Positions 1-64,000 of a stretch of DNA of 64,000 bases are shown here, one piece after another. How positions within the stretch are numbered: position 1 is the first letter of the stretch; the number at the start of each line of letters is the position of its first letter. Both the position numbers and the translations under genes were made by a program. This stretch comes from Banduia mediterranea (GTDB lineage: Bacteria; Pseudomonadota; Gammaproteobacteria; Nevskiales; Nevskiaceae), in assembly GCF_031846245.1 (NCBI RefSeq), contig NZ_JAVRIC010000003.1, forward strand, positions 124,001 to 188,000, given 5' to 3'. Below the pieces are notes generated by a model that was not told the origin of the DNA, searched no databases, and was given only the letters and a program-made list of their open reading frames with translations.

Positions 1-619
1 CGGGCTTCGGCGGCTGCGGGCCCGCGCCCAGCGGAATGAGCAGGCCCAGGTTGAACAAGCCCTCGTTGAGGGCGTTGTTGATGCTGTCTGCTGTCTGGTC
101 GCGGCCATGGATATCGGTGCGCAAGGCGGCCTCCGCGCGCACGGAGATGCCGCTGGCGACAAAATCAAAAGGCCCCAGCAGGTAGCCCAGGCCCAGGGTC
201 AGGAGCGCCGAGTCGTATTCCGGGTCGGCACCAGGATGATCCTCGAAGCGTCCGTAGCCCAGACCCAGCAGACCGTAGACGCTGCCCGAGGTGGGAAACA
301 GGATGCCGCGCAGGCCGCCGCCGACCACCGTGGCGTCGTCGCCGCCGGACTCCGAGTCGTAGCCGGCATAGTTGGCTTCCAGCTCGATGCCGAACTGGGA
401 GCGGAACATCTTGCCGACGACCAGCGTACCTCCCACGGCATCGTCAGTACCGCGATCTTGGTCGGCGAGTACATAGGACGCCATCGGTGATATGTAGAAA
501 CGGTTGTGGATGGCCTCCGCTGCGGTTTCGTCGCCGGCCTGCACCACCGCCGACGGGCCGAGCAGCGCTCCGCCCATCAGTCCCGCCATCCATGCGATCA
601 ACTGCCTCTTGCGATTCAT
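1..619 (-). CDS. Outer-membrane beta-barrel protein, OmpA-like (partial, runs off left edge)
   Basis: The first 206 codons are visible; the 3' end lies outside the window. A signal peptide covers about residues 1-28 (positive start MNRKR, hydrophobic core, cleavage near VQA-GD). After it come alternating aromatic/hydrophobic strands such as FYISPMASYVLA and GLLGLGYGRFE, the pattern of an eight-stranded OMP_b-brl/OmpA-type barrel in the outer membrane. The last visible residues (GAGPQPPKP) look like a proline-rich linker, so a periplasmic OmpA-type peptidoglycan-binding domain may follow, but it is not seen. The start is supported by a strong AAGGAGGAG Shine-Dalgarno four bases upstream of the ATG. 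The role (structural porin or anchor) is inferred from fold only. Confidence 0.75.
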   Translation of the reverse strand, partial: MNRKRQLIAWMAGLMGGALLGPSAVVQAGDETAAEAIHNRFYISPMASYVLADQDRGTDDAVGGTLVVGKMFRSQFGIELEANYAGYDSESGGDDATVVGGGLRGILFPTSGSVYGLLGLGYGRFEDHPGADPEYDSALLTLGLGYLLGPFDFVASGISVRAEAALRTDIHGRDQTADSINNALNEGLFNLGLLIPLGAGPQPPKP

Positions 620-711
620 GAGTCTCCTCCTTGTTTGGCCATGCATGTCGACAACAACCCAATTGCTCTCTGACTGTCGGCTATGGCGCTCTGGCTCTTG
701 GTGCGTGCGGT

Positions 712-1497
712 TCACGGCACGAAGCGCGGCGAGCGCTTCTCGAGAATGGCGGTGATCCCCTCGCGGTGCTCGGGACTCTTGGCTGCGAGCACGAAATGCG
801 AGGAAATCTGGTCCAGATGGCTCAGAAAATCCATGCCTTGCCCTTGGTAGGCCGCGCGCTTGGTCAGCCGCATCGCTGTGGCCGGGCCCGCGGCCAGCCG
901 CCGCGCCAGCGCCCGTGCCTCATCCTCCAGCGCGGCAGCCGGCACGATGCGGTTGAACAAGCCCATGGCCAGCGCGCGCTGAGCGTCCACGAAATCGCCG
1001 GTCAGCAGCATCTCCAGGGCTCGAGGCAGACCGATCAGGCGCGGAAGCAGCCAAGCGCCGCCGTCTCCGGGCACCAGGCCGATGCGGATATAGCTGGCGG
1101 CCACGCGCGCGTCTTCGGCGCCGATCCGCAGGTCGCACTGCAGCGCCATGTCCAGACCGGCGCCGGTGGCCGCGCCCTGCATTGCTGCGACCACCGGCTT
1201 GTCAAGACGCTGCATGAGCCGCGGGATCCGGTGGACGCCGGACCAGAGTTTGTCCTTGTGGATCGACGGCGCGCCGTCCAGCTCGCGTTTCATGTCCTGC
1301 AGGTCGCCACCGGCGCAGAAGTGGCGGCCGTTCCCGCGCAGCAGGACCGCGCGCACGGCGTCCTCCGCGATGCAGCGCTCCAGTGCCTGTACCCAGGCGT
1401 CGAGCATCGCCACGGTAAAGGCGTTACCGGCTTCCGGCCGGTTGAGCACGATTTCGCCGACGCCATCGGCGACGACAAAGAGCAGCGGCGGGTTCAT
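712..1497 (-). CDS. Enoyl-CoA hydratase/isomerase (crotonase family)
   Basis: A 261-residue protein of normal crotonase length. It shows the oxyanion-hole signature (GRHFCAGGDLQDM near residue 60, then QGAATGAGLDMALQCDLRI) and the later IGLVPGDGGAWLLPRLIG block. Crotonases hydrate or isomerise enoyl-CoA esters in the cytosol. The residue usually acting as the first catalytic Glu is not obvious in the AASYIRIG stretch, so the exact reaction is uncertain. The ATG at 1497 overlaps the stop of the upstream CitE-like gene by four bases, so it is the last gene of the ACAD/CoA-transferase/MmgE/CitE operon and is probably translationally coupled. A longer in-frame reading upstream lies inside the CitE gene and was not used. 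Confidence 0.9.
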   Translation of the reverse strand: MNPPLLFVVADGVGEIVLNRPEAGNAFTVAMLDAWVQALERCIAEDAVRAVLLRGNGRHFCAGGDLQDMKRELDGAPSIHKDKLWSGVHRIPRLMQRLDKPVVAAMQGAATGAGLDMALQCDLRIGAEDARVAASYIRIGLVPGDGGAWLLPRLIGLPRALEMLLTGDFVDAQRALAMGLFNRIVPAAALEDEARALARRLAAGPATAMRLTKRAAYQGQGMDFLSHLDQISSHFVLAAKSPEHREGITAILEKRSPRFVP

Positions 1498-2321
1498 GTG
1501 GGTCTCCGGGCTTCTTCGTCGGGCCGGGAAGCGGCGCGAGCCAGAATGGCATGGGCGCGGTCGACCACGGGCCGGTCGACCATCTGGCCGCCGAGGGCGA
1601 CGGCCTGTCCCGCGGCGGCGGCATCTGCGGCCGTGACTCGCTGTGCCCAGGTGATCTCGGCTGGCGACGGGGCAAGGCCTCGGTGCACCGGCCCGATCTG
1701 CCGCGGATGGATACACAGTTTGCCGGTGAAGCCCAGCGCGGCTGAGCGGCGGGCGTCGGCCTCCGCTACTGCGGGATCGGCGAAGTCAGTGGTCACGCCG
1801 TCCACGGGCGGCGGCAGGCCGGCCAACCTGGATGCGAGCACCAGCTGCAGGCGGTAGGGGTCGAGCACCGGCTCATCACCGGGAATGCCCAGATCCAGGC
1901 GCAGATCCAGGCTGCCGAAGATTAGCCGCAGCGTCCCGGGAGTGCCTGCCAGGGTGTACACCTCGGCAAGCCCCTTCGCGCTTTCGACAGTCGGCAGCAC
2001 CGGACGGCCGTTGTCGGCGTGGAGTTCGCGGATGGTCGCCGCTGATTCAGCCTTGGGCAGCACGATCCCTGCGATGCCGGGTGCCGAGCACAATGCACGG
2101 TCCGCTTCGAACCACGGGGTCAGCGCGCCGTTGATGCGCAACAACACTGGCCGCGCGGCAGGCAGCGCAGCGGCCACGCAGGCGCGCGCGCTGTCCTTGT
2201 CCCCGGGAGGCACCGCATCCTCGAGATCCACGATCACGGCATCGGCACCGCTGGCCAGGGCCTTGGCGATGCGCTCTGGCTGGTTGCCCGGCACGAACAG
2301 GTAGCTGCGCGGCGCGCTCAT
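1494..2321 (-). CDS. CitE-like CoA-ester lyase (HpcH/HpaI aldolase family)
   Basis: A 275-residue TIM-barrel lyase of the citrate-lyase-beta/citramalyl-CoA/malyl-CoA lyase group. Family motifs visible are RSYLFVPGNQPERIAKAL at the N-terminus, DAVIVDLEDAVPPGDKDSAR, the metal-binding Glu in LPTVESAKGL, FGSLDLRLDLG, and GFTGKLCIHPRQI. Members cleave or form 3-hydroxy-acyl-CoA C-C bonds with Mg2+. The gene overlaps MmgE/PrpD upstream (ATGA) and the crotonase downstream, so all three are co-translated. With MmgE/PrpD and a CaiB transferase beside it, a citramalyl-CoA-type cleavage in C5-dicarboxylate or branched-acid breakdown is plausible, but the substrate is inference. Confidence 0.9.
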   Translation of the reverse strand: MSAPRSYLFVPGNQPERIAKALASGADAVIVDLEDAVPPGDKDSARACVAAALPAARPVLLRINGALTPWFEADRALCSAPGIAGIVLPKAESAATIRELHADNGRPVLPTVESAKGLAEVYTLAGTPGTLRLIFGSLDLRLDLGIPGDEPVLDPYRLQLVLASRLAGLPPPVDGVTTDFADPAVAEADARRSAALGFTGKLCIHPRQIGPVHRGLAPSPAEITWAQRVTAADAAAAGQAVALGGQMVDRPVVDRAHAILARAASRPDEEARRPT

Positions 2322-3682
2322 GACAACCAGTCCCGAACCGTGGTCTCGTGCTGCAGATTCCACGCCCGGGCGATCACCGAGCGCATCTCCGCGGGACTGG
2401 CGCCGTCGGCAAAGACAGCCAGCCGCTGCGCCTTGTCTTCCAGTTCGGCGCGGCTGAGCGTGTTGCCGGGGTCGCCCTTGGGCTCGTCCATGCGCGCCTC
2501 GAGGCTGCGGCCGTCGACGGTCCTGACCCAGACCTTGCCGATCCAGCGTGCCGGGTAGGCTGCGTCGACCTCCGGATCGAGCTGCATGCGCACCTTGTTG
2601 CGCAACGCGACCACCCGCGGCTCCAGGTAATGCTGCTCGAAGTCCGGCAATTGCGCGCGCCCGTACACCGCCAGCAGGCCGAGCACGGTGCCCATGGAGA
2701 ACTTGGACTGGTGGACGGACTTCGGTTCGACGATCGGGCTGAGGACATCCAGCGCACTCTGGTGCACGCCGCAGAGGACATCGGCGATGTCTTCGTGCGT
2801 AAGCCGCTCGCGCTGCATCAGCGCCAGCAGGGCATCCCCGGCCGGATGGGTGTGGCGGCAGGACGCATGGAATTTGAAAGAGGACTCGGCCAGCGTCCAG
2901 CGGCTGCCCAGACCGTCGACGAGCCTGGCTGGATCGGCGTGCTCGGACATGGCCGCGCCCATGCCGCCCGCGCCCTCGAGCGCGCGGGTCGCGCCGGTGA
3001 AGCCGTCGGCCGCCAGTTCCGCGGCGGTGATGCCGGCAGCCGCGGCGTGCGCGCAGTGCAGCTGCTTGGAATGCGCGCCTTCGCGCAGGTATTCCCAGAT
3101 GCCGCCGGCCTGCGTCGCGGCGCTGCCAAAGGCCCACAGCATGCGTTCGGGATCGAGGTTCAGCAGGCGGCCGGTAGCGGCCGCCGCGGCCAGGCAGCCG
3201 GCGGTGGCGGTAGTGTGGAAGCGCTTGTAATGCGCCCGCCCCAGGTACTCGCCGACGCGCACGCCGACCTCGTAGCCGGCGACGATGGCTTCGAGCAGCT
3301 GCGCGCCGCTGGCATTGCGCGCTTGCGCCAGTGCCAGCGCCGGTCCGAACACCACAGCCGCCGCGTGAAAGACCGAGCCATTGTGGACATCGTCCTGCTC
3401 GACCATGTGCGAGGCAGCAGAGTTCAGCATCGCCGCAAACAGGGCATCAACGCGCCGACGTGAGGTCAGCAGCTCGGCATCGCCGGATCTGGCATGGCGC
3501 TCGACCCAGCCCTCCAGGATGCGGATCGGCTCGCCCGTGCGACCAGCGAGTGTGCAGGCGAACCAGTCCAGGAACAGGTCCTCGGCGCGGCGCAGCACGG
3601 GATCAGGAATGTGCTCGCACGTTAGCGTTGCTGCAAAGCTCGCCAGTGCGGCGCCGAAATCGTTGGAAGCGGTTGTGGTCAT
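2318..3682 (-). CDS. MmgE/PrpD family protein
   Basis: A 454-residue protein matching the MmgE/PrpD family (2-methylcitrate dehydratase PrpD, cis-aconitate decarboxylase and relatives). Recognisable are the N-terminal helical region (DLFLDWFACTLAGR), AAMLNSAASHMVEQDDVHNGSVFHAAAVVF cut by the usual His/Asp-rich active-site segment, and RFHTTATAGCLAAAAATGRLL. I chose the ATG at 3682 because the domain begins directly after it; an earlier in-frame ATG adds low-complexity sequence that overlaps the upstream CoA-transferase. The stop overlaps the CitE start (ATGA). The activity is probably a hydratase/dehydratase or decarboxylase on a branched di- or tricarboxylate; the substrate is not determined. 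Confidence 0.9.
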   Translation of the reverse strand: MTTTASNDFGAALASFAATLTCEHIPDPVLRRAEDLFLDWFACTLAGRTGEPIRILEGWVERHARSGDAELLTSRRRVDALFAAMLNSAASHMVEQDDVHNGSVFHAAAVVFGPALALAQARNASGAQLLEAIVAGYEVGVRVGEYLGRAHYKRFHTTATAGCLAAAAATGRLLNLDPERMLWAFGSAATQAGGIWEYLREGAHSKQLHCAHAAAAGITAAELAADGFTGATRALEGAGGMGAAMSEHADPARLVDGLGSRWTLAESSFKFHASCRHTHPAGDALLALMQRERLTHEDIADVLCGVHQSALDVLSPIVEPKSVHQSKFSMGTVLGLLAVYGRAQLPDFEQHYLEPRVVALRNKVRMQLDPEVDAAYPARWIGKVWVRTVDGRSLEARMDEPKGDPGNTLSRAELEDKAQRLAVFADGASPAEMRSVIARAWNLQHETTVRDWLS

Positions 3683-3725
3683 GTCACTATGGCGCGGTCG
3701 GGAAAGTGGTCGGTGCAAGGTGCCG

Positions 3726-4925
3726 TCAGGACTGGGGACTTGCGAAGGATGTGGCATGGGCCGCAGCCAGCGCTGCGCTTTCGGCCTCGCCATAGCCGAG
3801 CTCTGCAAGGATCGCGCGGCTGTGCTCGCCCAGCGCCGGCACCGGATCGAGGCGGACGTCGCCGGTGTCGCGGCGGCCCGGCGGAATCAGCGCGGGGAGA
3901 TCGCCGCCGGGTATCGCCACGCTCGCCCAGCGTCCGCGCGCGGCGAGCTGGGGATGGGCCCAGACATCGTGCACGTCGTTGATGCGGCCGTTGGCGATGC
4001 CGGCCTCGTCGAGCCGGCGGATCAGTTCGGCGCCGCCGATGCCGGCAAAGGCTTCGGCGGCCACGGCGTCGATCTCGGCTCGGTGCGCGACGCGCTTTGC
4101 ATTGCCGGCAAAGCGCGGATCATCCGCCAGCTCCGGGCGCCGCAGCACCTGGCGCGCAAAGACTTTCCACTCGCGGTCGTTCTGCACGCCGAGCAGTACA
4201 CTGCTGCCGTCGCCGGTGCGGAACGGCCCGTACGGGTAGATCGTGGCATGCGCGGCGCCGGTGCGCGGCGGCGGGCTGGCGCCGTCCATGCCGAAGTACA
4301 GCGGGTAGCCCATCCACTCGGTCATCGATTCGAGCAGCGAGATGTCGATGCGTCGACCGCGCCCGGTCCGCGCGCGCTCCAGCAGCGCTGCCAGGATGTT
4401 GCTGTAGGCATACATGCCGGCCGAGATATCGGCGATGGAGTTGCCGGCCTTGGCCGGCGCCTCGGCAGGACCGGTGATCGACAGGAACCCCGACTCGGCC
4501 TGGATCAGTAGGTCGTAGGCCTTTTTTTCGAGGCACGGGCCTGAGTCGCCATACCCGGAAATGTCACAAACGATGATGCGCGGATGATGTTCGGACAGCA
4601 CTTCGTAGGACAGCCCCAGGCGCGCGGCGGCGCCCGGCGCGAGGTTCTGCACGAGCACATCGGCCTTGGCCACGAGCTTCATCAGTGCGGCGTGCGCCGA
4701 CGGATGCTTGACGTCAAGCGTCAGGCTCTCCTTGCTGCGGTTGCACCAGGCGAAGTGCGAAGCCAGGCCGCGCGCGCGCTGGTCGTAGGCGCGGGCGAAG
4801 TCGCCGCCCTCGGGGCGCTCGATCTTGATCACCCGCGCGCCCAGGTCGGCAAGATGGCGTGTCGCCAGCGGCGCGGCGATTGCGTGCTCCAGCGAGACCA
4901 CCAGCAGACCTTCCAGCGGCAGCAT
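3726..4925 (-). CDS. CaiB/BaiF family III CoA-transferase
   Basis: A 399-residue family III CoA-transferase. It begins LPLEGLLVVSLEHAIAAPLA, followed by ADLGARVIKIERPEGGDFAR and NRSKESLTLDVKHP, the usual N-terminal signatures. The catalytic Asp typical of the family lies in the KKAYDLLIQAESG block. These enzymes move CoA between acids and work as interlocked dimers in the cytosol. The ATG at 4925 shares one base with the TGA of the ACAD gene (TGATG), showing tight coupling; 43 bp separate it from MmgE/PrpD. Alone it does not reveal the substrate. With CitE and MmgE/PrpD it could activate an itaconate- or mesaconate-like acid. Confidence 0.92.
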   Translation of the reverse strand: MLPLEGLLVVSLEHAIAAPLATRHLADLGARVIKIERPEGGDFARAYDQRARGLASHFAWCNRSKESLTLDVKHPSAHAALMKLVAKADVLVQNLAPGAAARLGLSYEVLSEHHPRIIVCDISGYGDSGPCLEKKAYDLLIQAESGFLSITGPAEAPAKAGNSIADISAGMYAYSNILAALLERARTGRGRRIDISLLESMTEWMGYPLYFGMDGASPPPRTGAAHATIYPYGPFRTGDGSSVLLGVQNDREWKVFARQVLRRPELADDPRFAGNAKRVAHRAEIDAVAAEAFAGIGGAELIRRLDEAGIANGRINDVHDVWAHPQLAARGRWASVAIPGGDLPALIPPGRRDTGDVRLDPVPALGEHSRAILAELGYGEAESAALAAAHATSFASPQS

Positions 4926-6082
4926 CAGAACGACCTCGGCAGGCCGAGCACGTGTTCGGCGATGTACGACAAGATCAGGTTGGTGGAGATCGGCGCCACC
5001 TGGTACAGCCGCGTCTCGCGGAACTTGCGCTCGACGTCGTACTCGGCGGCAAAGCCGAAGCCGCCGTGAGTCTGCAGGCAGACGTTGGCCGCCTCGAACG
5101 AGGCCTTGGCCGCCAAGTGCTTGGCCATGTTGGCCTCGGCGCCACAGGGTTGGCGCGCGTCGAACAAATCGCAGGCGCGCCAGCGCATCAGGTTGGCCGC
5201 TTCCACCTCGATGTAGGACTCGGCGATCGGGAACTGCACGCCCTGGTTCTGGCCGATGGGACGGTCGAATACCACGCGGTCATTGGCGTAGCGGCTGGCG
5301 CGGTCGACAAACCAGTAGCCGTCGCCGATGCACTCGGCGGCGATCAGGGTGCGCTCGGCGTTGAGTCCGTCGAGGATGTACTTGAAGCCCCTGCCTTCCT
5401 CGCCGATCAGGTTCTCCTCGGGAATCTCCAGGTTGTCGAAGAACACCTGGCTGGTTTCGTGATTGACCATATTGGGGATGGCGCGGATCTCCATGCCCTT
5501 GCCCAGCGCCTGGTCCAGGTGAACCATGAAGATCGACATGCCCTCGGACTTACGCCGCACCTGGTCGGCCGGCGTGGTGCGCGCCAGCAGGATCATCAGC
5601 TCCGTGTGCCGCAGGCGCGAGATCCACACTTTCTGGCCGTTGACCACGTAGCGGTCGCCCTTCTTGACTGCGGTGGTCCTGAGCTTGGTGGTGTCGGTGC
5701 CCGTGGTGGGCTCGGTCACCGCCATCGACTGCAGGCGCCATTCGCCCGTGGCGATCTTCGGCAGGTATTTCTGCTGCTGCGCCTCGGAGCCGTGGCGCAG
5801 CAGCGTGCCCATGTTGTACATCTGGCCGTGGCAGGCACCGGCGTTGCCGCCGCAGCGGTTGATTTCCTCCATCACCACGGACGCTTCCGCGAGGCCCAGG
5901 CCCGAGCCACCGTACTCCTCCGGAATCATCACGGACAGCCAGCCGGCGTCGGTCAGAGCCTTGATGAAGGCCTCCGGGTAGCCACGTTCTTCGTCGATTC
6001 GGCGGAAATACTCGTCGGGAAAGCGGCTGCACAGGTCGCGCAGGGCTTCTCGGATCTCCAGGTGATCTTCGCGGGTCGGCAT
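4925..6082 (-). CDS. Acyl-CoA dehydrogenase, first gene of the operon
   Basis: A 385-residue FAD-dependent acyl-CoA dehydrogenase, full family length. Motifs include LAEASVVMEEINRCGGNAGA, SMAVTEPTTGTDTTKLRT (flavin-binding) and YVVNGQKVWISRLRHTE. The C-terminal GEGT-type catalytic segment is absent: the end reads YQVAPISTNLILSYIAEHVL. A Glu in DGLNAERTLIAAE sits where isovaleryl-CoA dehydrogenase carries its catalytic base, so an IVD-like arrangement is likely (inference). A degraded relative with the same C-terminus lies at 50746-51066. The gene opens a five-gene overlapping operon and is preceded by a CTAAC-N4-GTTAG inverted repeat 71 bp upstream. Confidence 0.93.
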   Translation of the reverse strand: MPTREDHLEIREALRDLCSRFPDEYFRRIDEERGYPEAFIKALTDAGWLSVMIPEEYGGSGLGLAEASVVMEEINRCGGNAGACHGQMYNMGTLLRHGSEAQQQKYLPKIATGEWRLQSMAVTEPTTGTDTTKLRTTAVKKGDRYVVNGQKVWISRLRHTELMILLARTTPADQVRRKSEGMSIFMVHLDQALGKGMEIRAIPNMVNHETSQVFFDNLEIPEENLIGEEGRGFKYILDGLNAERTLIAAECIGDGYWFVDRASRYANDRVVFDRPIGQNQGVQFPIAESYIEVEAANLMRWRACDLFDARQPCGAEANMAKHLAAKASFEAANVCLQTHGGFGFAAEYDVERKFRETRLYQVAPISTNLILSYIAEHVLGLPRSF

Positions 6083-6146
6083 GAATGGTGTTCGATGGTG
6101 GTGGGCCGCCGGGGCCGGCGGGCTCCCCGCAGGCTCCAGACTATCA

Positions 6147-6169
6147 AGTATAGTCTAACGGACGTTAGA
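6147..6169 (-). promoter_or_regulatory. Candidate promoter/operator with TCTAAC-N4-GTTAGA inverted repeat
   Basis: A perfect 6-4-6 inverted repeat occupies 6154-6169. On the minus strand it is followed at 6152-6147 by TATACT, a good -10 hexamer, so the repeat sits where the promoter spacer would be. No convincing -35 is visible. The same repeat, in the same position relative to a promoter, recurs at 30351-30366 and 55420-55435. This arrangement is typical of dimeric repressors of the TetR type; the regulator is not identified. Confidence 0.6.
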
Positions 6170-6557
6170 ATCGCTTGCTCATTGCCGGTCCGGCAGTTCC
6201 ACGTAAATCCGTCCGTCCCCTTCGGAGGCGACGAAAGTGCGCAAGCTCGCGCGGCTTGCGTCCCGCCGACAGCAGAGTGTGCGACCAGCGCGGCATCGGC
6301 ACGCCGGCGAAGGAGTCGACCCAGCCGAGGTTCTGTCCCGTGCACACATCGAGACGCGACCCGTGCCAGGGACATTTGATCGCCTTGCCTTCCAGCGGGC
6401 CGCGCGTCAGCGGCATGCCCAGATGCGGGCAGCGGTTCTCGACGGTGTAGACGCGGTCCTCCACGCGGGCGAGCAGCAGGGCCTGTCCCGCGGCCTTGCA
6501 GGCTCGCGTCTGGCCTTCGCCCAGTTCATGGGCTGCAGCAACCGAAATCTTGCTCAT
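6165..6557 (-). CDS. Rieske 2Fe-2S ferredoxin, apparent frameshift near the C-terminus
   Basis: As written, the frame gives 130 residues with a clear Rieske cluster site: Cys43-Pro-His45 and Cys62-Pro-Trp-His65. This small cytosolic electron-transfer protein would feed an oxygenase or reductase. After ELAH the C-terminus is unnatural (basic, RRLRRGRTDLRG). Removing one T from the TTT run (6234-6236 on the plus strand) restores FVASEGDGRIYVELPDRQ and a stop at 6181-6179, the normal end for this family. The as-is frame also ends inside the operator palindrome. So this is either a real frameshift mutation or a base-calling error. The ATG overlaps the MaoC stop (ATGA), making it the last gene of the ligase/CoA-transferase/MaoC operon. 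Confidence 0.75.
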   Translation of the reverse strand: MSKISVAAAHELGEGQTRACKAAGQALLLARVEDRVYTVENRCPHLGMPLTRGPLEGKAIKCPWHGSRLDVCTGQNLGWVDSFAGVPMPRWSHTLLSAGRKPRELAHFRRLRRGRTDLRGTAGPAMSKRF

Positions 6558-7039
6558 GTGGGCGGCTCCTGGCCTTGGGGTTGGACGGCGGTCCCGCGCC
6601 GGCGCAGCAGGCGCAGAGGGGTGTAGATCAGTATCGTTTCGCCACGCTGATTGAGCACGCGGTTTTCGGTGCGCACCAGGCCGCGGTCCCCCTTGGACGT
6701 GAGCCGCGACTCGATGACTTGTGCTTCGACGTGCAGCGTGTCGCCGACGCAGGCGGGGGCGCGCACATCGAGCGCGGCGTGCAGGAAGGCTAATCCTGTC
6801 CCCTGCATGGCCGGCGTCAGCAGGCCCTCGGCGACCGCGTACACCATCGCGCCGGGCACTACGCGCGGCGGCAGGGCCATCCCCTGGCGATGTTCGAGAT
6901 TGGTGAAGACCTCCTCGGTCAGCCAGCTGAAACCGATGAAGGCGACGAGGTCGGCCTCGGTGAGGGTCCGTGCGCAGGTCCGGAAGCGCTCGCCGACGGG
7001 TAGATCCTCGAAATGCAGGCCGATGCCGATGGTCCTCAT
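6554..7039 (-). CDS. MaoC-like acyl dehydratase (hotdog fold)
   Basis: A 161-residue single-hotdog protein: HFEDLPVGERFRTCARTLTEADLVAFIGFS is the usual MaoC/NodN opening (FxDLxVG, then T.TE.D...F), followed by PGAMVYAVAEGLL and a VGDTLHVEAQVIESR strand. MaoC-type hydratases add water to 2-enoyl-CoA; relatives act on mesaconyl- or itaconyl-CoA. The start at 7039 shares its first base with the upstream CoA-transferase stop (TAATG), and the stop overlaps the Rieske start (ATGA). The His usually found with the catalytic Asp is not clear in the LTEADLVAFIGFSWL stretch, so the exact activity is open. Confidence 0.88.
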   Translation of the reverse strand: MRTIGIGLHFEDLPVGERFRTCARTLTEADLVAFIGFSWLTEEVFTNLEHRQGMALPPRVVPGAMVYAVAEGLLTPAMQGTGLAFLHAALDVRAPACVGDTLHVEAQVIESRLTSKGDRGLVRTENRVLNQRGETILIYTPLRLLRRRGTAVQPQGQEPPT

Positions 7040-8226
7040 TAGGGCTGCCCCGTTCCGGCGCCGGGTCCGGATTCCGGCGAGATGCCCGCCTCCGCAAGCA
7101 CGGCCAGGGTGTGCTCGCCCAGCCGCGGCGCCGGGCGCGGCGCGTCGGGTGTCGTCGCCGACCAGCGGCTGGGAATGGCCATCGACACGATCCGGCCTTC
7201 GCTGGGGTGCTCGATCTCGCCGAAGAAGCCGATCGCCCGCAGGTGAGGATCTTCCAGCAGGCTCTCGGGCGTGTGCATGGGCATGCAGGGGATGTCGGCC
7301 TGCTCCAGCAGCTCCATCCATGCGCCGCTCGTGCGCGTGTGCATCGTGTCCGCGACCCAGCCATACAGTTCGTCGATGTGGCGGCTGCGCGTGCCCAGGT
7401 CGCGCAGCCGCTCATCGCGGGTGAACAGCTCGGGGCAGCCGATCAGGCCGCAGAAGCTCTGCCACTGCTTGTCGGAATAGATCAGGGCGCAGAGATAGCC
7501 GTCGGCGGTCTGATAGGGCCGGCGCGCATGCGCGAGCAGGCGCGCGTAGCCGGTGGCGCCCAGGGGCGGTACGAAGCTGCGGCCGCCCAGGTGATCGCCC
7601 ATGACCAGGCCCGCCATGGTTTCGAACATCGGGACGTCGATCGCCTGCCCCTCGCCGCTGCGTTGTCGGTGATAGAGCGCGGCGAGAATCGCGCCGACCG
7701 CCGACAGCGCCACCGTGCGGTCGCAGAGCGTGATGGGGACGTAGCGCGGCTCGGCGTTGCCGGCGCGCTGGAACAGGGCCGGTACGCCGACTGCGCCCTG
7801 GATCAGGTCATCGTAGGCCGGCCGCCGCGCGTAGGGGCCGCCGCGCCCGAACCCGAACAGGCCGGCATAGATGATCGCGGGGCTGGCGGCCCGCACCGCA
7901 TCGTAGCCCAGCCCCAGCCGGTCCATGGCTTGAGGGCGCTGGTTATAGACCATCACATCGGCGCGCGCCGCCAGGCGCAGCAGCGCTGCCCGGGCACGCG
8001 GTTGCTTGAGATCCAGCACCACGCTGCGCTTGCCCCGGTTGGCATGCAGGAAGATCGCGCCCATGCCGGCTGAGCGCATCGGTCCGATATGGCGGGTGCC
8101 GTCACCCCCCGGTGGCTCGATCTTGACGACGTCGGCGCCGTACTCGGCCAGGATCTGTGTGCAATAGGGCCCCATCAGGACGGTGCTTAGATCCAGAACG
8201 CGCACACCGTCGAGGGGGCCGCTCAT
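7039..8226 (-). CDS. CaiB/BaiF family III CoA-transferase
   Basis: A 395-residue family III CoA-transferase with the signatures LDGVRVLDLSTVLMGPYCTQ, EYGADVVKIEPPGGDGTR, ANRGKRSVVLDLKQPRAR and, at the active-site Asp, RRPAYDDLIQGAVGVPAL. It would exchange CoA between acyl donors and a free acid. The ATG at 8226 overlaps the stop of the upstream ligase by four bases; the start was placed there because the CoA-transferase domain begins at once, and longer upstream readings run into the ligase gene. Having both an ATP-dependent ligase and a CoA-transferase in one operon suggests that one activates the substrate and the other recycles CoA at a later acid. Confidence 0.92.
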   Translation of the reverse strand: MSGPLDGVRVLDLSTVLMGPYCTQILAEYGADVVKIEPPGGDGTRHIGPMRSAGMGAIFLHANRGKRSVVLDLKQPRARAALLRLAARADVMVYNQRPQAMDRLGLGYDAVRAASPAIIYAGLFGFGRGGPYARRPAYDDLIQGAVGVPALFQRAGNAEPRYVPITLCDRTVALSAVGAILAALYHRQRSGEGQAIDVPMFETMAGLVMGDHLGGRSFVPPLGATGYARLLAHARRPYQTADGYLCALIYSDKQWQSFCGLIGCPELFTRDERLRDLGTRSRHIDELYGWVADTMHTRTSGAWMELLEQADIPCMPMHTPESLLEDPHLRAIGFFGEIEHPSEGRIVSMAIPSRWSATTPDAPRPAPRLGEHTLAVLAEAGISPESGPGAGTGQP

Positions 8227-9869
8227 TGCGCGGCCGAACCGTTCTGCTCGGCCAGGCTCCTGGCGCGCTCCCGGAGCACGAACTTCTGGATCTTGCCGCT
8301 GGCCGTGCGCGGCAGAGCATCGGCGAATTCGACGCGCTCCGGCCAGTAGTTGCGTGCAACGCCGCGCGCCTCCAGATAGTCGCGCAGTGCGGGCAGGTCG
8401 AAATGCTCGCCGGGCCTGAGGGTGACGAAGCAGCAACCGGTTTCGCCGAGCCGCGGGTGCGGCATGGCGACGACCGCCGCGTCGGCGACGGCGGGGTGCC
8501 GGTACAGCAGTTCCTCGACTTCGGCGACCGGAATGTTCTCGCCGCCGCGAATGATGATGTCCTTGCTGCGCCCGGTGATCCGCACGTAGCCGTCCGCATC
8601 GAGCACGGCCAGATCGCCCGAGTCGAACCAGTCATCGTCGTCCATGCCGTAGTCCTGGGGTCGCCGCAGATAGCCCAGGAAGTTGGACGGCGAATGGATC
8701 TGGAGCCGACCTTCGGCGCCCGTGGGCAGCACGCGGTCTTCGGGGTCGACCACGCGCAGGCGCGCGCCGGGCAGGGGCAGACCGTCGGAGGAGAACACTT
8801 TTTCGGCCGGGGCGTCGGGAGGCGTGACCGTCATGGCCCCGTTCTCGGTCATGCCGTAGACGGCGACGATCTTGATCTGCAGGCGCTCGGCACCGCGCTC
8901 GGCCACGGCCCGCGGGATGGGCGCGCCGCCGCAAACGAACATGCGCAGCGCGACCTCGGCGGGTGGCGGTGCGCTCTCGGCGTCGGTGAGATCGACCAGA
9001 AACGGCGTGGCGCCCATGGTGAAGGTGGTGCGATCCTTCTGGATTGCGGCCCAGGCCCGGTTCTTGTCCCAGCTGTCGAGCAGGGTGACGCTGGTCTTGA
9101 GCACGATCGGCGCCCACAGACCGTAGAGGAAGCCGGTCTGGTGTGCCAGCGGCGAGCCCATGAAGAAGCGGTCGGCGCCGCTCAGCCCGAGCCGTTCGAT
9201 GAAGGGCAGCACGTTGGCCATCAGCGTGTTGGAGCTGTGCATCACGCCCTTGGGTCTGCCGGTCGTGCCCGAGGTGTAGAGCACCTGAACCACCTCGTCC
9301 GGCCCCGGCGCCTGCCCGGGAACCGGCACGGAAGATTCGGCCAGCAGCGCCTGTTCGAAGCCTTCGGGACCGTCTTCGCCGATGACGACCAGATGCTGCA
9401 GATGCGGCAGCCGCGGCCGCAGCGAACGCAGCAGGCCAGCATGGTCGAAGCCGCGAAACACCTTGGGCACGACGGCGACCCGGGCGCGCGCGTCGTCGAG
9501 CATGTAGGCCAGTTCGCGCTCACGGAAGATCGGCATCAGTGGATTGCTGGCGGCGCCGCAACGCAGGCAGGCCAGATGCATCGCTGCGAACTGCCACCAG
9601 TTCGGTAGCTGGAAGGCGACCACATCGCCGCGCCGGACGCCCATCCGCACCAGGTTGGCCGCGATTCGGCGACTCGCCAGGTCGAGATCGCCATAACTGA
9701 CGCGGCGCTCGTCGGCGCCGGCCCGGGCGTCCACGATCGCGGTGCGCTGCGGGTCTTCGGCGACCGCCGCGTCGAACCAGTGCAACATCGGGGTGTCCCG
9801 CCACAGGCCCGAGGCGCGGAGCGCCTGGGCGCGGGCCGGCCGGATGATCGGATCCAGATCCTCGGTCAT
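8223..9869 (-). CDS. AMP-forming acyl-CoA synthetase
   Basis: A 548-residue ANL-family ligase. It has the P-loop-like YTSGTTGRPKGVMHSS, the YGMTENGAMTVTPP A5 block, the DSGDLAVLDADGYVRITGRSKD hinge region and the catalytic Lys in TASGKIQKFVL. It adenylates a carboxylic acid and forms its CoA thioester. The N-terminal half (LPNWWQFAAMHLACLRCGA) recalls cyclohexanecarboxylate- and short-chain-CoA ligases, but the substrate is not certain. I prefer the ATG at 9869, with a GAGGAG ribosome site eight bases upstream, over the in-frame ATG at 9887. It heads a minus-strand operon whose promoter must lie in the divergent region with the carboxylase operon. Confidence 0.93.
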   Translation of the reverse strand: MTEDLDPIIRPARAQALRASGLWRDTPMLHWFDAAVAEDPQRTAIVDARAGADERRVSYGDLDLASRRIAANLVRMGVRRGDVVAFQLPNWWQFAAMHLACLRCGAASNPLMPIFRERELAYMLDDARARVAVVPKVFRGFDHAGLLRSLRPRLPHLQHLVVIGEDGPEGFEQALLAESSVPVPGQAPGPDEVVQVLYTSGTTGRPKGVMHSSNTLMANVLPFIERLGLSGADRFFMGSPLAHQTGFLYGLWAPIVLKTSVTLLDSWDKNRAWAAIQKDRTTFTMGATPFLVDLTDAESAPPPAEVALRMFVCGGAPIPRAVAERGAERLQIKIVAVYGMTENGAMTVTPPDAPAEKVFSSDGLPLPGARLRVVDPEDRVLPTGAEGRLQIHSPSNFLGYLRRPQDYGMDDDDWFDSGDLAVLDADGYVRITGRSKDIIIRGGENIPVAEVEELLYRHPAVADAAVVAMPHPRLGETGCCFVTLRPGEHFDLPALRDYLEARGVARNYWPERVEFADALPRTASGKIQKFVLRERARSLAEQNGSAAQ

Positions 9870-9941
9870 AGTGTGTCTCCTCGGCAATGGCCTCGCACGG
9901 CGGTGCCATGGATATGACCCGCTCGGCAGCCCGCTTCATAA

Positions 9942-9975
9942 TTAGTTGACTAACCTATCAAACGTTTGTAAGAAT
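9942..9975. promoter_or_regulatory. Divergent promoter region with two palindromes
   Basis: This AT-rich patch lies between the divergent ligase (minus) and carboxylase (plus) operons. TTAGT-TG-ACTAA (9942-9953) is a perfect inverted repeat. CAAACGTTTG (9959-9968) is a perfect 10-bp palindrome within a longer, partly symmetric CTATCAAACGTTTGTAAG. On the plus strand, TTGACT at 9946-9951 is a good -35, and AAGAAT (9970-9975) or TAAGAA (9969-9974) a possible -10 at 17-18 bp spacing, with the palindrome inside the spacer. On the minus strand TTGATA (9961-9956) may be a -35. A near copy of the second palindrome is at 38574-38593. The remaining bases of 9870-10093 show nothing else I can name. Confidence 0.5.
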
Positions 9976-10093
9976 TACAAGCATCTAGTGCCTGGAGAGG
10001 CTTCGACCGCACGAGCCGCGCAGCGGTCCGGCTGGCCCGGTAGACGGCTTGGAGGCTTCGAATCCGGCCAGGAATTTCTCAGGAGGAGCATCA

Positions 10094-10150
10094 ATGCACA
10101 GCGGACCTCGGTCGTGCGGAGTTGCCGTCGCCCCGGTGGCGTGGACATGA
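10094..10150 (+). CDS. Short leader ORF coupled to the carboxylase operon
   Basis: An 18-codon frame (MHSGPRSCGVAVAPVAWT) starts at an ATG placed after the best ribosome site in the region, AGGAGGAG at 10081-10088. Its TGA overlaps the ATG of the carboxyltransferase gene (ATGA at 10147-10150). The carboxyltransferase itself has no convincing ribosome site, so its translation probably depends on ribosomes that finish this leader. The peptide resembles nothing I know. The alternative is a sequencing frameshift that detached the true start; the good coupling geometry argues against that. Confidence 0.5.
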   Translation: MHSGPRSCGVAVAPVAWT

Positions 10151-11754
10151 ATCCGATGTCTTCGCGGGTGTCGACGGCCGCAGCGGACTACCGGCTAAAC
10201 CGCGAGGCCTACCTCGCGCGCGTTGCCGACCTGCACCGGCGCCGCTCGGTCGCCAGCGCAGGCGGACCGGAGCGCGCGCGCCGTCTGCACAAGGAACGCA
10301 AGCAGATGCTGCCGCGCGAGCGCATCACCGCGCTGCTCGACGCCGGCTCGCCGTTCCTGGAGTTCTGTCATCTCGCGGGCGAGGGCCTGTACGATGACGT
10401 GCCGCCAGGCGGCGGCATCGTCACCGGCGTCGGCCTGATCGCCGGGCGGCCGTGCATGGTCATCGCCAACGACGCCACGGTGAAGGGCGGTACCTACTAC
10501 GGCATCACCTGCAAGAAGCATGTGCGCGCGCAGCGCTTTGCCTGGCAGCACCGGCTGCCTTGCATCACGCTGGTGCAGTCCGGCGGCGCCAACCTGCCGG
10601 ACCAGCCCCATGTATTTCCCGACTGGGGCCAGTTCGGCACCATCTTCTGGAACCAGATCCGCATGTCCGGCGAGGGCATTCCGCAGATCGCCACCGTGCA
10701 CGGCTCGTCCACCGCCGGCGGTGCCTACATGCCGGCGCTGTGCGACGAGAACGTGATCGTGCGCAACCAGGGCCGCATGTACCTGGGCGGCCCGCAACTG
10801 GTGTACGCGGCGACCAAGGACGTGGTGGACGAGGAGACGCTCGGCGGCGGCGAGATGCACTCACGCGTCAGCGGCGTCACCGACTACCTTGCCGAGAACG
10901 ACGCCCACGCCATCGCCATCGTGCGCGACCTGGTGTCCAACCTGGGTACGCCGCCCGCGCAGCGCTGGGAGGTGCTGCCGGCGCGCCCGCCGAAGTTCGA
11001 CCCGGCCGAAATCTACGGCATCGTCAGCCGCGACACGCGCGTGCCCACCGACAATCGCGAGGTCATCGCCCGGCTCATGGACGGCAGCGAGTTTCGCGAG
11101 TTCAAACCGCTCTATGGCGAGACCCTGATCTGCGGCTGGGGCCGCATCATGGGCTTCGAGATCGGCATCCTGTGCAACAACGGCGTGCTGTTCGCCGAGT
11201 CCGCGATGAAGGCGGCGCACTTCATCGACCTGTGCTGCAAGCGCGACATCCCGCTGTTGTTCATGGCCGACGTCACCGGCTTCATGGTTGGGCGCGAGGC
11301 CGAGGAAGCCGGCATCGCCAAGCACGGTGCCAAGATGATCACCGCCATGGCCTGCGCGGAGGTGCCCAAGTACACACTGATCATCGGCGCGTCCTACGGC
11401 GCCGGGTACCTCGCCATGTGCGGCCGCGCGTTCAAGCCCAATGCCATGCTGATGTGGCCCAGCGGTCGCGCCGCGATCATGGGCCCCGACCAGGCCGCGA
11501 CCACGCTGGCGATGGTCAAGGACGACATCCACAAGCGCGAGGGCACGAGCTGGACGAACGAGGAGCGCGAGGCCTACATGGCGCCGACGCGCAAGACCTT
11601 CGAGGACTTCGCCAACGCCTACAACTTTGCGCGCAACACTTGGTGCGACATGGTCATCGACCCAGTGGAGACGCGCCCGGTGATGGCCATGCTGCTCGAA
11701 CTCGCCGGCCGTACCCCGGCGCGCGAGACCGAGTTCGGCGTGTTCCGCATGTGA
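10147..11754 (+). CDS. Acyl-CoA carboxylase, carboxyltransferase beta subunit (copy 1)
   Basis: A 535-residue biotin-dependent carboxyltransferase of the methylcrotonyl/geranyl-CoA carboxylase beta type, full length. Visible are the N-domain oxyanion region (VHGSSTAGGAYMPALCDENVIV) and the C-domain region with GASYGAG at residues 414-420, then MWPSGRAAIMGPDQAAT. It moves the carboxyl group from carboxybiotin to an enoyl-CoA. An immediate paralogue of identical length follows after 10 bp, so the pair arose by tandem duplication. Alpha subunits are at 13433 and 19090. Compared with canonical MCC beta the C-domain loop has YLAMCGRAFKPNAMLM instead of a YGMCGR-type sequence, which hints at a different acyl group. 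ATG 10147 is coupled to the leader ORF; ATG 10156 is an alternative. Confidence 0.93.
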   Translation: MNPMSSRVSTAAADYRLNREAYLARVADLHRRRSVASAGGPERARRLHKERKQMLPRERITALLDAGSPFLEFCHLAGEGLYDDVPPGGGIVTGVGLIAGRPCMVIANDATVKGGTYYGITCKKHVRAQRFAWQHRLPCITLVQSGGANLPDQPHVFPDWGQFGTIFWNQIRMSGEGIPQIATVHGSSTAGGAYMPALCDENVIVRNQGRMYLGGPQLVYAATKDVVDEETLGGGEMHSRVSGVTDYLAENDAHAIAIVRDLVSNLGTPPAQRWEVLPARPPKFDPAEIYGIVSRDTRVPTDNREVIARLMDGSEFREFKPLYGETLICGWGRIMGFEIGILCNNGVLFAESAMKAAHFIDLCCKRDIPLLFMADVTGFMVGREAEEAGIAKHGAKMITAMACAEVPKYTLIIGASYGAGYLAMCGRAFKPNAMLMWPSGRAAIMGPDQAATTLAMVKDDIHKREGTSWTNEEREAYMAPTRKTFEDFANAYNFARNTWCDMVIDPVETRPVMAMLLELAGRTPARETEFGVFRM

Positions 11755-11764
11755 GCCGGCGACC

Positions 11765-13372
11765 ATGAGCATCTTCACTTCACGCGTTTCGACCCAGACC
11801 GAGGAATTCGCACGCAACCGCGTCGCCTACCTCGCCCTCATCGACGACCTCCGCCGCCGCCGCGCCGAGGCGGTGATCGGCGGCAGCGAAAAGGCGCGCA
11901 AGCTGCACCAGAGCCGCGGGCAGATGCTGCCGCGCCAGCGCATCACCGCGCTGCTCGACCCCGGCTCGCCGTTCCTGGAGTTCGGCCAGCTCGCCGGTGC
12001 CGACCTGTACGAGGGCGTGCCGCCGGGCGCGACCATCATCACCGGCGTGGGCATGGTGCAGGGCCGCGCCTGCATGATCATCGTCAACGAGGCGACGGTG
12101 AAGGGCGGCACGATGTTCGGCATGACCACCAAGCGGCACACCCGTGCGCAGCAGTTCGCGTGGCGCCACCGCCTGCCCTGCATCACCATGGTCCAGTCCG
12201 GCGGCGGCTTTTTGCCCGACCTCGCCAACATTTTTCCCGACGAGGGTCATGCCGGCTCCATCATGTACAACCAGGTGCGCATGTCGGCAGAGGGCATCGC
12301 GCAGATCGCCATCGTCCACGGGCCGTCCACCGCCGGCGGCGCGTACATCCCGGCGCTGTGCGACGAGGTGGTGATCGTGCGCAACCAGGGCGCCATGTTT
12401 CTCGGCAGCCCGCAGCTGGTGTACGCCGCGACCAAGGAAGTCAGCGACGTCGAGAGCTTGGGCGGCGCGCAGATGCACACCACGGTCAGCGGTGTGACCG
12501 ACCACATGGCGGAGGACGACGGCCATGCGCTGGCGATCACGCGCGACATCGTGGCGCGCCTGGAGGCGCGCCCGGCGCTGCGCTGGGAGCTGGTCGCGCC
12601 GCGCGCGCCGAAGTATCGCGCCGAGGAGATCTACGGCCTGTTCAACGCCGACCGGCGCATTCCCAACAACACGCGCGAGATCCTCGCGCGGCTCACTGAC
12701 GGCAGCGAACTGCAAGAGTTCAAGCCGCTGTTCGGCGACACGCTGATCTGCGGGTTCGCGCACGTGCACGGCTACCCGGTGGGCATCCTGGCGAGCAACG
12801 GCGTGATGTTCTCCGAGAGCGCGGTCAAGGGCGCGCATTTCATTGAGATGTGCTGCAAGCGCGACATCCCGCTGTGGTTCATCGTCGACACGCCGGGTTT
12901 CATGGTCGGCACCGCGGCCGAGCGCGGCGGCATCGCCAAGCACGGCGCCAAGTTCATGACCGCGATGGCCTCGGCCAACGTGCCCAAGTACACACTGATC
13001 ACCGGCGGTTCCTATGCCGCGGCCTACCTGGCCATGTGCGGCCGCGGCTTCGACCCGCACTGCATGATGATGTGGCCCACCGGGCATTCAGCGCTGATGG
13101 GCCCCGAGCAGGCGGTCACCACGCTGACCATGGTGCGCGAGACCATCCACAAGCGCGAGGGCACGAGCTGGACCGACGCCGAGCGCGAGGCCTTCCAGGC
13201 CCCGGTGCGCAAGGACTTCACCGAGTTCGCCAGCCCCTACAACTTCGCCCGCCACCTGTGGTGCGACATGGTCATCGAGCCGGCCGAGACGCGCGAGGTG
13301 ATGGCGCTGCTGCTGGACCTGGCCGGTCGCACCCGGGCCATTCCCACGCGCATGGGCGTGTTCCGCATGTGA
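11765..13372 (+). CDS. Acyl-CoA carboxylase, carboxyltransferase beta subunit (copy 2)
   Basis: A 535-residue tandem paralogue of the preceding gene, aligned end to end by eye (both end in GVFRM). It keeps the N-domain segment VHGPSTAGGAYIPALCDEVVIV. In the C-domain, the loop that reads GASYGAG in copy 1 reads GGSYAAA here: Gly418 and Gly420 are both Ala, in the region that forms the second oxyanion hole of this family. That may alter substrate fit or lower activity. It starts 10 bp after copy 1 and precedes an alpha subunit by 60 bp. Whether the two beta chains form separate enzymes or a mixed beta ring cannot be told from sequence. Confidence 0.92.
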   Translation: MSIFTSRVSTQTEEFARNRVAYLALIDDLRRRRAEAVIGGSEKARKLHQSRGQMLPRQRITALLDPGSPFLEFGQLAGADLYEGVPPGATIITGVGMVQGRACMIIVNEATVKGGTMFGMTTKRHTRAQQFAWRHRLPCITMVQSGGGFLPDLANIFPDEGHAGSIMYNQVRMSAEGIAQIAIVHGPSTAGGAYIPALCDEVVIVRNQGAMFLGSPQLVYAATKEVSDVESLGGAQMHTTVSGVTDHMAEDDGHALAITRDIVARLEARPALRWELVAPRAPKYRAEEIYGLFNADRRIPNNTREILARLTDGSELQEFKPLFGDTLICGFAHVHGYPVGILASNGVMFSESAVKGAHFIEMCCKRDIPLWFIVDTPGFMVGTAAERGGIAKHGAKFMTAMASANVPKYTLITGGSYAAAYLAMCGRGFDPHCMMMWPTGHSALMGPEQAVTTLTMVRETIHKREGTSWTDAEREAFQAPVRKDFTEFASPYNFARHLWCDMVIEPAETREVMALLLDLAGRTRAIPTRMGVFRM

Positions 13373-13432
13373 GGCGCGCGCCGCGCGCCCCGTTCTCCAA
13401 TACCGATTCCGAGTCCGCACTGCGAGTTCCGC

Positions 13433-15424
13433 ATGTTCAAGAAGATCCTGATTGCCAACCGCGGCGAGATCGCCTGCCGCATCGCCCGGACCTGCCGTCG
13501 CCTGGGCGTGGCGGTGGCCGGCGTGCATTCCACCGCCGACCGCGACGGCCTGCACGTGCGCGAGATCGGCCAGAGCATCGAGATCGGCGGCGCGCCGGCC
13601 GCAGAGAGCTACCTGCGCATCGAGCGCGTGATCGAGGCGGCGAAGAGTGTGGGCGCGCAGGCGATCCATCCGGGCTTTGGGTTCCTGGCCGAGAACGCCG
13701 CGTTCGCGCGCGCCGTCGAGGCGGCGGGTCTGGCCTTCATCGGTCCCACGCCCGAGGTCATCGACCGGCTCGGCGACAAGGCCCTGGCCAAGCACGAGGC
13801 GATCGCCGCCGGGGTGCCGGTGGTCCCGGGCAGCGAGGGCGCCAGCGAGGATGCCGCGCGCATTGAGCAGACCGTGCGCGGCCTGGCCCTGCCGGTGATG
13901 CTCAAGGCGGCGGCCGGCGGCGGAGGCAAGGGCATGCGCGTGCTGCGCACGCTCGAGGGCCTTGCGGCCGAGATCGAATCGGCGATGCGCGAGGCCAAGA
14001 ACTCCTTCGGCTCGCCCGCGCTGATCGTCGAGCAGATGATCGAGCACGCGCGCCACATCGAGGTACAGATCGTCGGCGACGGGCAGGGCAAGGTACTGCA
14101 CCTGTTCGAGCGCGAATGCACCCTGCAGCGCCGTCATCAAAAACTGATCGAGGAAGCGCCCGCGGCGCCGCTGGCGCCGGGCGTGCGCGAGCGCCTGCTG
14201 GCCGACGCGGTGCGCCTCGGCGAGCGGCTCCAGTACCGCAACGTCGGCACGGTGGAATTCATCGTGCAGGGCGAGCGCTACTACTTCCTGGAAGTGAACC
14301 CGCGCCTGCAGGTGGAGCATCCGGTCACCGAGGAAATCACCGGCCTGGACGTGGTGGAGCTGATGCTGCGCATCGCCGCCGGCGAGGGCCTGGCGCTGGA
14401 GCAGGCGCAGGTGCAGCTGCGCGGCCACGCGGTGGAGACGCGCATCTGCGCCGAGGACGCCGCCGCCAACTTCCTGCCCTCCACCGGCCGGCTGGCCTAC
14501 GTGCGTTTCCCGGAGCATGGCGTGCGTGTGGAGGCCGGCGTCGACAGCGGCAGCGAGGTCACGCCCTGGTACGATCCGATGATCGCCAAGCTCATCACCC
14601 ACGCGCCCACGCGGGGCCAGGCCCTGGACCGCATGGCCCTGGCGCTGGACGAGATGAGCGTCTTCGGCGTGGTCACCAACCGAGACTTCCTCAAGAAGCT
14701 GCTGTCGCTGGACGAGACGCGCGACGCCAGCTTCCACACACGGCTGATCGACGAGCGCATCGCCGGCTGGAACCTGGGCATGGATACGCAGCGCCAGGAC
14801 GCGCTGGCGGTGGCCGCCTATGCCTGGCTGATGCAGCAGCGCGCCGCGTCGCCGGCCGGCGTCTGGTCTTCCGCTGCCCTCACCGGCTGGCAGATGGCTG
14901 ACGACGGCGTCGGCCTGGCGCCGATTCCCGCGCTGCACCTGCACGGCGCGCAGGGTTCGGCGGCGATCCGCTTCGCGCCGCTCTCCGCCGACGGCACGCT
15001 GCGCCTGGCGGTGGACGAGCAGACCCTGGAACTGGACCTGCGCGCGCTGGGCGACGGCCGCTACCTCGCCATCCTCGGCACGCGGCGCTTCAACGTGCGC
15101 GTGGTGACCGACGGTGTCGCGGTGCACGTGCAGGATGAGGCCGGCACGCACAGCTTCGAGGCCCTGCCGTATCTCAGCTACATCAGCGCCAGCACCGAGG
15201 CCAGCGGCGAACTGCGCGCGCCGATGATGGGCATGATCCTCAAGGTCAACGTCAAGGCCGGCGACGCGGTGAAGGCCGGCGACGTGGTGGCCGTGCTCGA
15301 ATCCATGAAGATGGAGATGCGCATCTGCGCCGAGGCCGACGGCGTGGTAGAGTCCACGCACTGCACTGAAGGCCAGACCGTGGAGCGCAATGCGGTGGTG
15401 GTCAGAATCGGCAAGGCGGCCTGA
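13433..15424 (+). CDS. Acyl-CoA carboxylase alpha subunit: biotin carboxylase plus biotin carrier (copy 1)
   Basis: A 663-residue alpha subunit of the MCC/GCC type. The biotin carboxylase N-domain opens KKILIANRGEIACRIART. The ATP-grasp loop KAAAGGGGKGMRV, the ECTLQRRHQKLIEEAP block and FLEVNPRLQVEHPVTE follow. A middle BT-type segment links to a C-terminal biotinyl domain with the biotin lysine in VLESMKMEMRI near residue 623. It carboxylates its own biotin using ATP and bicarbonate and hands it to a beta subunit. Position directly after two beta genes suggests it partners one or both. The next 57 bp carry an unusual triple repeat that overlaps the start of the following gene. Confidence 0.94.
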   Translation: MFKKILIANRGEIACRIARTCRRLGVAVAGVHSTADRDGLHVREIGQSIEIGGAPAAESYLRIERVIEAAKSVGAQAIHPGFGFLAENAAFARAVEAAGLAFIGPTPEVIDRLGDKALAKHEAIAAGVPVVPGSEGASEDAARIEQTVRGLALPVMLKAAAGGGGKGMRVLRTLEGLAAEIESAMREAKNSFGSPALIVEQMIEHARHIEVQIVGDGQGKVLHLFERECTLQRRHQKLIEEAPAAPLAPGVRERLLADAVRLGERLQYRNVGTVEFIVQGERYYFLEVNPRLQVEHPVTEEITGLDVVELMLRIAAGEGLALEQAQVQLRGHAVETRICAEDAAANFLPSTGRLAYVRFPEHGVRVEAGVDSGSEVTPWYDPMIAKLITHAPTRGQALDRMALALDEMSVFGVVTNRDFLKKLLSLDETRDASFHTRLIDERIAGWNLGMDTQRQDALAVAAYAWLMQQRAASPAGVWSSAALTGWQMADDGVGLAPIPALHLHGAQGSAAIRFAPLSADGTLRLAVDEQTLELDLRALGDGRYLAILGTRRFNVRVVTDGVAVHVQDEAGTHSFEALPYLSYISASTEASGELRAPMMGMILKVNVKAGDAVKAGDVVAVLESMKMEMRICAEADGVVESTHCTEGQTVERNAVVVRIGKAA

Positions 15425-15481
15425 GACGCTCATGAAAGTCTGGGACGCTCATGAAAGCCTGAGACGCTCATGAAAACCTTT
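15425..15481 (+). repeat. Three tandem 19-bp repeats spanning a start codon
   Basis: Units begin GACGCTCATGAAA at 15425, 15444 and 15463 (period 19); the first two continue GTCTGG and GCCTGA, the third runs into the crotonase gene. Each unit carries an ATG (15432, 15451, 15470). Only the third opens the long frame. The second stops after three codons. The first encodes MKVWDAHESLRRS and stops with a TGA overlapping the true ATG (ATGA). The number of units could therefore change translation initiation of the crotonase. Confidence 0.9.
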
Positions 15482-16276
15482 GAAACGATCAAGCTCGACT
15501 TCGACGAAGCGGGCGTCGCGCGCCTCACGCTCGCTCGCCCGGACGTACACAACGCGCTCAATCCCACGATGTTCGCGGAGCTGTCCGCCGCGCTGGACCT
15601 CGTGGAAGCCGACCCGGCTGCGCGCGTGCTCGTGCTCTCCGGCGAGGGCGAGAGCTTCTGCGCCGGCGGCGACTTCCGCTGGCAGCAGAGCCAGCGCGAT
15701 CAGCCGCGCAGCGAGCGCATCCGCAACGGCCGGCCGCTGGCGGACATCCTCGCGCGCATCGACAGCTTTCCGCGCCTGGTCATCGGCCGCATCAACGGCC
15801 CGGCCTACGGCGGCGGCGTGGGCATGATCTCGGTCTGCGACGTGGCTGTGGCGGTGGACAGCGCGCGCTTCGCGCTCACCGAGGTGCGCCTGGGCCTGGT
15901 GCCGGCCACGATTTCGCCCTACGTCGCCGCCAAGCTGGGCGCGAGCCAGGTACGCCGAGTGATGCTCAACGCCAGGCCGATGAGCGCCGCCGAGGCGCAG
16001 CGCCTGGGCCTGGTGCACGAGGTGGTGAGCGCCGCGCGGCTCGATGCCGCCATTGACGCCGAACTGGACCTGGCGCTGTCCTGCGCGCCAGGCGCGGTGG
16101 CCATGACCAAGCGCCTGACGCACTACGTGCTGCGCCACGATGAGGCCGACAACCTGATCTACACCGTGGACCGCCTCGCCGACTTCTGGGAAACCGCCGA
16201 GGCCAAGGAAGGCATGCAGAGTTTTTTCGAGAAGCGCAAGCCGAGCTGGCACCGCCGTCACGAGCCGCGCGGCTGA
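15470..16276 (+). CDS. Enoyl-CoA hydratase (methylglutaconyl-CoA hydratase-like)
   Basis: A 268-residue crotonase. Signatures are LARPDVHNALNPTMF, SGEGESFCAGGDFRW (first oxyanion Gly pair), RINGPAYGGGVGMISVCDVAV and FALTEVRLGLVPATISPYV, with the family Glu in ALTEVRLG. Placed right after a carboxylase alpha subunit, it would hydrate the gamma-carboxylated enoyl-CoA, as LiuC/AtuE do in the Liu and Atu routes; that assignment rests on context. The start lies in the third of three tandem 19-bp repeats and has no conventional ribosome site. It is followed after 9 bp by an acyl-CoA ligase. Confidence 0.9.
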   Translation: MKTFETIKLDFDEAGVARLTLARPDVHNALNPTMFAELSAALDLVEADPAARVLVLSGEGESFCAGGDFRWQQSQRDQPRSERIRNGRPLADILARIDSFPRLVIGRINGPAYGGGVGMISVCDVAVAVDSARFALTEVRLGLVPATISPYVAAKLGASQVRRVMLNARPMSAAEAQRLGLVHEVVSAARLDAAIDAELDLALSCAPGAVAMTKRLTHYVLRHDEADNLIYTVDRLADFWETAEAKEGMQSFFEKRKPSWHRRHEPRG

Positions 16277-16285
16277 GCCAGAACC

Positions 16286-18247
16286 ATGAACAGCAAACCT
16301 TTCGACTGGACCCCCACGCCTGAGCTGATTCGCGGCAGCGTGCTCACCGCCTTCCTGCAAAAGGTCGGCGAGTCGGACTACGAGTCGCTGTGCGCGCGCG
16401 CCGACGCCGATCCGGGCTGGCTGATGGAGCAGGTGTTCGCGTTCTGCGACTTCCGCTTCTATACACCGCCGTCGCAGATGCTCGACACCTCGCGCGGCGA
16501 GCCGCGGGCGCGCTGGTGCGTGGGCGCCACGACAAACATGGTGCTCAACTGCATCGACCGGCACCGCGGCACGCCGGCCTGGGACCGCCCCTTCCTGCTA
16601 TGGGAAGGCGAGCAGCCCGAGGAACAGCGCACGCTGACCTACGCGGAGTTCGACGCCGAGGTCTGCCGACTCGCCGGCGCGCTGCGCGCGCAGGGCATCG
16701 CCAAGGGCGACGTGGTGGGCATCTACATGCCCAACCTCCCGGAGACCTTCGTCGCCTTCTTCGCCATCCTCAAGATCGGCGCCATCGTGATGCCGCTGTT
16801 CTCGGGCTTCGGCCCACAGCCGATCATCACGCGACTCAACGACGGCGGCGCGCGCGCGGTGATCACCGCCGACGGCACCTGGCGGCGCGGACAGGTCGGC
16901 GCGATGAAGACGGTGCTGGACGATGCCCTGCGCGAGGTGCCCAGCGTGCAGTCGGTGATCGTCGTGCGCCGCATGGGCGAGACGCTGGACACGCCGATGC
17001 AGGCCGGCCGTGACCGCTGGTGGCACGACTGCGTCCCCGTCCAGCCCGCCACGCTCGCCACCGAGCCGATGGACGCCTCCGACGCCGCCGTACTGCTGTA
17101 CACCAGCGGCACCACCGGCAAGCCCAAAGGCTGCGTGTGGACGCACGTGAGCTTCCTCGGCTCCATGGTCACGCGCGACATGCACATCTGCGGCGACTTC
17201 CGTGGCAGCGACCGCTACTTCTTCCTCAGCGACATGGGCTGGATGGTCGGCGCGATGTGCGCCTGCATCCCCAGCTACTTCGGCGGCAGCCTGCTGGTGG
17301 CCGAGGGCACACCGGACTACCCCGACACCGGCCGCTTCTGGCGCCTGGTGCAGAACCACAAGATCACCTACCTGGGCGTCGCGCCCACGCTGATCCGCAA
17401 CCTGATGCGCTACGGCGACGAGGAGGTGGAGCGTTACGACCTGTCCAGCCTGCGCCTGCTGAGCTCGGGCGGGGAGGCCTGGACCGCCGCGCCCTGGCGC
17501 TGGTTCTTCGAGCACGTCGGCAAGGGCCGGCTGCCGATTCTCAACATCGCCGGCGGCACCGAGGTGGGCGGCTGCAACCTGGTGTCCACGCTGCACCACC
17601 CGCAGCGGCCGAGTTCCTTTGCCGGCCCGGCGCTGGGCGTGAACCTGGCCATCGTCGACGAATCCGGCCAGCCGGTGCCGGGCGGCGTGGTGGGTGAGCT
17701 GGTGCTGCGCCGCGCCAACATCGGCATGACCAGGAGCCTGTGGAAGGACGACGCGCGCTACCTGGACAGCTACTGGAACCAGATGCCCGGACTGTGGGTG
17801 CATGGCGACTTCGTGCGCCGCGACCCCGACGGCATGTACTACATCCTGGGCCGCTCCGACGACACCATCAAGGTTTCCGGCAAGCGCACCGGGCCGACGG
17901 AACTCGAGAACCTGCTCACCGCCACCGGTACGGTGTCGGAAGTGGCGGTGATCGGCGTACCCGACGAATCCAAGGGCTCGGCCCTGGTCTGCGTCTGCGT
18001 GCCGATGCCGGGCGTGAACGCCGACGATGCGCTGCGCCAGCGTCTGTCGAAGGCAGTGGTCGAGGGCATGGGAACGTCCTACCGGCCCAAGGCCGTGGTG
18101 TTCGCCGACGAACTGCCCAAGACGCGCAACCTCAAGGTGATGCGCCGCGTGGTGCGCGCGGTGTACCAGAATGGCGATCCGGGCGATCTGTCCGCGCTGG
18201 TCAACCCACACACCGTGGACGATCTGCGTCGCCGTTTCGCTTCCTGA
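16286..18247 (+). CDS. Acetyl/acetoacetyl-CoA synthetase-like AMP-forming ligase
   Basis: A 653-residue ligase of the long acetyl-CoA-synthetase type, with an N-terminal ACAS-like extension (residues ~1-100, DYESLCARADADPGWLMEQV). The AMP-binding loop is LLYTSGTTGKPKGCVWTH, the A5 region IAGGTEVGGCNLVS, the hinge MYYILGRSDDTIKVSG, and the catalytic Lys lies in KTRNLKVMRRVV. It makes a CoA thioester from a carboxylate and ATP. In leucine/terpenoid routes acetoacetyl-CoA synthetases reuse the acetoacetate freed by HMG-CoA-type cleavage; that is one possible role, direct activation of the substrate acid another. It is coupled to crotonases on both sides (9 and 19 bp gaps). Confidence 0.92.
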   Translation: MNSKPFDWTPTPELIRGSVLTAFLQKVGESDYESLCARADADPGWLMEQVFAFCDFRFYTPPSQMLDTSRGEPRARWCVGATTNMVLNCIDRHRGTPAWDRPFLLWEGEQPEEQRTLTYAEFDAEVCRLAGALRAQGIAKGDVVGIYMPNLPETFVAFFAILKIGAIVMPLFSGFGPQPIITRLNDGGARAVITADGTWRRGQVGAMKTVLDDALREVPSVQSVIVVRRMGETLDTPMQAGRDRWWHDCVPVQPATLATEPMDASDAAVLLYTSGTTGKPKGCVWTHVSFLGSMVTRDMHICGDFRGSDRYFFLSDMGWMVGAMCACIPSYFGGSLLVAEGTPDYPDTGRFWRLVQNHKITYLGVAPTLIRNLMRYGDEEVERYDLSSLRLLSSGGEAWTAAPWRWFFEHVGKGRLPILNIAGGTEVGGCNLVSTLHHPQRPSSFAGPALGVNLAIVDESGQPVPGGVVGELVLRRANIGMTRSLWKDDARYLDSYWNQMPGLWVHGDFVRRDPDGMYYILGRSDDTIKVSGKRTGPTELENLLTATGTVSEVAVIGVPDESKGSALVCVCVPMPGVNADDALRQRLSKAVVEGMGTSYRPKAVVFADELPKTRNLKVMRRVVRAVYQNGDPGDLSALVNPHTVDDLRRRFAS

Positions 18248-18266
18248 ACATCCGGAGTCACTCAAC

Positions 18267-19085
18267 ATGTCGAGTCCCCAGACCGAAGCCCCGACCCTGC
18301 TGCTTCGCCAGGAAGGCGGCCGGCTGTTCGTTACCTTCAACCGCCCCGAGCGCCGCAACGCGCTCAACGACGTCATGCTGCTGGAGCTGGAGCAGCTCAT
18401 CACGCGGCTGGAGGAGGACGCCAGCGTGCGCGCGGTGATCTTCCGCGGCGCCGGCGGGCACTTCTGCGCCGGCGGCGACATCCGCGAGCGCCGCCAGCAG
18501 ACCACCGCCTCGCGTCCCGGCGTGGACATCGCCATGGAGCGAAACATCCGCGCCGGGCGCATGTTCCTGCGCCTGGCCAACCTGCCGCAGACCACCGTGT
18601 GCGTCGTCGAGGGCTACGCGCTGGGTGGCGGCTTCGGCTTTGCCTGCACCTTCGACATCTGCCTGGTGATGCACGACGTGCAGATCGGCATGGCCGAGAC
18701 GCGCATCGGCGTCGCGCCGGCGCAGATCGCGCCGCAGGTGGTGCGCCGCGTGGGCCTGTCCAATGCGCGCTACCTGGGCCTGACCGGCCGCCGCCTCAAC
18801 GGCGAGGAGGCCGTGCGTCTGGGCGTGGCGCACGACGTGGCGTGCAGCGCGGAGGAGCTGGACCAGAAGCTCGCCCGCCTGCTCGACGACATCGACGCCT
18901 GTGGCCCGCAGGCCTGCGCCGCGACCAAGGCGATCATGAACCGCGTCGGCGAGATCCCGCTGGATGCCCTGATCGAATACGCCGGCCGCCGCTTCGGCGA
19001 GCTCAACCGCGGCCCCGAGGGCATCGAGGGGCAGCAGGCCTTCCTGGAAAAGCGCAAGCCTCGCTGGCCGAGCCTCACGGGCTGA
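18267..19085 (+). CDS. Enoyl-CoA hydratase/isomerase family (AtuE/LiuC-like)
   Basis: A 272-residue crotonase with FNRPERRNALNDVML, GAGGHFCAGGDIRERR, VEGYALGGGFGFACTFDICL and GMAETRIGVAPAQIAPQVV (Glu in the AETRIG position). It is the second crotonase of this operon and sits directly before an alpha subunit (4 bp gap). It may hydrate the isohexenylglutaconyl-type product of carboxylation, as AtuE does in acyclic-terpene degradation; the assignment is by neighbourhood. The ATG at 18267 has GGAG nine bases upstream. Two different crotonases next to two different carboxylases suggest two chain lengths or two successive carboxylation rounds. Confidence 0.9.
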   Translation: MSSPQTEAPTLLLRQEGGRLFVTFNRPERRNALNDVMLLELEQLITRLEEDASVRAVIFRGAGGHFCAGGDIRERRQQTTASRPGVDIAMERNIRAGRMFLRLANLPQTTVCVVEGYALGGGFGFACTFDICLVMHDVQIGMAETRIGVAPAQIAPQVVRRVGLSNARYLGLTGRRLNGEEAVRLGVAHDVACSAEELDQKLARLLDDIDACGPQACAATKAIMNRVGEIPLDALIEYAGRRFGELNRGPEGIEGQQAFLEKRKPRWPSLTG

Positions 19086-19089
19086 GGCC

Positions 19090-21048
19090 ATGGCCTTCTC
19101 CACGGTCCTGATCGCCAACCGCGGAGAGATCGCCTGCCGCATCGCGCGCAGCGCGCGGCGCCTGGGTTGTCGCACGGTCGCGGTGTACAGCGAGGCCGAC
19201 CGCGGCGCGCTGCACGTGGAAGCGGCCGATCTCGCGGTGTGCATCGGCGCGGCCGCGCCCGTGGCCAGTTACCTCAAGATCGAAGCACTGATCGACGCCG
19301 CGCGGCGCAGTGGTGCCGACGCCATCCATCCCGGCTACGGGTTTTTGTCCGAGAACGCGGCCTTCGCGCGCGCCTGCGCCGCAGCCGGCCTGGTGTTCAT
19401 CGGCCCCACGCCGGAGGCGATCGAGGCCATGGGCAACAAGCGCGCGGCACGCCGCCGCGTGGCTGCGGCCGGCGTGCCCTGTGTGCCGGGCCACGACGAG
19501 GGTTCGCAGGACGACGCCGTGCTGATCGAAGCGGGCATGCGCATCGGCTTCCCGCTGATGGTCAAGGCAGCGGCGGGCGGCGGCGGTCGCGGCATGCGCC
19601 GCGTGCTGCGCGCAGAAGATCTGCCCGCGGCCCTGGCCTCGGCGCGCGGCGAGGCGCAGTCGGCCTTCGGCAACGGCGAGCTGATCCTGGAGCGCGCCGT
19701 GGAAGGCGCGCGCCATGTCGAGTTGCAGGTGTTCGGTGACACGCATGGCCATGTCATCCACCTGGGGGAGCGCGACTGCTCGGCTCAGCGCCGCAACCAG
19801 AAGGTGATCGAGGAATCGCCCTCGCCGGCGGTGGACGGCGCGCTTCGGGCGCGTATGGGTGAAATGGCGGTGGCGGCGGCGCGGGCGGTGGGCTACGTCG
19901 GTGCCGGCACCGTGGAGATGCTGCTGGGGCAGGACGGCGCGTTCTACTTTCTGGAGATGAACACGCGACTGCAGGTGGAGCACCCCGTCACCGAAGCGGT
20001 CACCGGTCTGGATCTGGTCGAATGGCAGCTGCGCGTGGCGGCCGGCGAGCCGCTGCCGCTGCGGCAGGAGCAGGTGCAGCTGTCCGGCCATGCCATCGAG
20101 GTGCGCCTCTACGCCGAAGACCCCGACGCCGGCTACGCGCCGCAGACCGGCCGCGTGCTGTGCTGGCGCGCGCCCGATGCGGCGCTGGCGCGCACCGATG
20201 CCGGCATCGGCGAGGGCCGTGTGGTGGGCGCCGACTACGACCCCATGCTGGCCAAGCTCATCGCCCACGGCACGACGCGCGAGGAGGCGCGGCGCAAGCT
20301 GCTGCTTGCGCTCGAACAGACCGTGCTGCTGGGCCTCAAGACCAACCGTGCGCAACTCATTGACCTGCTCGCCGACCCGGTGTTCCGCGACGGCGCCGTG
20401 ACCACGCGCTGGCTCGATACCCGCAGTGCGGGCACGGCGGGCGAGGGTGGGATCGGGTGCCTCACCGCGGCGGCGGTGGCGGTGATCGCGAGCGGCGCCG
20501 CCAATGCCGGCGGCTGGCGCAGCACCGGCGTGCTGGCGTGGCCGGTGCGCCTGCAGGTGTCCGGCGCCGCGCAGCTCATCGCGTTTACCGTGAGTCAGGA
20601 CGTGGAGGGCTTCACGGTGCGCAGCGGCGACGCTGCGGGCACCATCCGGCTGCGGCCGATCACGTTGGATGCGCCGAATTACGTGTTCGAGACCGACGGC
20701 CTGCGCCACCGCTTCCACATTGCCCAGTCGGCCGAGGGCCTGTGGTATGCGCAGTGCGGCGCGCACCTGGGCGTGTACGAGCTGCCGCGCGCCCTGGCGG
20801 CGTCGGCGGGTCAGGGCGGAGACAGCACGCTGGCGCCGATGAGCGGCCGCGTGGCCGAGATCTTTGTCGCGGCCGGAGATGCGGTCGAGAAGGGCGCGCT
20901 GCTGCTGACCCTGGAGGCGATGAAAATGTTTCACGAGATCCGTGCCGGTCGTGCCGGCCGCGTCGCAGAACTGGTCGTGGCCGTGGGCGAACAGGTGTCG
21001 CCGCGACAGAAGCTGGTGATGCTCGAAGCGGCGGAGCCGGTGACGTGA
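19090..21048 (+). CDS. Acyl-CoA carboxylase alpha subunit: biotin carboxylase plus biotin carrier (copy 2)
   Basis: A 652-residue alpha subunit like geranyl-CoA or methylcrotonyl-CoA carboxylase alpha. It opens STVLIANRGEIACRIARS. The ATP loop reads KAAAGGGGRGMRR, with Arg for the usual Lys after the glycines. EMNTRLQVEHPVTEAV follows, and the biotin Lys is in LTLEAMKMFHEI near the C-terminus, an EAMKM motif unlike the ESMKM of copy 1. The two alpha copies are clearly diverged, not a recent duplication. The stop overlaps the GTG start of the AtuA gene (GTGA), so AtuA is co-translated with it. Its beta partner is one of the two beta genes 6-9 kb upstream, or the one at 39736. Confidence 0.93.
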   Translation: MAFSTVLIANRGEIACRIARSARRLGCRTVAVYSEADRGALHVEAADLAVCIGAAAPVASYLKIEALIDAARRSGADAIHPGYGFLSENAAFARACAAAGLVFIGPTPEAIEAMGNKRAARRRVAAAGVPCVPGHDEGSQDDAVLIEAGMRIGFPLMVKAAAGGGGRGMRRVLRAEDLPAALASARGEAQSAFGNGELILERAVEGARHVELQVFGDTHGHVIHLGERDCSAQRRNQKVIEESPSPAVDGALRARMGEMAVAAARAVGYVGAGTVEMLLGQDGAFYFLEMNTRLQVEHPVTEAVTGLDLVEWQLRVAAGEPLPLRQEQVQLSGHAIEVRLYAEDPDAGYAPQTGRVLCWRAPDAALARTDAGIGEGRVVGADYDPMLAKLIAHGTTREEARRKLLLALEQTVLLGLKTNRAQLIDLLADPVFRDGAVTTRWLDTRSAGTAGEGGIGCLTAAAVAVIASGAANAGGWRSTGVLAWPVRLQVSGAAQLIAFTVSQDVEGFTVRSGDAAGTIRLRPITLDAPNYVFETDGLRHRFHIAQSAEGLWYAQCGAHLGVYELPRALAASAGQGGDSTLAPMSGRVAEIFVAAGDAVEKGALLLTLEAMKMFHEIRAGRAGRVAELVVAVGEQVSPRQKLVMLEAAEPVT

Positions 21049-22865
21049 AGCGCGTGCGCATCGGCGGCGCGGCCGGTTACTGGGGCGACACCGCCTTCGG
21101 CCCCGAGCAGCTCGTGCAGCAGGGCGACGTGCAATACCTGGTGTTCGACTACCTGGCCGAGGTCACGATGGCGATCCTGGCCAAGGCGCGCGCCAAGGGC
21201 GCGCAAGCGGGCTACGCCACCGACTTCGTCACCCAGGTCATCCGCCCGCACGCAGCCGAGATCAAGCGCCGCGGCATCCGCGTGATCGCCAATGCCGGCG
21301 GCGTGAACCTGCCGGCCTGCGCGCAGGCGATCCGCGCCGCGCTGGCCGAGGCCGGCGTGGATCTGAAGGTCGGCACCGTGGAGGGCGACGACCTGCTCGA
21401 CCGTGCCGAGGCGCTGCGCGCCGTGGGCACCCGCGAGATGTTCGACGGCCGCCCGCTGCCGGAAAAGCTGGCGAGCTGCAACGCCTACCTGGGCGCGTTT
21501 CCGATCGCCGCGTCGCTGGACGCCGGCGCCGACATCGTCGTCACCGGCCGCGTGGTGGACAGCGCCGTGACCCTGGGCGCGCTCATCCACGAATTCGGCT
21601 GGAAGCCCGAAGACTGGGACCGGCTTGCCGCCGGCACGCTCGCGGGTCACCTGATCGAATGCGGCTGCCAGGCCACCGGCGGCAATTTCACCGACTGGGA
21701 ATCCGTGGCCGGCGACTGGGCACGCATGGGCTTTCCCATCGCCGAGTGCGCGGCCGACGGCAGCTTCGTCATCACCAAGCCCGAAGGCACCGGCGGCTGC
21801 GTCACGCCGCTGTCGGTGGGCGAGCAGCTGGTCTACGAGATCGACGATCCGCAGGCCTACCTCGTGCCGGACGTGACCTGCGATTTTTCCGGCGCGCGGC
21901 TCGTCCAGGAGGCGCCGGACCGTGTGCACGTCAGCGGCGTGCGCGGCCGACCACGTACTGCGAGCTACAAGGTCTGCGCGACGCACGACGACGGCTTTCG
22001 CGCCAGCTTCCTGCAGACCATCACCGGGTTCGAGGCGCCGCGCCGAGCACGCGCCAACGGTGAGGCGATCCTGGCCGTGGCGCGCAGGCGCCTGGAGAAG
22101 CTCGGCCTGCCGGATTTCCTCGACACGGCGATCCACCTGATCGGCTGCAACACGCTGTGGAACCCGGCGCACTTCCCGCCGCCGGAGGCCCACGAGCTGG
22201 TGCTGCGCGTGGACGTCTGGCACGCGCGCCATTCCGGCTGCGAGGCCTTCTCCAAGGAGGCTGCCGGCGCAGCGCTGTCCATGACCACCGGCCGCTGCGC
22301 CGCCGGCCCCACCGGCCGGCCCAAGACCACGCCGGTGGTGCGGCCTTTTTCGTTCCTCTTCCCGAAATCCGAGGTGCCGGTGCGCGTGGCGGTGGACGGC
22401 GCGTCCGTGGCCTACGACTGGGCCGCCTACGTGCGCGCTGGCGCGCCGGTGCCCGCGGCGCGCCTCGCCGAATCCTGTGCTCCTGCGTCGTCCGCGCAGG
22501 AGGAACTGGTCAGCGTGCCGCTGCGCCGGCTGGCGGTCGCGCGCAGCGGCGACAAGGGCGACAAGTCCAACATCGGCGTCATCGCCCGCCGCGCGGAATT
22601 CCTGCCGTGGATCGCCGCTGCGCTGAGCGCCGAGGCGGTGCAGGCGTGGATGGCGCACACCGGCACCCCGCGCGTCGAACGCTTCCTGCTGCCGGGCCTG
22701 AACGCGCTCAACTTCCTGCTGCACGATGCCCTCGGCGGCGGCGGCGCAGTGTCGCTGCGCCTGGACGTGCAGGGCAAGACCTACGCGCAGCAGTTGCTGC
22801 ACCACCCGGTGCGCGTGCCGCGCGCGCTCTTGGAAAACTTAAAGTCCGATTACGGAGACCTGTGA
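21045..22865 (+). CDS. AtuA family protein (DUF1446 plus AtuA C-terminal domain)
   Basis: A 606-residue AtuA-family protein starting at a GTG that overlaps the carboxylase stop. The large N-terminal domain begins RVRIGGAAGYWGDTAFGPEQ, contains NAGGVNLPACAQAIRAAL and DIVVTGRVVDSAVTLGAL, and the C-terminal domain holds VARSGDKGDKSNIGVIARR. AtuA is required for acyclic-terpene (citronellol/geraniol) use in Pseudomonas, but its biochemical role is unknown to me; it always travels with GCC/MCC-type carboxylases. A second homologue at 48439-50223 shares the same C-terminal motif and sits in the other carboxylase operon. The gene ends TGATG with the next ligase. Confidence 0.9.
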   Translation: MKRVRIGGAAGYWGDTAFGPEQLVQQGDVQYLVFDYLAEVTMAILAKARAKGAQAGYATDFVTQVIRPHAAEIKRRGIRVIANAGGVNLPACAQAIRAALAEAGVDLKVGTVEGDDLLDRAEALRAVGTREMFDGRPLPEKLASCNAYLGAFPIAASLDAGADIVVTGRVVDSAVTLGALIHEFGWKPEDWDRLAAGTLAGHLIECGCQATGGNFTDWESVAGDWARMGFPIAECAADGSFVITKPEGTGGCVTPLSVGEQLVYEIDDPQAYLVPDVTCDFSGARLVQEAPDRVHVSGVRGRPRTASYKVCATHDDGFRASFLQTITGFEAPRRARANGEAILAVARRRLEKLGLPDFLDTAIHLIGCNTLWNPAHFPPPEAHELVLRVDVWHARHSGCEAFSKEAAGAALSMTTGRCAAGPTGRPKTTPVVRPFSFLFPKSEVPVRVAVDGASVAYDWAAYVRAGAPVPAARLAESCAPASSAQEELVSVPLRRLAVARSGDKGDKSNIGVIARRAEFLPWIAAALSAEAVQAWMAHTGTPRVERFLLPGLNALNFLLHDALGGGGAVSLRLDVQGKTYAQQLLHHPVRVPRALLENLKSDYGDL

Positions 22866-24463
22866 TGCCCACATCCGCCCCCACTCCCGTCATGGCTGGC
22901 ATCGCCCCGCCGCCGGCCATGCTGTCGCGCATCAACATCGGCGATTTCCTGCGCCGCGCCGCGCAGAGCGACCCGCAGAACATTGCCCTCGTCGACGGCG
23001 ACATGCGGCTGAGCTACGGCGAGTTGAACCGGCGCGTCACGCAGGCGGCCAATGCGCTGCTGGCCTCCGGCCTGCGCCCCGGCGCGCGGGTGGCCAGCCT
23101 GTGCAACAACTCGGCGGAGTTCGTGGTGGCGTTCTTCGGCGTGCACCGCGCCGGGCTGGTGTGGGTGCCGATCAATACCGGCCTGGGGCTGGACGACGTG
23201 CGCTTCATCCTGGAACACGCCGAGGCCAGCGCCGTGCTGGTGGACGGCGCGCTGCTGGAGGGCGAGCCGCTGCGCGCGCTGCTGGAGCAGCACGGGCCGA
23301 CCACAGGCTTCGTGATCGAGGGCGCCGCGCGCGGCCGCTACGCGGCCTTTGCTGCCGCCTGCGCGGCGCAGGACGAGATCGAGACGCCGGTGGAGGCGGG
23401 CGACCGTGACGTGGCGCAGATCATGTATACCAGCGGCACCACTGGCCGGCCCAAGGGCGTCATGCAGTGCCACACGGCGGTGGTGATGGCGGCGTTTGCC
23501 AACGCGGTGGAGCTGGGCATGAACCGCGAGGACGTGGCCAACGCCGTGCTGCCGCTGTTCCACTGCGCGCAGCACACGCTGCTGTGCTCGCTGCTGGCCG
23601 CCGGCGCGCGGGTGGTGCTGCTGCGCGGCTTCGACCCCACGCGCATGCTGGAGGTGATCGAGCGCGAACGCATCAGCAAGATGTTCGCGCTGCCGCTGAT
23701 GTACCAGGCCATGCTCGATCACCCCACGATCGCGCAGCGCGACCTGTCCAGCCTGAAGCTGTGCCTGTACGCGATGGCGCCGATGGCCGAGACCCTGCTG
23801 CGGCGGCTGATCGAGCGCTTCTGCCCGCAGTTCATGCTGGCCTCCGGACAGACCGAGATGTACCCGCTCACCGTCGCCTTCCGGCCGGAGGAGCAGTTGC
23901 GCCGCTTCGGCCCGTACTGGGGCGCCAGCTCCATCCTCAACGACACCGCGGTCATGGACGACGAAGGCCGCATCCTGGGGCGTGGCGCAGTGGGCGAAAT
24001 CGTGCATCGCGGTCCCAACGTCATGCAGGGCTACTACAAGGACCCGGAGGCCACCGAAAAGGCGCGCGCCTTCGGCTGGCATCACACCGGCGATCTGGGC
24101 ATGTGGGACGCCGACGGGCAACTGCTGTTCAAGGACCGCAAGAAGGATATGATCAAGACCGGGGGCGAGAACGTGCCCTCGGTCAAGGTCGAGGCGGTGC
24201 TGCTGCAGCACCCGGCGGTGGCCAACGCGGCGGCGGTGGGCCTGCCGCATGCGCGCTGGATCGAGGCGGTGACCGCCTTCGCGGTACTCAAGCCCGGCGC
24301 GAACGCGGACGAGGCGGCGCTGATCGCGCACTGCAAGGCGCACCTGGGCGGCTTCGAGGTGCCCAAGGCGATCCGCGTGCTGGACGCGCTGCCCATGACC
24401 AGCACCGGCAAGGTGCAGAAGCAGCCGCTGCGCGAGCGCTTCCACGACCTCTACGCGGGTTGA
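22865..24463 (+). CDS. AMP-forming acyl-CoA synthetase (medium/long-chain type)
   Basis: A 532-residue ANL ligase with MYTSGTTGRPKGVMQCH, LASGQTEMYPLTVAF, WHHTGDLGMWDADGQLLFKDRKKDMIKTG split by the hinge, and the catalytic Lys in TSTGKVQKQPLRE. It would load the entry acid onto CoA; AtuH holds this post in the Pseudomonas atu cluster. The ATG shares a base with the AtuA stop and has GGAGAC upstream. It is the third ligase within 16 kb, each clearly different, so they probably act on different acids or chain lengths. Confidence 0.92.
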   Translation: MPTSAPTPVMAGIAPPPAMLSRINIGDFLRRAAQSDPQNIALVDGDMRLSYGELNRRVTQAANALLASGLRPGARVASLCNNSAEFVVAFFGVHRAGLVWVPINTGLGLDDVRFILEHAEASAVLVDGALLEGEPLRALLEQHGPTTGFVIEGAARGRYAAFAAACAAQDEIETPVEAGDRDVAQIMYTSGTTGRPKGVMQCHTAVVMAAFANAVELGMNREDVANAVLPLFHCAQHTLLCSLLAAGARVVLLRGFDPTRMLEVIERERISKMFALPLMYQAMLDHPTIAQRDLSSLKLCLYAMAPMAETLLRRLIERFCPQFMLASGQTEMYPLTVAFRPEEQLRRFGPYWGASSILNDTAVMDDEGRILGRGAVGEIVHRGPNVMQGYYKDPEATEKARAFGWHHTGDLGMWDADGQLLFKDRKKDMIKTGGENVPSVKVEAVLLQHPAVANAAAVGLPHARWIEAVTAFAVLKPGANADEAALIAHCKAHLGGFEVPKAIRVLDALPMTSTGKVQKQPLRERFHDLYAG

Positions 24464-24491
24464 GTGCCGTTCGCCCTCATTGGAGAGCGCG

Positions 24492-25409
24492 ATGAGAACA
24501 CTGCTACAGACACGGATGAACGCCATCGTCAATCTGCTGCTGGCGCTGGACCGCCTGCTGGCCGGCGTGAAGCTCAAACGCCTGCGCTCCGGCGGCCTGG
24601 AGTGGGTCTACCTGGACAGCGGTGGCAACGGCGAGCCGCTGGTGCTGGTGCACGGCTTTGGCGGCGACAAGACCAACTGGACGCTCATATGCCGGCGCTT
24701 GCGCGGGCGCTATCGCATCATCGTCCCGGACCTGCCCGGCTTCGGCGAAAGCGAGTCGCCCGTCAACGCGCGCTACCGCGTGCAGGATCATGTCGAGCGC
24801 CTGCGCGGTTTCCTGCACGACCTCGGTATCGAGCGTCCGCACCTCGGAGGCAATTCCATGGGCGGCTACACCGTGGCCCTGTATGCCGCGCAGCACCCGG
24901 CCGAGGTGGCGAGCCTGTGGCTGATCGACGCCGCCGGGGTGTTCGGCGCCAAGCCCAGCGAGCTGCTCGCCGCCGTGCAGTCCAATGGCCCTAACCCGCT
25001 GCTGCCGCAGACGCCCGCGCAGTTCCGCGAGGTGCTGAGCTTTGCCATGTCCAAGCCGCCGTACATTCCGGGCTTCGTGCTGGACGTGATGTGCCGGCGC
25101 GCCATGGCCTGCATCGCCCTGCGCGATCAGCAGTTCAAGGACATCCTCGAACACTCCCCGCATCTGGAACCGCTGCTGCCCGCCGTGCCGGCGCCCACCC
25201 ACATTCTCTGGGGGGACCGGGACCGGCTGATCGACGTGGACTGTGTGCGCGTGTTCGGCGAACTGCTGCCGAACAGCTCGTCCACGGTGCTGCCGGGTAT
25301 CGGCCACATGCCCATGCTCGAAGCGCCGGCCGAGTCGGCGCGGGACTACCTCGCCTTCCGCGAGCGTCTGGCCGTGCAGGAAGCGATCGCGGCCGTGCCG
25401 GCGGTCTGA
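24492..25409 (+). CDS. Alpha/beta-hydrolase
   Basis: A 305-residue alpha/beta-hydrolase. The nucleophile elbow is GGNSMGGYT, the acid lies in WGDRDRLID, and the catalytic His is in GIGHMPML. The HG oxyanion motif is VHGFGGDKTNW. The first ~35 residues (LLQTRMNAIVNLLLALDRLL) form an amphipathic or membrane-touching helix, and the general look is of small bacterial esterases/lipases. It could release an acid from an ester or clear a stalled thioester; the substrate is unknown. ATG 24492 has GGAG nine bases upstream; a TTG at 24480 in the same frame is less likely. It is 28 bp after the ligase and 11 bp before the next gene. Confidence 0.9.
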   Translation: MRTLLQTRMNAIVNLLLALDRLLAGVKLKRLRSGGLEWVYLDSGGNGEPLVLVHGFGGDKTNWTLICRRLRGRYRIIVPDLPGFGESESPVNARYRVQDHVERLRGFLHDLGIERPHLGGNSMGGYTVALYAAQHPAEVASLWLIDAAGVFGAKPSELLAAVQSNGPNPLLPQTPAQFREVLSFAMSKPPYIPGFVLDVMCRRAMACIALRDQQFKDILEHSPHLEPLLPAVPAPTHILWGDRDRLIDVDCVRVFGELLPNSSSTVLPGIGHMPMLEAPAESARDYLAFRERLAVQEAIAAVPAV

Positions 25410-25420
25410 GGCGCGACCCC

Positions 25421-27733
25421 GTGCGCGCGAGTCCGGCAGGCGGCGAGGCGGAGTCCGCGCAGCTGCACTACCGCACCTGCCATCTGTGCGAGGCGCTGTG
25501 CGGCCTCGCCGTCACGCACGACGGCGCGGGCCGGGTGCTCTCGGTGCGCGGCGACGCGGAAGACCCCTTCAGCCGCGGCCACCTCTGCCCCAAGGGCGTG
25601 GCCCTGGCTGACCTGCAGGACGACCCCGACCGCCTGCGCCGGCCGCTGCGGCGCCAGGGCGAGCGCTGGGTGGAGATCGGCTGGGACGAGGCCTTCGAGA
25701 TCGCCGAGCGCGAATTGCGGCGGGTGCGCCGCGCGCATGGCGACGATGCGCTGGCCACCTACACCGGCAACCCGACGGCGCATAATACCGGCGCGCTGCT
25801 GCTGCTGGCGCCGTTCCTGGCCGCCGCGCGCACGCGCAACCGCTACAGCGCGCGCAGCATCGACCAGTTGCCGAACATGGTGGTCAACCGCTGGATGTTC
25901 GGCAATTCGGCGCTGTTCCCGATCCCCGACCTGGATCGCTGCGACTTCCTGCTGATGTTGGGCGCCAACCCGGCCATGTCGCAGGGCAGCATCTGCGCGG
26001 CCGGCGATTTCATGGGCCGGCTCGCCGCCCTGCGTGCGCGCGGCGGCCGCGTGGTGCTGGTGGACCCGCGTCGCAACGAAACCGCCGGCAAGGTCGATGA
26101 GCACCGGTTCATCCGCCCGGGCGCCGACGTGTTCCTGCTCGGCGCGATGATCCACACCCTGTTCGCCGAAGGGCGGGTCCGTCTCGACCGTCTGGCCGCG
26201 TTTACCGACGGCGTGGAGGCCCTGCGCGCGGCGCTTGCCGAATTCACGCCGGAAGCCGCGGCCGTGCCCACCGGCATCGCCGCCGCCGACATTCGCGCGC
26301 TGGCGCACGAGTTCGCCTCTGCGCCGCGCGCGGGTTGCTACGGACGCATCGGCACCTGTCTGCAGGACTACGGCGGTCTCACCGCCTGGCTGATCAACGC
26401 GCTCAACGTGCTCAGCGGCAATCTCGACCGCGAGGGCGGGGTGATGTTCACCCACCCGGCCATCGACCTCGCCGGGCTGGCGGCGGCCAGCGCCGCCACG
26501 CGCGGCAGCTTCGATACCTACCGCTCGCGCGTGCGCGGCCTGCCCGAGTTCATGGGCGAACTGCCGGTGGCGGTGCTGGCCGAGGAGATGCTCACGCCGG
26601 GGCCGGGCCGGATCCGCGCGCTGGTCACGTTTTCCGGCAACCCGGTGCTGTCCACGCCGGATGGACGCCGGCTGGAGCAGGCGCTGGCGGGCCTGGATTT
26701 CATGGTCAGCGTGGACGCCTACCTCAACGAGACCACGCGCCACGCGCATCTGATCCTGCCGCCCGCCGGGCCGTTGGAGCGCCCGCACTACGCGCTGGCG
26801 CTCAACCTGGTGGCGGTGCGTAACGTCGCCAAGTACTCGCCGCCGCTGCTGCCCAAGGCCGCGGACGCGCGCCACGACTGGCAGATCCTGCTCGAACTCG
26901 CCGTGCGCCTGGGTTCGCGCGGGCGGCTGGATCGCGCGCTGTGGCGCGGTGTGCAGGCGCTGGTGGAACGCTTGGGCGTGGAGGGCCTGCTGGACCTGCT
27001 GCTGCGCGCCGGACCCTACGGTGGCTTGCCCGCCGGCCTCGCGGCGCCGCTGGACGCGCTGCGCGGGTTTCTGTTCGAGGGCCGGCTCGGCGCTGCGCTG
27101 CTGCGCCGGGGCGCGGGTCTGGCCCCGCTGCTGCGCGCGCAATCCGGCTTCAGCGGCACGCGCCGCGGCCTGAACCTGGACACCCTGCGCCAGCACCCGC
27201 ACGGTCTGGATTTGGGCCCGCTGCGACCGTCCCTGCCGGGCAAGCTGTGTACGCCCGGGCGCCGCATTGCGCTGGCGCCGCCGCCGCTGCTCGCCGACCT
27301 GCCGCGCGCCGCCGTCGCGCTGCGCCGTCCGCTGCCGTCGGGACTGGTGCTGATCGGCCGGCGTCACCTGCGCAGCAACAATTCCTGGATGCACAACGCG
27401 CCGCGGCTGGTGAAAGGCCCGTCGCGCTGCACGCTGATGATGCATCCCGACGATGCGCACGCTGCGGGCGTTACTGACGGCCAGTCGGCGAGGGTGTCGT
27501 CGTCGGTGGGCAGCATCGAGCTGCCGGTGCGCCTCACGTCGGAGATGATGCCGGGCGTGGTCTGCGCGCCGCACGGTTTCGGCCACGACCGGCCGGGCAC
27601 GCGGTTGAGGGTCGCAAGCCGCTTGGCGGCCGGCGCCAGCCTCAACGACATCACTGACGCTGCCCGCGTCGATCCGCTCACCGGCGTGGCGGCGGTCAAC
27701 GCGCTGCCGGTGACGGTGACGGCCTGCCCATGA
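25421..27733 (+). CDS. Molybdopterin-dependent oxidoreductase, 4Fe-4S type
   Basis: A 770-residue protein of the DMSO-reductase superfamily. An N-terminal 4Fe-4S site is formed by Cys20, Cys23, Cys27 and Cys56 (HLCEALC then HLCPKG). Molybdopterin-domain motifs follow: YTGNPTAHNTGALL, MLGANPAMSQGSI and DPRRNETAGKVDEH. The C-terminal MGD-binding domain has HLRSNNSWMHNAPRLVKG and APHGFGHDRPGTRL. There is no Tat signal, so it acts in the cytosol. No Cys or Sec is obvious at the usual Mo-ligand place (LPNMVVNRWMFG), as in some other members. Start at GTG 25421 is chosen because the Fe-S domain begins soon after and upstream sequence belongs to the hydrolase. Its presence in an acyl-CoA operon is unusual. 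Confidence 0.88.
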   Translation: MRASPAGGEAESAQLHYRTCHLCEALCGLAVTHDGAGRVLSVRGDAEDPFSRGHLCPKGVALADLQDDPDRLRRPLRRQGERWVEIGWDEAFEIAERELRRVRRAHGDDALATYTGNPTAHNTGALLLLAPFLAAARTRNRYSARSIDQLPNMVVNRWMFGNSALFPIPDLDRCDFLLMLGANPAMSQGSICAAGDFMGRLAALRARGGRVVLVDPRRNETAGKVDEHRFIRPGADVFLLGAMIHTLFAEGRVRLDRLAAFTDGVEALRAALAEFTPEAAAVPTGIAAADIRALAHEFASAPRAGCYGRIGTCLQDYGGLTAWLINALNVLSGNLDREGGVMFTHPAIDLAGLAAASAATRGSFDTYRSRVRGLPEFMGELPVAVLAEEMLTPGPGRIRALVTFSGNPVLSTPDGRRLEQALAGLDFMVSVDAYLNETTRHAHLILPPAGPLERPHYALALNLVAVRNVAKYSPPLLPKAADARHDWQILLELAVRLGSRGRLDRALWRGVQALVERLGVEGLLDLLLRAGPYGGLPAGLAAPLDALRGFLFEGRLGAALLRRGAGLAPLLRAQSGFSGTRRGLNLDTLRQHPHGLDLGPLRPSLPGKLCTPGRRIALAPPPLLADLPRAAVALRRPLPSGLVLIGRRHLRSNNSWMHNAPRLVKGPSRCTLMMHPDDAHAAGVTDGQSARVSSSVGSIELPVRLTSEMMPGVVCAPHGFGHDRPGTRLRVASRLAAGASLNDITDAARVDPLTGVAAVNALPVTVTACP

Positions 27734-27739
27734 GCGCCG

Positions 27740-28081
27740 TCACGGCAAAGCCAGCACACGTGACAGCGCATCGGCCAGGCCGCGCTGCACGGTGCAGTCG
27801 GAAAAGTCGAGCAGCATGTGCAGCGACAGGCCCAGACCGACCAGCCGCGTCGCCGGCCATGCGGCCAGGCCCAGCCACAGCAGGATCGCCGGCCAGGTGT
27901 GCAGTGGATGAAAGCCGATGCTGCAGCGCTTGGGGTCGGCGAGCAGATGGTCAAGGTCCACGGCCATGGTCGCCATCATGACCAGGAAGGCGCGACGCCA
28001 CTGCCGGCGAAAGAACAGCAGGGCAACGACGGCCGGAACGGCCACGTGCAGCACCATGTGCAGGAGGGAGGCTAGCGACAT
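27740..28081 (-). CDS. DUF6122-like small membrane protein
   Basis: A 113-residue, very hydrophobic protein with about three to four membrane segments (ASLLHMVLHVAVPAVVALLF, FLVMMATMAVDLDHLLA, WPAILLWLGLAAW, LGLSLHMLLDF). Conserved-looking polar motifs are LHMVLH, VDLDHLLADP and GFHPLHTWP, with Asp/His pairs that recall metal-dependent membrane hydrolase-like families such as DUF6122. It is convergent with the molybdopterin gene (6 bp apart) and faces away from the SDR 48 bp away, so it interrupts the plus-strand operon. A much longer in-frame antisense reading extends over the SDR and ACAD genes; I take only the part after the ATG at 28081 as real. Confidence 0.75.
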   Translation of the reverse strand: MSLASLLHMVLHVAVPAVVALLFFRRQWRRAFLVMMATMAVDLDHLLADPKRCSIGFHPLHTWPAILLWLGLAAWPATRLVGLGLSLHMLLDFSDCTVQRGLADALSRVLALP

Positions 28082-28129
28082 GAACGTGGGACAGGGCGGG
28101 GCGGGCCGACACTGTAAAGGGCTTGCGCG

Positions 28130-28996
28130 ATGAGTTATCGCTCCGCGCTGCGCCCCGGGCTGTTCGACGGCCAGGTGATGCTGATCACCGGCGGCGGCTC
28201 CGGCATCGGCCGCTGCACCGCGCACGAGCTGGCAGCGCTGGGCGCCACCGTGGTGCTCGCCGGCCGCAAGGCGGAAAAGCTGGAGCGCGTGCGCGCCGAG
28301 ATCGAAGCGCAAGGCGGGCGCGCCGACACGCGCGTGATCGACATCCGCGAGGGCGAAGCGGTGCGTGAGGGCATCGCGTCCGTGCTCGCTGCACACGGCC
28401 GCATCGACGGCCTGGTCAACAACGCCGGCGGCCAGTTTCCGGGCCCGCTGCGTGATTGCAGTGACAAGGGCTGGGACGCGGTGATCCGCAACAACCTCAA
28501 CGGCGGCTTCCGCATGATGCGCGAGGTCTACACGCAGTGGATGGAGGCGCACGGCGGAGCCATCGTCAACGTGGTGGCCTGCGTGGATTTCGGCATGCCC
28601 AACATGGGGCACACCGGCGCGGCGCGCGCCGGCATGATCAACCTCACGCAGACCGCCGCGCTGGAATGGGTACACCGCGGCGTGCGCGTGAATGCGGTGG
28701 CGCCGGGGTCCGTCGCCACCAGCGGGATGGCCACCTACGACCCCGGCTTTCAGCAGCGCCTGAAGGCGCGGCGCCGGCACATCCCCTACCAGCGCATGGG
28801 CACCGAGGCCGAGGTGTCCTCCGCCATCTGCTTCCTGCTCGGCGAGTCCGCCGCCTACATCAGCGGCGCGGTGCTGCCGGTGGACGGTGCACTGCGCCTG
28901 GCCAAGCACCTCTGGCCGGTGCCGGAACACGCCAGCCAGCCCGCCTACGACCCCTTCGGTCGCAGCGAGCTTCCCGATTTTCTCAAGCCCACCTGA
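28130..28996 (+). CDS. Short-chain dehydrogenase/reductase, PECR/AtuB-like
   Basis: A 288-residue SDR with a complete nucleotide-binding loop (TGGGSGIG, residues 20-27) and NNAG (97-100). In the active-site region it reads HTGAARAGMINLTQTAALEW (residues 161-180). The overall pattern matches trans-2-enoyl-CoA reductase PECR and the citronellol-route SDRs, which have HSGAARAG there. The catalytic Tyr/Lys pair of SDRs is not present: PECR has YNLTK where this has INLTQ. So it may act on NAD(P) substrates by another residue set or be impaired. After 48 bp in which no promoter stands out, it begins the last pair of the plus-strand block with the ACAD 39 bp downstream. Confidence 0.88.
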   Translation: MSYRSALRPGLFDGQVMLITGGGSGIGRCTAHELAALGATVVLAGRKAEKLERVRAEIEAQGGRADTRVIDIREGEAVREGIASVLAAHGRIDGLVNNAGGQFPGPLRDCSDKGWDAVIRNNLNGGFRMMREVYTQWMEAHGGAIVNVVACVDFGMPNMGHTGAARAGMINLTQTAALEWVHRGVRVNAVAPGSVATSGMATYDPGFQQRLKARRRHIPYQRMGTEAEVSSAICFLLGESAAYISGAVLPVDGALRLAKHLWPVPEHASQPAYDPFGRSELPDFLKPT

Positions 28997-29035
28997 ACAC
29001 CCGCAAGCCGGCTCGAATGAGCCCGGAGGAGCCCC

Positions 29036-30172
29036 ATGGATTTTTCCTTCACCCCGCAACAGGAAATGCTGCGCGATACCGTCCGCCGCTTCTGCCAGAC
29101 CGAGATCGCGCCGCTGGTGCGCGAGTGCGACGATGCCGAGCACTTCCCCAAGCACATCTTTCGCAAGTGGGGTGAGCTGGGCCTGATCGGCGTGCGCTAT
29201 CCCGAGGCCGATGGCGGCTCGGGCTTCGACAAGGTGGGCGAGTGCCTGGTGCGCGAGGAGATGAGCCGCGTCAGCCAGGCGTTTTCCTCGACCTGGTCGG
29301 TCAACGCGCACATGGGGATATGGCCGATCTGGAAGATCGGCACCGCGCGGCAGAAGGAGAAATACTTCGCCCCGACGCTGCGCGGCGAGAAGGTCTCGGC
29401 CTTCGGCCTGAGCGAGCCGGACGGCGGCTCCAACATTCGCGCACTGACCACCAAGGCGACGCGCTGCGACGGCGGTTGGCGCATCAGCGGCGCCAAAACC
29501 TACATCACCAATTCGCCTTTCGCGGATTTCATGCTGCTGGCCGCGCGTACCGCGCCGGAACTCAAGCCCGAGTCGGTGAGCCTGTTCATCGTCGACCTGC
29601 CCGATCCCGCGGTGGGCATCCACAAGCTGGACAAGGAAGGCATCCGCGCCTCCGAAACCGGCCTGCTGCACATCGACAACCTGTTCGTGCCCGAGCAGAA
29701 CCTGCTGGCCGAGCGCCTCGGCACCTATCCGGTGATCCTGGAATCGCTGTCCGAGAACCGCGTCGGCGTGGCGGCCAACTGCGTGGGCATGGCGCAGGGC
29801 GCGCTCGATGCCGCAGTGGCCTACGCGCGCGACCGCAAGGTGGGCGGAAAGCGTATCGGCGAGTACCAGGCCATCGCCCACAAGCTCGCCGACATGGCGG
29901 CCGACATCGAGGCCGCGCGCTGGCTGGTGTACTACGGCGCCTGGCGCATCGACCAGAACACGCTCGACGCCGCCACTGCGGCCAAGGTCAAACTGGTGGC
30001 CAGCGAAACCGCCGTGCGCGTCACCGAGCAGGCGATCCGCATCCACGGCGGGGCCGGCATCATGCGCGACTACCCGGTAGGCCGCTTCCACCGCGACGCG
30101 CTGGTCTACGTGATCGGCGAGGGCACCAGTGAGATCCAGCGCAACATCATCGCTCGCAGCCTGGCGCTTTGA
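29036..30172 (+). CDS. Acyl-CoA dehydrogenase (AtuD/citronellyl-CoA dehydrogenase-like)
   Basis: A 378-residue ACAD of normal length. The flavin/substrate motifs are [20 protein letters not shown] and [18 protein letters not shown]. The C-terminal catalytic Glu is in [20 protein letters not shown]. It introduces the 2,3 double bond before carboxylation; in the atu cluster AtuD does this to citronellyl-CoA, so that is a reasonable analogy but not proof. The ATG has GGAGGAG seven bases upstream. A GC hairpin 5 bp after the stop probably ends the long plus-strand transcript. Confidence 0.93.
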
Positions 30173-30176
30173 GCCG

Positions 30177-30193
30177 CTGCGCCGTTGGCGCAG
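30177..30193 (+). terminator. GC-rich hairpin after the 20-kb operon
   Basis: CTGCGCC-GTT-GGCGCAG forms a perfect 7-bp stem with a 3-base loop starting 5 bp after the ACAD stop. There is no U-tract, so termination may be weak or factor-assisted. Confidence 0.4.
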
Positions 30194-30343
30194 GCGCGGC
30201 GATTAAGGCCCAAGCGCAGCGCTCGCCTCGGGGACCACCTCTACGCGCCCGCCATTGAAGTGCACTCCCGCCGGTCGGCCTTCCGCCAATGCGGGGCGAA
30301 GCGCTCGGTGGCGACACGCGCGGTAACATGGCAGCGGTCGCGG

Positions 30344-30372
30344 CTCACAATCTAACGGCTGTTAGGTAAACT
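30344..30372 (+). promoter_or_regulatory. Promoter with TCTAAC-N4-GTTAGG operator ahead of the RND pump
   Basis: CTCACA (30344-30349) and TAAACT (30367-30372) make a plausible -35/-10 pair with 17-bp spacing. The spacer holds TCTAAC-GGCT-GTTAGG (30351-30366), matching the inverted repeats at 6154-6169 and 55420-55435 with one outer mismatch. A dimeric repressor bound here would block RNA polymerase. The gene-free stretch 30194-30343 shows nothing else recognisable; 30373-30483 is the untranslated leader of the pump genes. Confidence 0.6.
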
Positions 30373-30483
30373 GACGCATCCCGACCGAAGCGGCCACCAT
30401 GCACTGATCGATGCGTCATGGCGAAGGTGAATCGGCGTCAGTGCGAGTCAGGGGTCTTGTCGACAATAGAGGGCGGGCAGGCG

Positions 30484-31608
30484 ATGGCGGTTGAGACGAG
30501 TCATGGGGGGGGCGGGGGCGGCGCGGCGGCGGTTTTCGCGGTGCTGGTCGGACTGGCAGTGGGCGCTTGCGGCGGGGGCCAACCCCAGGTGCATGCCCCT
30601 CCCGTGGCCGAGGTCCAGGCGCGGACGGTGACGGTCGCGCCGCGACCGGTGCCCTTGCTCTACAGCGTCACCGGGACAGTCGTGTCCGACGAGCGGGTGG
30701 AGATCGGCTCGCGGGTCGCGGCTTATGTCCGCAGCCTGGACGTGCGCGAAGGCCAGCGCGTGGCGCCCAACGACCTCGTGGCGACGCTCGACAGCAAGGA
30801 TGTCGACGCGGCTCTGCGGGTAGCGGAAGCGGATCGCGCGCGCGCGCGCGCCGCGCTGCACGACGCCACGCGCGACCTGGAAGTCAGCCAGAACCTGTTC
30901 GCCCGCGCGGCGGTCGCCGAAGTCCAGGTGCGCAAGGCGCGTCTGCTGTGGGAGGCGGCCTCGGAGGCTCTGGCCGCCGCCGAAGCGGCGGTGGACCGGG
31001 CGGGGGCGGAGCGCCAGTACGTGCGCATCGTGAGCCCGGTAGCGGGCGTGGTGGTGGCGCGGCATCGCCGGGAGGGCGATCTGGCCTCGCCCGGCATGCC
31101 GCTGGTCACCGTGGAATCCGACACCGCCCTGCTGTTCGAGACCTATGTCTCCGAGCAGCGCATCCAGACAATCAGCGCCGGTGACGCGGTGAAACTGCAG
31201 ATTGACGCGCTGGGCCGGGTACTCGAAGGCCGCGTGCTGCGCGTGGTGCCCTCCGGCAATCCGGCCACGCGCGGGTTTCGAGTCAAGATTTCAGTGCCCG
31301 AAGGCGCAGGCTTGCTGCCGGGCATGTTCGGTCGCGCGCAGTTCACGGTGGGCGAGCAGTCCGCCATCGTGGTGCCGACGCCGGCCATGGTGGATCTCGG
31401 CGGGCTGCGCGGCGTGTTCGTGGTCGATGAGCAGGACCTGGCACATTTCCGCTGGCTGCGCACCGAGCACGCGGTGCCGGGCGGGGTGATGGCGCCGGCC
31501 GGGCTCGAAGCCGGGGAGCGCATCGTGCTCGACCCGCCTGCGGGGCTGCGCGAGGGTGATCGGATTGTCCCGCCCGCGGCGCCCCCGGCAGCCGCAGCGA
31601 AGGCCTGA
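30484..31608 (+). CDS. RND efflux periplasmic adaptor (membrane fusion lipoprotein)
   Basis: A 374-residue HlyD/AcrA-type adaptor. A lipoprotein signal ends at LAVGACGGG, so it is probably anchored in the inner-membrane outer leaflet. The biotinyl/lipoyl half-motifs (GSRVAAYVRSLDVREGQRV and RIVSPVAGVVVARHRREGD) flank a coiled-coil hairpin rich in Ala/Arg/Glu (ALRVAEADRARARAALHD). It links the RND pump to an outer-membrane channel; no TolC-type gene is adjacent. I chose ATG 30484 because the signal peptide begins there; an in-frame ATG at 30418 adds an unlikely extension. Its stop is 1 bp before the pump gene. Confidence 0.92.
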   Translation: MAVETSHGGGGGGAAAVFAVLVGLAVGACGGGQPQVHAPPVAEVQARTVTVAPRPVPLLYSVTGTVVSDERVEIGSRVAAYVRSLDVREGQRVAPNDLVATLDSKDVDAALRVAEADRARARAALHDATRDLEVSQNLFARAAVAEVQVRKARLLWEAASEALAAAEAAVDRAGAERQYVRIVSPVAGVVVARHRREGDLASPGMPLVTVESDTALLFETYVSEQRIQTISAGDAVKLQIDALGRVLEGRVLRVVPSGNPATRGFRVKISVPEGAGLLPGMFGRAQFTVGEQSAIVVPTPAMVDLGGLRGVFVVDEQDLAHFRWLRTEHAVPGGVMAPAGLEAGERIVLDPPAGLREGDRIVPPAAPPAAAAKA

Positions 31609-31609
31609 C

Positions 31610-34600
31610 ATGAGCGAGCAGCGAATGAACATTGCCGGTTGGCTGGCCGGCGCCTTCGTGCAGTCCAAGCTCACGCCTGTGCTGGTGCTGGCGGTGTTGT
31701 TGCTCGGCGTCTACGCCGCGCTCACCACACCGCGCGAGGAAAATCCCCAGATCGTGGTGCCGGGCGCGGTGGTGCGCTTCGTGCTGCCCGGCAGCACGCC
31801 GCTGGAAATGGAGCGCCTGATCGTCGCGCCCATGGAAGGGCATCTGCGTGAGATCGATGGCGTGGAGCACAGCTACGCCATGGCGGGCGAGGGTGTGGGG
31901 TTCGTGCAGCTGCAGTTTTACGTGGGGGAGGACGAGGACGTGGCCATCCAGCGCGTGCTGGAGCGCGTTGCGGCGTACCGGGACACGCTGCCGGCCGGCA
32001 CGCTGGAGCCGGTGGTGCAGCGGGTGGACGTGGATGACGTGCCCATCGTCACCATCACCCTGGCTTCGGCGATCTACGACGACTACGCCTTGCGCCGCGT
32101 GGCCGAGCGCATGGCCGAGCGCCTGAGCACGCTGGAGCATGTGTCGGTCACCTCGGTCCACGGCGGCCGCGAGCGCGAGATCCGGCTGAACCTGGATCCG
32201 GCGCGGATGCAGGCCTATGGTCTGACGCTGGGCGACGGCATCGCGATGGTACGCGCCTCCAATCTGTCGGCGCGGGTCGGAGAGTCGGTTAGCGGCGGCG
32301 AACGCCAGGACGTGTACCTCAAGGGCCATTTCACCTCGGTCGAAGCCGTCCGCCGGATGCCGCTGGGTGAGGTCGGCGGCCAGATGATCTACCTGGAGGA
32401 TATCGGCGAGGTGGTGGACGGCCCGCCCGACGATCCCGGTTTCCTGACCCGCCTGGGCTTCGGCTATGCCGACGCGCGCGGCGCTGCCGCCGCCACGCGT
32501 GGCGAACTGGCGGCGGTGACGATCGCGGTGGCCAAGAAACCGAACGTGAATTCGGTGGTGGTGGCCGACTCCGTGCTGGCGATGATCGAGCAGATGCGGG
32601 CGCGATTCGTGCCGGCCGGGGTCGAGGTGGTCACCACCCGCAACGACGGGCTGGAGGCCGATCACACGGTCGACAAGCTGTTGTTCGACCTTGCCGTTGC
32701 CGTGAGCGCGGTGATGCTGGTGCTGATCCCCTTCCTCGGCCTGCGACAGGCGCTGATCGTCTGCGTCTCGGTGCCGCTGGTGCTGAGCCTGACCGTGGCG
32801 ATGGACGGCCTGCTGGGCGTGACGATCAACCGCATCTCGCTGTTCGCGCTGATTCTCGCTTTGGGCATGCTGGTGGACGACGCCATCGTGGTGATCGAGA
32901 ACATTCACCGCCACTACGAGCACGGCACGTCCGACCCGGTGCGCACGGCCGTGATCGCCGCCAACGAGATCGGCAAGCCCACCACTATGGCCACGGTCAC
33001 CATCGTGCTGGTCTTCGCCTCGTTGCAGATTCTCACCGGCATGAACGGAGCCTTTTTCGAGGACATCTCCTTCAACGTGTCAGTGGCCATCGCCTGTTCT
33101 CTGGTGGCCGCCTACATCGTGGTGCCCTGGGCCTGCGCGCGTTGGCTCAGGCCGCACGCCGCTGCCCATCATGAAGCGGCAGAGCAGCAGTCGGCTTGGC
33201 TGCACCGCAACTACGAGCGCCTGATCTCGCCCCTGATCCGCGATCGGCGCCGGCTGCGTGTGGCGAGGATTCTGGTGGTGCTGGCGATGATCGGCTCCTT
33301 CAGCATGCCCGTATGGCAGTTCGTGCGGCCACAGGGCCCGGCGGGACCGCTCTCCTGGGGCGGCGTGGGCATCGCCATCATGCCCAAGGACGACCGCAAC
33401 ACCTTCGCCATCACCCTCGACCTGCCGGAGAACGTGCCGGTCGAGACCACTGACCGGGTGGCGCGCGAGTTCGGCCGGATCGTCGCGCGGCATCCGCAGG
33501 TGAGCCACTACCTGAGCTTCGTCGGCCGGCCCGGCGTGGTGGATTTTTCCTCGCAGGTGAGCGGCGGCAGCAACCGCTTCGGGCCGAACATGGCGGAGAT
33601 CCGCGTCAACCTCGTCGACAAGTCGCTGCGCGGGCCGACGTCGATGCGCGTGGTGGAAGAACTGCGCGAGGCCACCGCAGGGCTGCGCGCGCGGTATCCC
33701 GACATGGACGTGCGCTTCCAGGAATCGCCGCCCGGTCCGCCGACCCGTGCCACCCTGATGGCGAATATCCATGGCAGCGACCCGGAAACGCTGCACCAGT
33801 TGTCGGCGCTGGTGAAGCAGCGTTTCGGCCAGACCTGGGGCGTGATCGACCTGTTCGATTCCGAGCCGGCGGACACGCAGCAGATCGACATCGTCGTCGA
33901 CAAGGACAAGGCCCTGCTGTCGGGCGTGACCACCGCGGACATCGAACAGACCGTGCGCGTGCTGATGAGCGGCATGGTGGTTTCTGAAGCGCGTCTTCCG
34001 GGCGAACTGCGGCCGGTGCCGATCCGCGTCGAAGTGCCGCGCGAAGCCCGTATCGATCCGCTGCGCCTGGCCAACACCTTCGTCAAGAACCGCGCCGGCG
34101 ATCCGGTTCCGCTATCGGAACTCACGCGCGTGGAACGGCGCCCGAGCCATCGGCCGATCCAGCGCAAGGACAACGAGCGCGTGACCTACGTTGGCGGCAA
34201 CGTCAGCAATGCCACCGCCGTCGTCAATGTCATCATGGACCTGCACCGCGACCTCGACGGCCAGCAGATGGCGGGCGTCACGCTGCGCACCGGCAACATG
34301 ACCCTCAACAACCAGACCCCGGACACCATTGCCGGCTACGAACTGCTGTGGGATGGCGAGATGCGCCTCACGCTCGACGCTGCGCGCGAAATGGGCGCCA
34401 TCCTGGGCGTGGTGCTGCTGATCATCTACCTGCTGCTGGTGGCCAACTACCGCTCCTTCAGCCTGCCGCTGATGGGCATGACGGCGATCCCGTTCGGGCT
34501 CATCGGCATCTTTCCAGGACACTGGCTGGTGGGCCTGCCGTTCAGCATGGCCTCGATGATCGGCGTGGTTGCCCTGGCCGGCGTGGTGATCCGCAATTCG

Positions 34601-34897
34601 CTGCTCATCATCGATTTCGTGAACGACTACCAGCGCCAGGGCCGTTCGCTGGAAGAAGCCGTGCGCATGGCCGGGGCCGTGCGCCTGCGGCCCATCGCGC
34701 TCACCGCGCTGACGGTGATCCTGGGCACCCTGGTGTTGTACCGCGACCCGATGTTCTCGGGCCTGGCGACCTCGTTGATCTTCGGCACCCTGGCTTCGAC
34801 CGTCCTGACGCTGCTGCTGCTGCCGCCGCTGTATTACCGGGCGGCGCTGAAGCACCCGGAGTGGGCTCCGCCGGCCGCGGGGCAGACGACGGAGTGA
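31610..34897 (+). CDS. RND (HAE1/AcrB-type) efflux permease
   Basis: A 1095-residue inner-membrane proton-driven pump, full length. After TM1 (LTPVLVLAVLLLGVYAAL) comes the first large periplasmic loop. TM4 carries the proton-relay pair Asp423-Asp424 in LGMLVDDAIVVIENI. The second loop (about residues 580-920) precedes AILGVVLLIIYLLLVANYRSF and the last helices. Such pumps expel hydrophobic compounds. It starts one base after the adaptor stop, so the two are an operon. The shared operator upstream places this pump under the same apparent control as two acyl-CoA operons, suggesting export of a toxic substrate or intermediate. It is convergent with the PQQ dehydrogenase. Confidence 0.95.
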   Translation: MSEQRMNIAGWLAGAFVQSKLTPVLVLAVLLLGVYAALTTPREENPQIVVPGAVVRFVLPGSTPLEMERLIVAPMEGHLREIDGVEHSYAMAGEGVGFVQLQFYVGEDEDVAIQRVLERVAAYRDTLPAGTLEPVVQRVDVDDVPIVTITLASAIYDDYALRRVAERMAERLSTLEHVSVTSVHGGREREIRLNLDPARMQAYGLTLGDGIAMVRASNLSARVGESVSGGERQDVYLKGHFTSVEAVRRMPLGEVGGQMIYLEDIGEVVDGPPDDPGFLTRLGFGYADARGAAAATRGELAAVTIAVAKKPNVNSVVVADSVLAMIEQMRARFVPAGVEVVTTRNDGLEADHTVDKLLFDLAVAVSAVMLVLIPFLGLRQALIVCVSVPLVLSLTVAMDGLLGVTINRISLFALILALGMLVDDAIVVIENIHRHYEHGTSDPVRTAVIAANEIGKPTTMATVTIVLVFASLQILTGMNGAFFEDISFNVSVAIACSLVAAYIVVPWACARWLRPHAAAHHEAAEQQSAWLHRNYERLISPLIRDRRRLRVARILVVLAMIGSFSMPVWQFVRPQGPAGPLSWGGVGIAIMPKDDRNTFAITLDLPENVPVETTDRVAREFGRIVARHPQVSHYLSFVGRPGVVDFSSQVSGGSNRFGPNMAEIRVNLVDKSLRGPTSMRVVEELREATAGLRARYPDMDVRFQESPPGPPTRATLMANIHGSDPETLHQLSALVKQRFGQTWGVIDLFDSEPADTQQIDIVVDKDKALLSGVTTADIEQTVRVLMSGMVVSEARLPGELRPVPIRVEVPREARIDPLRLANTFVKNRAGDPVPLSELTRVERRPSHRPIQRKDNERVTYVGGNVSNATAVVNVIMDLHRDLDGQQMAGVTLRTGNMTLNNQTPDTIAGYELLWDGEMRLTLDAAREMGAILGVVLLIIYLLLVANYRSFSLPLMGMTAIPFGLIGIFPGHWLVGLPFSMASMIGVVALAGVVIRNSLLIIDFVNDYQRQGRSLEEAVRMAGAVRLRPIALTALTVILGTLVLYRDPMFSGLATSLIFGTLASTVLTLLLLPPLYYRAALKHPEWAPPAAGQTTE

Positions 34898-34898
34898 C

Positions 34899-34913
34899 CG
34901 CCCCACGGGGGCG
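34899..34913. terminator. Short hairpin between convergent genes
   Basis: CGCCCC-ACG-GGGGCG fills the 16-bp gap between the RND pump and the PQQ dehydrogenase stops. A 6-bp GC stem without U-tracts could act as a weak bidirectional terminator. Confidence 0.35.
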
Positions 34914-37070
34914 CTATCCGAGCAGGCCCCAGGCCATGAGCTTCATCTTGAACATCACCCACAGCATGTGCCCGTAGAAGCGGCCACGTTCGATCAGTCC
35001 GGGTTCGTACTCCGCGCGCTGGCGGATGTAATGGCGCAGATCGTTCAGCTCGGCGTCGCCGAACTCCGGAAACGGTGGCATGCCGCGCGCCAACATGGCG
35101 CCATCGCGAACGACGCCGTCGAACGCGGCCGCCTGCAGCGGCAGCGGCGAGGCCCGCAGGTCTGGCGCGTAGCCGCCGGCCACGGCGGCAGCGCCGTGGC
35201 AGAGCATGCACTTGGTGGCGTAGACCAGCTTGCCGCGCTCGGCCGCCTCGGCATCCACCTGGAAATCCGGTGCCGCCAGCGGCGTCACCGTGGCCAGCGG
35301 GGCGGGTGAGGGGGGCAGGCTGGCCTTGCCGCCGATGCGGTAGGTCAGCAGGCGCCGCGGGTATGCACGGCCCACCCAGCCGCTCTGCGCGCTCAGTGAG
35401 CCCATCAGCATCGGGCTGCCGGCCCAGCCGGCGAGAATTGACACGTATTGCACGCCGTCGACCTCGTAGGTGATCGGTGCCGCCTGCGTGCCTACGCCCA
35501 TCGGGCTGCGCCAGCGCAGCGCGCCGGTGTCGGCATCGATGGCGGAGAAATCGCCGTCCGAACGCCCCTGGAACACCAGGCCGCCGCGCGTGACCAGCAC
35601 GCCGCCATTGGTGCCGCCCGGCGTGTCGAACTTCCATGCGCGGCGCTGCGTCACCGGGTTCCAGGCCTGCAAGTAGGTGGTCGCGGCGCTGCGGGGAATG
35701 TCGTCGAAGAACAGCTTGACGCCAACGGGCATCAAGCCTGTCGGTGACCAGTTCTCTTGCGTGATGCCGCGGTCGTCGTAGTAGCCGGCCATCTCGCGCG
35801 TGGGGATGTACATCAGCCCAGTGTCCGGGCTGTAGGCCATCGGCTGCCAGTTATGTGCGCCCGCCGGGCCCGGATAGATGATCGACTCGCCATCGGGATA
35901 GCGCACACCCGGCAGCTCTACCGGCCGGCCGGTGGTCAGGTCCACATGCGAGGCCCAGGTGACCTTGGCAATCTTTCCGGCCGACAGCAGCTTGCCGTCC
36001 TGGCGGTCGATCACGTAGAAGAACCCGTTCTTCGGTGCGTGCATCAGCAGCTTGCGCGCCGTGCCGTCGAGTTGCACATCCGCCAGCACCATGTCCATCG
36101 ACGAGTTGTAGTCCCAGGTCTCGCCCGGGTTGGTCTGGTAGTGCCAGACGTACTCGCCGGTGTCGGCATCCAGCGCGACCACCGAGCTGAGGAACAGATT
36201 GTCGCCGCCGCCGGGGCTGCGCAGCTTCTGGTTCCAGGGCGAGCCGTTGCCGGTTCCCAAATAGACGCGATTGAAGTCCGGGTCGTAGGTCATGGCGTGC
36301 CAGACGGTGCCGCCGCCGCCGGACTTCCACCATTCGCCGGTCCAGGTCTTTGCGGCCATTTCCATGGCAGGGTTCTCGAAGCCGTCGGCGGGGTTGCCGG
36401 GCACCGTCCACCAGCGCCAGAGCTGCTGGCCGGTGGCGGCGTCATAGGCCGTGACGTAGCCGCGCACACGGCCGTAGTCCGCGCCGCCGTGGCCGATCAG
36501 CACCTTGCCGTTGAACACGCGCGGTGCGCCGGTGATGTAGCGATTGTCGCCAGGCTCGGTGGTCATCACTTCCCAGGCGAGCTCGCCCGTGGCCGCATCC
36601 AGGGCGATGAGCCGGCCGTCCTGCACCCCGGCGTAGACGCGGCCCTCCCAATAAGCGATGCCGCGGATGCCCCAGCCCATGCGCATCTTCAGCGGGTCGG
36701 TTCCGGCGTCGTAGGTCCACAGTATCCTGCCGCTGTGCCCGTCCACCGCGTACAGCACGGTGTAGCCCACGGCCATGTAAATCACGCCATCCACGGCCAC
36801 CGGCGTGGACGAGACGTTCCACACATCCGGCAGCTCCAGCGACCAGGCCAGGCCCAGCTCGCCGACGTTGCCTTGGTTGATCTGCTCCAGCGGGCTGAAC
36901 CGCTGTTCGCTGAAGGTGCCGCCGCCGGCCGGCCAGTCGCGCCCCGCGGACGCATGCTTCAGAAGTTCCTGGGATTCCACTGCTGCTGCGGACGAGGCCG
37001 TTGCAAGTGCCAGTGCGAACCCCCAAAGGCCGTGGCGAGCGGCGGCTGCAATCTTGTGCACGATGTTCAT
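34914..37070 (-). CDS. PQQ-dependent quinohemoprotein dehydrogenase
   Basis: A 718-residue periplasmic enzyme: signal peptide (~residues 1-28, ending ATASSAAA), an eight-bladed PQQ propeller (WSLELPDVWNVSSTPVAVDG, GGADYGRVRGYVTAYDAATG, GETWDYNSSMDMVLAD with the Asp near the active site) and a C-terminal cytochrome c domain with Cys621-x-x-Cys624-His625. Type II quinohemoprotein alcohol dehydrogenases oxidise alcohols and pass electrons through heme c. The vicinal Cys-Cys usual before the NRG/RG segment is absent here (LKMRMGWGIRGIAYWEG). I start at 37070, where the signal peptide begins; an earlier ATG at 37145 adds an Arg/Gly tail. It could oxidise the alcohol form of the substrate whose acid is then activated by the ligases. 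Confidence 0.92.
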   Translation of the reverse strand: MNIVHKIAAAARHGLWGFALALATASSAAAVESQELLKHASAGRDWPAGGGTFSEQRFSPLEQINQGNVGELGLAWSLELPDVWNVSSTPVAVDGVIYMAVGYTVLYAVDGHSGRILWTYDAGTDPLKMRMGWGIRGIAYWEGRVYAGVQDGRLIALDAATGELAWEVMTTEPGDNRYITGAPRVFNGKVLIGHGGADYGRVRGYVTAYDAATGQQLWRWWTVPGNPADGFENPAMEMAAKTWTGEWWKSGGGGTVWHAMTYDPDFNRVYLGTGNGSPWNQKLRSPGGGDNLFLSSVVALDADTGEYVWHYQTNPGETWDYNSSMDMVLADVQLDGTARKLLMHAPKNGFFYVIDRQDGKLLSAGKIAKVTWASHVDLTTGRPVELPGVRYPDGESIIYPGPAGAHNWQPMAYSPDTGLMYIPTREMAGYYDDRGITQENWSPTGLMPVGVKLFFDDIPRSAATTYLQAWNPVTQRRAWKFDTPGGTNGGVLVTRGGLVFQGRSDGDFSAIDADTGALRWRSPMGVGTQAAPITYEVDGVQYVSILAGWAGSPMLMGSLSAQSGWVGRAYPRRLLTYRIGGKASLPPSPAPLATVTPLAAPDFQVDAEAAERGKLVYATKCMLCHGAAAVAGGYAPDLRASPLPLQAAAFDGVVRDGAMLARGMPPFPEFGDAELNDLRHYIRQRAEYEPGLIERGRFYGHMLWVMFKMKLMAWGLLG

Positions 37071-37096
37071 GAAGTTGTTCCCGCGAGTACCTGGAT

Positions 37097-37126
37097 CCCC
37101 GAATCTTCCCCGAATCTTCCCCGAAG
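37097..37126. repeat. Tandem 11-bp repeats upstream of the PQQ dehydrogenase
   Basis: CCCCGAATCTT occurs twice in tandem (37097-37118) followed by a partial third CCCCGAAG, all on one face of the helix at 11-bp spacing. It lies 27-56 bp before the dehydrogenase start, so it is a possible regulatory or slippage-prone element. The rest of 37071-37230 shows no clear promoter. Confidence 0.6.
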
Positions 37127-37230
37127 CGGGGGCGCTCTTCGGCATTGCAGTGTGCGCATGCCTACTACGCGCGATAAGTTCGGAAGCACGGGCTGCCGGC
37201 GTGCTGGCCGGTGCCCGCGCCGCCTTGCGC

Positions 37231-38394
37231 CTACTTGTAGTGCACCGCCACGCTGCCCACCGATTCGCGGGCGATGATGGTTTTCATGATCTGCGCGGTC
37301 CCGTCGCCAATCTGCAAGCCCATGACATCGCGCAGGCGCTGCTGGTGCGGCAGGTCGGTGGTGTAGCCGTAGTGGCCATGCAGCAGCAGGCAGTTGTGGA
37401 TGATGTCGGTGCAGAACTTGGGCGCCATCCACTTCACCATCGCCGCCTCGCGCGTGTGCCGATGGCCGGCGTCGCGCAGGCGCAGCGCGTGCAGGCACAG
37501 CTGGCGGAAGGATTCGAGCTGGCTCTCGTGCTCGGCCAGTGGAAAGCTGACGCCCTGGAACTTGGAGAGCCGGTAGCCGAAAGCCTCGCGCTCGGTGACG
37601 TACTGCCAGGTTTCATCGACCGAGGCCTGAGCCGCACCAATGCATTGCAGGGCGATCAGGATGCGGCTGAGGTCGAAGCCCTCCATCACCTGCGTGAAGC
37701 CGGTGTTCTCGCGCCCGATCATGGCGCTGGCCGGCACCTCGACATCGTCGAAGAACACCGAGCCGCGGCCGACGGGCTTGGTGCCAATGTCCTTGAACGC
37801 GGTGCAGCTCACACCGGGCAGGTCAAGCGGGACGATGAACGCCGAGATACCGCGCGGACCGGGGTCGTCCGGATTGGTGCGGGCGAAGGTGAGCATGGTG
37901 TCGGACTGCTCGGCGAAGCTGATCGAGGTCTTCTCGCCCTTGAAGATGTAGTGATCGCCCTTGCGCGTGGCCGAGACCGTCAGGTGCGCGGCGTCCGACC
38001 CGCCTCGAGGCTCGGTCAGGCCCAGGGCGCAGATGGACTCGCCGCCCGCCAGCGAGGGGACGTAGCGTTCCTGTGCTTCCGGGGTCGCGTGGTGCAGCAG
38101 CACTTCGCAGATCAGCGGCGTGATCATGTTGAGGTAGCTGAGGTTGAAGTCGCCGTAGGCGATGGCCTCGCAGACCAGCCCGTTGACCATGCTCGGCGCG
38201 CCGATGCCGCCGAAGCGCTCCGGCACGTTGGGCGCGATCAGCCCCAGCGCGCCCATCTCGCGCGCCAGAGCCCGGTCGATGCCGGGGATGGATTCGCGCG
38301 CCTGGTAGCCTTCGCGCAGCCGATCACGAGCGAAACGCTCTGCGGTCTGGCGGATCAGGTCCTGCTCCTCGTCAAGCATCCACTGGGTTTTCAT
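37231..38394 (-). CDS. Acyl-CoA dehydrogenase with Asp at the usual catalytic Glu position
   Basis: A 387-residue ACAD. Flavin motifs are CALGLTEPRGGSDAAHLTVS and YIFKGEKTSISFAEQSD. The C-terminal active-site segment reads LQIGDGTAQIMKTIIARES: Asp replaces the usual Glu of GEGT. Asp bases are known in alicyclic acyl-CoA dehydrogenases such as cyclohexanecarboxyl-CoA dehydrogenase, so a ring or branched substrate is possible (inference). The ATG has GAGGAGG upstream at good spacing. It is divergent from the ACAD at 38538 and lies 160 bp ahead of the PQQ dehydrogenase on the same strand. Confidence 0.92.
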   Translation of the reverse strand: MKTQWMLDEEQDLIRQTAERFARDRLREGYQARESIPGIDRALAREMGALGLIAPNVPERFGGIGAPSMVNGLVCEAIAYGDFNLSYLNMITPLICEVLLHHATPEAQERYVPSLAGGESICALGLTEPRGGSDAAHLTVSATRKGDHYIFKGEKTSISFAEQSDTMLTFARTNPDDPGPRGISAFIVPLDLPGVSCTAFKDIGTKPVGRGSVFFDDVEVPASAMIGRENTGFTQVMEGFDLSRILIALQCIGAAQASVDETWQYVTEREAFGYRLSKFQGVSFPLAEHESQLESFRQLCLHALRLRDAGHRHTREAAMVKWMAPKFCTDIIHNCLLLHGHYGYTTDLPHQQRLRDVMGLQIGDGTAQIMKTIIARESVGSVAVHYK

Positions 38395-38537
38395 CGAGTG
38401 TTATCCTCCTCGTATTGTGTGTCGCCTCTTGCGTCCGCCGGCTCAGGCCATGAATGATCCAGGGCCGGATCCAAACGCCCGCTACCCACATCCGCAACCG
38501 CGCCGCAAGACTCATGCGGCCCCAGGAGAACCGTCCG

Positions 38538-39725
38538 ATGCGATTCACCCAAGAGCACGAACTGCTTCGACAATCTATCAAGCGTTTGATAGAAACGGAA
38601 ATCGCGCCCCATGTCGATACCTGGGAGGAAGCGGGCATCTTCCCGGCTCACGAGCTGTTTCCCAAGCTCGGACGCGCCGGCATCCTGGGCATTACCAAGC
38701 CGGTGGAGTACGGCGGGCAGGGCCTGGATTACAGCTTCTCGCTGGTTTACGCCGAGGAGATCGGCCGCATCCGCTGCTCGGGCCTGTCCACCGCCATCGG
38801 CGTTCAGACCGACATGGCCACGCCGGCCCTGGCGCGCTACGGCTCGGAGGCGCTCAAGCAGGAATTCCTGGTGCCCGCCATCTGCGGCGAGCGCGTCGCC
38901 AGCATCGCCGTGAGCGAGGTCGGCGCGGGCTCGGACGTGGCCTCGATCAACACTCACGCCCGTCGCGACGGCGGCGACTATGTCATCAACGGCTCCAAGA
39001 TGTGGATCACCAACGGCACGCAGTCCGACTGGCTGTGCTTGCTGTGCAACACCGGTACCGACAACGCGCCGCACCACAACAAGAGCCTCATCGTGGTGCC
39101 CACCGACACCCAGGGCGTCACCCGCGGCAAACGGCTGAACAAGCTCGGCGCGCGCAGCTCTGATACCGCGCCGATCTTTCTCGACGAGGTGCGCGTGCCC
39201 CGGCGCTTCCTGATCGGCGAGGAGGGGCAGGGCTTCATTTACCAGATGCAGCAATTCCAGGAGGAGCGCCTGTTCGCCGGCAGCAAGTACCTGAGCCAGA
39301 TCGAGGACGCCATCGACATCACCGCCGAGTACACTGCCACGCGCATGGTGTTCGGCAAGCCGCTGCTGGATCAGCAAATCATTCATTGCAAGCTCGCGGA
39401 ACTGAAAGCCGAGTGCTGCGCGGCGCGCGCGCTGCTGCGCGAGGCTGCCGAGCATTACATCGCCGGCGATGCGGACGCGGCGATGCTCGTCTCCATGGCC
39501 AAGTTCAAGGTCGGGCAACTCGGCCAGGCGGTGCCGTCCGCCTGCCTGCAGTTCTGGGGCGGCCAGGGCTTCATGTGGGACAACCTGATCTCGCGCATCT
39601 TCCGCGACACGCGGCTGTGCTCGATCGGTGGCGGCGCCAACGAGGTGATGCTGCAGATCATCGCCAAGGACCTGGGCTTTCATCCGGCCGCGCGCAAGGC
39701 CGCGCGCGCCAAGTCGCAGCACTGA
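38538..39725 (+). CDS. Acyl-CoA dehydrogenase
   Basis: A 395-residue ACAD. Motifs are SIAVSEVGAGSDVASINTHA, YVINGSKMWITNGTQSDW and, late, LCSIGGGANEVMLQIIAKDL. The GEGT Glu is replaced by Gly (GGGA), while QFQEERLFAG offers a Glu in the isovaleryl-CoA-dehydrogenase position. The ATG at 38538 follows AGGAGAA by eight bases; an in-frame ATG at 38454 is less likely. Codons 13-19 contain a perfect 8-4-8 inverted repeat, an operator-like site. It is followed after 10 bp by a carboxyltransferase, forming a two-gene operon: dehydrogenate, then carboxylate. Confidence 0.92.
   Translation: MRFTQEHELLRQSIKRLIETEIAPHVDTWEEAGIFPAHELFPKLGRAGILGITKPVEYGGQGLDYSFSLVYAEEIGRIRCSGLSTAIGVQTDMATPALARYGSEALKQEFLVPAICGERVASIAVSEVGAGSDVASINTHARRDGGDYVINGSKMWITNGTQSDWLCLLCNTGTDNAPHHNKSLIVVPTDTQGVTRGKRLNKLGARSSDTAPIFLDEVRVPRRFLIGEEGQGFIYQMQQFQEERLFAGSKYLSQIEDAIDITAEYTATRMVFGKPLLDQQIIHCKLAELKAECCAARALLREAAEHYIAGDADAAMLVSMAKFKVGQLGQAVPSACLQFWGGQGFMWDNLISRIFRDTRLCSIGGGANEVMLQIIAKDLGFHPAARKAARAKSQH
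38574..38593. promoter_or_regulatory. Perfect 20-bp palindrome inside the ACAD 5' coding region
   Basis: TCTATCAA-GCGT-TTGATAGA is a perfect 8-4-8 inverted repeat from codon 13. It matches 16 of 20 bases with the sequence at 9954-9973 in the divergent promoter of the main carboxylase operon. A regulator bound here would act as a roadblock, or the coding sequence may hide an internal promoter. The match is seen directly; binding is inference. Confidence 0.6.
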
Positions 39726-39735
39726 GTTCGCCGGC

Positions 39736-41355
39736 ATGAGCGTGTTCGAATCGCAGGTGCGGCCGCAGTCGGAAGTCTTCGCGCGTCGCCGCGCGGCTAT
39801 GCAGGAACTGATCGGGCAGGTGCAGCGGCTGGAGCAGCAGGTTCACCGCTGTTCGGAGCGAGCGCGTCCCCAGTTCGACCAGCGCGGGCAACTCCTGCCG
39901 CGCGAACGCCTCGCGCGCCTGCTCGATCCGGGGGCCAACTTCATCGAGCTGTCGACGCTCGCGGGCCTGGGGCAGCACGACGACGATGGCGTGGAGGAGG
40001 TCTACGGTGCCGGCATCATCACCGGCATCGGCCTGATCGCCGGCACGCGCTGCATGGTCTACGTCAACGACGCGGCCATCAAGGGCGGCACCAACATGCC
40101 GCAGGCCTACGACAAGCTCAAGCGCGCGCAGGAGATCGCGCTGCGCGCGCGGCTGCCCTTTGTCTCGCTGGTGCAGAGCGGCGGCGGCAATCTGTTCAAG
40201 CAGCATCTGGGCTTCAACCGTGCCGGCCACCGCTTCATGACCCAGGCGCGCTCGTCGGCGGCGGGCGTGCCGCAGATCACCGTGGTGCACGGCAACTCGA
40301 CCGCCGGCGGTGCCTATATTCCCGGCATGTCGGACTACGTGGTGATGGTGCGCGGAAGGGCGCGCGCCTTCCTTGCCGGTCCGCCGCTGCTCAAGGCCGC
40401 CACGGGCGAAATCGCCGACGAGGAGACGCTGGGCGGCGCCGACATGCACGCGATGCAATCGGGCCTGGCCGAATTCGTGGCGGACGACGACGCCCAGGCC
40501 ATCGAAATCGCGCGCGACCTGGTGCGCCAGCTGCGCTGGAACGAGCGCGTGCCGCCGCATCACGGCCGCGCGTTCGCGCAGCCGAGTCTGAACATCGACG
40601 AGCTCTGCGGCCTGGTACCCACGGACTACCGCGAGGCCTTCGACTGCCGCGAGATCATGGCGCGGCTGGTGGACGGCTCGGACCTCACCGAATTCAAGCC
40701 GTTGTATGACCCCTACACGATCTGCTGCTTTGCGGAGATTGGCGGCTGGCCGGTGGGGCTAATCGGCAACAACGGTCCCATCGACAACCACGGCGCGCAG
40801 AAGGCGGCGCAGTTCATCCAGCTGTGCTGCCAGGCCGGCAAGCCGATCATCTACCTCCAAAACACGACGGGATTCATCGTCGGCAAGGAGCCCGAAGCCG
40901 GCGGGATGATCAAGAACGGCGCCAAGCTCATCCAGGCCGTGTCCAACGCCACGGTGCCGCAGATCACGATCATCGTCGGCGCGTCCTACGGTGCCGGCAA
41001 CTACGCGATGTGCGGGCGCTCCTTCGAGCCGCGCTTCCTGTTCGCCTGGCCCAATGCCCGCCTCGCGGTGATGGGTGGCGAGCAGGCGGCGACTGTGATG
41101 CATATCGTTGAGGAGAACAAGCAGCGCGCGCGCGGCCAGCCGCTGGACCGCGACAAGCTGGAACGCCAGAGCCTTGAGCTGCGGGCACTCTACGACGAGG
41201 TGTCCGGAGCGCTACAGTGCACGTCAAATGTCTGGGACGAGGGCATCATCGATCCGCGGCGTACCCGCAGTCTGCTGGTGGAACTCGTCGATATCTGCGT
41301 GCGCAACGAGGGTACGCGACTATGTCCCAACACCTTCGGGGTGGCGCGCCCCTGA
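39736..41355 (+). CDS. Acyl-CoA carboxylase carboxyltransferase beta subunit (copy 4, geranyl/methylcrotonyl type)
   Basis: A 539-residue beta subunit with canonical loops: VHGNSTAGGAYIPGMSDYVVMV in the N-domain and GASYGAGNYAMCGRSFEP then WPNARLAVMGGEQAATV in the C-domain. It keeps the standard GAGNY, unlike the tandem pair at 10147/11765, so it looks closest to ordinary MCC/GCC beta (AtuC-like). It has no alpha subunit in its own operon, only the ACAD upstream (10 bp). It must borrow an alpha chain, perhaps that at 13433, 19090 or 46949, or one elsewhere. The gene ends shortly before a REP-like element. Confidence 0.93.
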   Translation: MSVFESQVRPQSEVFARRRAAMQELIGQVQRLEQQVHRCSERARPQFDQRGQLLPRERLARLLDPGANFIELSTLAGLGQHDDDGVEEVYGAGIITGIGLIAGTRCMVYVNDAAIKGGTNMPQAYDKLKRAQEIALRARLPFVSLVQSGGGNLFKQHLGFNRAGHRFMTQARSSAAGVPQITVVHGNSTAGGAYIPGMSDYVVMVRGRARAFLAGPPLLKAATGEIADEETLGGADMHAMQSGLAEFVADDDAQAIEIARDLVRQLRWNERVPPHHGRAFAQPSLNIDELCGLVPTDYREAFDCREIMARLVDGSDLTEFKPLYDPYTICCFAEIGGWPVGLIGNNGPIDNHGAQKAAQFIQLCCQAGKPIIYLQNTTGFIVGKEPEAGGMIKNGAKLIQAVSNATVPQITIIVGASYGAGNYAMCGRSFEPRFLFAWPNARLAVMGGEQAATVMHIVEENKQRARGQPLDRDKLERQSLELRALYDEVSGALQCTSNVWDEGIIDPRRTRSLLVELVDICVRNEGTRLCPNTFGVARP

Positions 41356-41432
41356 GTAGCCGGCGGGCGGCGGACTTCAGCGTGTGATGCCGGGAAACTT
41401 AGCGTGAATCACGCGCCGCATGATGCCGAGCT

Positions 41433-41488
41433 ACCCTCGTCCGCTTGCGGGAGTGGGGACCGCTCGCGACTGCGAGCGGTGGGTGAGG
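41433..41488. repeat. REP-like double-hairpin element
   Basis: Between the carboxyltransferase and the TetR remnant lie two adjoining hairpins: CCGC-TT-GCGG (41441-41450) and a perfect 9-4-9 stem ACCGCTCGC-GACT-GCGAGCGGT (41459-41480). They are framed by CCCTC (41434-41438) and GAGGG. The layout resembles dispersed extragenic palindromes (REP elements). GCGTGA-A-TCACGC (41402-41414) is a third small palindrome just before. The rest of 41356-41616 holds no gene I can support. Confidence 0.55.
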
Positions 41489-41616
41489 GCAACGGCCATG
41501 CCGCAGCAGTCTCATTCTGCGGGGTGGCGCTTGGTGGCCCATACCCGCGAACGTGATGACGATCGACAGCACGCTCGCGAACACCGGCCGCTCGCCGCCC
41601 CGCAGGCCCTGGGTGA

Positions 41617-42063
41617 TCACCTGGCCCTGATCTGCCAGATCACCTGCTGCGCCTCGAAGAAGGCTCGAACTTGCCGGACGCGCAGGCTTATGTGCATCAG
41701 GTGCAGGAACGGGCCGAGGTCCAGCTGGAACAGCTCTTCGACCGCGCACGCGCGAAAGGCAAACTCGACGAAAGCCTCCAACCGGGGACTGCGGCGCTGG
41801 CGCTGCATGCCTACATGCTGGGCGTCTATTGCAGCTGGCTGCGTGCGCCGACGTCGTATTCCCTGGGGGATCAGGCCGCGAGCCTGCTGGGCGTGTTCTT
41901 CAACGGGCCGCTGCGCCGCAGTGCAGGTTCGCGGTCGCACGAAGCGGATTGCCAGTTCTCGTGCGGCCTTCAACATCGTAGCGGACCGGTCGCTGCAGGC
42001 AGCGCGCCCGCAAGCAGGCGAAAGTCCAGATCAGTGCGTTGTTGGACTCCGCACTCTGAATGA
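41617..42063 (+). pseudogene. TetR-family regulator remnant (C-terminal part only)
   Basis: From about 41626 the frame reads DHLLRLEEGSNLPDAQAYV, then QLEQLFDRARAKGKLDESL and AALALHAYMLGVYCSWL. This is the ligand-binding C-terminal region of AcrR/TetR-type repressors (helices 7-9). No helix-turn-helix is found upstream in any frame; a TGA at 41614-41616 closes the frame. The tail after FFNGPLRR looks unnatural. So this is the end of a regulator that lost its DNA-binding half. It lies beside a REP-like element and two direct copies of GATCACCTG (41615, 41638), possible scars of the deletion. It may once have controlled the neighbouring operons. Confidence 0.65.
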
Positions 42064-42123
42064 CATATGATCCTTTCGATCAAATGGTGCTTGTATGTTT
42101 GTATAGGAAATGGAGATCAGTAA

Positions 42124-43635
42124 ATGCCTCGTGCCCAGTTCGATGTCATCATCCTCGGTGCCGGACTGTCCGGAATCGGCGCTGCCTGCCACCTGAAGTC
42201 CAAGATTCCCGGCATCAGGCTGGCCATCCTGGAGCGCCGCGAGCGCATGGGCGGCACCTGGGATCTGTTCAAGTATCCCGGCATCCGCTCCGACTCGGAC
42301 ATGTTCACTCTCGGCTATGACTTCCGCCCGTGGACGGATACCAAGCTGCTCGCCGATGGACCTGCGATCCGGCAGTACATCGAAGATGCGGCCGAGGAAT
42401 ACGGCATACGCCGCGACATTCGTTTCGGGCACAAGATTACCCGGGTCAGCTGGTCTGGCAGCGACAAGCTGTGGACAGTGACCGCAGTCAAGGAAAACTC
42501 TCAGGACGAGGAAGCCTCGTTCACGGCCAGCTTCGTGTACGGCTGCACGGGCTACTATAAGTACGACAAGGGCTATACACCGGAATTTCCCGGAGTCGAA
42601 CAGTTCAAGGGCGACGTCATCCATCCCCAGCACTGGCCGGAGAACTATGACTACAGCGGCAAGCGCGTCGTCGTCATCGGCAGCGGTGCGACGGCCGTTA
42701 CGCTGGTGCCGTCGATGACCGACAAGGCTGCGCACGTCACCATGCTGCAGCGGTCCCCCAGCTACGTGGTGTCGGTACCGGAGCGCGACCTGATCACCGA
42801 GAAGCTTCGCAAAGTCCTCCCCGACTCGCTTACGTATCGCATGGCGCGCGTGCGCAACGTGGTGCTGCAGCGCGCGGTCTTCGACGTCTGCCGGCGTGCG
42901 CCCAAGACCATGCGGCGGGTGCTGCTGGCATCGGTGCGCAAGCAGCTCGGTCCGAACGTCGACTTCAGCCATTTCGAGCCTCGTTACAACCCCTGGGACG
43001 AGAGGATGTGCGCGGTACCCAAGGGCGATCTGTTCAAGGCCCTGCGCGACGGCAAGGCTTCGGTGGTAACCGACGGAATCGAGTCCATCACTCAGACCGG
43101 TATCCGGCTGAAGTCGGGCCGCGAACTCGAAGCCGACATCATCGTCACCGCCACCGGCCTGGATATGCAGCTGCTGGGCGGCGCCGAATACTACGTCGAC
43201 GAGCGCAAGCTCGATCTGCACGAGACCCTGATGTACAAGGGCATCCTGCTGGAGGGCGTACCGAATTTCGCCTTGGTGTTCGGTTATACCAATGCGTCGT
43301 GGACGCTGAAGGCGAACATCGCCAATGCCTTTGTTGTCCGCGTGATCCGTCAGATGCGCCAGCTGGGCGCAGACACGGTGGTGCCGGAGGACGAGGAAGG
43401 CTGCGCCTCCGAGGAGAACTTCCTGAACCTGCGTTCGGGCTACATCCAGCGCGCCAATGACCGCTTGCCGCGACAGGGCACCAAGCAACCGTGGCAGAAC
43501 CTGCAGAACTATCTGCTCGACGTGCCAGCCCTGCGCTTCGGCAGTCTGGACGATGGCGTGCTCAGGTTCTACCGGGACGGTCGCCGGGTCTCGCAGTCGC
43601 CTGTGCAGCGGGTGACGAGCCTGCTGGCAGCCTAG
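42124..43635 (+). CDS. Baeyer-Villiger-type flavin monooxygenase (EthA-like)
   Basis: A 503-residue class B flavoprotein monooxygenase. FAD binding is at GAGLSG (residues 12-17), followed by GGTWDLFKYPGIRSDSD, the NADPH Rossmann motif GSGATA (186-191) and, at residues 161-172, F-x-G-x-x-x-H-x-x-x-W-P, the Baeyer-Villiger fingerprint. It inserts oxygen next to a ketone to give an ester, or oxidises S/N atoms. The ATG at 42124 has GGAG upstream. The upstream bases (from 42061) are AT-rich and contain TGATC-N5-GATCA (42068-42082), a possible operator. It is convergent with the ACAD at 43664. In a terpenoid route it would open a keto intermediate, with esterases completing hydrolysis (inference). 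Confidence 0.92.
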   Translation: MPRAQFDVIILGAGLSGIGAACHLKSKIPGIRLAILERRERMGGTWDLFKYPGIRSDSDMFTLGYDFRPWTDTKLLADGPAIRQYIEDAAEEYGIRRDIRFGHKITRVSWSGSDKLWTVTAVKENSQDEEASFTASFVYGCTGYYKYDKGYTPEFPGVEQFKGDVIHPQHWPENYDYSGKRVVVIGSGATAVTLVPSMTDKAAHVTMLQRSPSYVVSVPERDLITEKLRKVLPDSLTYRMARVRNVVLQRAVFDVCRRAPKTMRRVLLASVRKQLGPNVDFSHFEPRYNPWDERMCAVPKGDLFKALRDGKASVVTDGIESITQTGIRLKSGRELEADIIVTATGLDMQLLGGAEYYVDERKLDLHETLMYKGILLEGVPNFALVFGYTNASWTLKANIANAFVVRVIRQMRQLGADTVVPEDEEGCASEENFLNLRSGYIQRANDRLPRQGTKQPWQNLQNYLLDVPALRFGSLDDGVLRFYRDGRRVSQSPVQRVTSLLAA

Positions 43636-43663
43636 CTAGCTCGCTGGCGCGCCCCTCGGGTTT

Positions 43664-44818
43664 TCAGGGTCGCGCCTCGAACAGGCGCCGCGCGATGATG
43701 ATGCGCTGTAGCTCGTTGGTGCCTTCGCCGATCGCCAGCAGCGGCGCGTCACGGTAGAGGCGTTCGATGCGCGCTTCGCGCGAATAGCCATAGGCCCCGT
43801 GGATGCGCAGGCACTCTGCAGAGTTTTCCATGGCCGCTTCGGTGGCGAACAGCTTGGCCATGCCCGATTCCAGGTCGCAGCGCCGGCCCTCGTCATAGGC
43901 GCGGGCGGCGGACTCCACCAGCAGGCGCGCGGCCTCCACGCGCGTGGCCATGTCGGCGAGCTTGATCTGGATCGCCTGGTGCTCGCCGATGGGCTTGCCG
44001 AAGGTCTTGCGCTGGCCGGCGTAGGAGAGCGCCTCCTCGAGTGCTGACCGCGCCACGCCCACGCCGCGCGCGGCGACGTTGATGCGGCCCAGCTCGAGGC
44101 CGCCGAGGATCTGCTGCAGACCGCGCCCCTCGACGCCGCCGATGAGCCGGGAGGCGGGGATGCGGTAGTCCTCGAATCGCATCTCCACCGTGTCGACACC
44201 GCGATAGCCGAGCTTGGGCAGCTTGCGCGGCACCGAGAATCCCGGGCCTTTTTCAGCAAGGAACAGGCTCATGCCGCGGTGACGCGGGTCGGCCTGCGGA
44301 TCGGTCTTGACCAGCAGCGCGAAGCAGTTGCCGTGCAGGCCGTTGGTGATCCAGGTCTTGGCGCCGTTGACGAGGTAATCCTCACCATCGCGCCGTGCCA
44401 CGGTGCGGATGGCCTGCAGATCGCTGCCGCAATCCGGCTCGGTGAGCGCGATGCCGCCACGCAGTTCGCCGCAGGCCAAGCGGGGCAGGAACTCGTCCCT
44501 CTGCGCGTCGGTGCCGTAGCGCAGCACGGCGGCGGCCATGATCAGATGCGAGTTGATTACGCCGGACAGCGACATCCACTCGGCGGCAATGGCCTCGATC
44601 AGCCGCGCATAAGTCCGCACCTTGAGGCCGAGGCCACCGTAGGACTCCGGGATGATGGCGCCGAACAGGCCCATTTCGCGCATCTGTTCGACGATCGCTT
44701 CCGGGTACTCGTCGGCCTGCTCAAGGCGGATGGCGACCGGACGTACCTCGCGGGTGAGAAATCGCTCGACAGCCGTAATCAGAGCATCGTCTTCATAGGG
44801 TGCTTCCGAGGCATTCAT
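43664..44818 (-). CDS. Acyl-CoA dehydrogenase, last gene of the 11.7-kb operon
   Basis: A 384-residue ACAD with GGIALTEPDCGSDLQAIRTV, YLVNGAKTWITNGLHGN and the catalytic Glu in LLAIGEGTNELQRIIIARRL, the normal arrangement. It lies 9 bp after the carboxyltransferase stop, so it is co-transcribed. As the final gene of the carboxylase/AtuA operon it would make the enoyl-CoA that is then carboxylated, as LiuA or AtuD do. It differs in sequence from the four other intact ACADs in the window, so each presumably serves a different acyl chain. Confidence 0.94.
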   Translation of the reverse strand: MNASEAPYEDDALITAVERFLTREVRPVAIRLEQADEYPEAIVEQMREMGLFGAIIPESYGGLGLKVRTYARLIEAIAAEWMSLSGVINSHLIMAAAVLRYGTDAQRDEFLPRLACGELRGGIALTEPDCGSDLQAIRTVARRDGEDYLVNGAKTWITNGLHGNCFALLVKTDPQADPRHRGMSLFLAEKGPGFSVPRKLPKLGYRGVDTVEMRFEDYRIPASRLIGGVEGRGLQQILGGLELGRINVAARGVGVARSALEEALSYAGQRKTFGKPIGEHQAIQIKLADMATRVEAARLLVESAARAYDEGRRCDLESGMAKLFATEAAMENSAECLRIHGAYGYSREARIERLYRDAPLLAIGEGTNELQRIIIARRLFEARP

Positions 44819-44827
44819 ATCCGGGCC

Positions 44828-46426
44828 TCACATGCGGAAGATGCCGTAGCGCTGTTCAGCAGGCGCCACGTTGGCCGCGCAGGACAGCGCGATGCCAAGC
44901 GCGTTGCGGGTGTCGGTGGGGTCGAGCACGCCGTCGTCCAGGCAGCGCGCGGAGTACCACAGCGTGGATGTCTCGCGTTCGCACTTTTCGCGCGTACGGC
45001 GGCGCAGCTCGGCCACTTCCTCGTCGCCGGCGTCCGGGCGCTCGCGGCGCAGCTGGCGCAGCTTGACGTCGGCCAGCGTGTTGCCGGCCTGCTCCGGTCC
45101 CATCACGCCCATCTTGGCCTGCGGCCACGAGAAGATCATGCGCGGATCCCAGGAGCGTCCGCACATGCCGTAGTAGCCGGCACCGAAGGCACCGCTGGTG
45201 ATCACGGTGAATTTGGGCACTTCCGAGCCGGCCTGGGCCATGAGCATCTTGGCGCCGTCCTTGGTGATGCCGCGCTCCTCGTACTGGCGGCCGATCATGT
45301 AGCCGGTGGTGTTCTGCAGGAAGATCAGCGGCGTGCCGATTTGGTTGCAGATCTGGATGAAGTGCGCGGCCTTGAGCGAGCTGTCGGAGAACAGCACGCC
45401 GTTGTTGCCGAGGATGCCGACCTTGCAGCCCCACAGCCGCGCCCAGCCGCAGACCAGCGTCGGGCCGTAGGCCGGCTGGTATTCCTGGAACAGGCTGCCG
45501 TCGACCATGCGCGCGATCACCTCGCGCATGTCGAACTGCGTCTTGTAGTCCACCGGCACGATGCCGTACAGCTCGCGCGGGTCGTAGTAAGGCGCTTCCG
45601 GCGCGACCCAGTCGAAGTGCTTTGTCGGCTGCGAGAAGTTGGCGACGAGGGCGCGGGCCAGCGCGATGCCTTCCTCCTCGCTGTCCACCGGGTAGTCGGC
45701 GGTGCCGGAGACGGAGGTGTGCATGTCTGCGCCGCCGAGCGCGTCCACCGTCACTTCCTCGCCGGTGGCCGCCTTCACCAGCGGCGGGCCGCCGAGGAAG
45801 ATCGCGCCGGTGCCGCGCACCATGATCGTGTGCTCGCACAGCGCCGGCACGTAGGCGCCACCCGCGGTGCAGTGGCCGAGCACCACCGCCACCTGCGGGA
45901 TGCCGAGCTTGGACAGCATGCACTGCTGGCGGAACACGCGGCCGCCCATGACGTAGACGCCCGAGAGGTCTTCCAGGTAGCCGCCCGCACTGTCGCACAG
46001 GTGCACCATCGGCAGGCGGTTCTCGATGGCGATCTCCATCGCACGGATGATCTTGGGCGCGGACATCGGGTACCAGGCGCCGCCCTTGTTACTGGAATCG
46101 TCGGCGTGGATCATCACCTCGCGTCCGCTGACGATACCGACGCCGGAAACCACGTTGGCACCCGGCGCCTCGCCGTTGAACTGATCGTAGGCAGCGATGC
46201 TGGACAGCTCCAGGAATGGCGTGCCGGGATCGAGCAGCAGGTCCAGGCGCTCGCGCAGCAGCAGCTTGTTCTGCTTGCGCAGGCGCTCGATGTCGCGCGC
46301 CGGTCGCTCGTGGCGCACGCGGTCCTGCAGGGCCTTGAAGTCGCCGCAGATGCGCTGCATGGCGACGCTGTTGGCGCGAAATGTCGGCGAGGCCGGCGAC
46401 ACACGGGTTTCGAGACGCCGCATCAT
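44828..46426 (-). CDS. Acyl-CoA carboxylase carboxyltransferase beta subunit (copy 3)
   Basis: A 532-residue beta subunit. N-domain: LGHCTAGGAYVPALCEHTIMVRG. C-domain: SGAFGAGYYGMCGRSWDPR then WPQAKMGVMGPEQAGNTL. The loop keeps GAG but has SGAFGAG rather than GGSYGAG. The start at 46426 is one of two adjacent ATGs that overlap the biotin-carrier stop. It belongs with the separate biotin carrier (46423) and biotin carboxylase (46949) immediately upstream, forming a complete three-chain carboxylase. Confidence 0.93.
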   Translation of the reverse strand: MMRRLETRVSPASPTFRANSVAMQRICGDFKALQDRVRHERPARDIERLRKQNKLLLRERLDLLLDPGTPFLELSSIAAYDQFNGEAPGANVVSGVGIVSGREVMIHADDSSNKGGAWYPMSAPKIIRAMEIAIENRLPMVHLCDSAGGYLEDLSGVYVMGGRVFRQQCMLSKLGIPQVAVVLGHCTAGGAYVPALCEHTIMVRGTGAIFLGGPPLVKAATGEEVTVDALGGADMHTSVSGTADYPVDSEEEGIALARALVANFSQPTKHFDWVAPEAPYYDPRELYGIVPVDYKTQFDMREVIARMVDGSLFQEYQPAYGPTLVCGWARLWGCKVGILGNNGVLFSDSSLKAAHFIQICNQIGTPLIFLQNTTGYMIGRQYEERGITKDGAKMLMAQAGSEVPKFTVITSGAFGAGYYGMCGRSWDPRMIFSWPQAKMGVMGPEQAGNTLADVKLRQLRRERPDAGDEEVAELRRRTREKCERETSTLWYSARCLDDGVLDPTDTRNALGIALSCAANVAPAEQRYGIFRM

Positions 46427-46926
46427 GCCTGCGTCTCCTTGTCGGCGAAGCGCAACAGCGCGGCCTTGACGGGAACGGTCTGCCCCGGCGCACACAGCAC
46501 CTCGGCGATCTCGCCGTCGTGCGGCGCGGTGATAGTGACTTCGAGTTTCATGCTTTCCATGGTCAGCAGAACCTGGCCGGCCTCGACGGCGTCTCCGGGC
46601 TGGACCTGCACGGTGAGGATGGTGCCAGGCATCGGTGAGAGGGTGCTGTCGCCGCCGCCGGCGCCGCGCGCGGCCAGGGCGTCGAGCGGGTTGATGCGGT
46701 GCAGGGCGTAGGCGCGGCCGTCAACGTGAATCCAGATGTGGTCGCCGTGCTGCGCGATGTGCACCTCGCGGCGTTCTTCGCCGGCACGCACGCGGTGGCG
46801 GCCGTCGCCGAGTGCCTCAATGGCGCAGGCAAAGCGGCGCTCGCCAGTCTGGAGTTCGTAGCCGTCCGCAGTGCGCAGCAGTGCGCAGGGATGCTCGCGG
46901 TCTTCTAGCGCGATGATCTTTTTCAT
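46423..46926 (-). CDS. Stand-alone biotin carboxyl carrier protein
   Basis: A 167-residue protein. The N-terminal ~90 residues form a small beta domain (RRFACAIEALGDGRHRVR, IWIHVDGRAYALHRIN) like the BT region of MCC alpha. The C-terminal biotinyl domain has MPGTILTVQVQPGDAVEAG and the biotin Lys in TMESMKLEVTITAP. In MCC/GCC alpha these are fused to the carboxylase; here they are a separate gene. The ATG is preceded by AGGAGGAG. The biotin carboxylase stop is 22 bp upstream, and the carboxyltransferase overlaps the 3' end. Confidence 0.92.
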   Translation of the reverse strand: MKKIIALEDREHPCALLRTADGYELQTGERRFACAIEALGDGRHRVRAGEERREVHIAQHGDHIWIHVDGRAYALHRINPLDALAARGAGGGDSTLSPMPGTILTVQVQPGDAVEAGQVLLTMESMKLEVTITAPHDGEIAEVLCAPGQTVPVKAALLRFADKETQA

Positions 46927-46948
46927 GGTCTTCGGATCTCCTCCTGCT

Positions 46949-48442
46949 TCAATTGCGCCAGGGGCCCATGGCGGCGTAGATCGCCGGCACGGACGCGGCG
47001 GCGTCCAACATCTGGCGATCACTCAGCGCGGCGGCGGCGAGCAGGATGTCGGTGGGCACGGTCTCGTCCTTGCCCGACAGCGCGGCGGCTTCCTGCTCCA
47101 GAAACGCGGTGGTGTAGTCGCCCGAGGCAAAGCGCGGATGCGCGAGGATGCGGTCGAGGTAGGCGATGTTGGTGGTCAGGCCCAGCAGCACGGTGTCGCG
47201 CAGCGCCTGGCGCGCGCGGGCAATGGCCTCGGCACGGTCGCGGCCGTGCACGATCAGCTTGGACAGCAGCGGGTCGAAATCCGTACCCACGGTCTGGCCC
47301 TCGTGCACGCCGCTGTCCACGCGCACGCCGGGGCCGGTGGCCTCGCGCAGAAGGTGGATGCGGCCGGTGGCCGGCACGAATCCCGCCGCCGGATCCTCGG
47401 CGCAGATGCGCAGCTCGATGGAATGGCCGCGGTGGACGATGTCGGCCTGCGCGTAGCCCAAGGCTGCGCCCTCGGCCACGCGCAGCTGCTCGGCCACCAG
47501 GTCGAAGCCCGTCACCATCTCGGTGACCGGGTGCTCGACTTGCAGGCGCGTGTTCATCTCCAGGAAATAGAACTCGCCGTCGGCGCCGTAGATGAACTCG
47601 ACCGTCCCCGCGCCGACGTAGCCGGCGGCCTTGGCGATACCGACGGCGGCTTCGCAGATGCTCTTGCGCTTCTCCGGGTTCAGCACCGGCGAGGGGGTTT
47701 CCTCCACGATCTTCTGGAAGCGGCGCTGCACCGAGCACTCGCGTTCGCCGAAGTGCACGACGTTGCCGTGAATGTCGCCGAACACCTGCACCTCGATGTG
47801 GCGCGGCCGCTCGACGTAGCGTTCCACAAACAGCCGCCCGTCGCCGAAGTAGCGCTCGCCCTCGCGCCGCGCCGTGGCCAACTCGGCCTCCAGCGTCGCC
47901 GCCTCGCGCACGATGCGCATACCCTTGCCGCCGCCGCCCGCTGCGGGCTTGATCAGGATGGGCAGATCCACCGCCAGCGCGCGCTTGGCAAACGTCGCCG
48001 GGTCATCGGCCTCCACTGCGCTGGGCGCGACCGGAAAGCCGCGCTCGACCACGAAGTTGCGCGCGCGGATCTTGTCGCCCATCAGTTCGATGGCCTCGGC
48101 CGTGGGGCCGACGAAGCGGATGCCGGCCTCGGCCAGCCCGCGTGCCAGCGCGGCGTTCTCGGAAAGAAAGCCGTAGCCCGGATGCACCGCGTCCGCGCCC
48201 CACTCGCGTGCGGCACGGACGATCTCCGCGACATTCAGATAGGCGACGACAGGCGTTGGCCCCTCGATCGGCAGGCAGTCGTCGGCCAGACGCGGCGCGG
48301 TGCCGCCTTCCTCGGCCGGGTGCCGGACGATGGCAGTGGTGATGCCGCGGGCCCGCGCGGTGCGCAGGATGCGTGCTGCAATCTCGCCGCGGTTGGCGAC
48401 GAGCAGGCGCCGGATGGGCTTCAAGGCAGAAGTCGTACTCAT
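46949..48442 (-). CDS. Biotin carboxylase subunit without carrier domain
   Basis: A 497-residue biotin carboxylase: RRLLVANRGEIAARILRTAR, KPAAGGGGKGMRIVRE, ECSVQRRFQKIVEETPSP and EMNTRLQVEHPVTEMVTG are all present. It ends soon after the BC C-domain with no BT or biotinyl domain, which is supplied by the next gene. It carboxylates the biotin of that carrier. The ATG overlaps the AtuA stop (four bases), so AtuA and the carboxylase are produced together, in reversed order compared with the plus-strand operon. Confidence 0.94.
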   Translation of the reverse strand: MSTTSALKPIRRLLVANRGEIAARILRTARARGITTAIVRHPAEEGGTAPRLADDCLPIEGPTPVVAYLNVAEIVRAAREWGADAVHPGYGFLSENAALARGLAEAGIRFVGPTAEAIELMGDKIRARNFVVERGFPVAPSAVEADDPATFAKRALAVDLPILIKPAAGGGGKGMRIVREAATLEAELATARREGERYFGDGRLFVERYVERPRHIEVQVFGDIHGNVVHFGERECSVQRRFQKIVEETPSPVLNPEKRKSICEAAVGIAKAAGYVGAGTVEFIYGADGEFYFLEMNTRLQVEHPVTEMVTGFDLVAEQLRVAEGAALGYAQADIVHRGHSIELRICAEDPAAGFVPATGRIHLLREATGPGVRVDSGVHEGQTVGTDFDPLLSKLIVHGRDRAEAIARARQALRDTVLLGLTTNIAYLDRILAHPRFASGDYTTAFLEQEAAALSGKDETVPTDILLAAAALSDRQMLDAAASVPAIYAAMGPWRN

Positions 48443-50223
48443 TCGAAGCTCAGCGAAGCGGGTACCATGACGGGATGGTCGAGCAGCATCTGAGCAAAGG
48501 CCTTGCCCTGCGGGTCGATGCGGATGGAGGCGATGCCGCCGCCGCCGAGCGCGCGCTCCAGCAGGAAGTTCAGGCCGTGCACGCCGGGCATGTCCCAGCG
48601 GTGCACCGGGCCTTCGCAGAGGTGGGCGAACCAGCCGGCCACGGCCTCGGGCGTGAGCGCGGCACGGATGTAGGGCAGGTATTCAGGACGGCGCGCGAGC
48701 ACACCGATGTTGGCGGAGTCGCCCTTGTCGCCGCTGCGCGCCCAGGCCAGGCGCAGCAGTGGCACTTCGCGCGAGCCGCCCTCAAAGGCATCGGCGGCCG
48801 GCAGCGGCCCGGAGACGACGGGCAGGGTGGCAGGGTCGTAGCGCTCGCCGCTCATCTGCGGGCAGGCGATGGCCTGGCCGTCCAGCTCCAGGCGTACCGG
48901 GATGCGCGACTTGTCCCACAGGTAGGAGAACAGCCGCACCACCGGCTGCACCTTGGGCCGGCCGCCGACGAAGCCGGTGATGGCCGGCGCGGTGGCCAGC
49001 GCCATTGGCGCCATCTCGCGCGAGAAGATCTCCAGCGCGTCCTTGCTGGAGTGGCGCACGCCCATCTTGACCATCACCTCGCGGGTGACGGCGCGCGCGT
49101 GCGGGCCGTAGGTGGCTTCAGCGCCGAGCACTTCCGTGCAGGTCTCGGTGAAGTCGTCCAGGCCGCGTTCGGCGAACAGGCGCCGGCAGCGCGTGTACAG
49201 CGCCTCGGCCACGCGCTCGCCTTTCTGCTGGGCGTCGACACCGCCGATCATCAGCATGGCGATGGCGCGGAAGCCGTCGGCATAAGTCGCGCTGACCTTG
49301 CACTGCGTGGTGGCCGGTCCGCCGCGCGCGCCGCTGACGCGCACGCGGTTGTCGCCGGCCTGCTCCAGCCGCACTTGGGTGAAGTCGCAGCGCACGTCCG
49401 GCAGCAGGTAGGCGCGTGGATCGCCGATCTCGTAGACCATCTGCTCGCCGACGGTGGAGGGCACGATCAGGCCGCCGGTACCGGGCGGCTTTTCCACCAC
49501 GAAGCTGCCGTCGGGCTCGCACACCGCGATCGGAAAGCCCATGTTGTCCCAGCCCGGCACGCGGTGCCAGTCGGTGTAGTTGCCGCCCGTGGTCTGGGTG
49601 CCGCACTCGATGATATGGCCGGCGAGGCTGCCCTGGGCCAGCCGGTCGTAATCCGTCGACTCCCAGCCGAAGGCGCTGATCAGTGGGCCGAGCACCACCG
49701 CGCTGTCCACGCAGCGGCCGGTCACAACGATGTCGGCGCCGGCGTCGAGCGCAGCAGCAATGGGAAAGGCGCCCAGATAGGCGTTGGCGCTCATCAGGCG
49801 CGCCGGCAGATCGGCGCCTGAAAACATCTCGCGCACGCCGGCTGCGCGCATGGCCTCGACCTGCGGCATCAGGTCATCACCGGTCACTGCGGCGATTTTA
49901 AGCGTAAGGCCTTCAGCCCTGGCGGCCTCGGCGAGGGCTTGCCGGCAGGCGCCGGGGTTCACGCCGCCCGCGTTGCTCACCACGCGGATGCCGCGTTCCT
50001 TGAGTTGGCGCAGAAGTGGGCGCAGCGTGGTGACGAAGTCGGGCGCGTAGCCGGCCGCCGGGTCCTTGGCCTTGGCACGGGTCAGCAGCGACATCGTGAT
50101 TTCGGCCAGATAGTCGAAGACCAGGAAGTCGAGCTTGCCGCCGTGCACCAACTGGGTGGCCGCATACTCGGTATCGCCCCAGAAGCCGGAAGCGCAGCCG
50201 ATGCGCAGAGAAGTGCGGGTCAT
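48439..50223 (-). CDS. AtuA family protein (second copy)
   Basis: A 594-residue AtuA-family protein: LRIGCASGFWGDTEYAATQL, SNAGGVNPGACRQALAEAAR, DIVVTGRCVDSAVVLGPLI and, in the C-terminal domain, WARSGDKGDSANIGVLARR. It parallels the protein at 21045 motif by motif but is clearly diverged. The start at 50223 overlaps the thioesterase stop (four bases). The biochemical role of AtuA is unknown to me; its strict company with carboxylases in both operons here supports a role in handling gamma-carboxylated acyl-CoA. Confidence 0.9.
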   Translation of the reverse strand: MTRTSLRIGCASGFWGDTEYAATQLVHGGKLDFLVFDYLAEITMSLLTRAKAKDPAAGYAPDFVTTLRPLLRQLKERGIRVVSNAGGVNPGACRQALAEAARAEGLTLKIAAVTGDDLMPQVEAMRAAGVREMFSGADLPARLMSANAYLGAFPIAAALDAGADIVVTGRCVDSAVVLGPLISAFGWESTDYDRLAQGSLAGHIIECGTQTTGGNYTDWHRVPGWDNMGFPIAVCEPDGSFVVEKPPGTGGLIVPSTVGEQMVYEIGDPRAYLLPDVRCDFTQVRLEQAGDNRVRVSGARGGPATTQCKVSATYADGFRAIAMLMIGGVDAQQKGERVAEALYTRCRRLFAERGLDDFTETCTEVLGAEATYGPHARAVTREVMVKMGVRHSSKDALEIFSREMAPMALATAPAITGFVGGRPKVQPVVRLFSYLWDKSRIPVRLELDGQAIACPQMSGERYDPATLPVVSGPLPAADAFEGGSREVPLLRLAWARSGDKGDSANIGVLARRPEYLPYIRAALTPEAVAGWFAHLCEGPVHRWDMPGVHGLNFLLERALGGGGIASIRIDPQGKAFAQMLLDHPVMVPASLSFE

Positions 50224-50723
50224 AGGGTCGTATCTCCGGAGGTGGAGGCCGCTCCGCGCGGCCAGAAAATGCGCCAGATGCCCTTGGCCGTGGCGCAGAC
50301 TTCGCCTTGGTCGTTGAGCAGTTCGCCTTCGGCGAAGGCGGTACCGCGGCCCACGCGCAACACGCGACCGGCGGCCTTGAACGCGCTGCCGCGAGCGGCC
50401 GTCAGGTAGGTGATGTCGAGATTGATCGTCACCTGTGAATAACCAGCGAGATCGGCGCCAGCCGCCCGCAGCTGCGGCATCTGGGCTGACACGATCGCGT
50501 AGCCCAGTGCGCCGTCGAACATGTAGGAAATGACGCCACCGTTGATGGCGTCCGGCGGGCCGCCGGCACCGCGCTGGGCCGGGGTCGGGTTTCTCAGGAA
50601 CAGGGCGACCTCGCCAGTTGAAACCTCCTCTGAGGTCAGCCCTTGGGCGGTCATGAAGGGACTGGCGTCCCAGTTGTCTTTGAACAAATACGGGGCCACT
50701 GCGGGAGAGGTGTCGTTCGGCAT
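50220..50723 (-). CDS. PaaI-like hotdog thioesterase
   Basis: A 167-residue hotdog-fold protein. The helix motif DAINGGVISYMFDGALGYA and strands VTINLDITYLTAARGSAFK, RVLRVGRGTAFAEGELLND and ATAKGIWRIF are typical of the PaaI/YbgC-like thioesterases, with Asp in the MFDGAL helix the likely base. It would hydrolyse acyl-CoA, perhaps to relieve CoA sequestration. It overlaps AtuA downstream and begins 22 bp after the ACAD remnant. Confidence 0.85.
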   Translation of the reverse strand: MPNDTSPAVAPYLFKDNWDASPFMTAQGLTSEEVSTGEVALFLRNPTPAQRGAGGPPDAINGGVISYMFDGALGYAIVSAQMPQLRAAGADLAGYSQVTINLDITYLTAARGSAFKAAGRVLRVGRGTAFAEGELLNDQGEVCATAKGIWRIFWPRGAASTSGDTTL

Positions 50724-50745
50724 GGGAGCTTGTGGAAAATTCAGG

Positions 50746-51066
50746 TCAATAGGAGCGGGGCAGTCCGAGGACGTGCTCGCCGATGTAGTTTAGGATCATT
50801 TCGTTGTTGACGGACGCCACGCGCATGAGCCGGGCAAACGGCCATTGGGCTCGGTCACGCCGAAGCACATCCTGGCTTCGCCGGTAGCCGTGGGTGTGAC
50901 GAACTTGCGGATCTGCTCGGGCGTACCGTGCCGGACTATCGGCATGCGCGCGAAGCTGCCGAGCACGAAGAACAGCGAGATGATGCCGGCGCGGGCGGTG
51001 TCGGGTGATGCGACGCGTCAGGCCCTCCGCTGCTTCGCGGACGGCGGCGTTGGTGTCTTCGCTCAT
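50746..51066 (-). pseudogene. Acyl-CoA dehydrogenase remnant
   Basis: The first 20 codons (MSEDTNAAVREAAEGLTRRI, with AGGAG ribosome site) are a normal ACAD start. After a break the second frame reads FARMPIVRHGTPEQIRKFV and GEARMCFGVTEPN, the central ACAD motif. After another break the first frame gives VNNEMILNYIGEHVLGLPRSY, the C-terminus of the ACAD group seen at 4925-6082. About three quarters of the protein is missing through internal deletions and frame changes, so it cannot be active. It remains in the operon between DUF35 and the thioesterase. Confidence 0.85.
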
Positions 51067-51102
51067 CCTGGTCTCTCCTGCGGCGGGCTGTATATCTTGT
51101 GC

Positions 51103-51510
51103 TCAGGCCGGCTCGAACTGCGGAATCCGGAATCCGCTGCCGCGTGTTTCGAAACACAGCTTCAGCGCCATGCCGATCCGAACGGATTCCGGCGGACAGT
51201 TGAGGATGTTGGCCATCATCCGCGGCCCTTCTTCCAGTTCCACGATCGCCAGAACGTAGGGGCAGTCGTCCTTGAACGCGGCGTAGGGAGGCTGATAGAC
51301 GATGCTGTAGCTGTAGAGCGTGCCGCGGCCGCTGGCCTTCTCCCAGGCCGGGTCCGGGGAGTAGTCGTAGGGGCTCCAGCGGCGCGGATAGAGGAAGGCC
51401 TTGCCGGTGCCGCGGCAGCGCTGGATCATCAGCTCGCCGCGCTGTGCGGCCTCCCAGTAGGGGCGGGCGTCGGGCAGGACTTCGGGGACGGGCTTTCCGG
51501 TGGCGCTCAT
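51103..51510 (-). CDS. DUF35 OB-fold protein (acyl-CoA-associated)
   Basis: A 135-residue DUF35 protein: N-terminal helix and degenerate zinc ribbon (MIQRCRGTGKAFLYPRRW, with only the first of the usual four Cys) then an OB-fold (GRGTLYSYSIVYQPPY, YVLAIVELEEGPRMMANI, SVRIGMALKLCFE). DUF35 proteins work as partners of thiolase-like enzymes, as in steroid side-chain retro-aldolases (Ltp2 with ChsH2). The gene overlaps the thiolase-like gene by four bases, which fits a stoichiometric complex. Confidence 0.88.
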   Translation of the reverse strand: MSATGKPVPEVLPDARPYWEAAQRGELMIQRCRGTGKAFLYPRRWSPYDYSPDPAWEKASGRGTLYSYSIVYQPPYAAFKDDCPYVLAIVELEEGPRMMANILNCPPESVRIGMALKLCFETRGSGFRIPQFEPA

Positions 51511-52676
51511 GACTGGTTCGAGAGGATCAGTGTGGCGTGTTCGGACATCATGCCGCCGTAGCAGTGGACGATGCCGGTGCGGGCGCCGGGGAGTTGGCGC
51601 TGGCCGGCGTCGCCCATCAGTTGGCGGGCGGCCTCGACGATCATGGTCTGCCCGGACGCGTCGCCGACATGTCCGAAGGACATCAGGCCGCCATAGGTGT
51701 TCACTGGAAACTCGCCGCCCGGCCCCGTCCGACCGCCCTCGAAGAACCGCCCGCCCTCACCCTTGCGGCAGAAGCCGAGATCCTCGGCGTAGATGATGGG
51801 ATTGATGCTGAAGGAGTCGTACAGCTGCGCGAAATCCATGTCCTTTGGCGTCAGCCCGGCCATGCGGTAGGCGCGCGCCGAAGTGTCGTGCGAGCCTAGC
51901 GTCGTCAGGCTCGTGGCTTGACTGATGCTGGCGTGGGTGTGCTTCTCACCATAGCCGAGCAGATAGCAGGGCTGCGAATGGAAGCGCTTGGCATTCTCCG
52001 GGCTGGTCACGAGCACGGCCGAGCCGCCCTCGCTCGGTACCGAGCAGTCGAACAGGTTGAACGGGTAGGCAATGGGTCGCGAGGACAACACCTGGTCGAC
52101 GCTCAGCGGACCCTGCGGCGCCATCAGCGCATCCGGATGCAGCAGCGACCATTCGCGCTGTGACACCGCCACCTGGGCAAGCTGTTCACGCGTGGTGCCG
52201 AACTCGTGCATGTGACGCACGGCGGCGAGCGCGAAGATCGGCGGGATGTAGGTGCCGTACGGATACTCGAACTGGGGATGGCTGATGAGCTTGCTCATCA
52301 GCTCGGAAATGCCGCTGCCCACGTTCGGGAACCGGCCGGCGCCCAGGCACAGCACCGAGTCGCACAGGCCCTGGCCGATCGCCAAGGCCGCCCGGATCAG
52401 CATCAGCGCATAGGTTCCCCCGCCGGCGTTGATCGCCTCGCTGAAGGTCGGCTGGATGCCGAGTTCCTCGGACAGCTTTTCATGCGCGAAGACGTCGACC
52501 TCGGTGGCGGCCATGCCGACCGGCGCCGACAGCAGGCCCTGGATGTCCTGCGGACGCAGCTTCCACTCGCTCAGGAACTGGCCGAGCACCTGCCGGTACA
52601 TTTCCATCCCGTCGTACTGCGGATAGCGGCCCGGCTTCATCTCCGAAACTGCGACGATGGCGGCAAGTGGCTTCAT
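51507..52676 (-). CDS. Thiolase-fold protein lacking the nucleophilic Cys (possible retro-aldolase)
   Basis: A 389-residue SCP2-thiolase-like protein. At the nucleophile position it reads EAINAGGGTYA, with Asn83 where its neighbour has Cys88. The thiolase HDCF motif is YDSF (Tyr286), GHP is GHV (His336), and the C-terminal motif is HCYGG (Tyr373). Loss of Cys with Tyr in place of His is the pattern of the steroid side-chain aldolase Ltp2, which needs a DUF35 partner; exactly such a partner overlaps this gene. So retro-aldol cleavage of a 3-hydroxyacyl-CoA is more likely than thiolysis (inference). ATG 52676 is chosen because the domain begins there. Confidence 0.88.
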   Translation of the reverse strand: MKPLAAIVAVSEMKPGRYPQYDGMEMYRQVLGQFLSEWKLRPQDIQGLLSAPVGMAATEVDVFAHEKLSEELGIQPTFSEAINAGGGTYALMLIRAALAIGQGLCDSVLCLGAGRFPNVGSGISELMSKLISHPQFEYPYGTYIPPIFALAAVRHMHEFGTTREQLAQVAVSQREWSLLHPDALMAPQGPLSVDQVLSSRPIAYPFNLFDCSVPSEGGSAVLVTSPENAKRFHSQPCYLLGYGEKHTHASISQATSLTTLGSHDTSARAYRMAGLTPKDMDFAQLYDSFSINPIIYAEDLGFCRKGEGGRFFEGGRTGPGGEFPVNTYGGLMSFGHVGDASGQTMIVEAARQLMGDAGQRQLPGARTGIVHCYGGMMSEHATLILSNQS

Positions 52677-52689
52677 GCCTGCGGCCTTC

Positions 52690-53895
52690 CTAGCGGTAAC
52701 GCCCGACGATGGAGATGCCGACCACATTCTGGTGCGGAAATCCGCCGAGATTGTGGGTCAGACCATAACGCGGATCCTTGAGCTGGCGCTCACCGGCACG
52801 GCCCTGCAGTTGCAGATACATCTCATAGACCATGCGAATGCCGGACGCGCCAATCGGGTGGCCGAAACATTTCAGGCCACCGTCGATCTGGCAGGGGATC
52901 TTGCCGTCGGCGTTGTAGAAGCCGTCCATCACGTCCTTGATCGCGCCACCGTCCGCGGACAGCCCAAGATCCTCCATGGTCACCAACTCGGTGATCGAGA
53001 AGCAGTCGTGCACCTCGAACATCGACAGCTCCTCGCGTGGCTTGCCGATCCCGGCCTCGGCGTAGGATCGCTGCGCAGCCTTGCGCGTGGTCAGAATGTA
53101 GGAACCATCCCAGTCGTTGTAGCCGCCTTCGGACCCGTTGGACAGCGCGAGCTGCAGCGCCTTGACCGTGACCATGTTGTCCGGATGCTTGCCCAGCGAC
53201 TTCGCGATTTCCGGCGTGGTGACGATGGCTGCGGCCGAACCGTCGGAGACGCCGCAGCAGTCGAACAGGCCGAGCGGCTCGGCGATCATCGGCGAGGCCA
53301 TGATGGTGTCGCAACTGACTGGCTTGCGCAGGTGCGCCTTGGGATTCTTCGCGCCGTTGGCGTGGCTCTTGGCGGAGATTTCTGCCAGCGCGCGCTTGAG
53401 CACGTCGCGCGGAACCTTGTAGCGGCTCATGTAGGCGCTGGCCACCTGCGCGAACACGCCGGGCGCCGAGAGGTTGGGCCACCACAGCGGCGGCAAGGTG
53501 CCGATCTCCAGGCCCGGCAGCCCGCCGTAGCCGGTGTCCTTGAGCTTTTCCACGCCGATTGCCAGCGCGATGTCGCAGGCACCGGCGGCGACCGCATAGA
53601 CCGCACCGCGGAAGGCTTCGGTGCCGGTCGCGCAATAGTTCTCGACGCGCGTCACCGGAATGTTGTCGAGGCGCAGCGTCAGCGAAGCAGGTGTTGCCGA
53701 CTTGCCGATGTTGACCTCGTCCATGCAGGAGCCAAGCCAGGCCGCGCCAATCTCGCGGGTTTCGATGCCGGCGTCTGCCAGCGCCTCGGAGAATGCCTCC
53801 TCCATCAACTCCTCGGCGCCCATGTCCCAGCGCTCGCCGAACTGCGAGCACCCCATGCCCAGAATGGCCACCTTGTCTCGGATACCGTCGGCCAT
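52690..53895 (-). CDS. Thiolase (SCP2/acetyl-CoA acetyltransferase-like)
   Basis: A 401-residue thiolase with intact catalytic residues: Cys88 in ENYCATGTEAF, HDCF (296-299) and His346 in CFGHPIGASG. It would cleave a 3-ketoacyl-CoA, or run the reverse condensation. The ATG is one base from the stop of the HMG-CoA-synthase-like gene upstream, and it ends 13 bp before the Cys-less homologue. Having both an active thiolase and a Cys-less thiolase side by side argues for two different C-C cleavages in one pathway. Confidence 0.92.
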   Translation of the reverse strand: MADGIRDKVAILGMGCSQFGERWDMGAEELMEEAFSEALADAGIETREIGAAWLGSCMDEVNIGKSATPASLTLRLDNIPVTRVENYCATGTEAFRGAVYAVAAGACDIALAIGVEKLKDTGYGGLPGLEIGTLPPLWWPNLSAPGVFAQVASAYMSRYKVPRDVLKRALAEISAKSHANGAKNPKAHLRKPVSCDTIMASPMIAEPLGLFDCCGVSDGSAAAIVTTPEIAKSLGKHPDNMVTVKALQLALSNGSEGGYNDWDGSYILTTRKAAQRSYAEAGIGKPREELSMFEVHDCFSITELVTMEDLGLSADGGAIKDVMDGFYNADGKIPCQIDGGLKCFGHPIGASGIRMVYEMYLQLQGRAGERQLKDPRYGLTHNLGGFPHQNVVGISIVGRYR

Positions 53896-53896
53896 C

Positions 53897-55354
53897 TCAG
53901 GCCTCCTTCGCGGCAAGCGGCGCCGCTTTCCAGAAGTAACGAATCATTCCGCGTTGCGGATCGCGACCGCGCACACGGAACACCATGCGGACCGGCTCGC
54001 CAACGGCCACCGTACCGACATCCCAGTCGGTGATGTCGGCCATGAACCGGCCCCCACAATCGAACTCGATCATGCCGTAGTGCGCCGGCGGCTCGGGTGT
54101 GTAAGTCAGCCAGTCCGAGGCCCAGGTCTTAATGCGCGCGGGCTCGTCGGCAAATCGGTGCGGGTCCATCTCGCCTGCGTGGTGGCAGCCTGGATTGACA
54201 CAGCGCAGCGCGGGGGGGAATTGCGCTGTGCCGCATTTGCGGCAGCGACCACCAACCAGCCCCGTCAGCATGCGCCGATTGCGATACATCGTCGACAGCG
54301 CAGTCTGCGGGTTGGCTTCGGCGCGCAGCCCTTTCTCCAGCGTCACGACCTCGTTGAAAGCCTGGAACTTGGCATAGTCGGTGATCTCCTTGCGTCGAGC
54401 CAGGCAGGCCTTGACAGCAACGCGGGGCGCGAGCTGCGCAATCGCTGATGTCGTCCGGAACACAAGCACATCGCAGCCCTGTCCGAAGCTGACCAGGATC
54501 AGGGTTTGCCCCGGCGCAGCGGCTTCAAGGGCGTTCGCCAGCAGCAGCGGTGCGTGCGCGGCCCCCGCGTGTCCGACCGAGCCAAGCAGCCCGTCCGTCA
54601 CCGCAGCATCGGCGATGCCGACACGTTTGGCGACGGCCGCTGCGAGTTTCGGGGCCGGTTCGGCGAGCAGGAACTGATCCACGGCGCCGGCCTCGATGTC
54701 CAGTTTTTTCAGGGCGGCCGCAACCGCTGCTGGCACCCACTTCTGGAACGCCTCGTCGCGCAGCCAGCGCTCCTCCCAGTGATAGTCGAAGGGCTGGCCG
54801 GCGGCACGATAGTGATCCACGAAATCCGTCGAAACGCTGTGACCGCCCAGATACTCGGCGATCACGCCGCTGCTGCCGAGCGTGAACGCTGCGGCCGCGT
54901 CGCCATACATCAGTTCCTGCGCGCTGGCCGAACGTGCACGGCGGTGCTCGCCAGCGACGACCAGCGCCTCGTCGTCCGCTTGCACGGCAACGTGGTTCAG
55001 TGCGGCGAGCAGCGCTGCGGTCCCTGCCTTCAGCGACCCGCCGAGGTCGGTGGTGAAGACGGTTTCCGGCAGGTCCAGCGCCCCGGCGACGACTCCGGCG
55101 TTCTGCCGGTCCGCGAACGGATGTGTGGTCGAGCCGAAATAGACAGCACCCGGAGTGGTCTGCCGGTCCGCGAGCGCATGGCGTGCGGCCTCCACCGCCA
55201 TGGTCAGGCTGTCTTCATCCCAACCCGCCATCGCACGCTCCCCGCGTGCCTGCGCCATCAGTCCGGGACTGCTCCAGGCATTGGCCTTCGCCGCTGTCGC
55301 GCGGTTCAGGCGCCCACGCGGCACGTAGGCACCGAAAGATGTGATCCCGATCAT
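53897..55354 (-). CDS. HMG-CoA synthase-like protein fused to DUF35
   Basis: A 485-residue fusion. Residues ~1-330 are a KAS III/HMG-CoA synthase-type thiolase fold (GITSFGAYVPRGRLNR, ELMYGDAAAAFTLG, LLGSVGHAGAAHAPLLL). Residues ~365-480 are a DUF35 module with a zinc ribbon (Cys371, Cys374, Cys385, Cys390) and OB-fold. The region usually holding the catalytic Cys reads TDLGGSLKAGT: Leu108 stands in its place, so classical HMG-CoA synthesis is doubtful. It is the first gene of the 11.7-kb minus operon, 65 bp from the operator at 55420. ATG 55354 has GGAG upstream. Confidence 0.88.
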   Translation of the reverse strand: MIGITSFGAYVPRGRLNRATAAKANAWSSPGLMAQARGERAMAGWDEDSLTMAVEAARHALADRQTTPGAVYFGSTTHPFADRQNAGVVAGALDLPETVFTTDLGGSLKAGTAALLAALNHVAVQADDEALVVAGEHRRARSASAQELMYGDAAAAFTLGSSGVIAEYLGGHSVSTDFVDHYRAAGQPFDYHWEERWLRDEAFQKWVPAAVAAALKKLDIEAGAVDQFLLAEPAPKLAAAVAKRVGIADAAVTDGLLGSVGHAGAAHAPLLLANALEAAAPGQTLILVSFGQGCDVLVFRTTSAIAQLAPRVAVKACLARRKEITDYAKFQAFNEVVTLEKGLRAEANPQTALSTMYRNRRMLTGLVGGRCRKCGTAQFPPALRCVNPGCHHAGEMDPHRFADEPARIKTWASDWLTYTPEPPAHYGMIEFDCGGRFMADITDWDVGTVAVGEPVRMVFRVRGRDPQRGMIRYFWKAAPLAAKEA

Positions 55355-55413
55355 GGAGTCTCCGACAAAAGGCTCTCGGGGAGAGCCGACATTTTGATGC
55401 CCGGCAACGGCAT

Positions 55414-55442
55414 TCTCTAACTAACAGTTGTTAGTGTGGCAG
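55414..55442 (-). promoter_or_regulatory. Promoter with ACTAAC-N4-GTTAGT operator for the HMGS/thiolase operon
   Basis: On the minus strand CTGCCA (55442-55437) and TAGAGA (55419-55414) are separated by 17 bp holding the perfect 6-4-6 inverted repeat ACTAAC-AACT-GTTAGT (55435-55420). The layout equals that at 30344-30372, and the repeat recurs at 6154-6169. A dimeric repressor is likely. The -10 is poor, so the transcript may need help or be weak. Confidence 0.6.
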
Positions 55443-55476
55443 TTGTTGTCGCTGGCGCGCAAGTCCGAGTCCGGGA

Positions 55477-56724
55477 TCAACCTGGCAGGTCGGCGAAAGC
55501 CAGCATCACATGTACCTGTATCTCTCCCACCAGGAAACCGAGCGCGGCGCCAACGGCAATGAGGATCCACTCGTCCTGCTGGAACGCCGGGCGCAGCAGG
55601 GCCTCGAACTCGTCGGCGGAGAGACCGCGCATCTTCTCCGTGAGCAATTTCTCCAGGTCCAGCGCTTCTGCAACATAGGGCTCTGCATGGCTCATGGCCT
55701 CGGGCAGCAGCCTCAGGACCTGGTCGGTGACGGCCCGTTTGATGTCGAGAAAGCGCTGCGTGCCGATGGCCGAAACCACGAAGGGCTGCGCCAGGCCGGC
55801 TTCGCGGTCGGTGGCGTCGCTGATTTCGCGCTGGATCATCGCATACAGGCGGTCCGACAGGGGGCCGCTGAGCACGGCGTCGAGGATGGCGGCGGGTGTC
55901 AGCACGCGCTGCGCGATCATACGCGCGTAACTGGCGGCCACCTCATGGCGGTGCTGGAGGAACAGGCCCTGCCAGGTGAACAGCCCGAGATAGCGCGTCG
56001 GCTGTTTGGGCCGGAACACCAACTTGAGCGCCAGCCAGTCGCTGAACCATCCGGTGAGCCCGCCGAAGACCGGCATGATCCACACCGAATGGGTCAAGGC
56101 CCAGGCCAGCGCCTGCACCAGGCCGATTAGCAGCCCGAAGTAGATTCCGGATCTGCGGATGAACCGAAATTCGGCGTGACCTACCTCCCGGAACATCTGA
56201 TTGAGGAGTCGTTTGTCGCGGCTGAGCAGGCTCACCACCATGTGCCTGAGATCGAAGACGGAGGACAGGTTTTCGCGAATCTGCGTCATCATCTCCTCGA
56301 CCAGTGCAGGTGTCTGCTGCTCGATCCGCTGGAGCAGCGTCCTGCGCAGGACATCCGGAATGCGTGACCACAGGTCCGGGGCCTGCTGCGCGCAGACTTC
56401 GCGAACGATCGTTTCGACCGAGGCGCTCAGGGGCCTCTGAACTTCGAGGGCGACGCGCCACGGTTCCAGCCTCGCGAATAGCTCCTCTGGCTTGAGCAGC
56501 CGTGCGGTCAGCGTGTCGCAGGCAATGGCGGCCATGCGCTCGGCGTTGCGCGGAACCACCCCCTGCCACCCCAGAAACGGCGGGCGGATGCCAACAAAGC
56601 GGATCGGCTCGAACATCATGTAGATGGCGGCCAGCTTCGTGCCGTAGCCGATCAGGGCCGCGACCAGCGGCATGGAGGCATACAGAAGCCAGTTGGCCCC
56701 GATGTCAGCGAGGATGTCAGTCAC
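55477..56724 (-). CDS. DUF445 family membrane protein
   Basis: A 415-residue DUF445 protein starting at GTG. An N-terminal helix (WLLYASMPLVAALIGYGTKLAAIY) is followed by the family motif MMFEPIRFVG. A middle pair of helices lies at SGIYFGLLIGLVQALAWAL and VFGGLTGWFSDWLALKLVF, and a C-terminal helix at WILIAVGAALGFLVGEIQV. The middle part is soluble and alpha-helical. The function of DUF445 proteins is not known to me. It is on the same strand as the HMGS operon but separated by 122 bp that contain the operator, so it is probably its own unit, maybe with the MerR gene upstream. Confidence 0.85.
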   Translation of the reverse strand: MTDILADIGANWLLYASMPLVAALIGYGTKLAAIYMMFEPIRFVGIRPPFLGWQGVVPRNAERMAAIACDTLTARLLKPEELFARLEPWRVALEVQRPLSASVETIVREVCAQQAPDLWSRIPDVLRRTLLQRIEQQTPALVEEMMTQIRENLSSVFDLRHMVVSLLSRDKRLLNQMFREVGHAEFRFIRRSGIYFGLLIGLVQALAWALTHSVWIMPVFGGLTGWFSDWLALKLVFRPKQPTRYLGLFTWQGLFLQHRHEVAASYARMIAQRVLTPAAILDAVLSGPLSDRLYAMIQREISDATDREAGLAQPFVVSAIGTQRFLDIKRAVTDQVLRLLPEAMSHAEPYVAEALDLEKLLTEKMRGLSADEFEALLRPAFQQDEWILIAVGAALGFLVGEIQVHVMLAFADLPG

Positions 56725-56845
56725 GTCCGGGTCATCACGAAAGATGGGCAGGCACGCGTGAGCCTTACCCGGACCTGCAGGAGCCTATCCGAACACATGG
56801 AGCGATGCCGGGCTAACCCTGCGAGCCGGCAATTTTTGCGTATTT

Positions 56846-57586
56846 TCACTGATACCTTCGCTTCCGGGCGTTCTCGACATAGGTTTGGACCTGAGCATCA
56901 AGACGACGTTCGTGCAGGATGGAAAAAATGGCGTTGATCGAGGGGATGATGACCTCCACGAGCTTGCGAATCTCGGCCGGCGCCATGTAGTCGATGCGGC
57001 GCAGGAAAAACTCCAGCTCGCAGTTCACCGCGGAATCGACTAGGTTGACGAGATAGCCCAGATCCGCGGGACTGAACCCGCGCTTCTCCGATAGGCCTGC
57101 TTCCTTCATCCGCAGCCACAGCCGGGCCACTTCCAGGTCAGAGATCGTGGCGGCGCCCGAGCCGGCAAAGCCCAGTGAGCGCAGCTCCTCCAGCTCTGCG
57201 GTCGTGAGCCCGATTTTCGGCGCAAGCTCGCCGGGATCTTCGGTCACGACAACGTCCTGATGCTCGGCGGCGAGCGCCCGCCGCAGCTCCCCGAGTGACG
57301 CCATCTGCTGCTCGGAAAACTCGAACTCTCCTGAGGAACCCTGCACCAGGCTCTTTATGGCCTTGAGCGGCAGGAAGCGCTCGTTCTGCAGTTTGCGGAT
57401 CAGGGCCAGCAGCTTGACGTGCCGGTCGGTATACCAGCCCATGTTCGGCGAGGTCTTGACTGGCGGCGGCAGCAGCCCTTGCAGGACGTAGAAGCGGATG
57501 GTTTCCCGCCTGAACCCGGAGATCTCTGACAAGCCCTTGATTTTGTACGGTGCATCTTCCGGGGGTGCAGTCCTTCTTCGGGCCAT
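56846..57586 (-). CDS. MerR family transcriptional regulator
   Basis: A 246-residue regulator. Residues ~14-80 are the MerR winged helix (YKIKGLSEISGF, RRETIRFYVLQGLLPPP, GWYTDRHVKLLALIRKLQ). A long helical C-terminus follows, without Cys clusters typical of metal sensors, so the ligand is probably organic. MerR proteins such as LiuR control branched acyl-CoA pathways in proteobacteria. Whether this one controls the operons here is open, since the inverted repeats in the window look more TetR-like. It is 121 bp upstream of DUF445. The 249 bp beyond its start hold no gene. Confidence 0.88.
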   Translation of the reverse strand: MARRRTAPPEDAPYKIKGLSEISGFRRETIRFYVLQGLLPPPVKTSPNMGWYTDRHVKLLALIRKLQNERFLPLKAIKSLVQGSSGEFEFSEQQMASLGELRRALAAEHQDVVVTEDPGELAPKIGLTTAELEELRSLGFAGSGAATISDLEVARLWLRMKEAGLSEKRGFSPADLGYLVNLVDSAVNCELEFFLRRIDYMAPAEIRKLVEVIIPSINAIFSILHERRLDAQVQTYVENARKRRYQ

Positions 57587-57801
57587 GTTTCGCGTCTGTC
57601 GTGGAGTGGAATGAAGCCTGGCCGATCCGAGTCGTTCATCTGGCCACAGGTATGACGCCGGTTACCGCTCCCACCTGAACGACGGCGTTGCCACGGCGAG
57701 TATAAGCGCTGTCGTGCGGATCTTTTCGCGGGAAGAAGCCGGAATCAGGCGGCCCCGGGGCGAAAACCTGCAAGCAAGCGCACTGCGCGAGGCCGCGACC
57801 C

Positions 57802-57817
57802 GCCGGCTTGAGCCGGC
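57802..57817. terminator. Hairpin after the phoD remnant
   Basis: GCCGGC-TTGA-GCCGGC (with T-A closing pairs) is a perfect GC-rich stem-loop 18 bp downstream of the phoD stop. No U-tract is seen. The rest of 57587-57835 shows nothing I recognise. Confidence 0.3.
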
Positions 57818-57835
57818 CAGCCCCTTGCGGACCGG

Positions 57836-58790
57836 TTATGCCCGCACCACGCCCGGCCGCCCGTCCTGCACGTCGAATCGCGCGGCTAGCACCTGCTCGT
57901 CGGTGGGTTCGCGGACCTGCGGCACGTGCCAGAACTCGGCGCTCAGGCGGTCCGCAGCCACCCGTGCGTAGACGTAGCCGTTGTGGCGGTTGTCGAAGAA
58001 CCTGAGGTGCGGATTGGTCACACGCAGCAGCCGCTCGGCACCATCGGCAACAGCGTCGAGTACGCCACTGAGGCTGTTGAGCGGCTCCGCGTCGCCGCGC
58101 GAGGTGATCGAGGGCGCGACGAACTCGGCCGCCGCCGCGCCGTCGCCACCGAGCCGCGCGTAGGCGGCGGGGTTGTTCGGATCGTCGGTGACGTCGAAGG
58201 CGTAGGACTCGTGCGCGTCGCCGGTGAAGATCACGACGTTGCGCGTGGCGCGGATCGGCTCGTCCGCGGACGGCGAGCGGATCGGCAGCCATTCGTGCGC
58301 GACCTGCGCGGCCGTCGCGCGCCGCAGCAGGTGGTCGCCTTCGGTCTGCGCATCGTGGTTGTCGGCCCCGTCCTTCCAGGCGTCGTTGATGATTTCGTGG
58401 TCGTCCCAGATCCAGATCATCGGATGCGCCGCGTGCAGGGCCTGGAGGTCCGCGTCGCTGCGGTATTGCGCATAGCGCCGGCGGTAGTCGTCCAGGCTCA
58501 GCAGCTCGCGCGGCGGATCGTGCGCGCGCACGTCATCGCCAGTAGTGACGGTCCGGTAGCAGGCCGCTGAGGTCCGGCTTCACGCACGAGTCGCGTGCCG
58601 CCAGTGCGGGCATCGCGCCTTCGGCCACCAGTTCGCGCAGGCCGGCGTCCGCGTACAGGCTCCAGTGGCAGTCGGCACTGGCGGCCGCCGCATCGTCCGG
58701 CGTGACCCGGGTCCACAGGATGACCGCGTCGGGCAGCGGATCGCCGCTGGCCACGCCGTGCAGGAAGCGGCCGGTGGTCGACGGTTCGGG
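57836..58790 (-). pseudogene. phoD: Alkaline phosphatase D (PhoD) remnant with internal deletions
   Basis: Fragments in family order are GRFLHGVASGDPLPDAVILW and LLPDRHYWR (frame ending at 58533), then in another frame DVRAHDPPRELLSLDDYRRR and MIWIWDDHEIINDAWKDGAD, ending NVVIFTGDAHESYAFDV. Two blocks are missing. One is between DRHYWR and DVRAH (the VVSC and LGDYIYE metal-site region, roughly 70 residues). The other is between ADEPIR and ATRNVV (the FGDL, MLDTR and later region, roughly 130 residues by family memory). The N-terminus is also lost; a lipoprotein-like LLPGCDDDD lies just upstream in a third frame. Key metal ligands are gone, so the protein cannot be active. Confidence 0.8.
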
Positions 58791-58823
58791 CGCGGCGCCG
58801 GACGGGCCCCGCCGGGATGGTCA

Positions 58824-60926
58824 TCATCGTCGCAGCCCGGCAGCAGCGCGCCGGCCTGCGTGGCGGCGCCACAGGGCCAGAAGCAGCGCCAGCGGCAGCG
58901 CCGCCGAGGGCATCGCGCCGCCGCCGGAGCCGGAGTGGCCGGGAGTGTCGCCGCCGGCTGCGGCGGTCTGGTGCGTCCAGAAGGGGTAGTCGCCGGAGAC
59001 CATGCTCTGGCCGTCCGCTTCGGCGCGGAGACGGAAAGCGTAGGGCGTGTATGGCTGAAGATCGGCGATACGCAGCGTGACCGGGCCGTCGGCGGCGATG
59101 GCCGGCCCCGCGTAGGCCTGCGGATACGCGGGCAGCGTCTGCGTCAGCTCGACCTGGTAGCGCACGCCGGCGACGGCGTCCCAGCCCACGGTCACGCTGT
59201 CCGCCGTGGCCTCCACGAGGCGGATGCCGTCGATCGCCAGCCACTGCGGCGCGCTGCCGGTGCCCATGTAGAGCAGCGGGTCGCGGGTGTTATCGATCAG
59301 CTCGCGGATGTCGCCGGGTGGGAACGGGTAGGGATCGCTGATCTGCGGATAGTCCCCGTTCTCCAGTGCGGCGGCCAGGCGTTCCAGCTCGCCCAGGTGC
59401 CAGGGCAGCCAGGGCCGCGCGGCCGATTCGAGATGGCTGCTGTTGTGGCGCTGCCCGAAGATCGCGCCGCTCATGTGCAGCCAGATTTCGGTGGCCAGCC
59501 GCTGCTTGAGCAGCAGGGTTTCGAGCTGCGCGTAGGCTGCTGCATCGAGGTTCTCGCGCAGGCCCGCAAGCGCCTGCAGGTTGCGGTCCGCCAGCGCCAC
59601 CGCCTCGCTTTTCTCCTGCAGCAGTTCGAGCAGGGTCTGGCGGTTCGGGGCCAGCAGCTGTTGCGTGACCGGCTGGTAGTCGGCATTCCACTGCGCGATG
59701 TTCTTGTCGAGCAGCAGGGTCAGGGCGTCCAGGCCGCTCTCGGGCAGCGTGCTGCCTTTCTTGTAGGCCCAGTCGCCCTTGGCGTAGTACATCTTGCGCC
59801 CGATCCAGTAGCTGCGCTGGAGGATCCCGACCAGTTCGGCCGCTGCCGCGCTGCCCTGGGCCAGGCCGAAGCGGGTGCTGACGAAGCCGGCGAGGATCTC
59901 GCGCCAGTCGGTGTCCGGGTCCTGCACCAGCAGGGCCTGCGCGTCGATGTTGGCTTCGTTGAGCGTGCCGAAGGCCGGGTGTTCGTAGCGGTCCACGCGA
60001 CAGGCGCTGCCGATGAAGCGGCCCTCGGCGCCGGCGGCGAATTTCTCACGGGTCTCGCGGTAGCGCTGCGCGAAATACTCCGCGGCCACGAAGGGGATGG
60101 TGCTGCGGCCCCAGTATTCGCCGGCGCAGTCCAGCTCCAGGAACTGCGGATGCGCGCCGACATCGGCGATCAGCGGATCCAGCGGGTAGTAAGGCTCGAA
60201 GTCGTTGGGCTCGGACTTGGTCATCACCGTGATCGGCCGCTGCGTCTGGGCCAGCGCCGCGCGCAGGAAGGGAATCTCCAGGCCCTTGTGGTAGAAGCTG
60301 CGCACGAACACCTGCTTGCCGAACTCGTCCATCACCACGCGCGACACCGCCTCGATCATCGCCTTGTAGCGCTCGGCGATGCGGGCGTACTGCGCCGCCT
60401 GGCAGCTGGGCAGGACGGTACTCAGTTCCGAAGGCGCGCTGCCGAAGCTGATCACCACGCCGTCGATCTCCGGGATGCGGGTCAGCAGGTCGCGGTAGCG
60501 CTGCATGCGCGCCTGCATGTCGGCGCCCTCGGGGTCGAAGCAGAAGCTCAGGCGCTCTTCGCCCAACTCCTGGGCCCAGACCAGCACCTGGGTGCCCTCG
60601 GCATGGATCGCGCTGGCAAGCAGGCGCACGCGTTCGACGACTTCCGGATCCTCGAACTGGTCGACGCGGGTGACGATGCGGTGCGAAAGCTGGGCATGCG
60701 TCACCCCGTATTCGCGCATCCGCGCGATCACCGTGAGGTTGTAGGCGGTGTCGTCCTGGGTGAGGATCCAGCCGTGATGCGGCAGGCGCTCGGCGGCCCA
60801 TGCCGGCGCCGCGAAGCCGCACAGCAGGGTGACCAGGACCGGGACCAGGGCCGCCGCGTACCGCGGCAGTGCAGGGCGCAACATCCGGGGCTTCGGGAGT
60901 GGCGGCGGCAGTGGGGCAGTGCTCAT
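58824..60926 (-). CDS. Secreted protein with glycosidase-like barrel, Fn3 domain and GlyGly-CTERM tail
   Basis: A 700-residue exported protein. A signal peptide ends at APAWA (about residue 44). The large N-terminal region (WILTQDDTAYNLTVIARMRE, QVLVWAQELGEERLSF, VMTKSEPNDFEPYYPLDP) resembles a TIM barrel; parts recall alpha-glucuronidase-type glycoside hydrolases, which I hold with low confidence. Residues ~585-665 are a fibronectin type III domain (SVTVGWDAVAGVRYQVEL, LQPYTPYAFRLRAEA). The end is GSGGG, a hydrophobic LPLALLLALW and an Arg-rich tail, a GlyGly-CTERM signal cut by rhombosortase. The ATG overlaps the stop of the lipoprotein gene, so both are made together. Confidence 0.8.
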   Translation of the reverse strand: MSTAPLPPPLPKPRMLRPALPRYAAALVPVLVTLLCGFAAPAWAAERLPHHGWILTQDDTAYNLTVIARMREYGVTHAQLSHRIVTRVDQFEDPEVVERVRLLASAIHAEGTQVLVWAQELGEERLSFCFDPEGADMQARMQRYRDLLTRIPEIDGVVISFGSAPSELSTVLPSCQAAQYARIAERYKAMIEAVSRVVMDEFGKQVFVRSFYHKGLEIPFLRAALAQTQRPITVMTKSEPNDFEPYYPLDPLIADVGAHPQFLELDCAGEYWGRSTIPFVAAEYFAQRYRETREKFAAGAEGRFIGSACRVDRYEHPAFGTLNEANIDAQALLVQDPDTDWREILAGFVSTRFGLAQGSAAAAELVGILQRSYWIGRKMYYAKGDWAYKKGSTLPESGLDALTLLLDKNIAQWNADYQPVTQQLLAPNRQTLLELLQEKSEAVALADRNLQALAGLRENLDAAAYAQLETLLLKQRLATEIWLHMSGAIFGQRHNSSHLESAARPWLPWHLGELERLAAALENGDYPQISDPYPFPPGDIRELIDNTRDPLLYMGTGSAPQWLAIDGIRLVEATADSVTVGWDAVAGVRYQVELTQTLPAYPQAYAGPAIAADGPVTLRIADLQPYTPYAFRLRAEADGQSMVSGDYPFWTHQTAAAGGDTPGHSGSGGGAMPSAALPLALLLALWRRHAGRRAAAGLRR

Positions 60927-63781
60927 GGCAGGATCGCCGGTGGCGCAACGGGAATTGGGATGTGCAGGCAGTCCTCGTCCTGCTCCACGGGTGCCGCCAG
61001 CCGCAATGTCTTGGGGAGCGCCGCCGCCGCGACGGTTGCGGCACGCGTCGCCGGCTGTGCGGAGTCGACGACGAAGATCTGCTGGCTGCGGTCGCGCTGC
61101 AGCCGGCGCGCGTTGCGGGTGCTGGCGAGCACGGTGTAGGGACCGGCCGGCACCGGCCAGGTGTTGATGCCGCGGCTGTCGAGCAGGCTTGCGGCACCCC
61201 ATTGCGCGCCGTCGTAGGCCGCGTGCATCACGCGCCAGCGCCAGTCCGCGCTGCGGCTGTCGAACCAGCTCAGGCGCGGCACTCCGGCCGCATCCAGCCC
61301 CAGACGTGGGCGATGGGCCGAGGCCGCAGCTTCCTCGGCCACAGACTGCGGCTCGATGAAGTCGTGCGTCGCCGGCTGGCGTGCCGTTGCCAGAAGGCGC
61401 AGGTTCGCGCCGGAAGACCGCAGGGGTTTGCTGTCCCAGACGACATGCGTGCGGCCGGCGGCATCGACGATCAGGTCGGGATGGCGGTCGGCGGTGTCGG
61501 CGGCGCCAAGAAACACCGGCGTTTCATCGCGGCCCAGCCGCATCACGGCGATCTGCCAGTCGTCGGGGCTGGTGCCCTCGCCGTAGCCGACGCCACCGGT
61601 CCACAAGGGATCGAGGTCGCTGCGGTTATCCTGCCAGGCGACGACCGGCGTGGCGCCGTCGAGCGCGATGGCCGGCCACACCGAGGCCGGGTAACGCGCG
61701 CTGCGGGCATCGAGCGGCGAGCCGGCGTCGATGTCCTTGTCCGCGCGGCTCAGGTTCACCGCTTCGGCGACGACCCCGTCGGCACCCACGGTGGTGTACC
61801 AGACGTCGAAGGGTGCGCCGCTCGTGATCTCCTGCCAGACCAGATGCGCCGCGCCGTCGGCGGCGAGCGCGAGGTCCGGGTGCATCGCACGGCCGTCGCT
61901 ACCCCGCACGGGGATTTCGGGGCCAAAGCTGAGGCCGCCGTCCTCACTCACGCGCAGCCAGATCGCCGGTCGCCGCGGGATCTGTCCGGCGCGCTCGTCC
62001 TGCCAGGCGACGACGATGCGCCCATCGTGCGCGGCGACCTTGGGAAAGCGCGCGCTGGTCGAATCGGACAGCGTCTGCGGCGCCGACCAGCGGCCGTCGG
62101 CGCTGCGCGCGAGATACTGCACGCGCGTGGCCAATGGGTCGTGCACCTCGGCGACCAGGTGCAGCCTGCCGGCGGCCGCGTCGAAGGCTGCATCGGGGAA
62201 GCCGGCGAACTCGCCGGGCGCGCCCAGCGCGTACTCGGCGCCGTCGTCCCGGCCCGCGTCCGGCGGCGGCACGAATTCGCCGACCGGCTCCACCGATGCC
62301 GCCGAGACGAAGATCGGCGAAGTCGCCGCGCGCAGTTGCGACAGTAGTTCCTGGAACAGGTTCTCGATTTCGTAAGGTCCGAGCAACAGGCCCGTCAGCA
62401 GGCTGGCAGGTTCGGCGAGTCCGATGCTGCGCAGTTCGGCGCGATACCAGGTCGGTTCTTGCGGCGTGACGACGTCGATCAGATGCGTATCGCCGCCGGG
62501 CGCACCGGCCAGCGCGATGTTGGCGATCGGCCCGGCGCTGCGCCCGGGCGCCGCATAGATCAGCAGCCGGCTGCCGAGCCCGGCTTCGACCCGGGCGCGC
62601 AGGCGGCCCCGGATCCCGGCTGGCACCAGCACCTCCTGCCCGGCGAGTGCCTCGAACGTGCCGTCACCGTCGAAGTCCGCGTCCAGGGTCACGCGGGGCG
62701 TTGTGGGCCCGTTCGAGTACACGATGGTGCTGCCGCCGCGCAGGCTGTCGAGTACCGCGCGTTCGTTCAGCATTGGCGTCAGCGTCGCCGTGGCCGGCCG
62801 CAGCGGCGTTCCGCCGAGTGCCCAGAGTTCCTTGAAATGGTTGTCGCTGGCCCCGGCGATGCCGAAGCGCCAGCCGGCGTTCCAGCGGTTTTCGGCGTAG
62901 TCGATCTCGGCTTCCGGGTTCTCGGCGCGGTTCCAGACTTCGACCAGATCCACGCCGACGGCATCGGCGTGCGGCCTGGGACTGCCGTCGTCGTTCGCGG
63001 AGTCCCGATCCGGGTGCGCAGTGACCCAGGCCGCGCCCTGGCTGTGCGCGAGCCAGATCGATTCCTGGACCACGCGGCTCTCGGGCGCGCCTTCGAGGGC
63101 CGCGTTCTGGTCGATCATGTCGACCGCGCCGTGCACGGTGGCGTGCGGGCGGCCATTGGCCTCCTCGCCCGGAATCAGCAGCACGCGGTCCGAGGTCCAT
63201 TGCGGATCGTAGTGCTGGTCATAGGTCCGGTGGTCGGTGATCGGCAGGAAATCCGCGCCCAGATTGCCGGCCAGGCGCAGGATGTCGCTGATCGGCATGT
63301 TGCCCGGCGCGCGGTCGTCGAGGGTCTGGCGCGGCAGGCTGCCGTCCGAGCTGTGGTCGGAGTGGGTGTGCAGGTCGCCCTCGTACCAGTCCGCGGCTTG
63401 CGCGGGGACCGGCTCGAAGCGCGCCGTCGCCTGCAGGCTGCCGGAGGTGCTCAGGGTGCAGACGGTCGTGGTGCTGTCGGCGCAGGCGCCGTCCCAGCCG
63501 GCGAAGCGCCCGCCGCGCGCGGGCACGGCCAGCAGCGTGGGCAGCGTGCCGGCGGCGAAGTCCAGCGTGCAGCTGGCGAAACAGTCGCGAGTGCGCGGCG
63601 AGCTCGAGACCTGCCCCTCGCCCTCGACCGTGAGCTGCAGGCTCAGCGGGTCGGCGGGCGTGGGGCCAGACCCGCGCGAATCGTCACTGGAGCCGTCGCA
63701 GCCGGCCAGCAGCGCGACGCACAGGAGCACGCTCGTCGCGGCAGCGCGTGCCTTCCCGGCCCAATCAGGAGTCGGAGACAT
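60923..63781 (-). CDS. Lipoprotein with PHP/CehA-type domain and beta-propeller
   Basis: A 952-residue lipoprotein. The signal peptide ends in LLAGC with Cys28 the lipid site. Residues ~45-120 are a Cys-containing beta repeat (AVPARGGRFAGWDGAC). Residue 136 starts DLHTHSDHSSDG, the metal-binding HxH of PHP/CehA phosphoesterase-like domains, followed by FLPITDHRTYDQHYD and AAWVTAHPDRDS. The C-terminal half has BNR/sialidase-like propeller repeats (ARSADGRWSAPQTLSD, IVVAWQDERAGQIPRRP, PVVAWQDNRSDLDPLW). It probably sits at the cell surface or periplasm and hydrolyses a phosphoester or related bond; the substrate is unknown. I use ATG 63781; ATG 63799 is an alternative. Confidence 0.85.
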   Translation of the reverse strand: MSPTPDWAGKARAAATSVLLCVALLAGCDGSSDDSRGSGPTPADPLSLQLTVEGEGQVSSSPRTRDCFASCTLDFAAGTLPTLLAVPARGGRFAGWDGACADSTTTVCTLSTSGSLQATARFEPVPAQAADWYEGDLHTHSDHSSDGSLPRQTLDDRAPGNMPISDILRLAGNLGADFLPITDHRTYDQHYDPQWTSDRVLLIPGEEANGRPHATVHGAVDMIDQNAALEGAPESRVVQESIWLAHSQGAAWVTAHPDRDSANDDGSPRPHADAVGVDLVEVWNRAENPEAEIDYAENRWNAGWRFGIAGASDNHFKELWALGGTPLRPATATLTPMLNERAVLDSLRGGSTIVYSNGPTTPRVTLDADFDGDGTFEALAGQEVLVPAGIRGRLRARVEAGLGSRLLIYAAPGRSAGPIANIALAGAPGGDTHLIDVVTPQEPTWYRAELRSIGLAEPASLLTGLLLGPYEIENLFQELLSQLRAATSPIFVSAASVEPVGEFVPPPDAGRDDGAEYALGAPGEFAGFPDAAFDAAAGRLHLVAEVHDPLATRVQYLARSADGRWSAPQTLSDSTSARFPKVAAHDGRIVVAWQDERAGQIPRRPAIWLRVSEDGGLSFGPEIPVRGSDGRAMHPDLALAADGAAHLVWQEITSGAPFDVWYTTVGADGVVAEAVNLSRADKDIDAGSPLDARSARYPASVWPAIALDGATPVVAWQDNRSDLDPLWTGGVGYGEGTSPDDWQIAVMRLGRDETPVFLGAADTADRHPDLIVDAAGRTHVVWDSKPLRSSGANLRLLATARQPATHDFIEPQSVAEEAAASAHRPRLGLDAAGVPRLSWFDSRSADWRWRVMHAAYDGAQWGAASLLDSRGINTWPVPAGPYTVLASTRNARRLQRDRSQQIFVVDSAQPATRAATVAAAALPKTLRLAAPVEQDEDCLHIPIPVAPPAILP

Positions 63782-63795
63782 GAGGACAGGGCCTT

Positions 63796-64000
63796 TCAAA
63801 GGGGTTCGCTGCGGTGGTGCAGGGCGTTGCGCAGGCGCGTGTGCGCGAGCACTTTTCCGGTTTCCTCCGCGCCGAGGTCGGGCTGCGGCTCGAGCGCGAA
63901 CAGGCGCCGCGCCGTGGAATCGCGTGCCTGGATTTCGAAGCGGTCGATCTCGGTCAGCTCGCCGCCGGCGAGGCTATTGTCCTCGCGGTCGACCGCCCAG
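63796..64000 (-). CDS. Unknown protein, C-terminal 67 residues (cut by right edge)
   Basis: The frame open to the window edge ends with TGA at 63798-63796. The visible end reads WAVDREDNSLAGGELTEIDR, then RRLFALEPQPDLGAEETGKV and RLRNALHHRSEPL. It is charged, hydrophilic, without a membrane segment, and I do not recognise it. Its stop lies 14 bp upstream of the lipoprotein start, so it is likely part of the same operon. I take it as real because codon use matches the neighbours and the spacing is operon-like. Confidence 0.5.
   Translation of the reverse strand, partial: WAVDREDNSLAGGELTEIDRFEIQARDSTARRLFALEPQPDLGAEETGKVLAHTRLRNALHHRSEPL

Follow-up and report, generated by a model that had tools for sequence, protein, structure and literature searches.

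The Cys-less thiolase-fold protein P0001 and its DUF35 partner P0002, encoded within a carboxylase and AtuA operon of Banduia mediterranea, most likely represent, as judged from their sequences, a new branch within the thiolase-fold DUF35 aldolases, an enzyme type that is already known. The retro-aldolase function which the first-pass annotation had proposed for the pair was found to be the most likely one, with the nearest characterised relative of P0001 being the aldolase CtSal from Comamonas and the catalytic Tyr being kept. As to the role of the pair within the operon, it is tentatively suggested, at somewhat less than even weight, that P0001-P0002 act as a Sal-side retro-aldolase making a separate cut, with AtuA and the thiolase P0003 finishing the carboxylated branch. 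All coordinates (Table 1) are positions within the window, i.e., the whole stretch of 64,000 nt that was analysed (NZ_JAVRIC010000003.1, 124,001-188,000, forward strand).

Table 1. Genes of the operon and the adjoining monooxygenase gene, with the basis of each assignment.
Feature	Position	Strand	Basis
P0004, HMG-CoA-synthase-like domain + DUF35 fusion	53897..55354	-	Pfam/NCBIfam, PDB matches 6esq_I and PhlA, residues
P0003, PRK06157-family thiolase, Cys and HDCF kept	52690..53895	-	NF004810, residues
P0001, probable acyl-CoA retro-aldolase with Cys-less thiolase fold	51507..52676	-	fold, residues, tree
P0002, DUF35 (ChsH2-type OB fold) partner, degenerate zinc ribbon	51103..51510	-	Pfam, alignment
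acyl-CoA dehydrogenase gene remnant	50746..51066	-	gene whole in loci L007, L010, L012, L019
4HBT hot-dog thioesterase-like protein	50220..50723	-	Pfam
AtuA + ferredoxin-like C-terminal domain	48439..50223	-	PF07287 2.4e-147, PF23544
biotin carboxylase (BC) subunit	46949..48442	-	Pfam
BT/BCCP subunit, MESMKLE biotinylation motif	46423..46926	-	Pfam BT_MCC_alpha and Biotin_lipoyl, translation
CT1, carboxyltransferase of MCC/GCC lineage, GCC-type marks	44828..46495	-	sequence marks
acyl-CoA dehydrogenase, end of operon	43664..44818	-	
flavin monooxygenase, possibly Baeyer-Villiger type, adjoins operon	42124..43635	+	FMO-like

Genes, residues, clade membership and conservation were taken from the sequence itself. 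The four genes encoding P0004, P0003, P0001 and P0002 proved to be real and to lie on the minus strand where they had been placed at first, the genes of P0001 and P0002 share the 4-base overlap that had been described, and the carboxylase and AtuA genes were likewise confirmed to follow downstream in the same direction as the Cys-less pair. Here, the BC and BT/BCCP genes correspond to the MCC/GCC alpha subunit divided over two genes. The operon, comprising the thiolase, the Cys-less pair, AtuA and the split carboxylase, was found repeatedly in Nevskiales, and the block THIO-Cysless-DUF35-AtuA-BC-BCCP-CT1 was identified in the same gene order in six of the 26 fetched loci, whereby a contig end cuts THIO in one of the six (L007) and CT1 in another (L008). 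Counting the own genome, 7/85 genomes of the order hold AtuA orthologues (at least 77%), and all seven are among the eight genomes which possess P0001 at a level of at least 83%.

A phmmer search of the PDB with P0001 revealed CtSal (9myr, 192.7 bits) as second match behind 4u4e, a 'putative thiolase' which also ranks first when Foldseek is run with the P0001 model. Structural alignment of this model with CtSal (VIA-align) yielded a Z of 48.9 and an rmsd of 2.6 over 382 aligned residues with 31% identity, and only slightly lower values were obtained for the archaeal thiolase 6esq (Z 47.3) and for TbSLP (Z 47.2). In the tree, the P0001 clade is placed as sister to the CtSal group and not inside it, with a support of 93/88 that is under the tool's star threshold, and Ltp2, which scores 115.6 bits with P0001, holds a separate position on a long branch. 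The match of P0001 to the 'lipid-transfer protein' model PRK07937, which we take to be the Ltp4 family, amounts to 42.5 bits. Going by sequence and model comparison, the nearest characterised relative of P0001 is CtSal and not Ltp2, and as a consequence the Ltp2 pattern with which P0001 had been described could not be upheld: the Ltp2-ChsH2 (DUF35) complex of Thermomonospora curvata (6ok1) shares the fold, the Tyr base and the DUF35 partner with P0001-P0002, but Ltp2 carries YDHF and Tyr344, the respective positions of P0001 being Ser288 and His336. Common to P0001-P0002 and the Sal-Shy (DUF35) pair of Comamonas testosteroni (9myr, PMC12329534) are the thiolase fold without nucleophilic Cys, the YDxx catalytic Tyr, the Gly89/Gly391 positions and the DUF35 partner. 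In contrast to Sal, however, the catalytic acid Cys304 (YDCY) is replaced by Ser288, and Gln347, Gln352 and Gln161 are replaced by Leu331, His336 and Pro145, respectively; the MaoC domain of Sal-Shy was not found on the DUF35 protein P0002 by Pfam, and of the two systems only P0001 was noted in an operon with a carboxylase and AtuA.

P0001, which structure searches assign to the thiolase fold and whose sequence shows no Cys near the nucleophile site, does carry the residues first read from it, namely Asn83, Y286-D-S-F and H371-C-Y-G-G. That Asn83 stands in for the thiolase Cys holds true only in part: the Cys is absent in every alignment, but the residue facing it varies, being Asn83 in four MAFFT alignments, Gly86 in another one and Ala84 in the pairwise global alignment, with BLASTP leaving this region unaligned. 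As the ungapped count back from the downstream G-x-C-D points to Gly86, and Gly86 maps on CtSal Gly89, Gly86 is favoured over Asn83 on sequence grounds. The positions equivalent to CtSal Tyr302, Gly89 and Gly391, the catalytic roles of which are described in PMC12329534, are conserved in P0001, and the Tyr302 equivalent, Tyr286, is a Tyr in 60/60 Cys-less rows. The Cys304 position is occupied by Ser in twelve and by Ala in six of the 18 P0001-clade rows. A swap in which the YDCF Cys would have moved to CYGG is only partly kept, as Cys372 is present in 14/18 clade rows and replaced by Ser, Ala or Val in the other four. Tyr373 was found in 18/18 rows of the clade and in 0/42 others, and by conservation fits better than Cys372. 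Given their conservation in the Cys-less rows and in the clade, respectively, Tyr286 and Tyr373 remain the good mutation targets they had been proposed to be.

The DUF35 match adjoins the Cys-less gene in 25/26 fetched loci, the locus in which it was not found beside that gene being L031. According to the alignment P0002 keeps one of the four zinc-ribbon Cys residues and its zinc site is lost. Since both known catalytic acids and the DUF35 zinc site are lost, P0001 could be inactive or carry out other chemistry. It might serve as structural partner of P0003 or as weak TbSLP-like decarboxylase, or be a degenerate protein. For TbSLP, malonyl-CoA decarboxylation was reported to be very slow (PMC12329534). 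Such a non-aldolase role is, however, distinctly unlikely, as Tyr286 and Gly375 are invariant and Tyr373 specific within the clade, and an identity of about 82-90% is maintained for P0001 across genera.

CT1 bears both marks given as criteria for a geranyl-CoA-type pocket (PMC4673880), i.e., Gly where MCC has Phe, and the lack of the 3-residue insertion; across the PDB, MCC beta is the entry that matches it best. These two marks support, from the sequence, a gamma-carboxylation unit whose CT1 pocket is of the geranyl-CoA type. AtuA is, going by the literature, probably a 3-hydroxy-3-alkylglutaryl-CoA:acetate lyase, whereby published sources disagree on the lyase step: one paper assigns it to AtuA, and the AtuA-like ThnQ/ThnS were reported to cleave 3-hydroxy-3-alkylglutaryl-type CoA (PMC12016498, a review citing unpublished results), whereas PMC4097962 gives this step to LiuE. 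The predicted AtuA model is poor (pLDDT 59), and no solved structure related to AtuA by sequence was found at E 0.01. The operon genes include no hydratase; two candidate genes of the enoyl-CoA hydratase type locate to 15470-16276 and 18171-19085, neither of which reaches the cut-off set for gamma-carboxygeranoyl-CoA hydratase. AtuA, acyl-CoA dehydrogenase and a carboxylase with GCC marks are common to the operon and the Atu (citronellol/geraniol) pathway, from which the operon differs in its alpha subunit split in two genes, the absence of an AtuE-type hydratase, the additional aldolase pair and the thiolase/HMGS-DUF35 module. Within open-licence PubMed Central, no publication was found which joins AtuA-type genes with a thiolase/OB-fold aldolase and a carboxylase.

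The residues and domains first noted for the neighbouring module were likewise confirmed. P0003 keeps the Cys in ENYCATG as well as HDCF, matches NF004810 (PRK06157) with 667 bits (cut-off 403) and, judged by these sequence features, is probably an active thiolase. P0004 is a fusion of an HMGS-like domain and DUF35 with Leu108 at the catalytic Cys position and Ala in place of the His of the archaeal enzyme, both catalytic residues being absent in 9/9 HMGS-like rows (P0004 and eight homologues), and its match to the HMG-CoA synthase model NF003274 (191.6 bits) is below the cut-off of 244. By analogy to PhlA, the HMGS-like part of which also lacks the Cys, P0004 is probably a non-catalytic scaffold for P0003. 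Thiolase, DUF35 and HMGS-like parts occur together, as here, in the PhlABC acyltransferase and in the archaeal acetoacetyl-CoA thiolase/DUF35/HMGS complex (5m3k, 6esq), yet in P0004 DUF35 is fused to the HMGS-like part and the context is catabolic. In three plasmid regions that were read, the P0003-P0004 pair occurs without annotated AtuA or carboxylase.

For the reactions and the substrate, all of which we infer, the following order is suggested. The operon would be a gamma-carboxylation unit resembling atu, the substrate of which would be a bulky enoyl-CoA, either branched or alicyclic. This enoyl-CoA would be formed by the dehydrogenase, carboxylated by the split carboxylase and hydrated by a hydratase encoded elsewhere. 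AtuA would then cleave the hydrated carboxylated product to a 3-oxoacyl-CoA, and thiolysis would fall to P0003, held in place by P0004, an HMGS-DUF35 scaffold that is probably without activity of its own. P0001-P0002, as DUF35-partnered acyl-CoA retro-aldolase of a clade of its own beside Sal, may perform a further aldol cut on a bulky beta-hydroxyacyl-CoA of the same route, separate from the HMG-CoA-lyase step. Here, Tyr286 would deprotonate the beta-hydroxyl of the acyl-CoA with the backbone amides of Gly86 and Gly375 holding the oxygens, and C-C cleavage would yield a ketone or aldehyde and an acyl-CoA enolate. The enolate would be protonated by a residue other than the equivalents of Sal Cys304 or Ltp2 Tyr344, candidates being the clade-specific Tyr373, Cys372 and His336.

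The claim that the pair replaces HMG-CoA lyase turned out to be doubtful. No HMG-CoA lyase scoring over the curated cut-off (246) was found in the own genome, and the same holds for six of the eight cluster genomes, own included. A total absence of the enzyme is rejected, as the own genome holds a diverged homologue on contig C2 (P0005, 218.8 bits) which keeps HxH and GGCP, with REG for RDG and a 4-residue insertion, and which co-occurs with the cluster: the diverged gene is found in 6/8 cluster genomes and in 0/77 others, the corresponding Fisher value of 6.4e-8 being descriptive only, as genome relatedness was not corrected for. In Solimonas sp. SE-A11, which possesses the operon, a diverged HMG-CoA lyase gene was not found. 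A refined form of the claim assumes that the pair cleaves the 3-hydroxy-3-alkylglutaryl-type CoA of the operon on its CoA side, replacing HMG-CoA lyase for a bulky substrate with the diverged gene keeping the small one. This fits the location of the pair in an operon whose carboxylase bears GCC-type marks, the divergence of the sole HMG-CoA lyase homologue and the precedent of C24-branched sterols, for which C-28 carboxylation, hydration and retro-aldol cleavage are described in PMC3546705. Nevertheless it is unlikely, as AtuA, the assigned lyase, resides in the same operon, a canonical or diverged HMG-CoA-lyase-like gene is present in 8/8 cluster-bearing genomes of the order, the fetched flanks of the 52-57% P0001 relatives (L163-L167) show no AtuA or carboxylase homologue, and Extensimonas possesses the pair, with P0001 at 82%, without a CT1 orthologue (best 46%). 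Of similarly low probability is a third catalytic solution, in which Tyr286 and Tyr373 (or Cys372) would act on a bulky 3-hydroxy-3-alkylglutaryl-type CoA supplied by a dedicated geranyl-type carboxylase and the lyase work in this Nevskiales island would be shared, the pair or AtuA taking the bulky and the diverged HMG-CoA lyase the small substrates. The sterol side-chain route with Ltp3/Ltp4 (PMC3546705, PMC4761994) resembles the case considered here in its enoyl-CoA, allylic carboxylation, hydration, retro-aldol cleavage and CoA activation of the beta-keto acid, but no KshA was found in the own genome. A phytosterol side chain as substrate is weakened, since KshA_C was present in two of the six genomes checked (G001, G004) and not found in the other four (G000, G005, G006, G008).

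The product of Ltp2 is a ring ketone. An Ltp2-like cut of a 1-hydroxycycloalkyl-acyl-CoA, yielding a cyclic ketone and acetyl- or propionyl-CoA with a Baeyer-Villiger flavin monooxygenase opening the ring, would give a role to the monooxygenase gene adjoining the operon, which is also kept in loci L006 and L010, and is in line with genes in the island resembling cyclohexanecarboxylate-CoA ligase (666 bits, cut-off 792) and cyclohexanecarboxyl-CoA dehydrogenase (497 and 570 bits, cut-off 575). All three matches are, however, under their cut-offs, the match of the monooxygenase to the Baeyer-Villiger enzyme PtlE is weak (89.5 bits, cut-off 1100), and in neither L012 nor L019 was its gene found next to the operon. 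As P0001 is furthermore placed next to the Sal group in the tree and not with Ltp2, and carboxylase and AtuA are left without a place in such a step, this ring cut is considered improbable, and the separate cut by a Sal-side retro-aldolase is preferred.

Cys-less relatives of thiolases are commonly annotated as thiolases, although Sal and Ltp2 turned out to be aldolases. As the acid residues of both Sal and Ltp2 are absent from it, the P0001 clade would reveal how one fold gets another proton donor. The operon in turn provides a testable case for the lyase step following gamma-carboxylation, for which AtuA, the diverged HMG-CoA lyase or the aldolase may be responsible.

The minus-strand operon spans 55354 to 43664 of the window and opens with the fusion gene P0004. 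In the acyl-CoA dehydrogenase remnant the first 23 and the last ~50 residues still match; the corresponding gene is whole in the homologue loci L007, L010, L012 and L019 and is degraded in L006 too.

Genes of the minus-strand operon, listed in operon order
Feature	Window coordinates	Strand	Remark
P0004, HMGS-like/DUF35 fusion	53897-55354	minus	first in operon
P0003, thiolase	52690-53895	minus	
P0001, Cys-less thiolase-like protein	51507-52676	minus	
P0002, DUF35 protein	51103-51510	minus	
Acyl-CoA dehydrogenase remnant	50746-51066	minus	
4HBT protein		minus	
AtuA		minus	
Biotin carboxylase		minus	
BT/BCCP protein		minus	biotinylation motif
CT1, carboxyltransferase	44828-46495	minus	
Acyl-CoA dehydrogenase	end at 43664	minus	last in operon

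P0001 matches only C-terminal thiolase domains in Pfam, and its closest NCBIfam model, PRK06158, stays below cut-off (341 bits versus 421). No Cys lies near its thiolase site, and the residue facing the thiolase Cys varies with the alignment, being Gly86 in one, Asn83 in four MAFFT alignments and Ala84 pairwise, whereby counting without gaps from the downstream G-x-C-D, together with CtSal Gly89, favours Gly86 as the probable counterpart. Among solved chains the top sequence match is 4u4e ("putative thiolase"), followed by 9myr, according to its title the Sal-Shy(DUF35) aldolase of Comamonas, with TcLtp2 (6ok1) well below both. The AlphaFold model of P0001 (pLDDT 84) is aligned best with 9myr by VIA-align (Z 48.9), close behind which come the archaeal thiolase 6esq (47.3), TbSLP (47.2) and Ltp2 (46.3); Foldseek ranks 4u4e first and 9myr second. 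A tree built from 72 rows joins the P0001 clade (18 rows, support 100/100) to the CtSal group as its sister, a placement with support 93/88 that is not starred, and Ltp2 and 4u4e are placed away from both groups, the 6ok1 branch being long. The four-gene arrangement described in the first-pass annotation is real, with the likeness it had drawn to Ltp2 going to Sal instead, and the pair formed by P0001 and P0002 is a new clade within a known enzyme kind. Two more Cys-less thiolase-like genes of the linked island (L042:1172-2723 and L040:10380-11555; motifs YDAF and YDSF) fall in the 4u4e clade and have DUF35 neighbours, that of the L040 gene at C2:111720-111911 (C2 being another contig of the same genome).

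PMC12329534 names two catalytic residues in each enzyme: Tyr302 and Cys304 in CtSal, Tyr294 and Tyr344 in TcLtp2. When mapped on CtSal, P0001 keeps the base Tyr (Tyr286 = Tyr302) and both Gly positions (Gly86 = Gly89, Gly375 = Gly391), whereas Ser288 stands in place of Cys304; the known general acid being absent, another acid must serve if P0001 is an aldolase. Further correspondences are His336 = Gln352, Leu331 = Gln347, Pro145 = Gln161 and Tyr373 = Thr389. Tyr286 is invariant across 60 Cys-less rows, Tyr373 occurs in 18/18 rows of the P0001 clade as compared to 0/42 other Cys-less rows, and Cys372 in 14 of the 18. In the DUF35 alignment P0002 retains one of four zinc Cys residues, which are also degenerate in its close homologues and kept by most other rows.

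P0003 is a clear PRK06157 thiolase by NCBIfam, and P0004 scores under the NCBIfam HMGS cut-offs and lacks the catalytic Cys and His, as do the 8 homologues read. The two resemble PhlABC and the archaeal thiolase/HMGS complex, and they look like a general thiolase module because three plasmid regions (gene tables incomplete) carry them with no AtuA or carboxylase annotated, two of these regions also bearing ring-hydroxylating dioxygenase genes.

CT1 is overall nearest to MCC beta and carries both marks that PMC4673880 gives for geranyl-CoA carboxylase (GCC), namely Gly for the MCC Phe and no three-residue insertion, the Phe/Gly positions being set by the insertion and the GCC row of the alignment as chain numbering differs from that source. 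Both marks recur in 5/5 orthologues aligned, and from them the CT1 substrate is predicted to be bulky. Four further carboxyltransferase genes belong to the linked island, that at 39736 being GCC-like (599 bits) and those at 9946, 11765 and C2:163038 being assigned by NCBIfam and alignment only. A second atu-like cluster (9946-22829) comprises genes for carboxyltransferases, carboxylase alpha subunits and enoyl-CoA hydratases (two of each), together with an acetate/acetoacetate-CoA-ligase-like gene and another AtuA, at 53% to that of the operon; a member of the HMGL family was not found there. A large molybdopterin oxidoreductase is encoded at 25091-27733.

Clues to a terpenoid or branched-chain substrate are the twofold presence of AtuA in the window, the GCC-type marks and enoyl-CoA hydratases matching the gamma-carboxygeranoyl-CoA hydratase model below cut-off. 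Clues to alicyclic acids are genes resembling cyclohexanecarboxylate-CoA ligase and cyclohexanecarboxyl-CoA dehydrogenase, none of which reaches its cut-off, and a flavin monooxygenase whose Baeyer-Villiger match is weak. KshA was not found in the organism's own genome, which counts against a canonical steroid-ring route.

In this Nevskiales-type genome, P0001 has its closest named relative in Solimonas sp. SE-A11 (90%), followed at 81-83% by Nevskia, Algiphilus, Polycyclovorans, Panacagrimonas (partial) and Extensimonas, and the AtuA-carboxylase operon surrounds P0001 in 6/26 loci fetched. Within the order, 10/85 genomes hold P0001 at E 1e-100 or better, eight of them (hereafter cluster genomes) at >=83% identity, one being a partial match. 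AtuA orthologues at >=77% occur in 7/85 genomes, all among these eight, and one of the seven has an in-frame TAG. More distant AtuA relatives (up to 60%) are common, some match being present in 66/85. Distant P0001 relatives (52-57%; L163-L167) have a DUF35 gene, and their fetched flanks showed no AtuA or carboxylase homologue (L167 stops at a contig end). In Extensimonas (Comamonadaceae; L009, L011) homologues at 81-82% lie outside an AtuA operon, in genomes that carry a related HMGL/carboxylase cluster (L131), and their presence there suggests horizontal transfer; no CT1 orthologue was found alongside P0001 at 82% (best 46%). Many genes of window 712-13372 and 43664-57586 and of C2 80-180 kb match a single Nevskia contig stretch (34-176 kb, compared except for 1 kb), which suggests that they are pieces of a single catabolic island; for window genes at 15-43 kb no orthologues were found in that stretch.

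The linked island also encodes a citryl-CoA lyase family protein (L042:7377-8210; 333 bits, cut-off 193), possibly another C-C lyase. No HMG-CoA lyase over cut-off was found in the organism's own genome, which holds a diverged HMG-CoA-lyase-like gene (C2:166605-167711 = L043:6605-7711; 219 bits) with REG for RDG and a 4-residue insertion, HxH and GGCP being retained. This diverged form (208-219 bits) occurs in 6/85 genomes, i.e., in 6/8 cluster genomes versus 0/77 others, and the remaining two cluster genomes have a canonical HMGL, so that some HMGL is present in 8/8 cluster genomes as compared to 45/77 others. The earlier proposal that the pair replaces HMG-CoA lyase is possible yet improbable and not the best reading, as a carboxylated tertiary alcohol route by way of AtuA and the thiolase fits the operon without the pair. 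The combination of carboxylation and retro-aldol cleavage is an idea already put forward for C24-branched sterols in PMC3546705 and PMC4761994. Since that route can do without the pair, the pair was assigned a putative retro-aldol step of its own.
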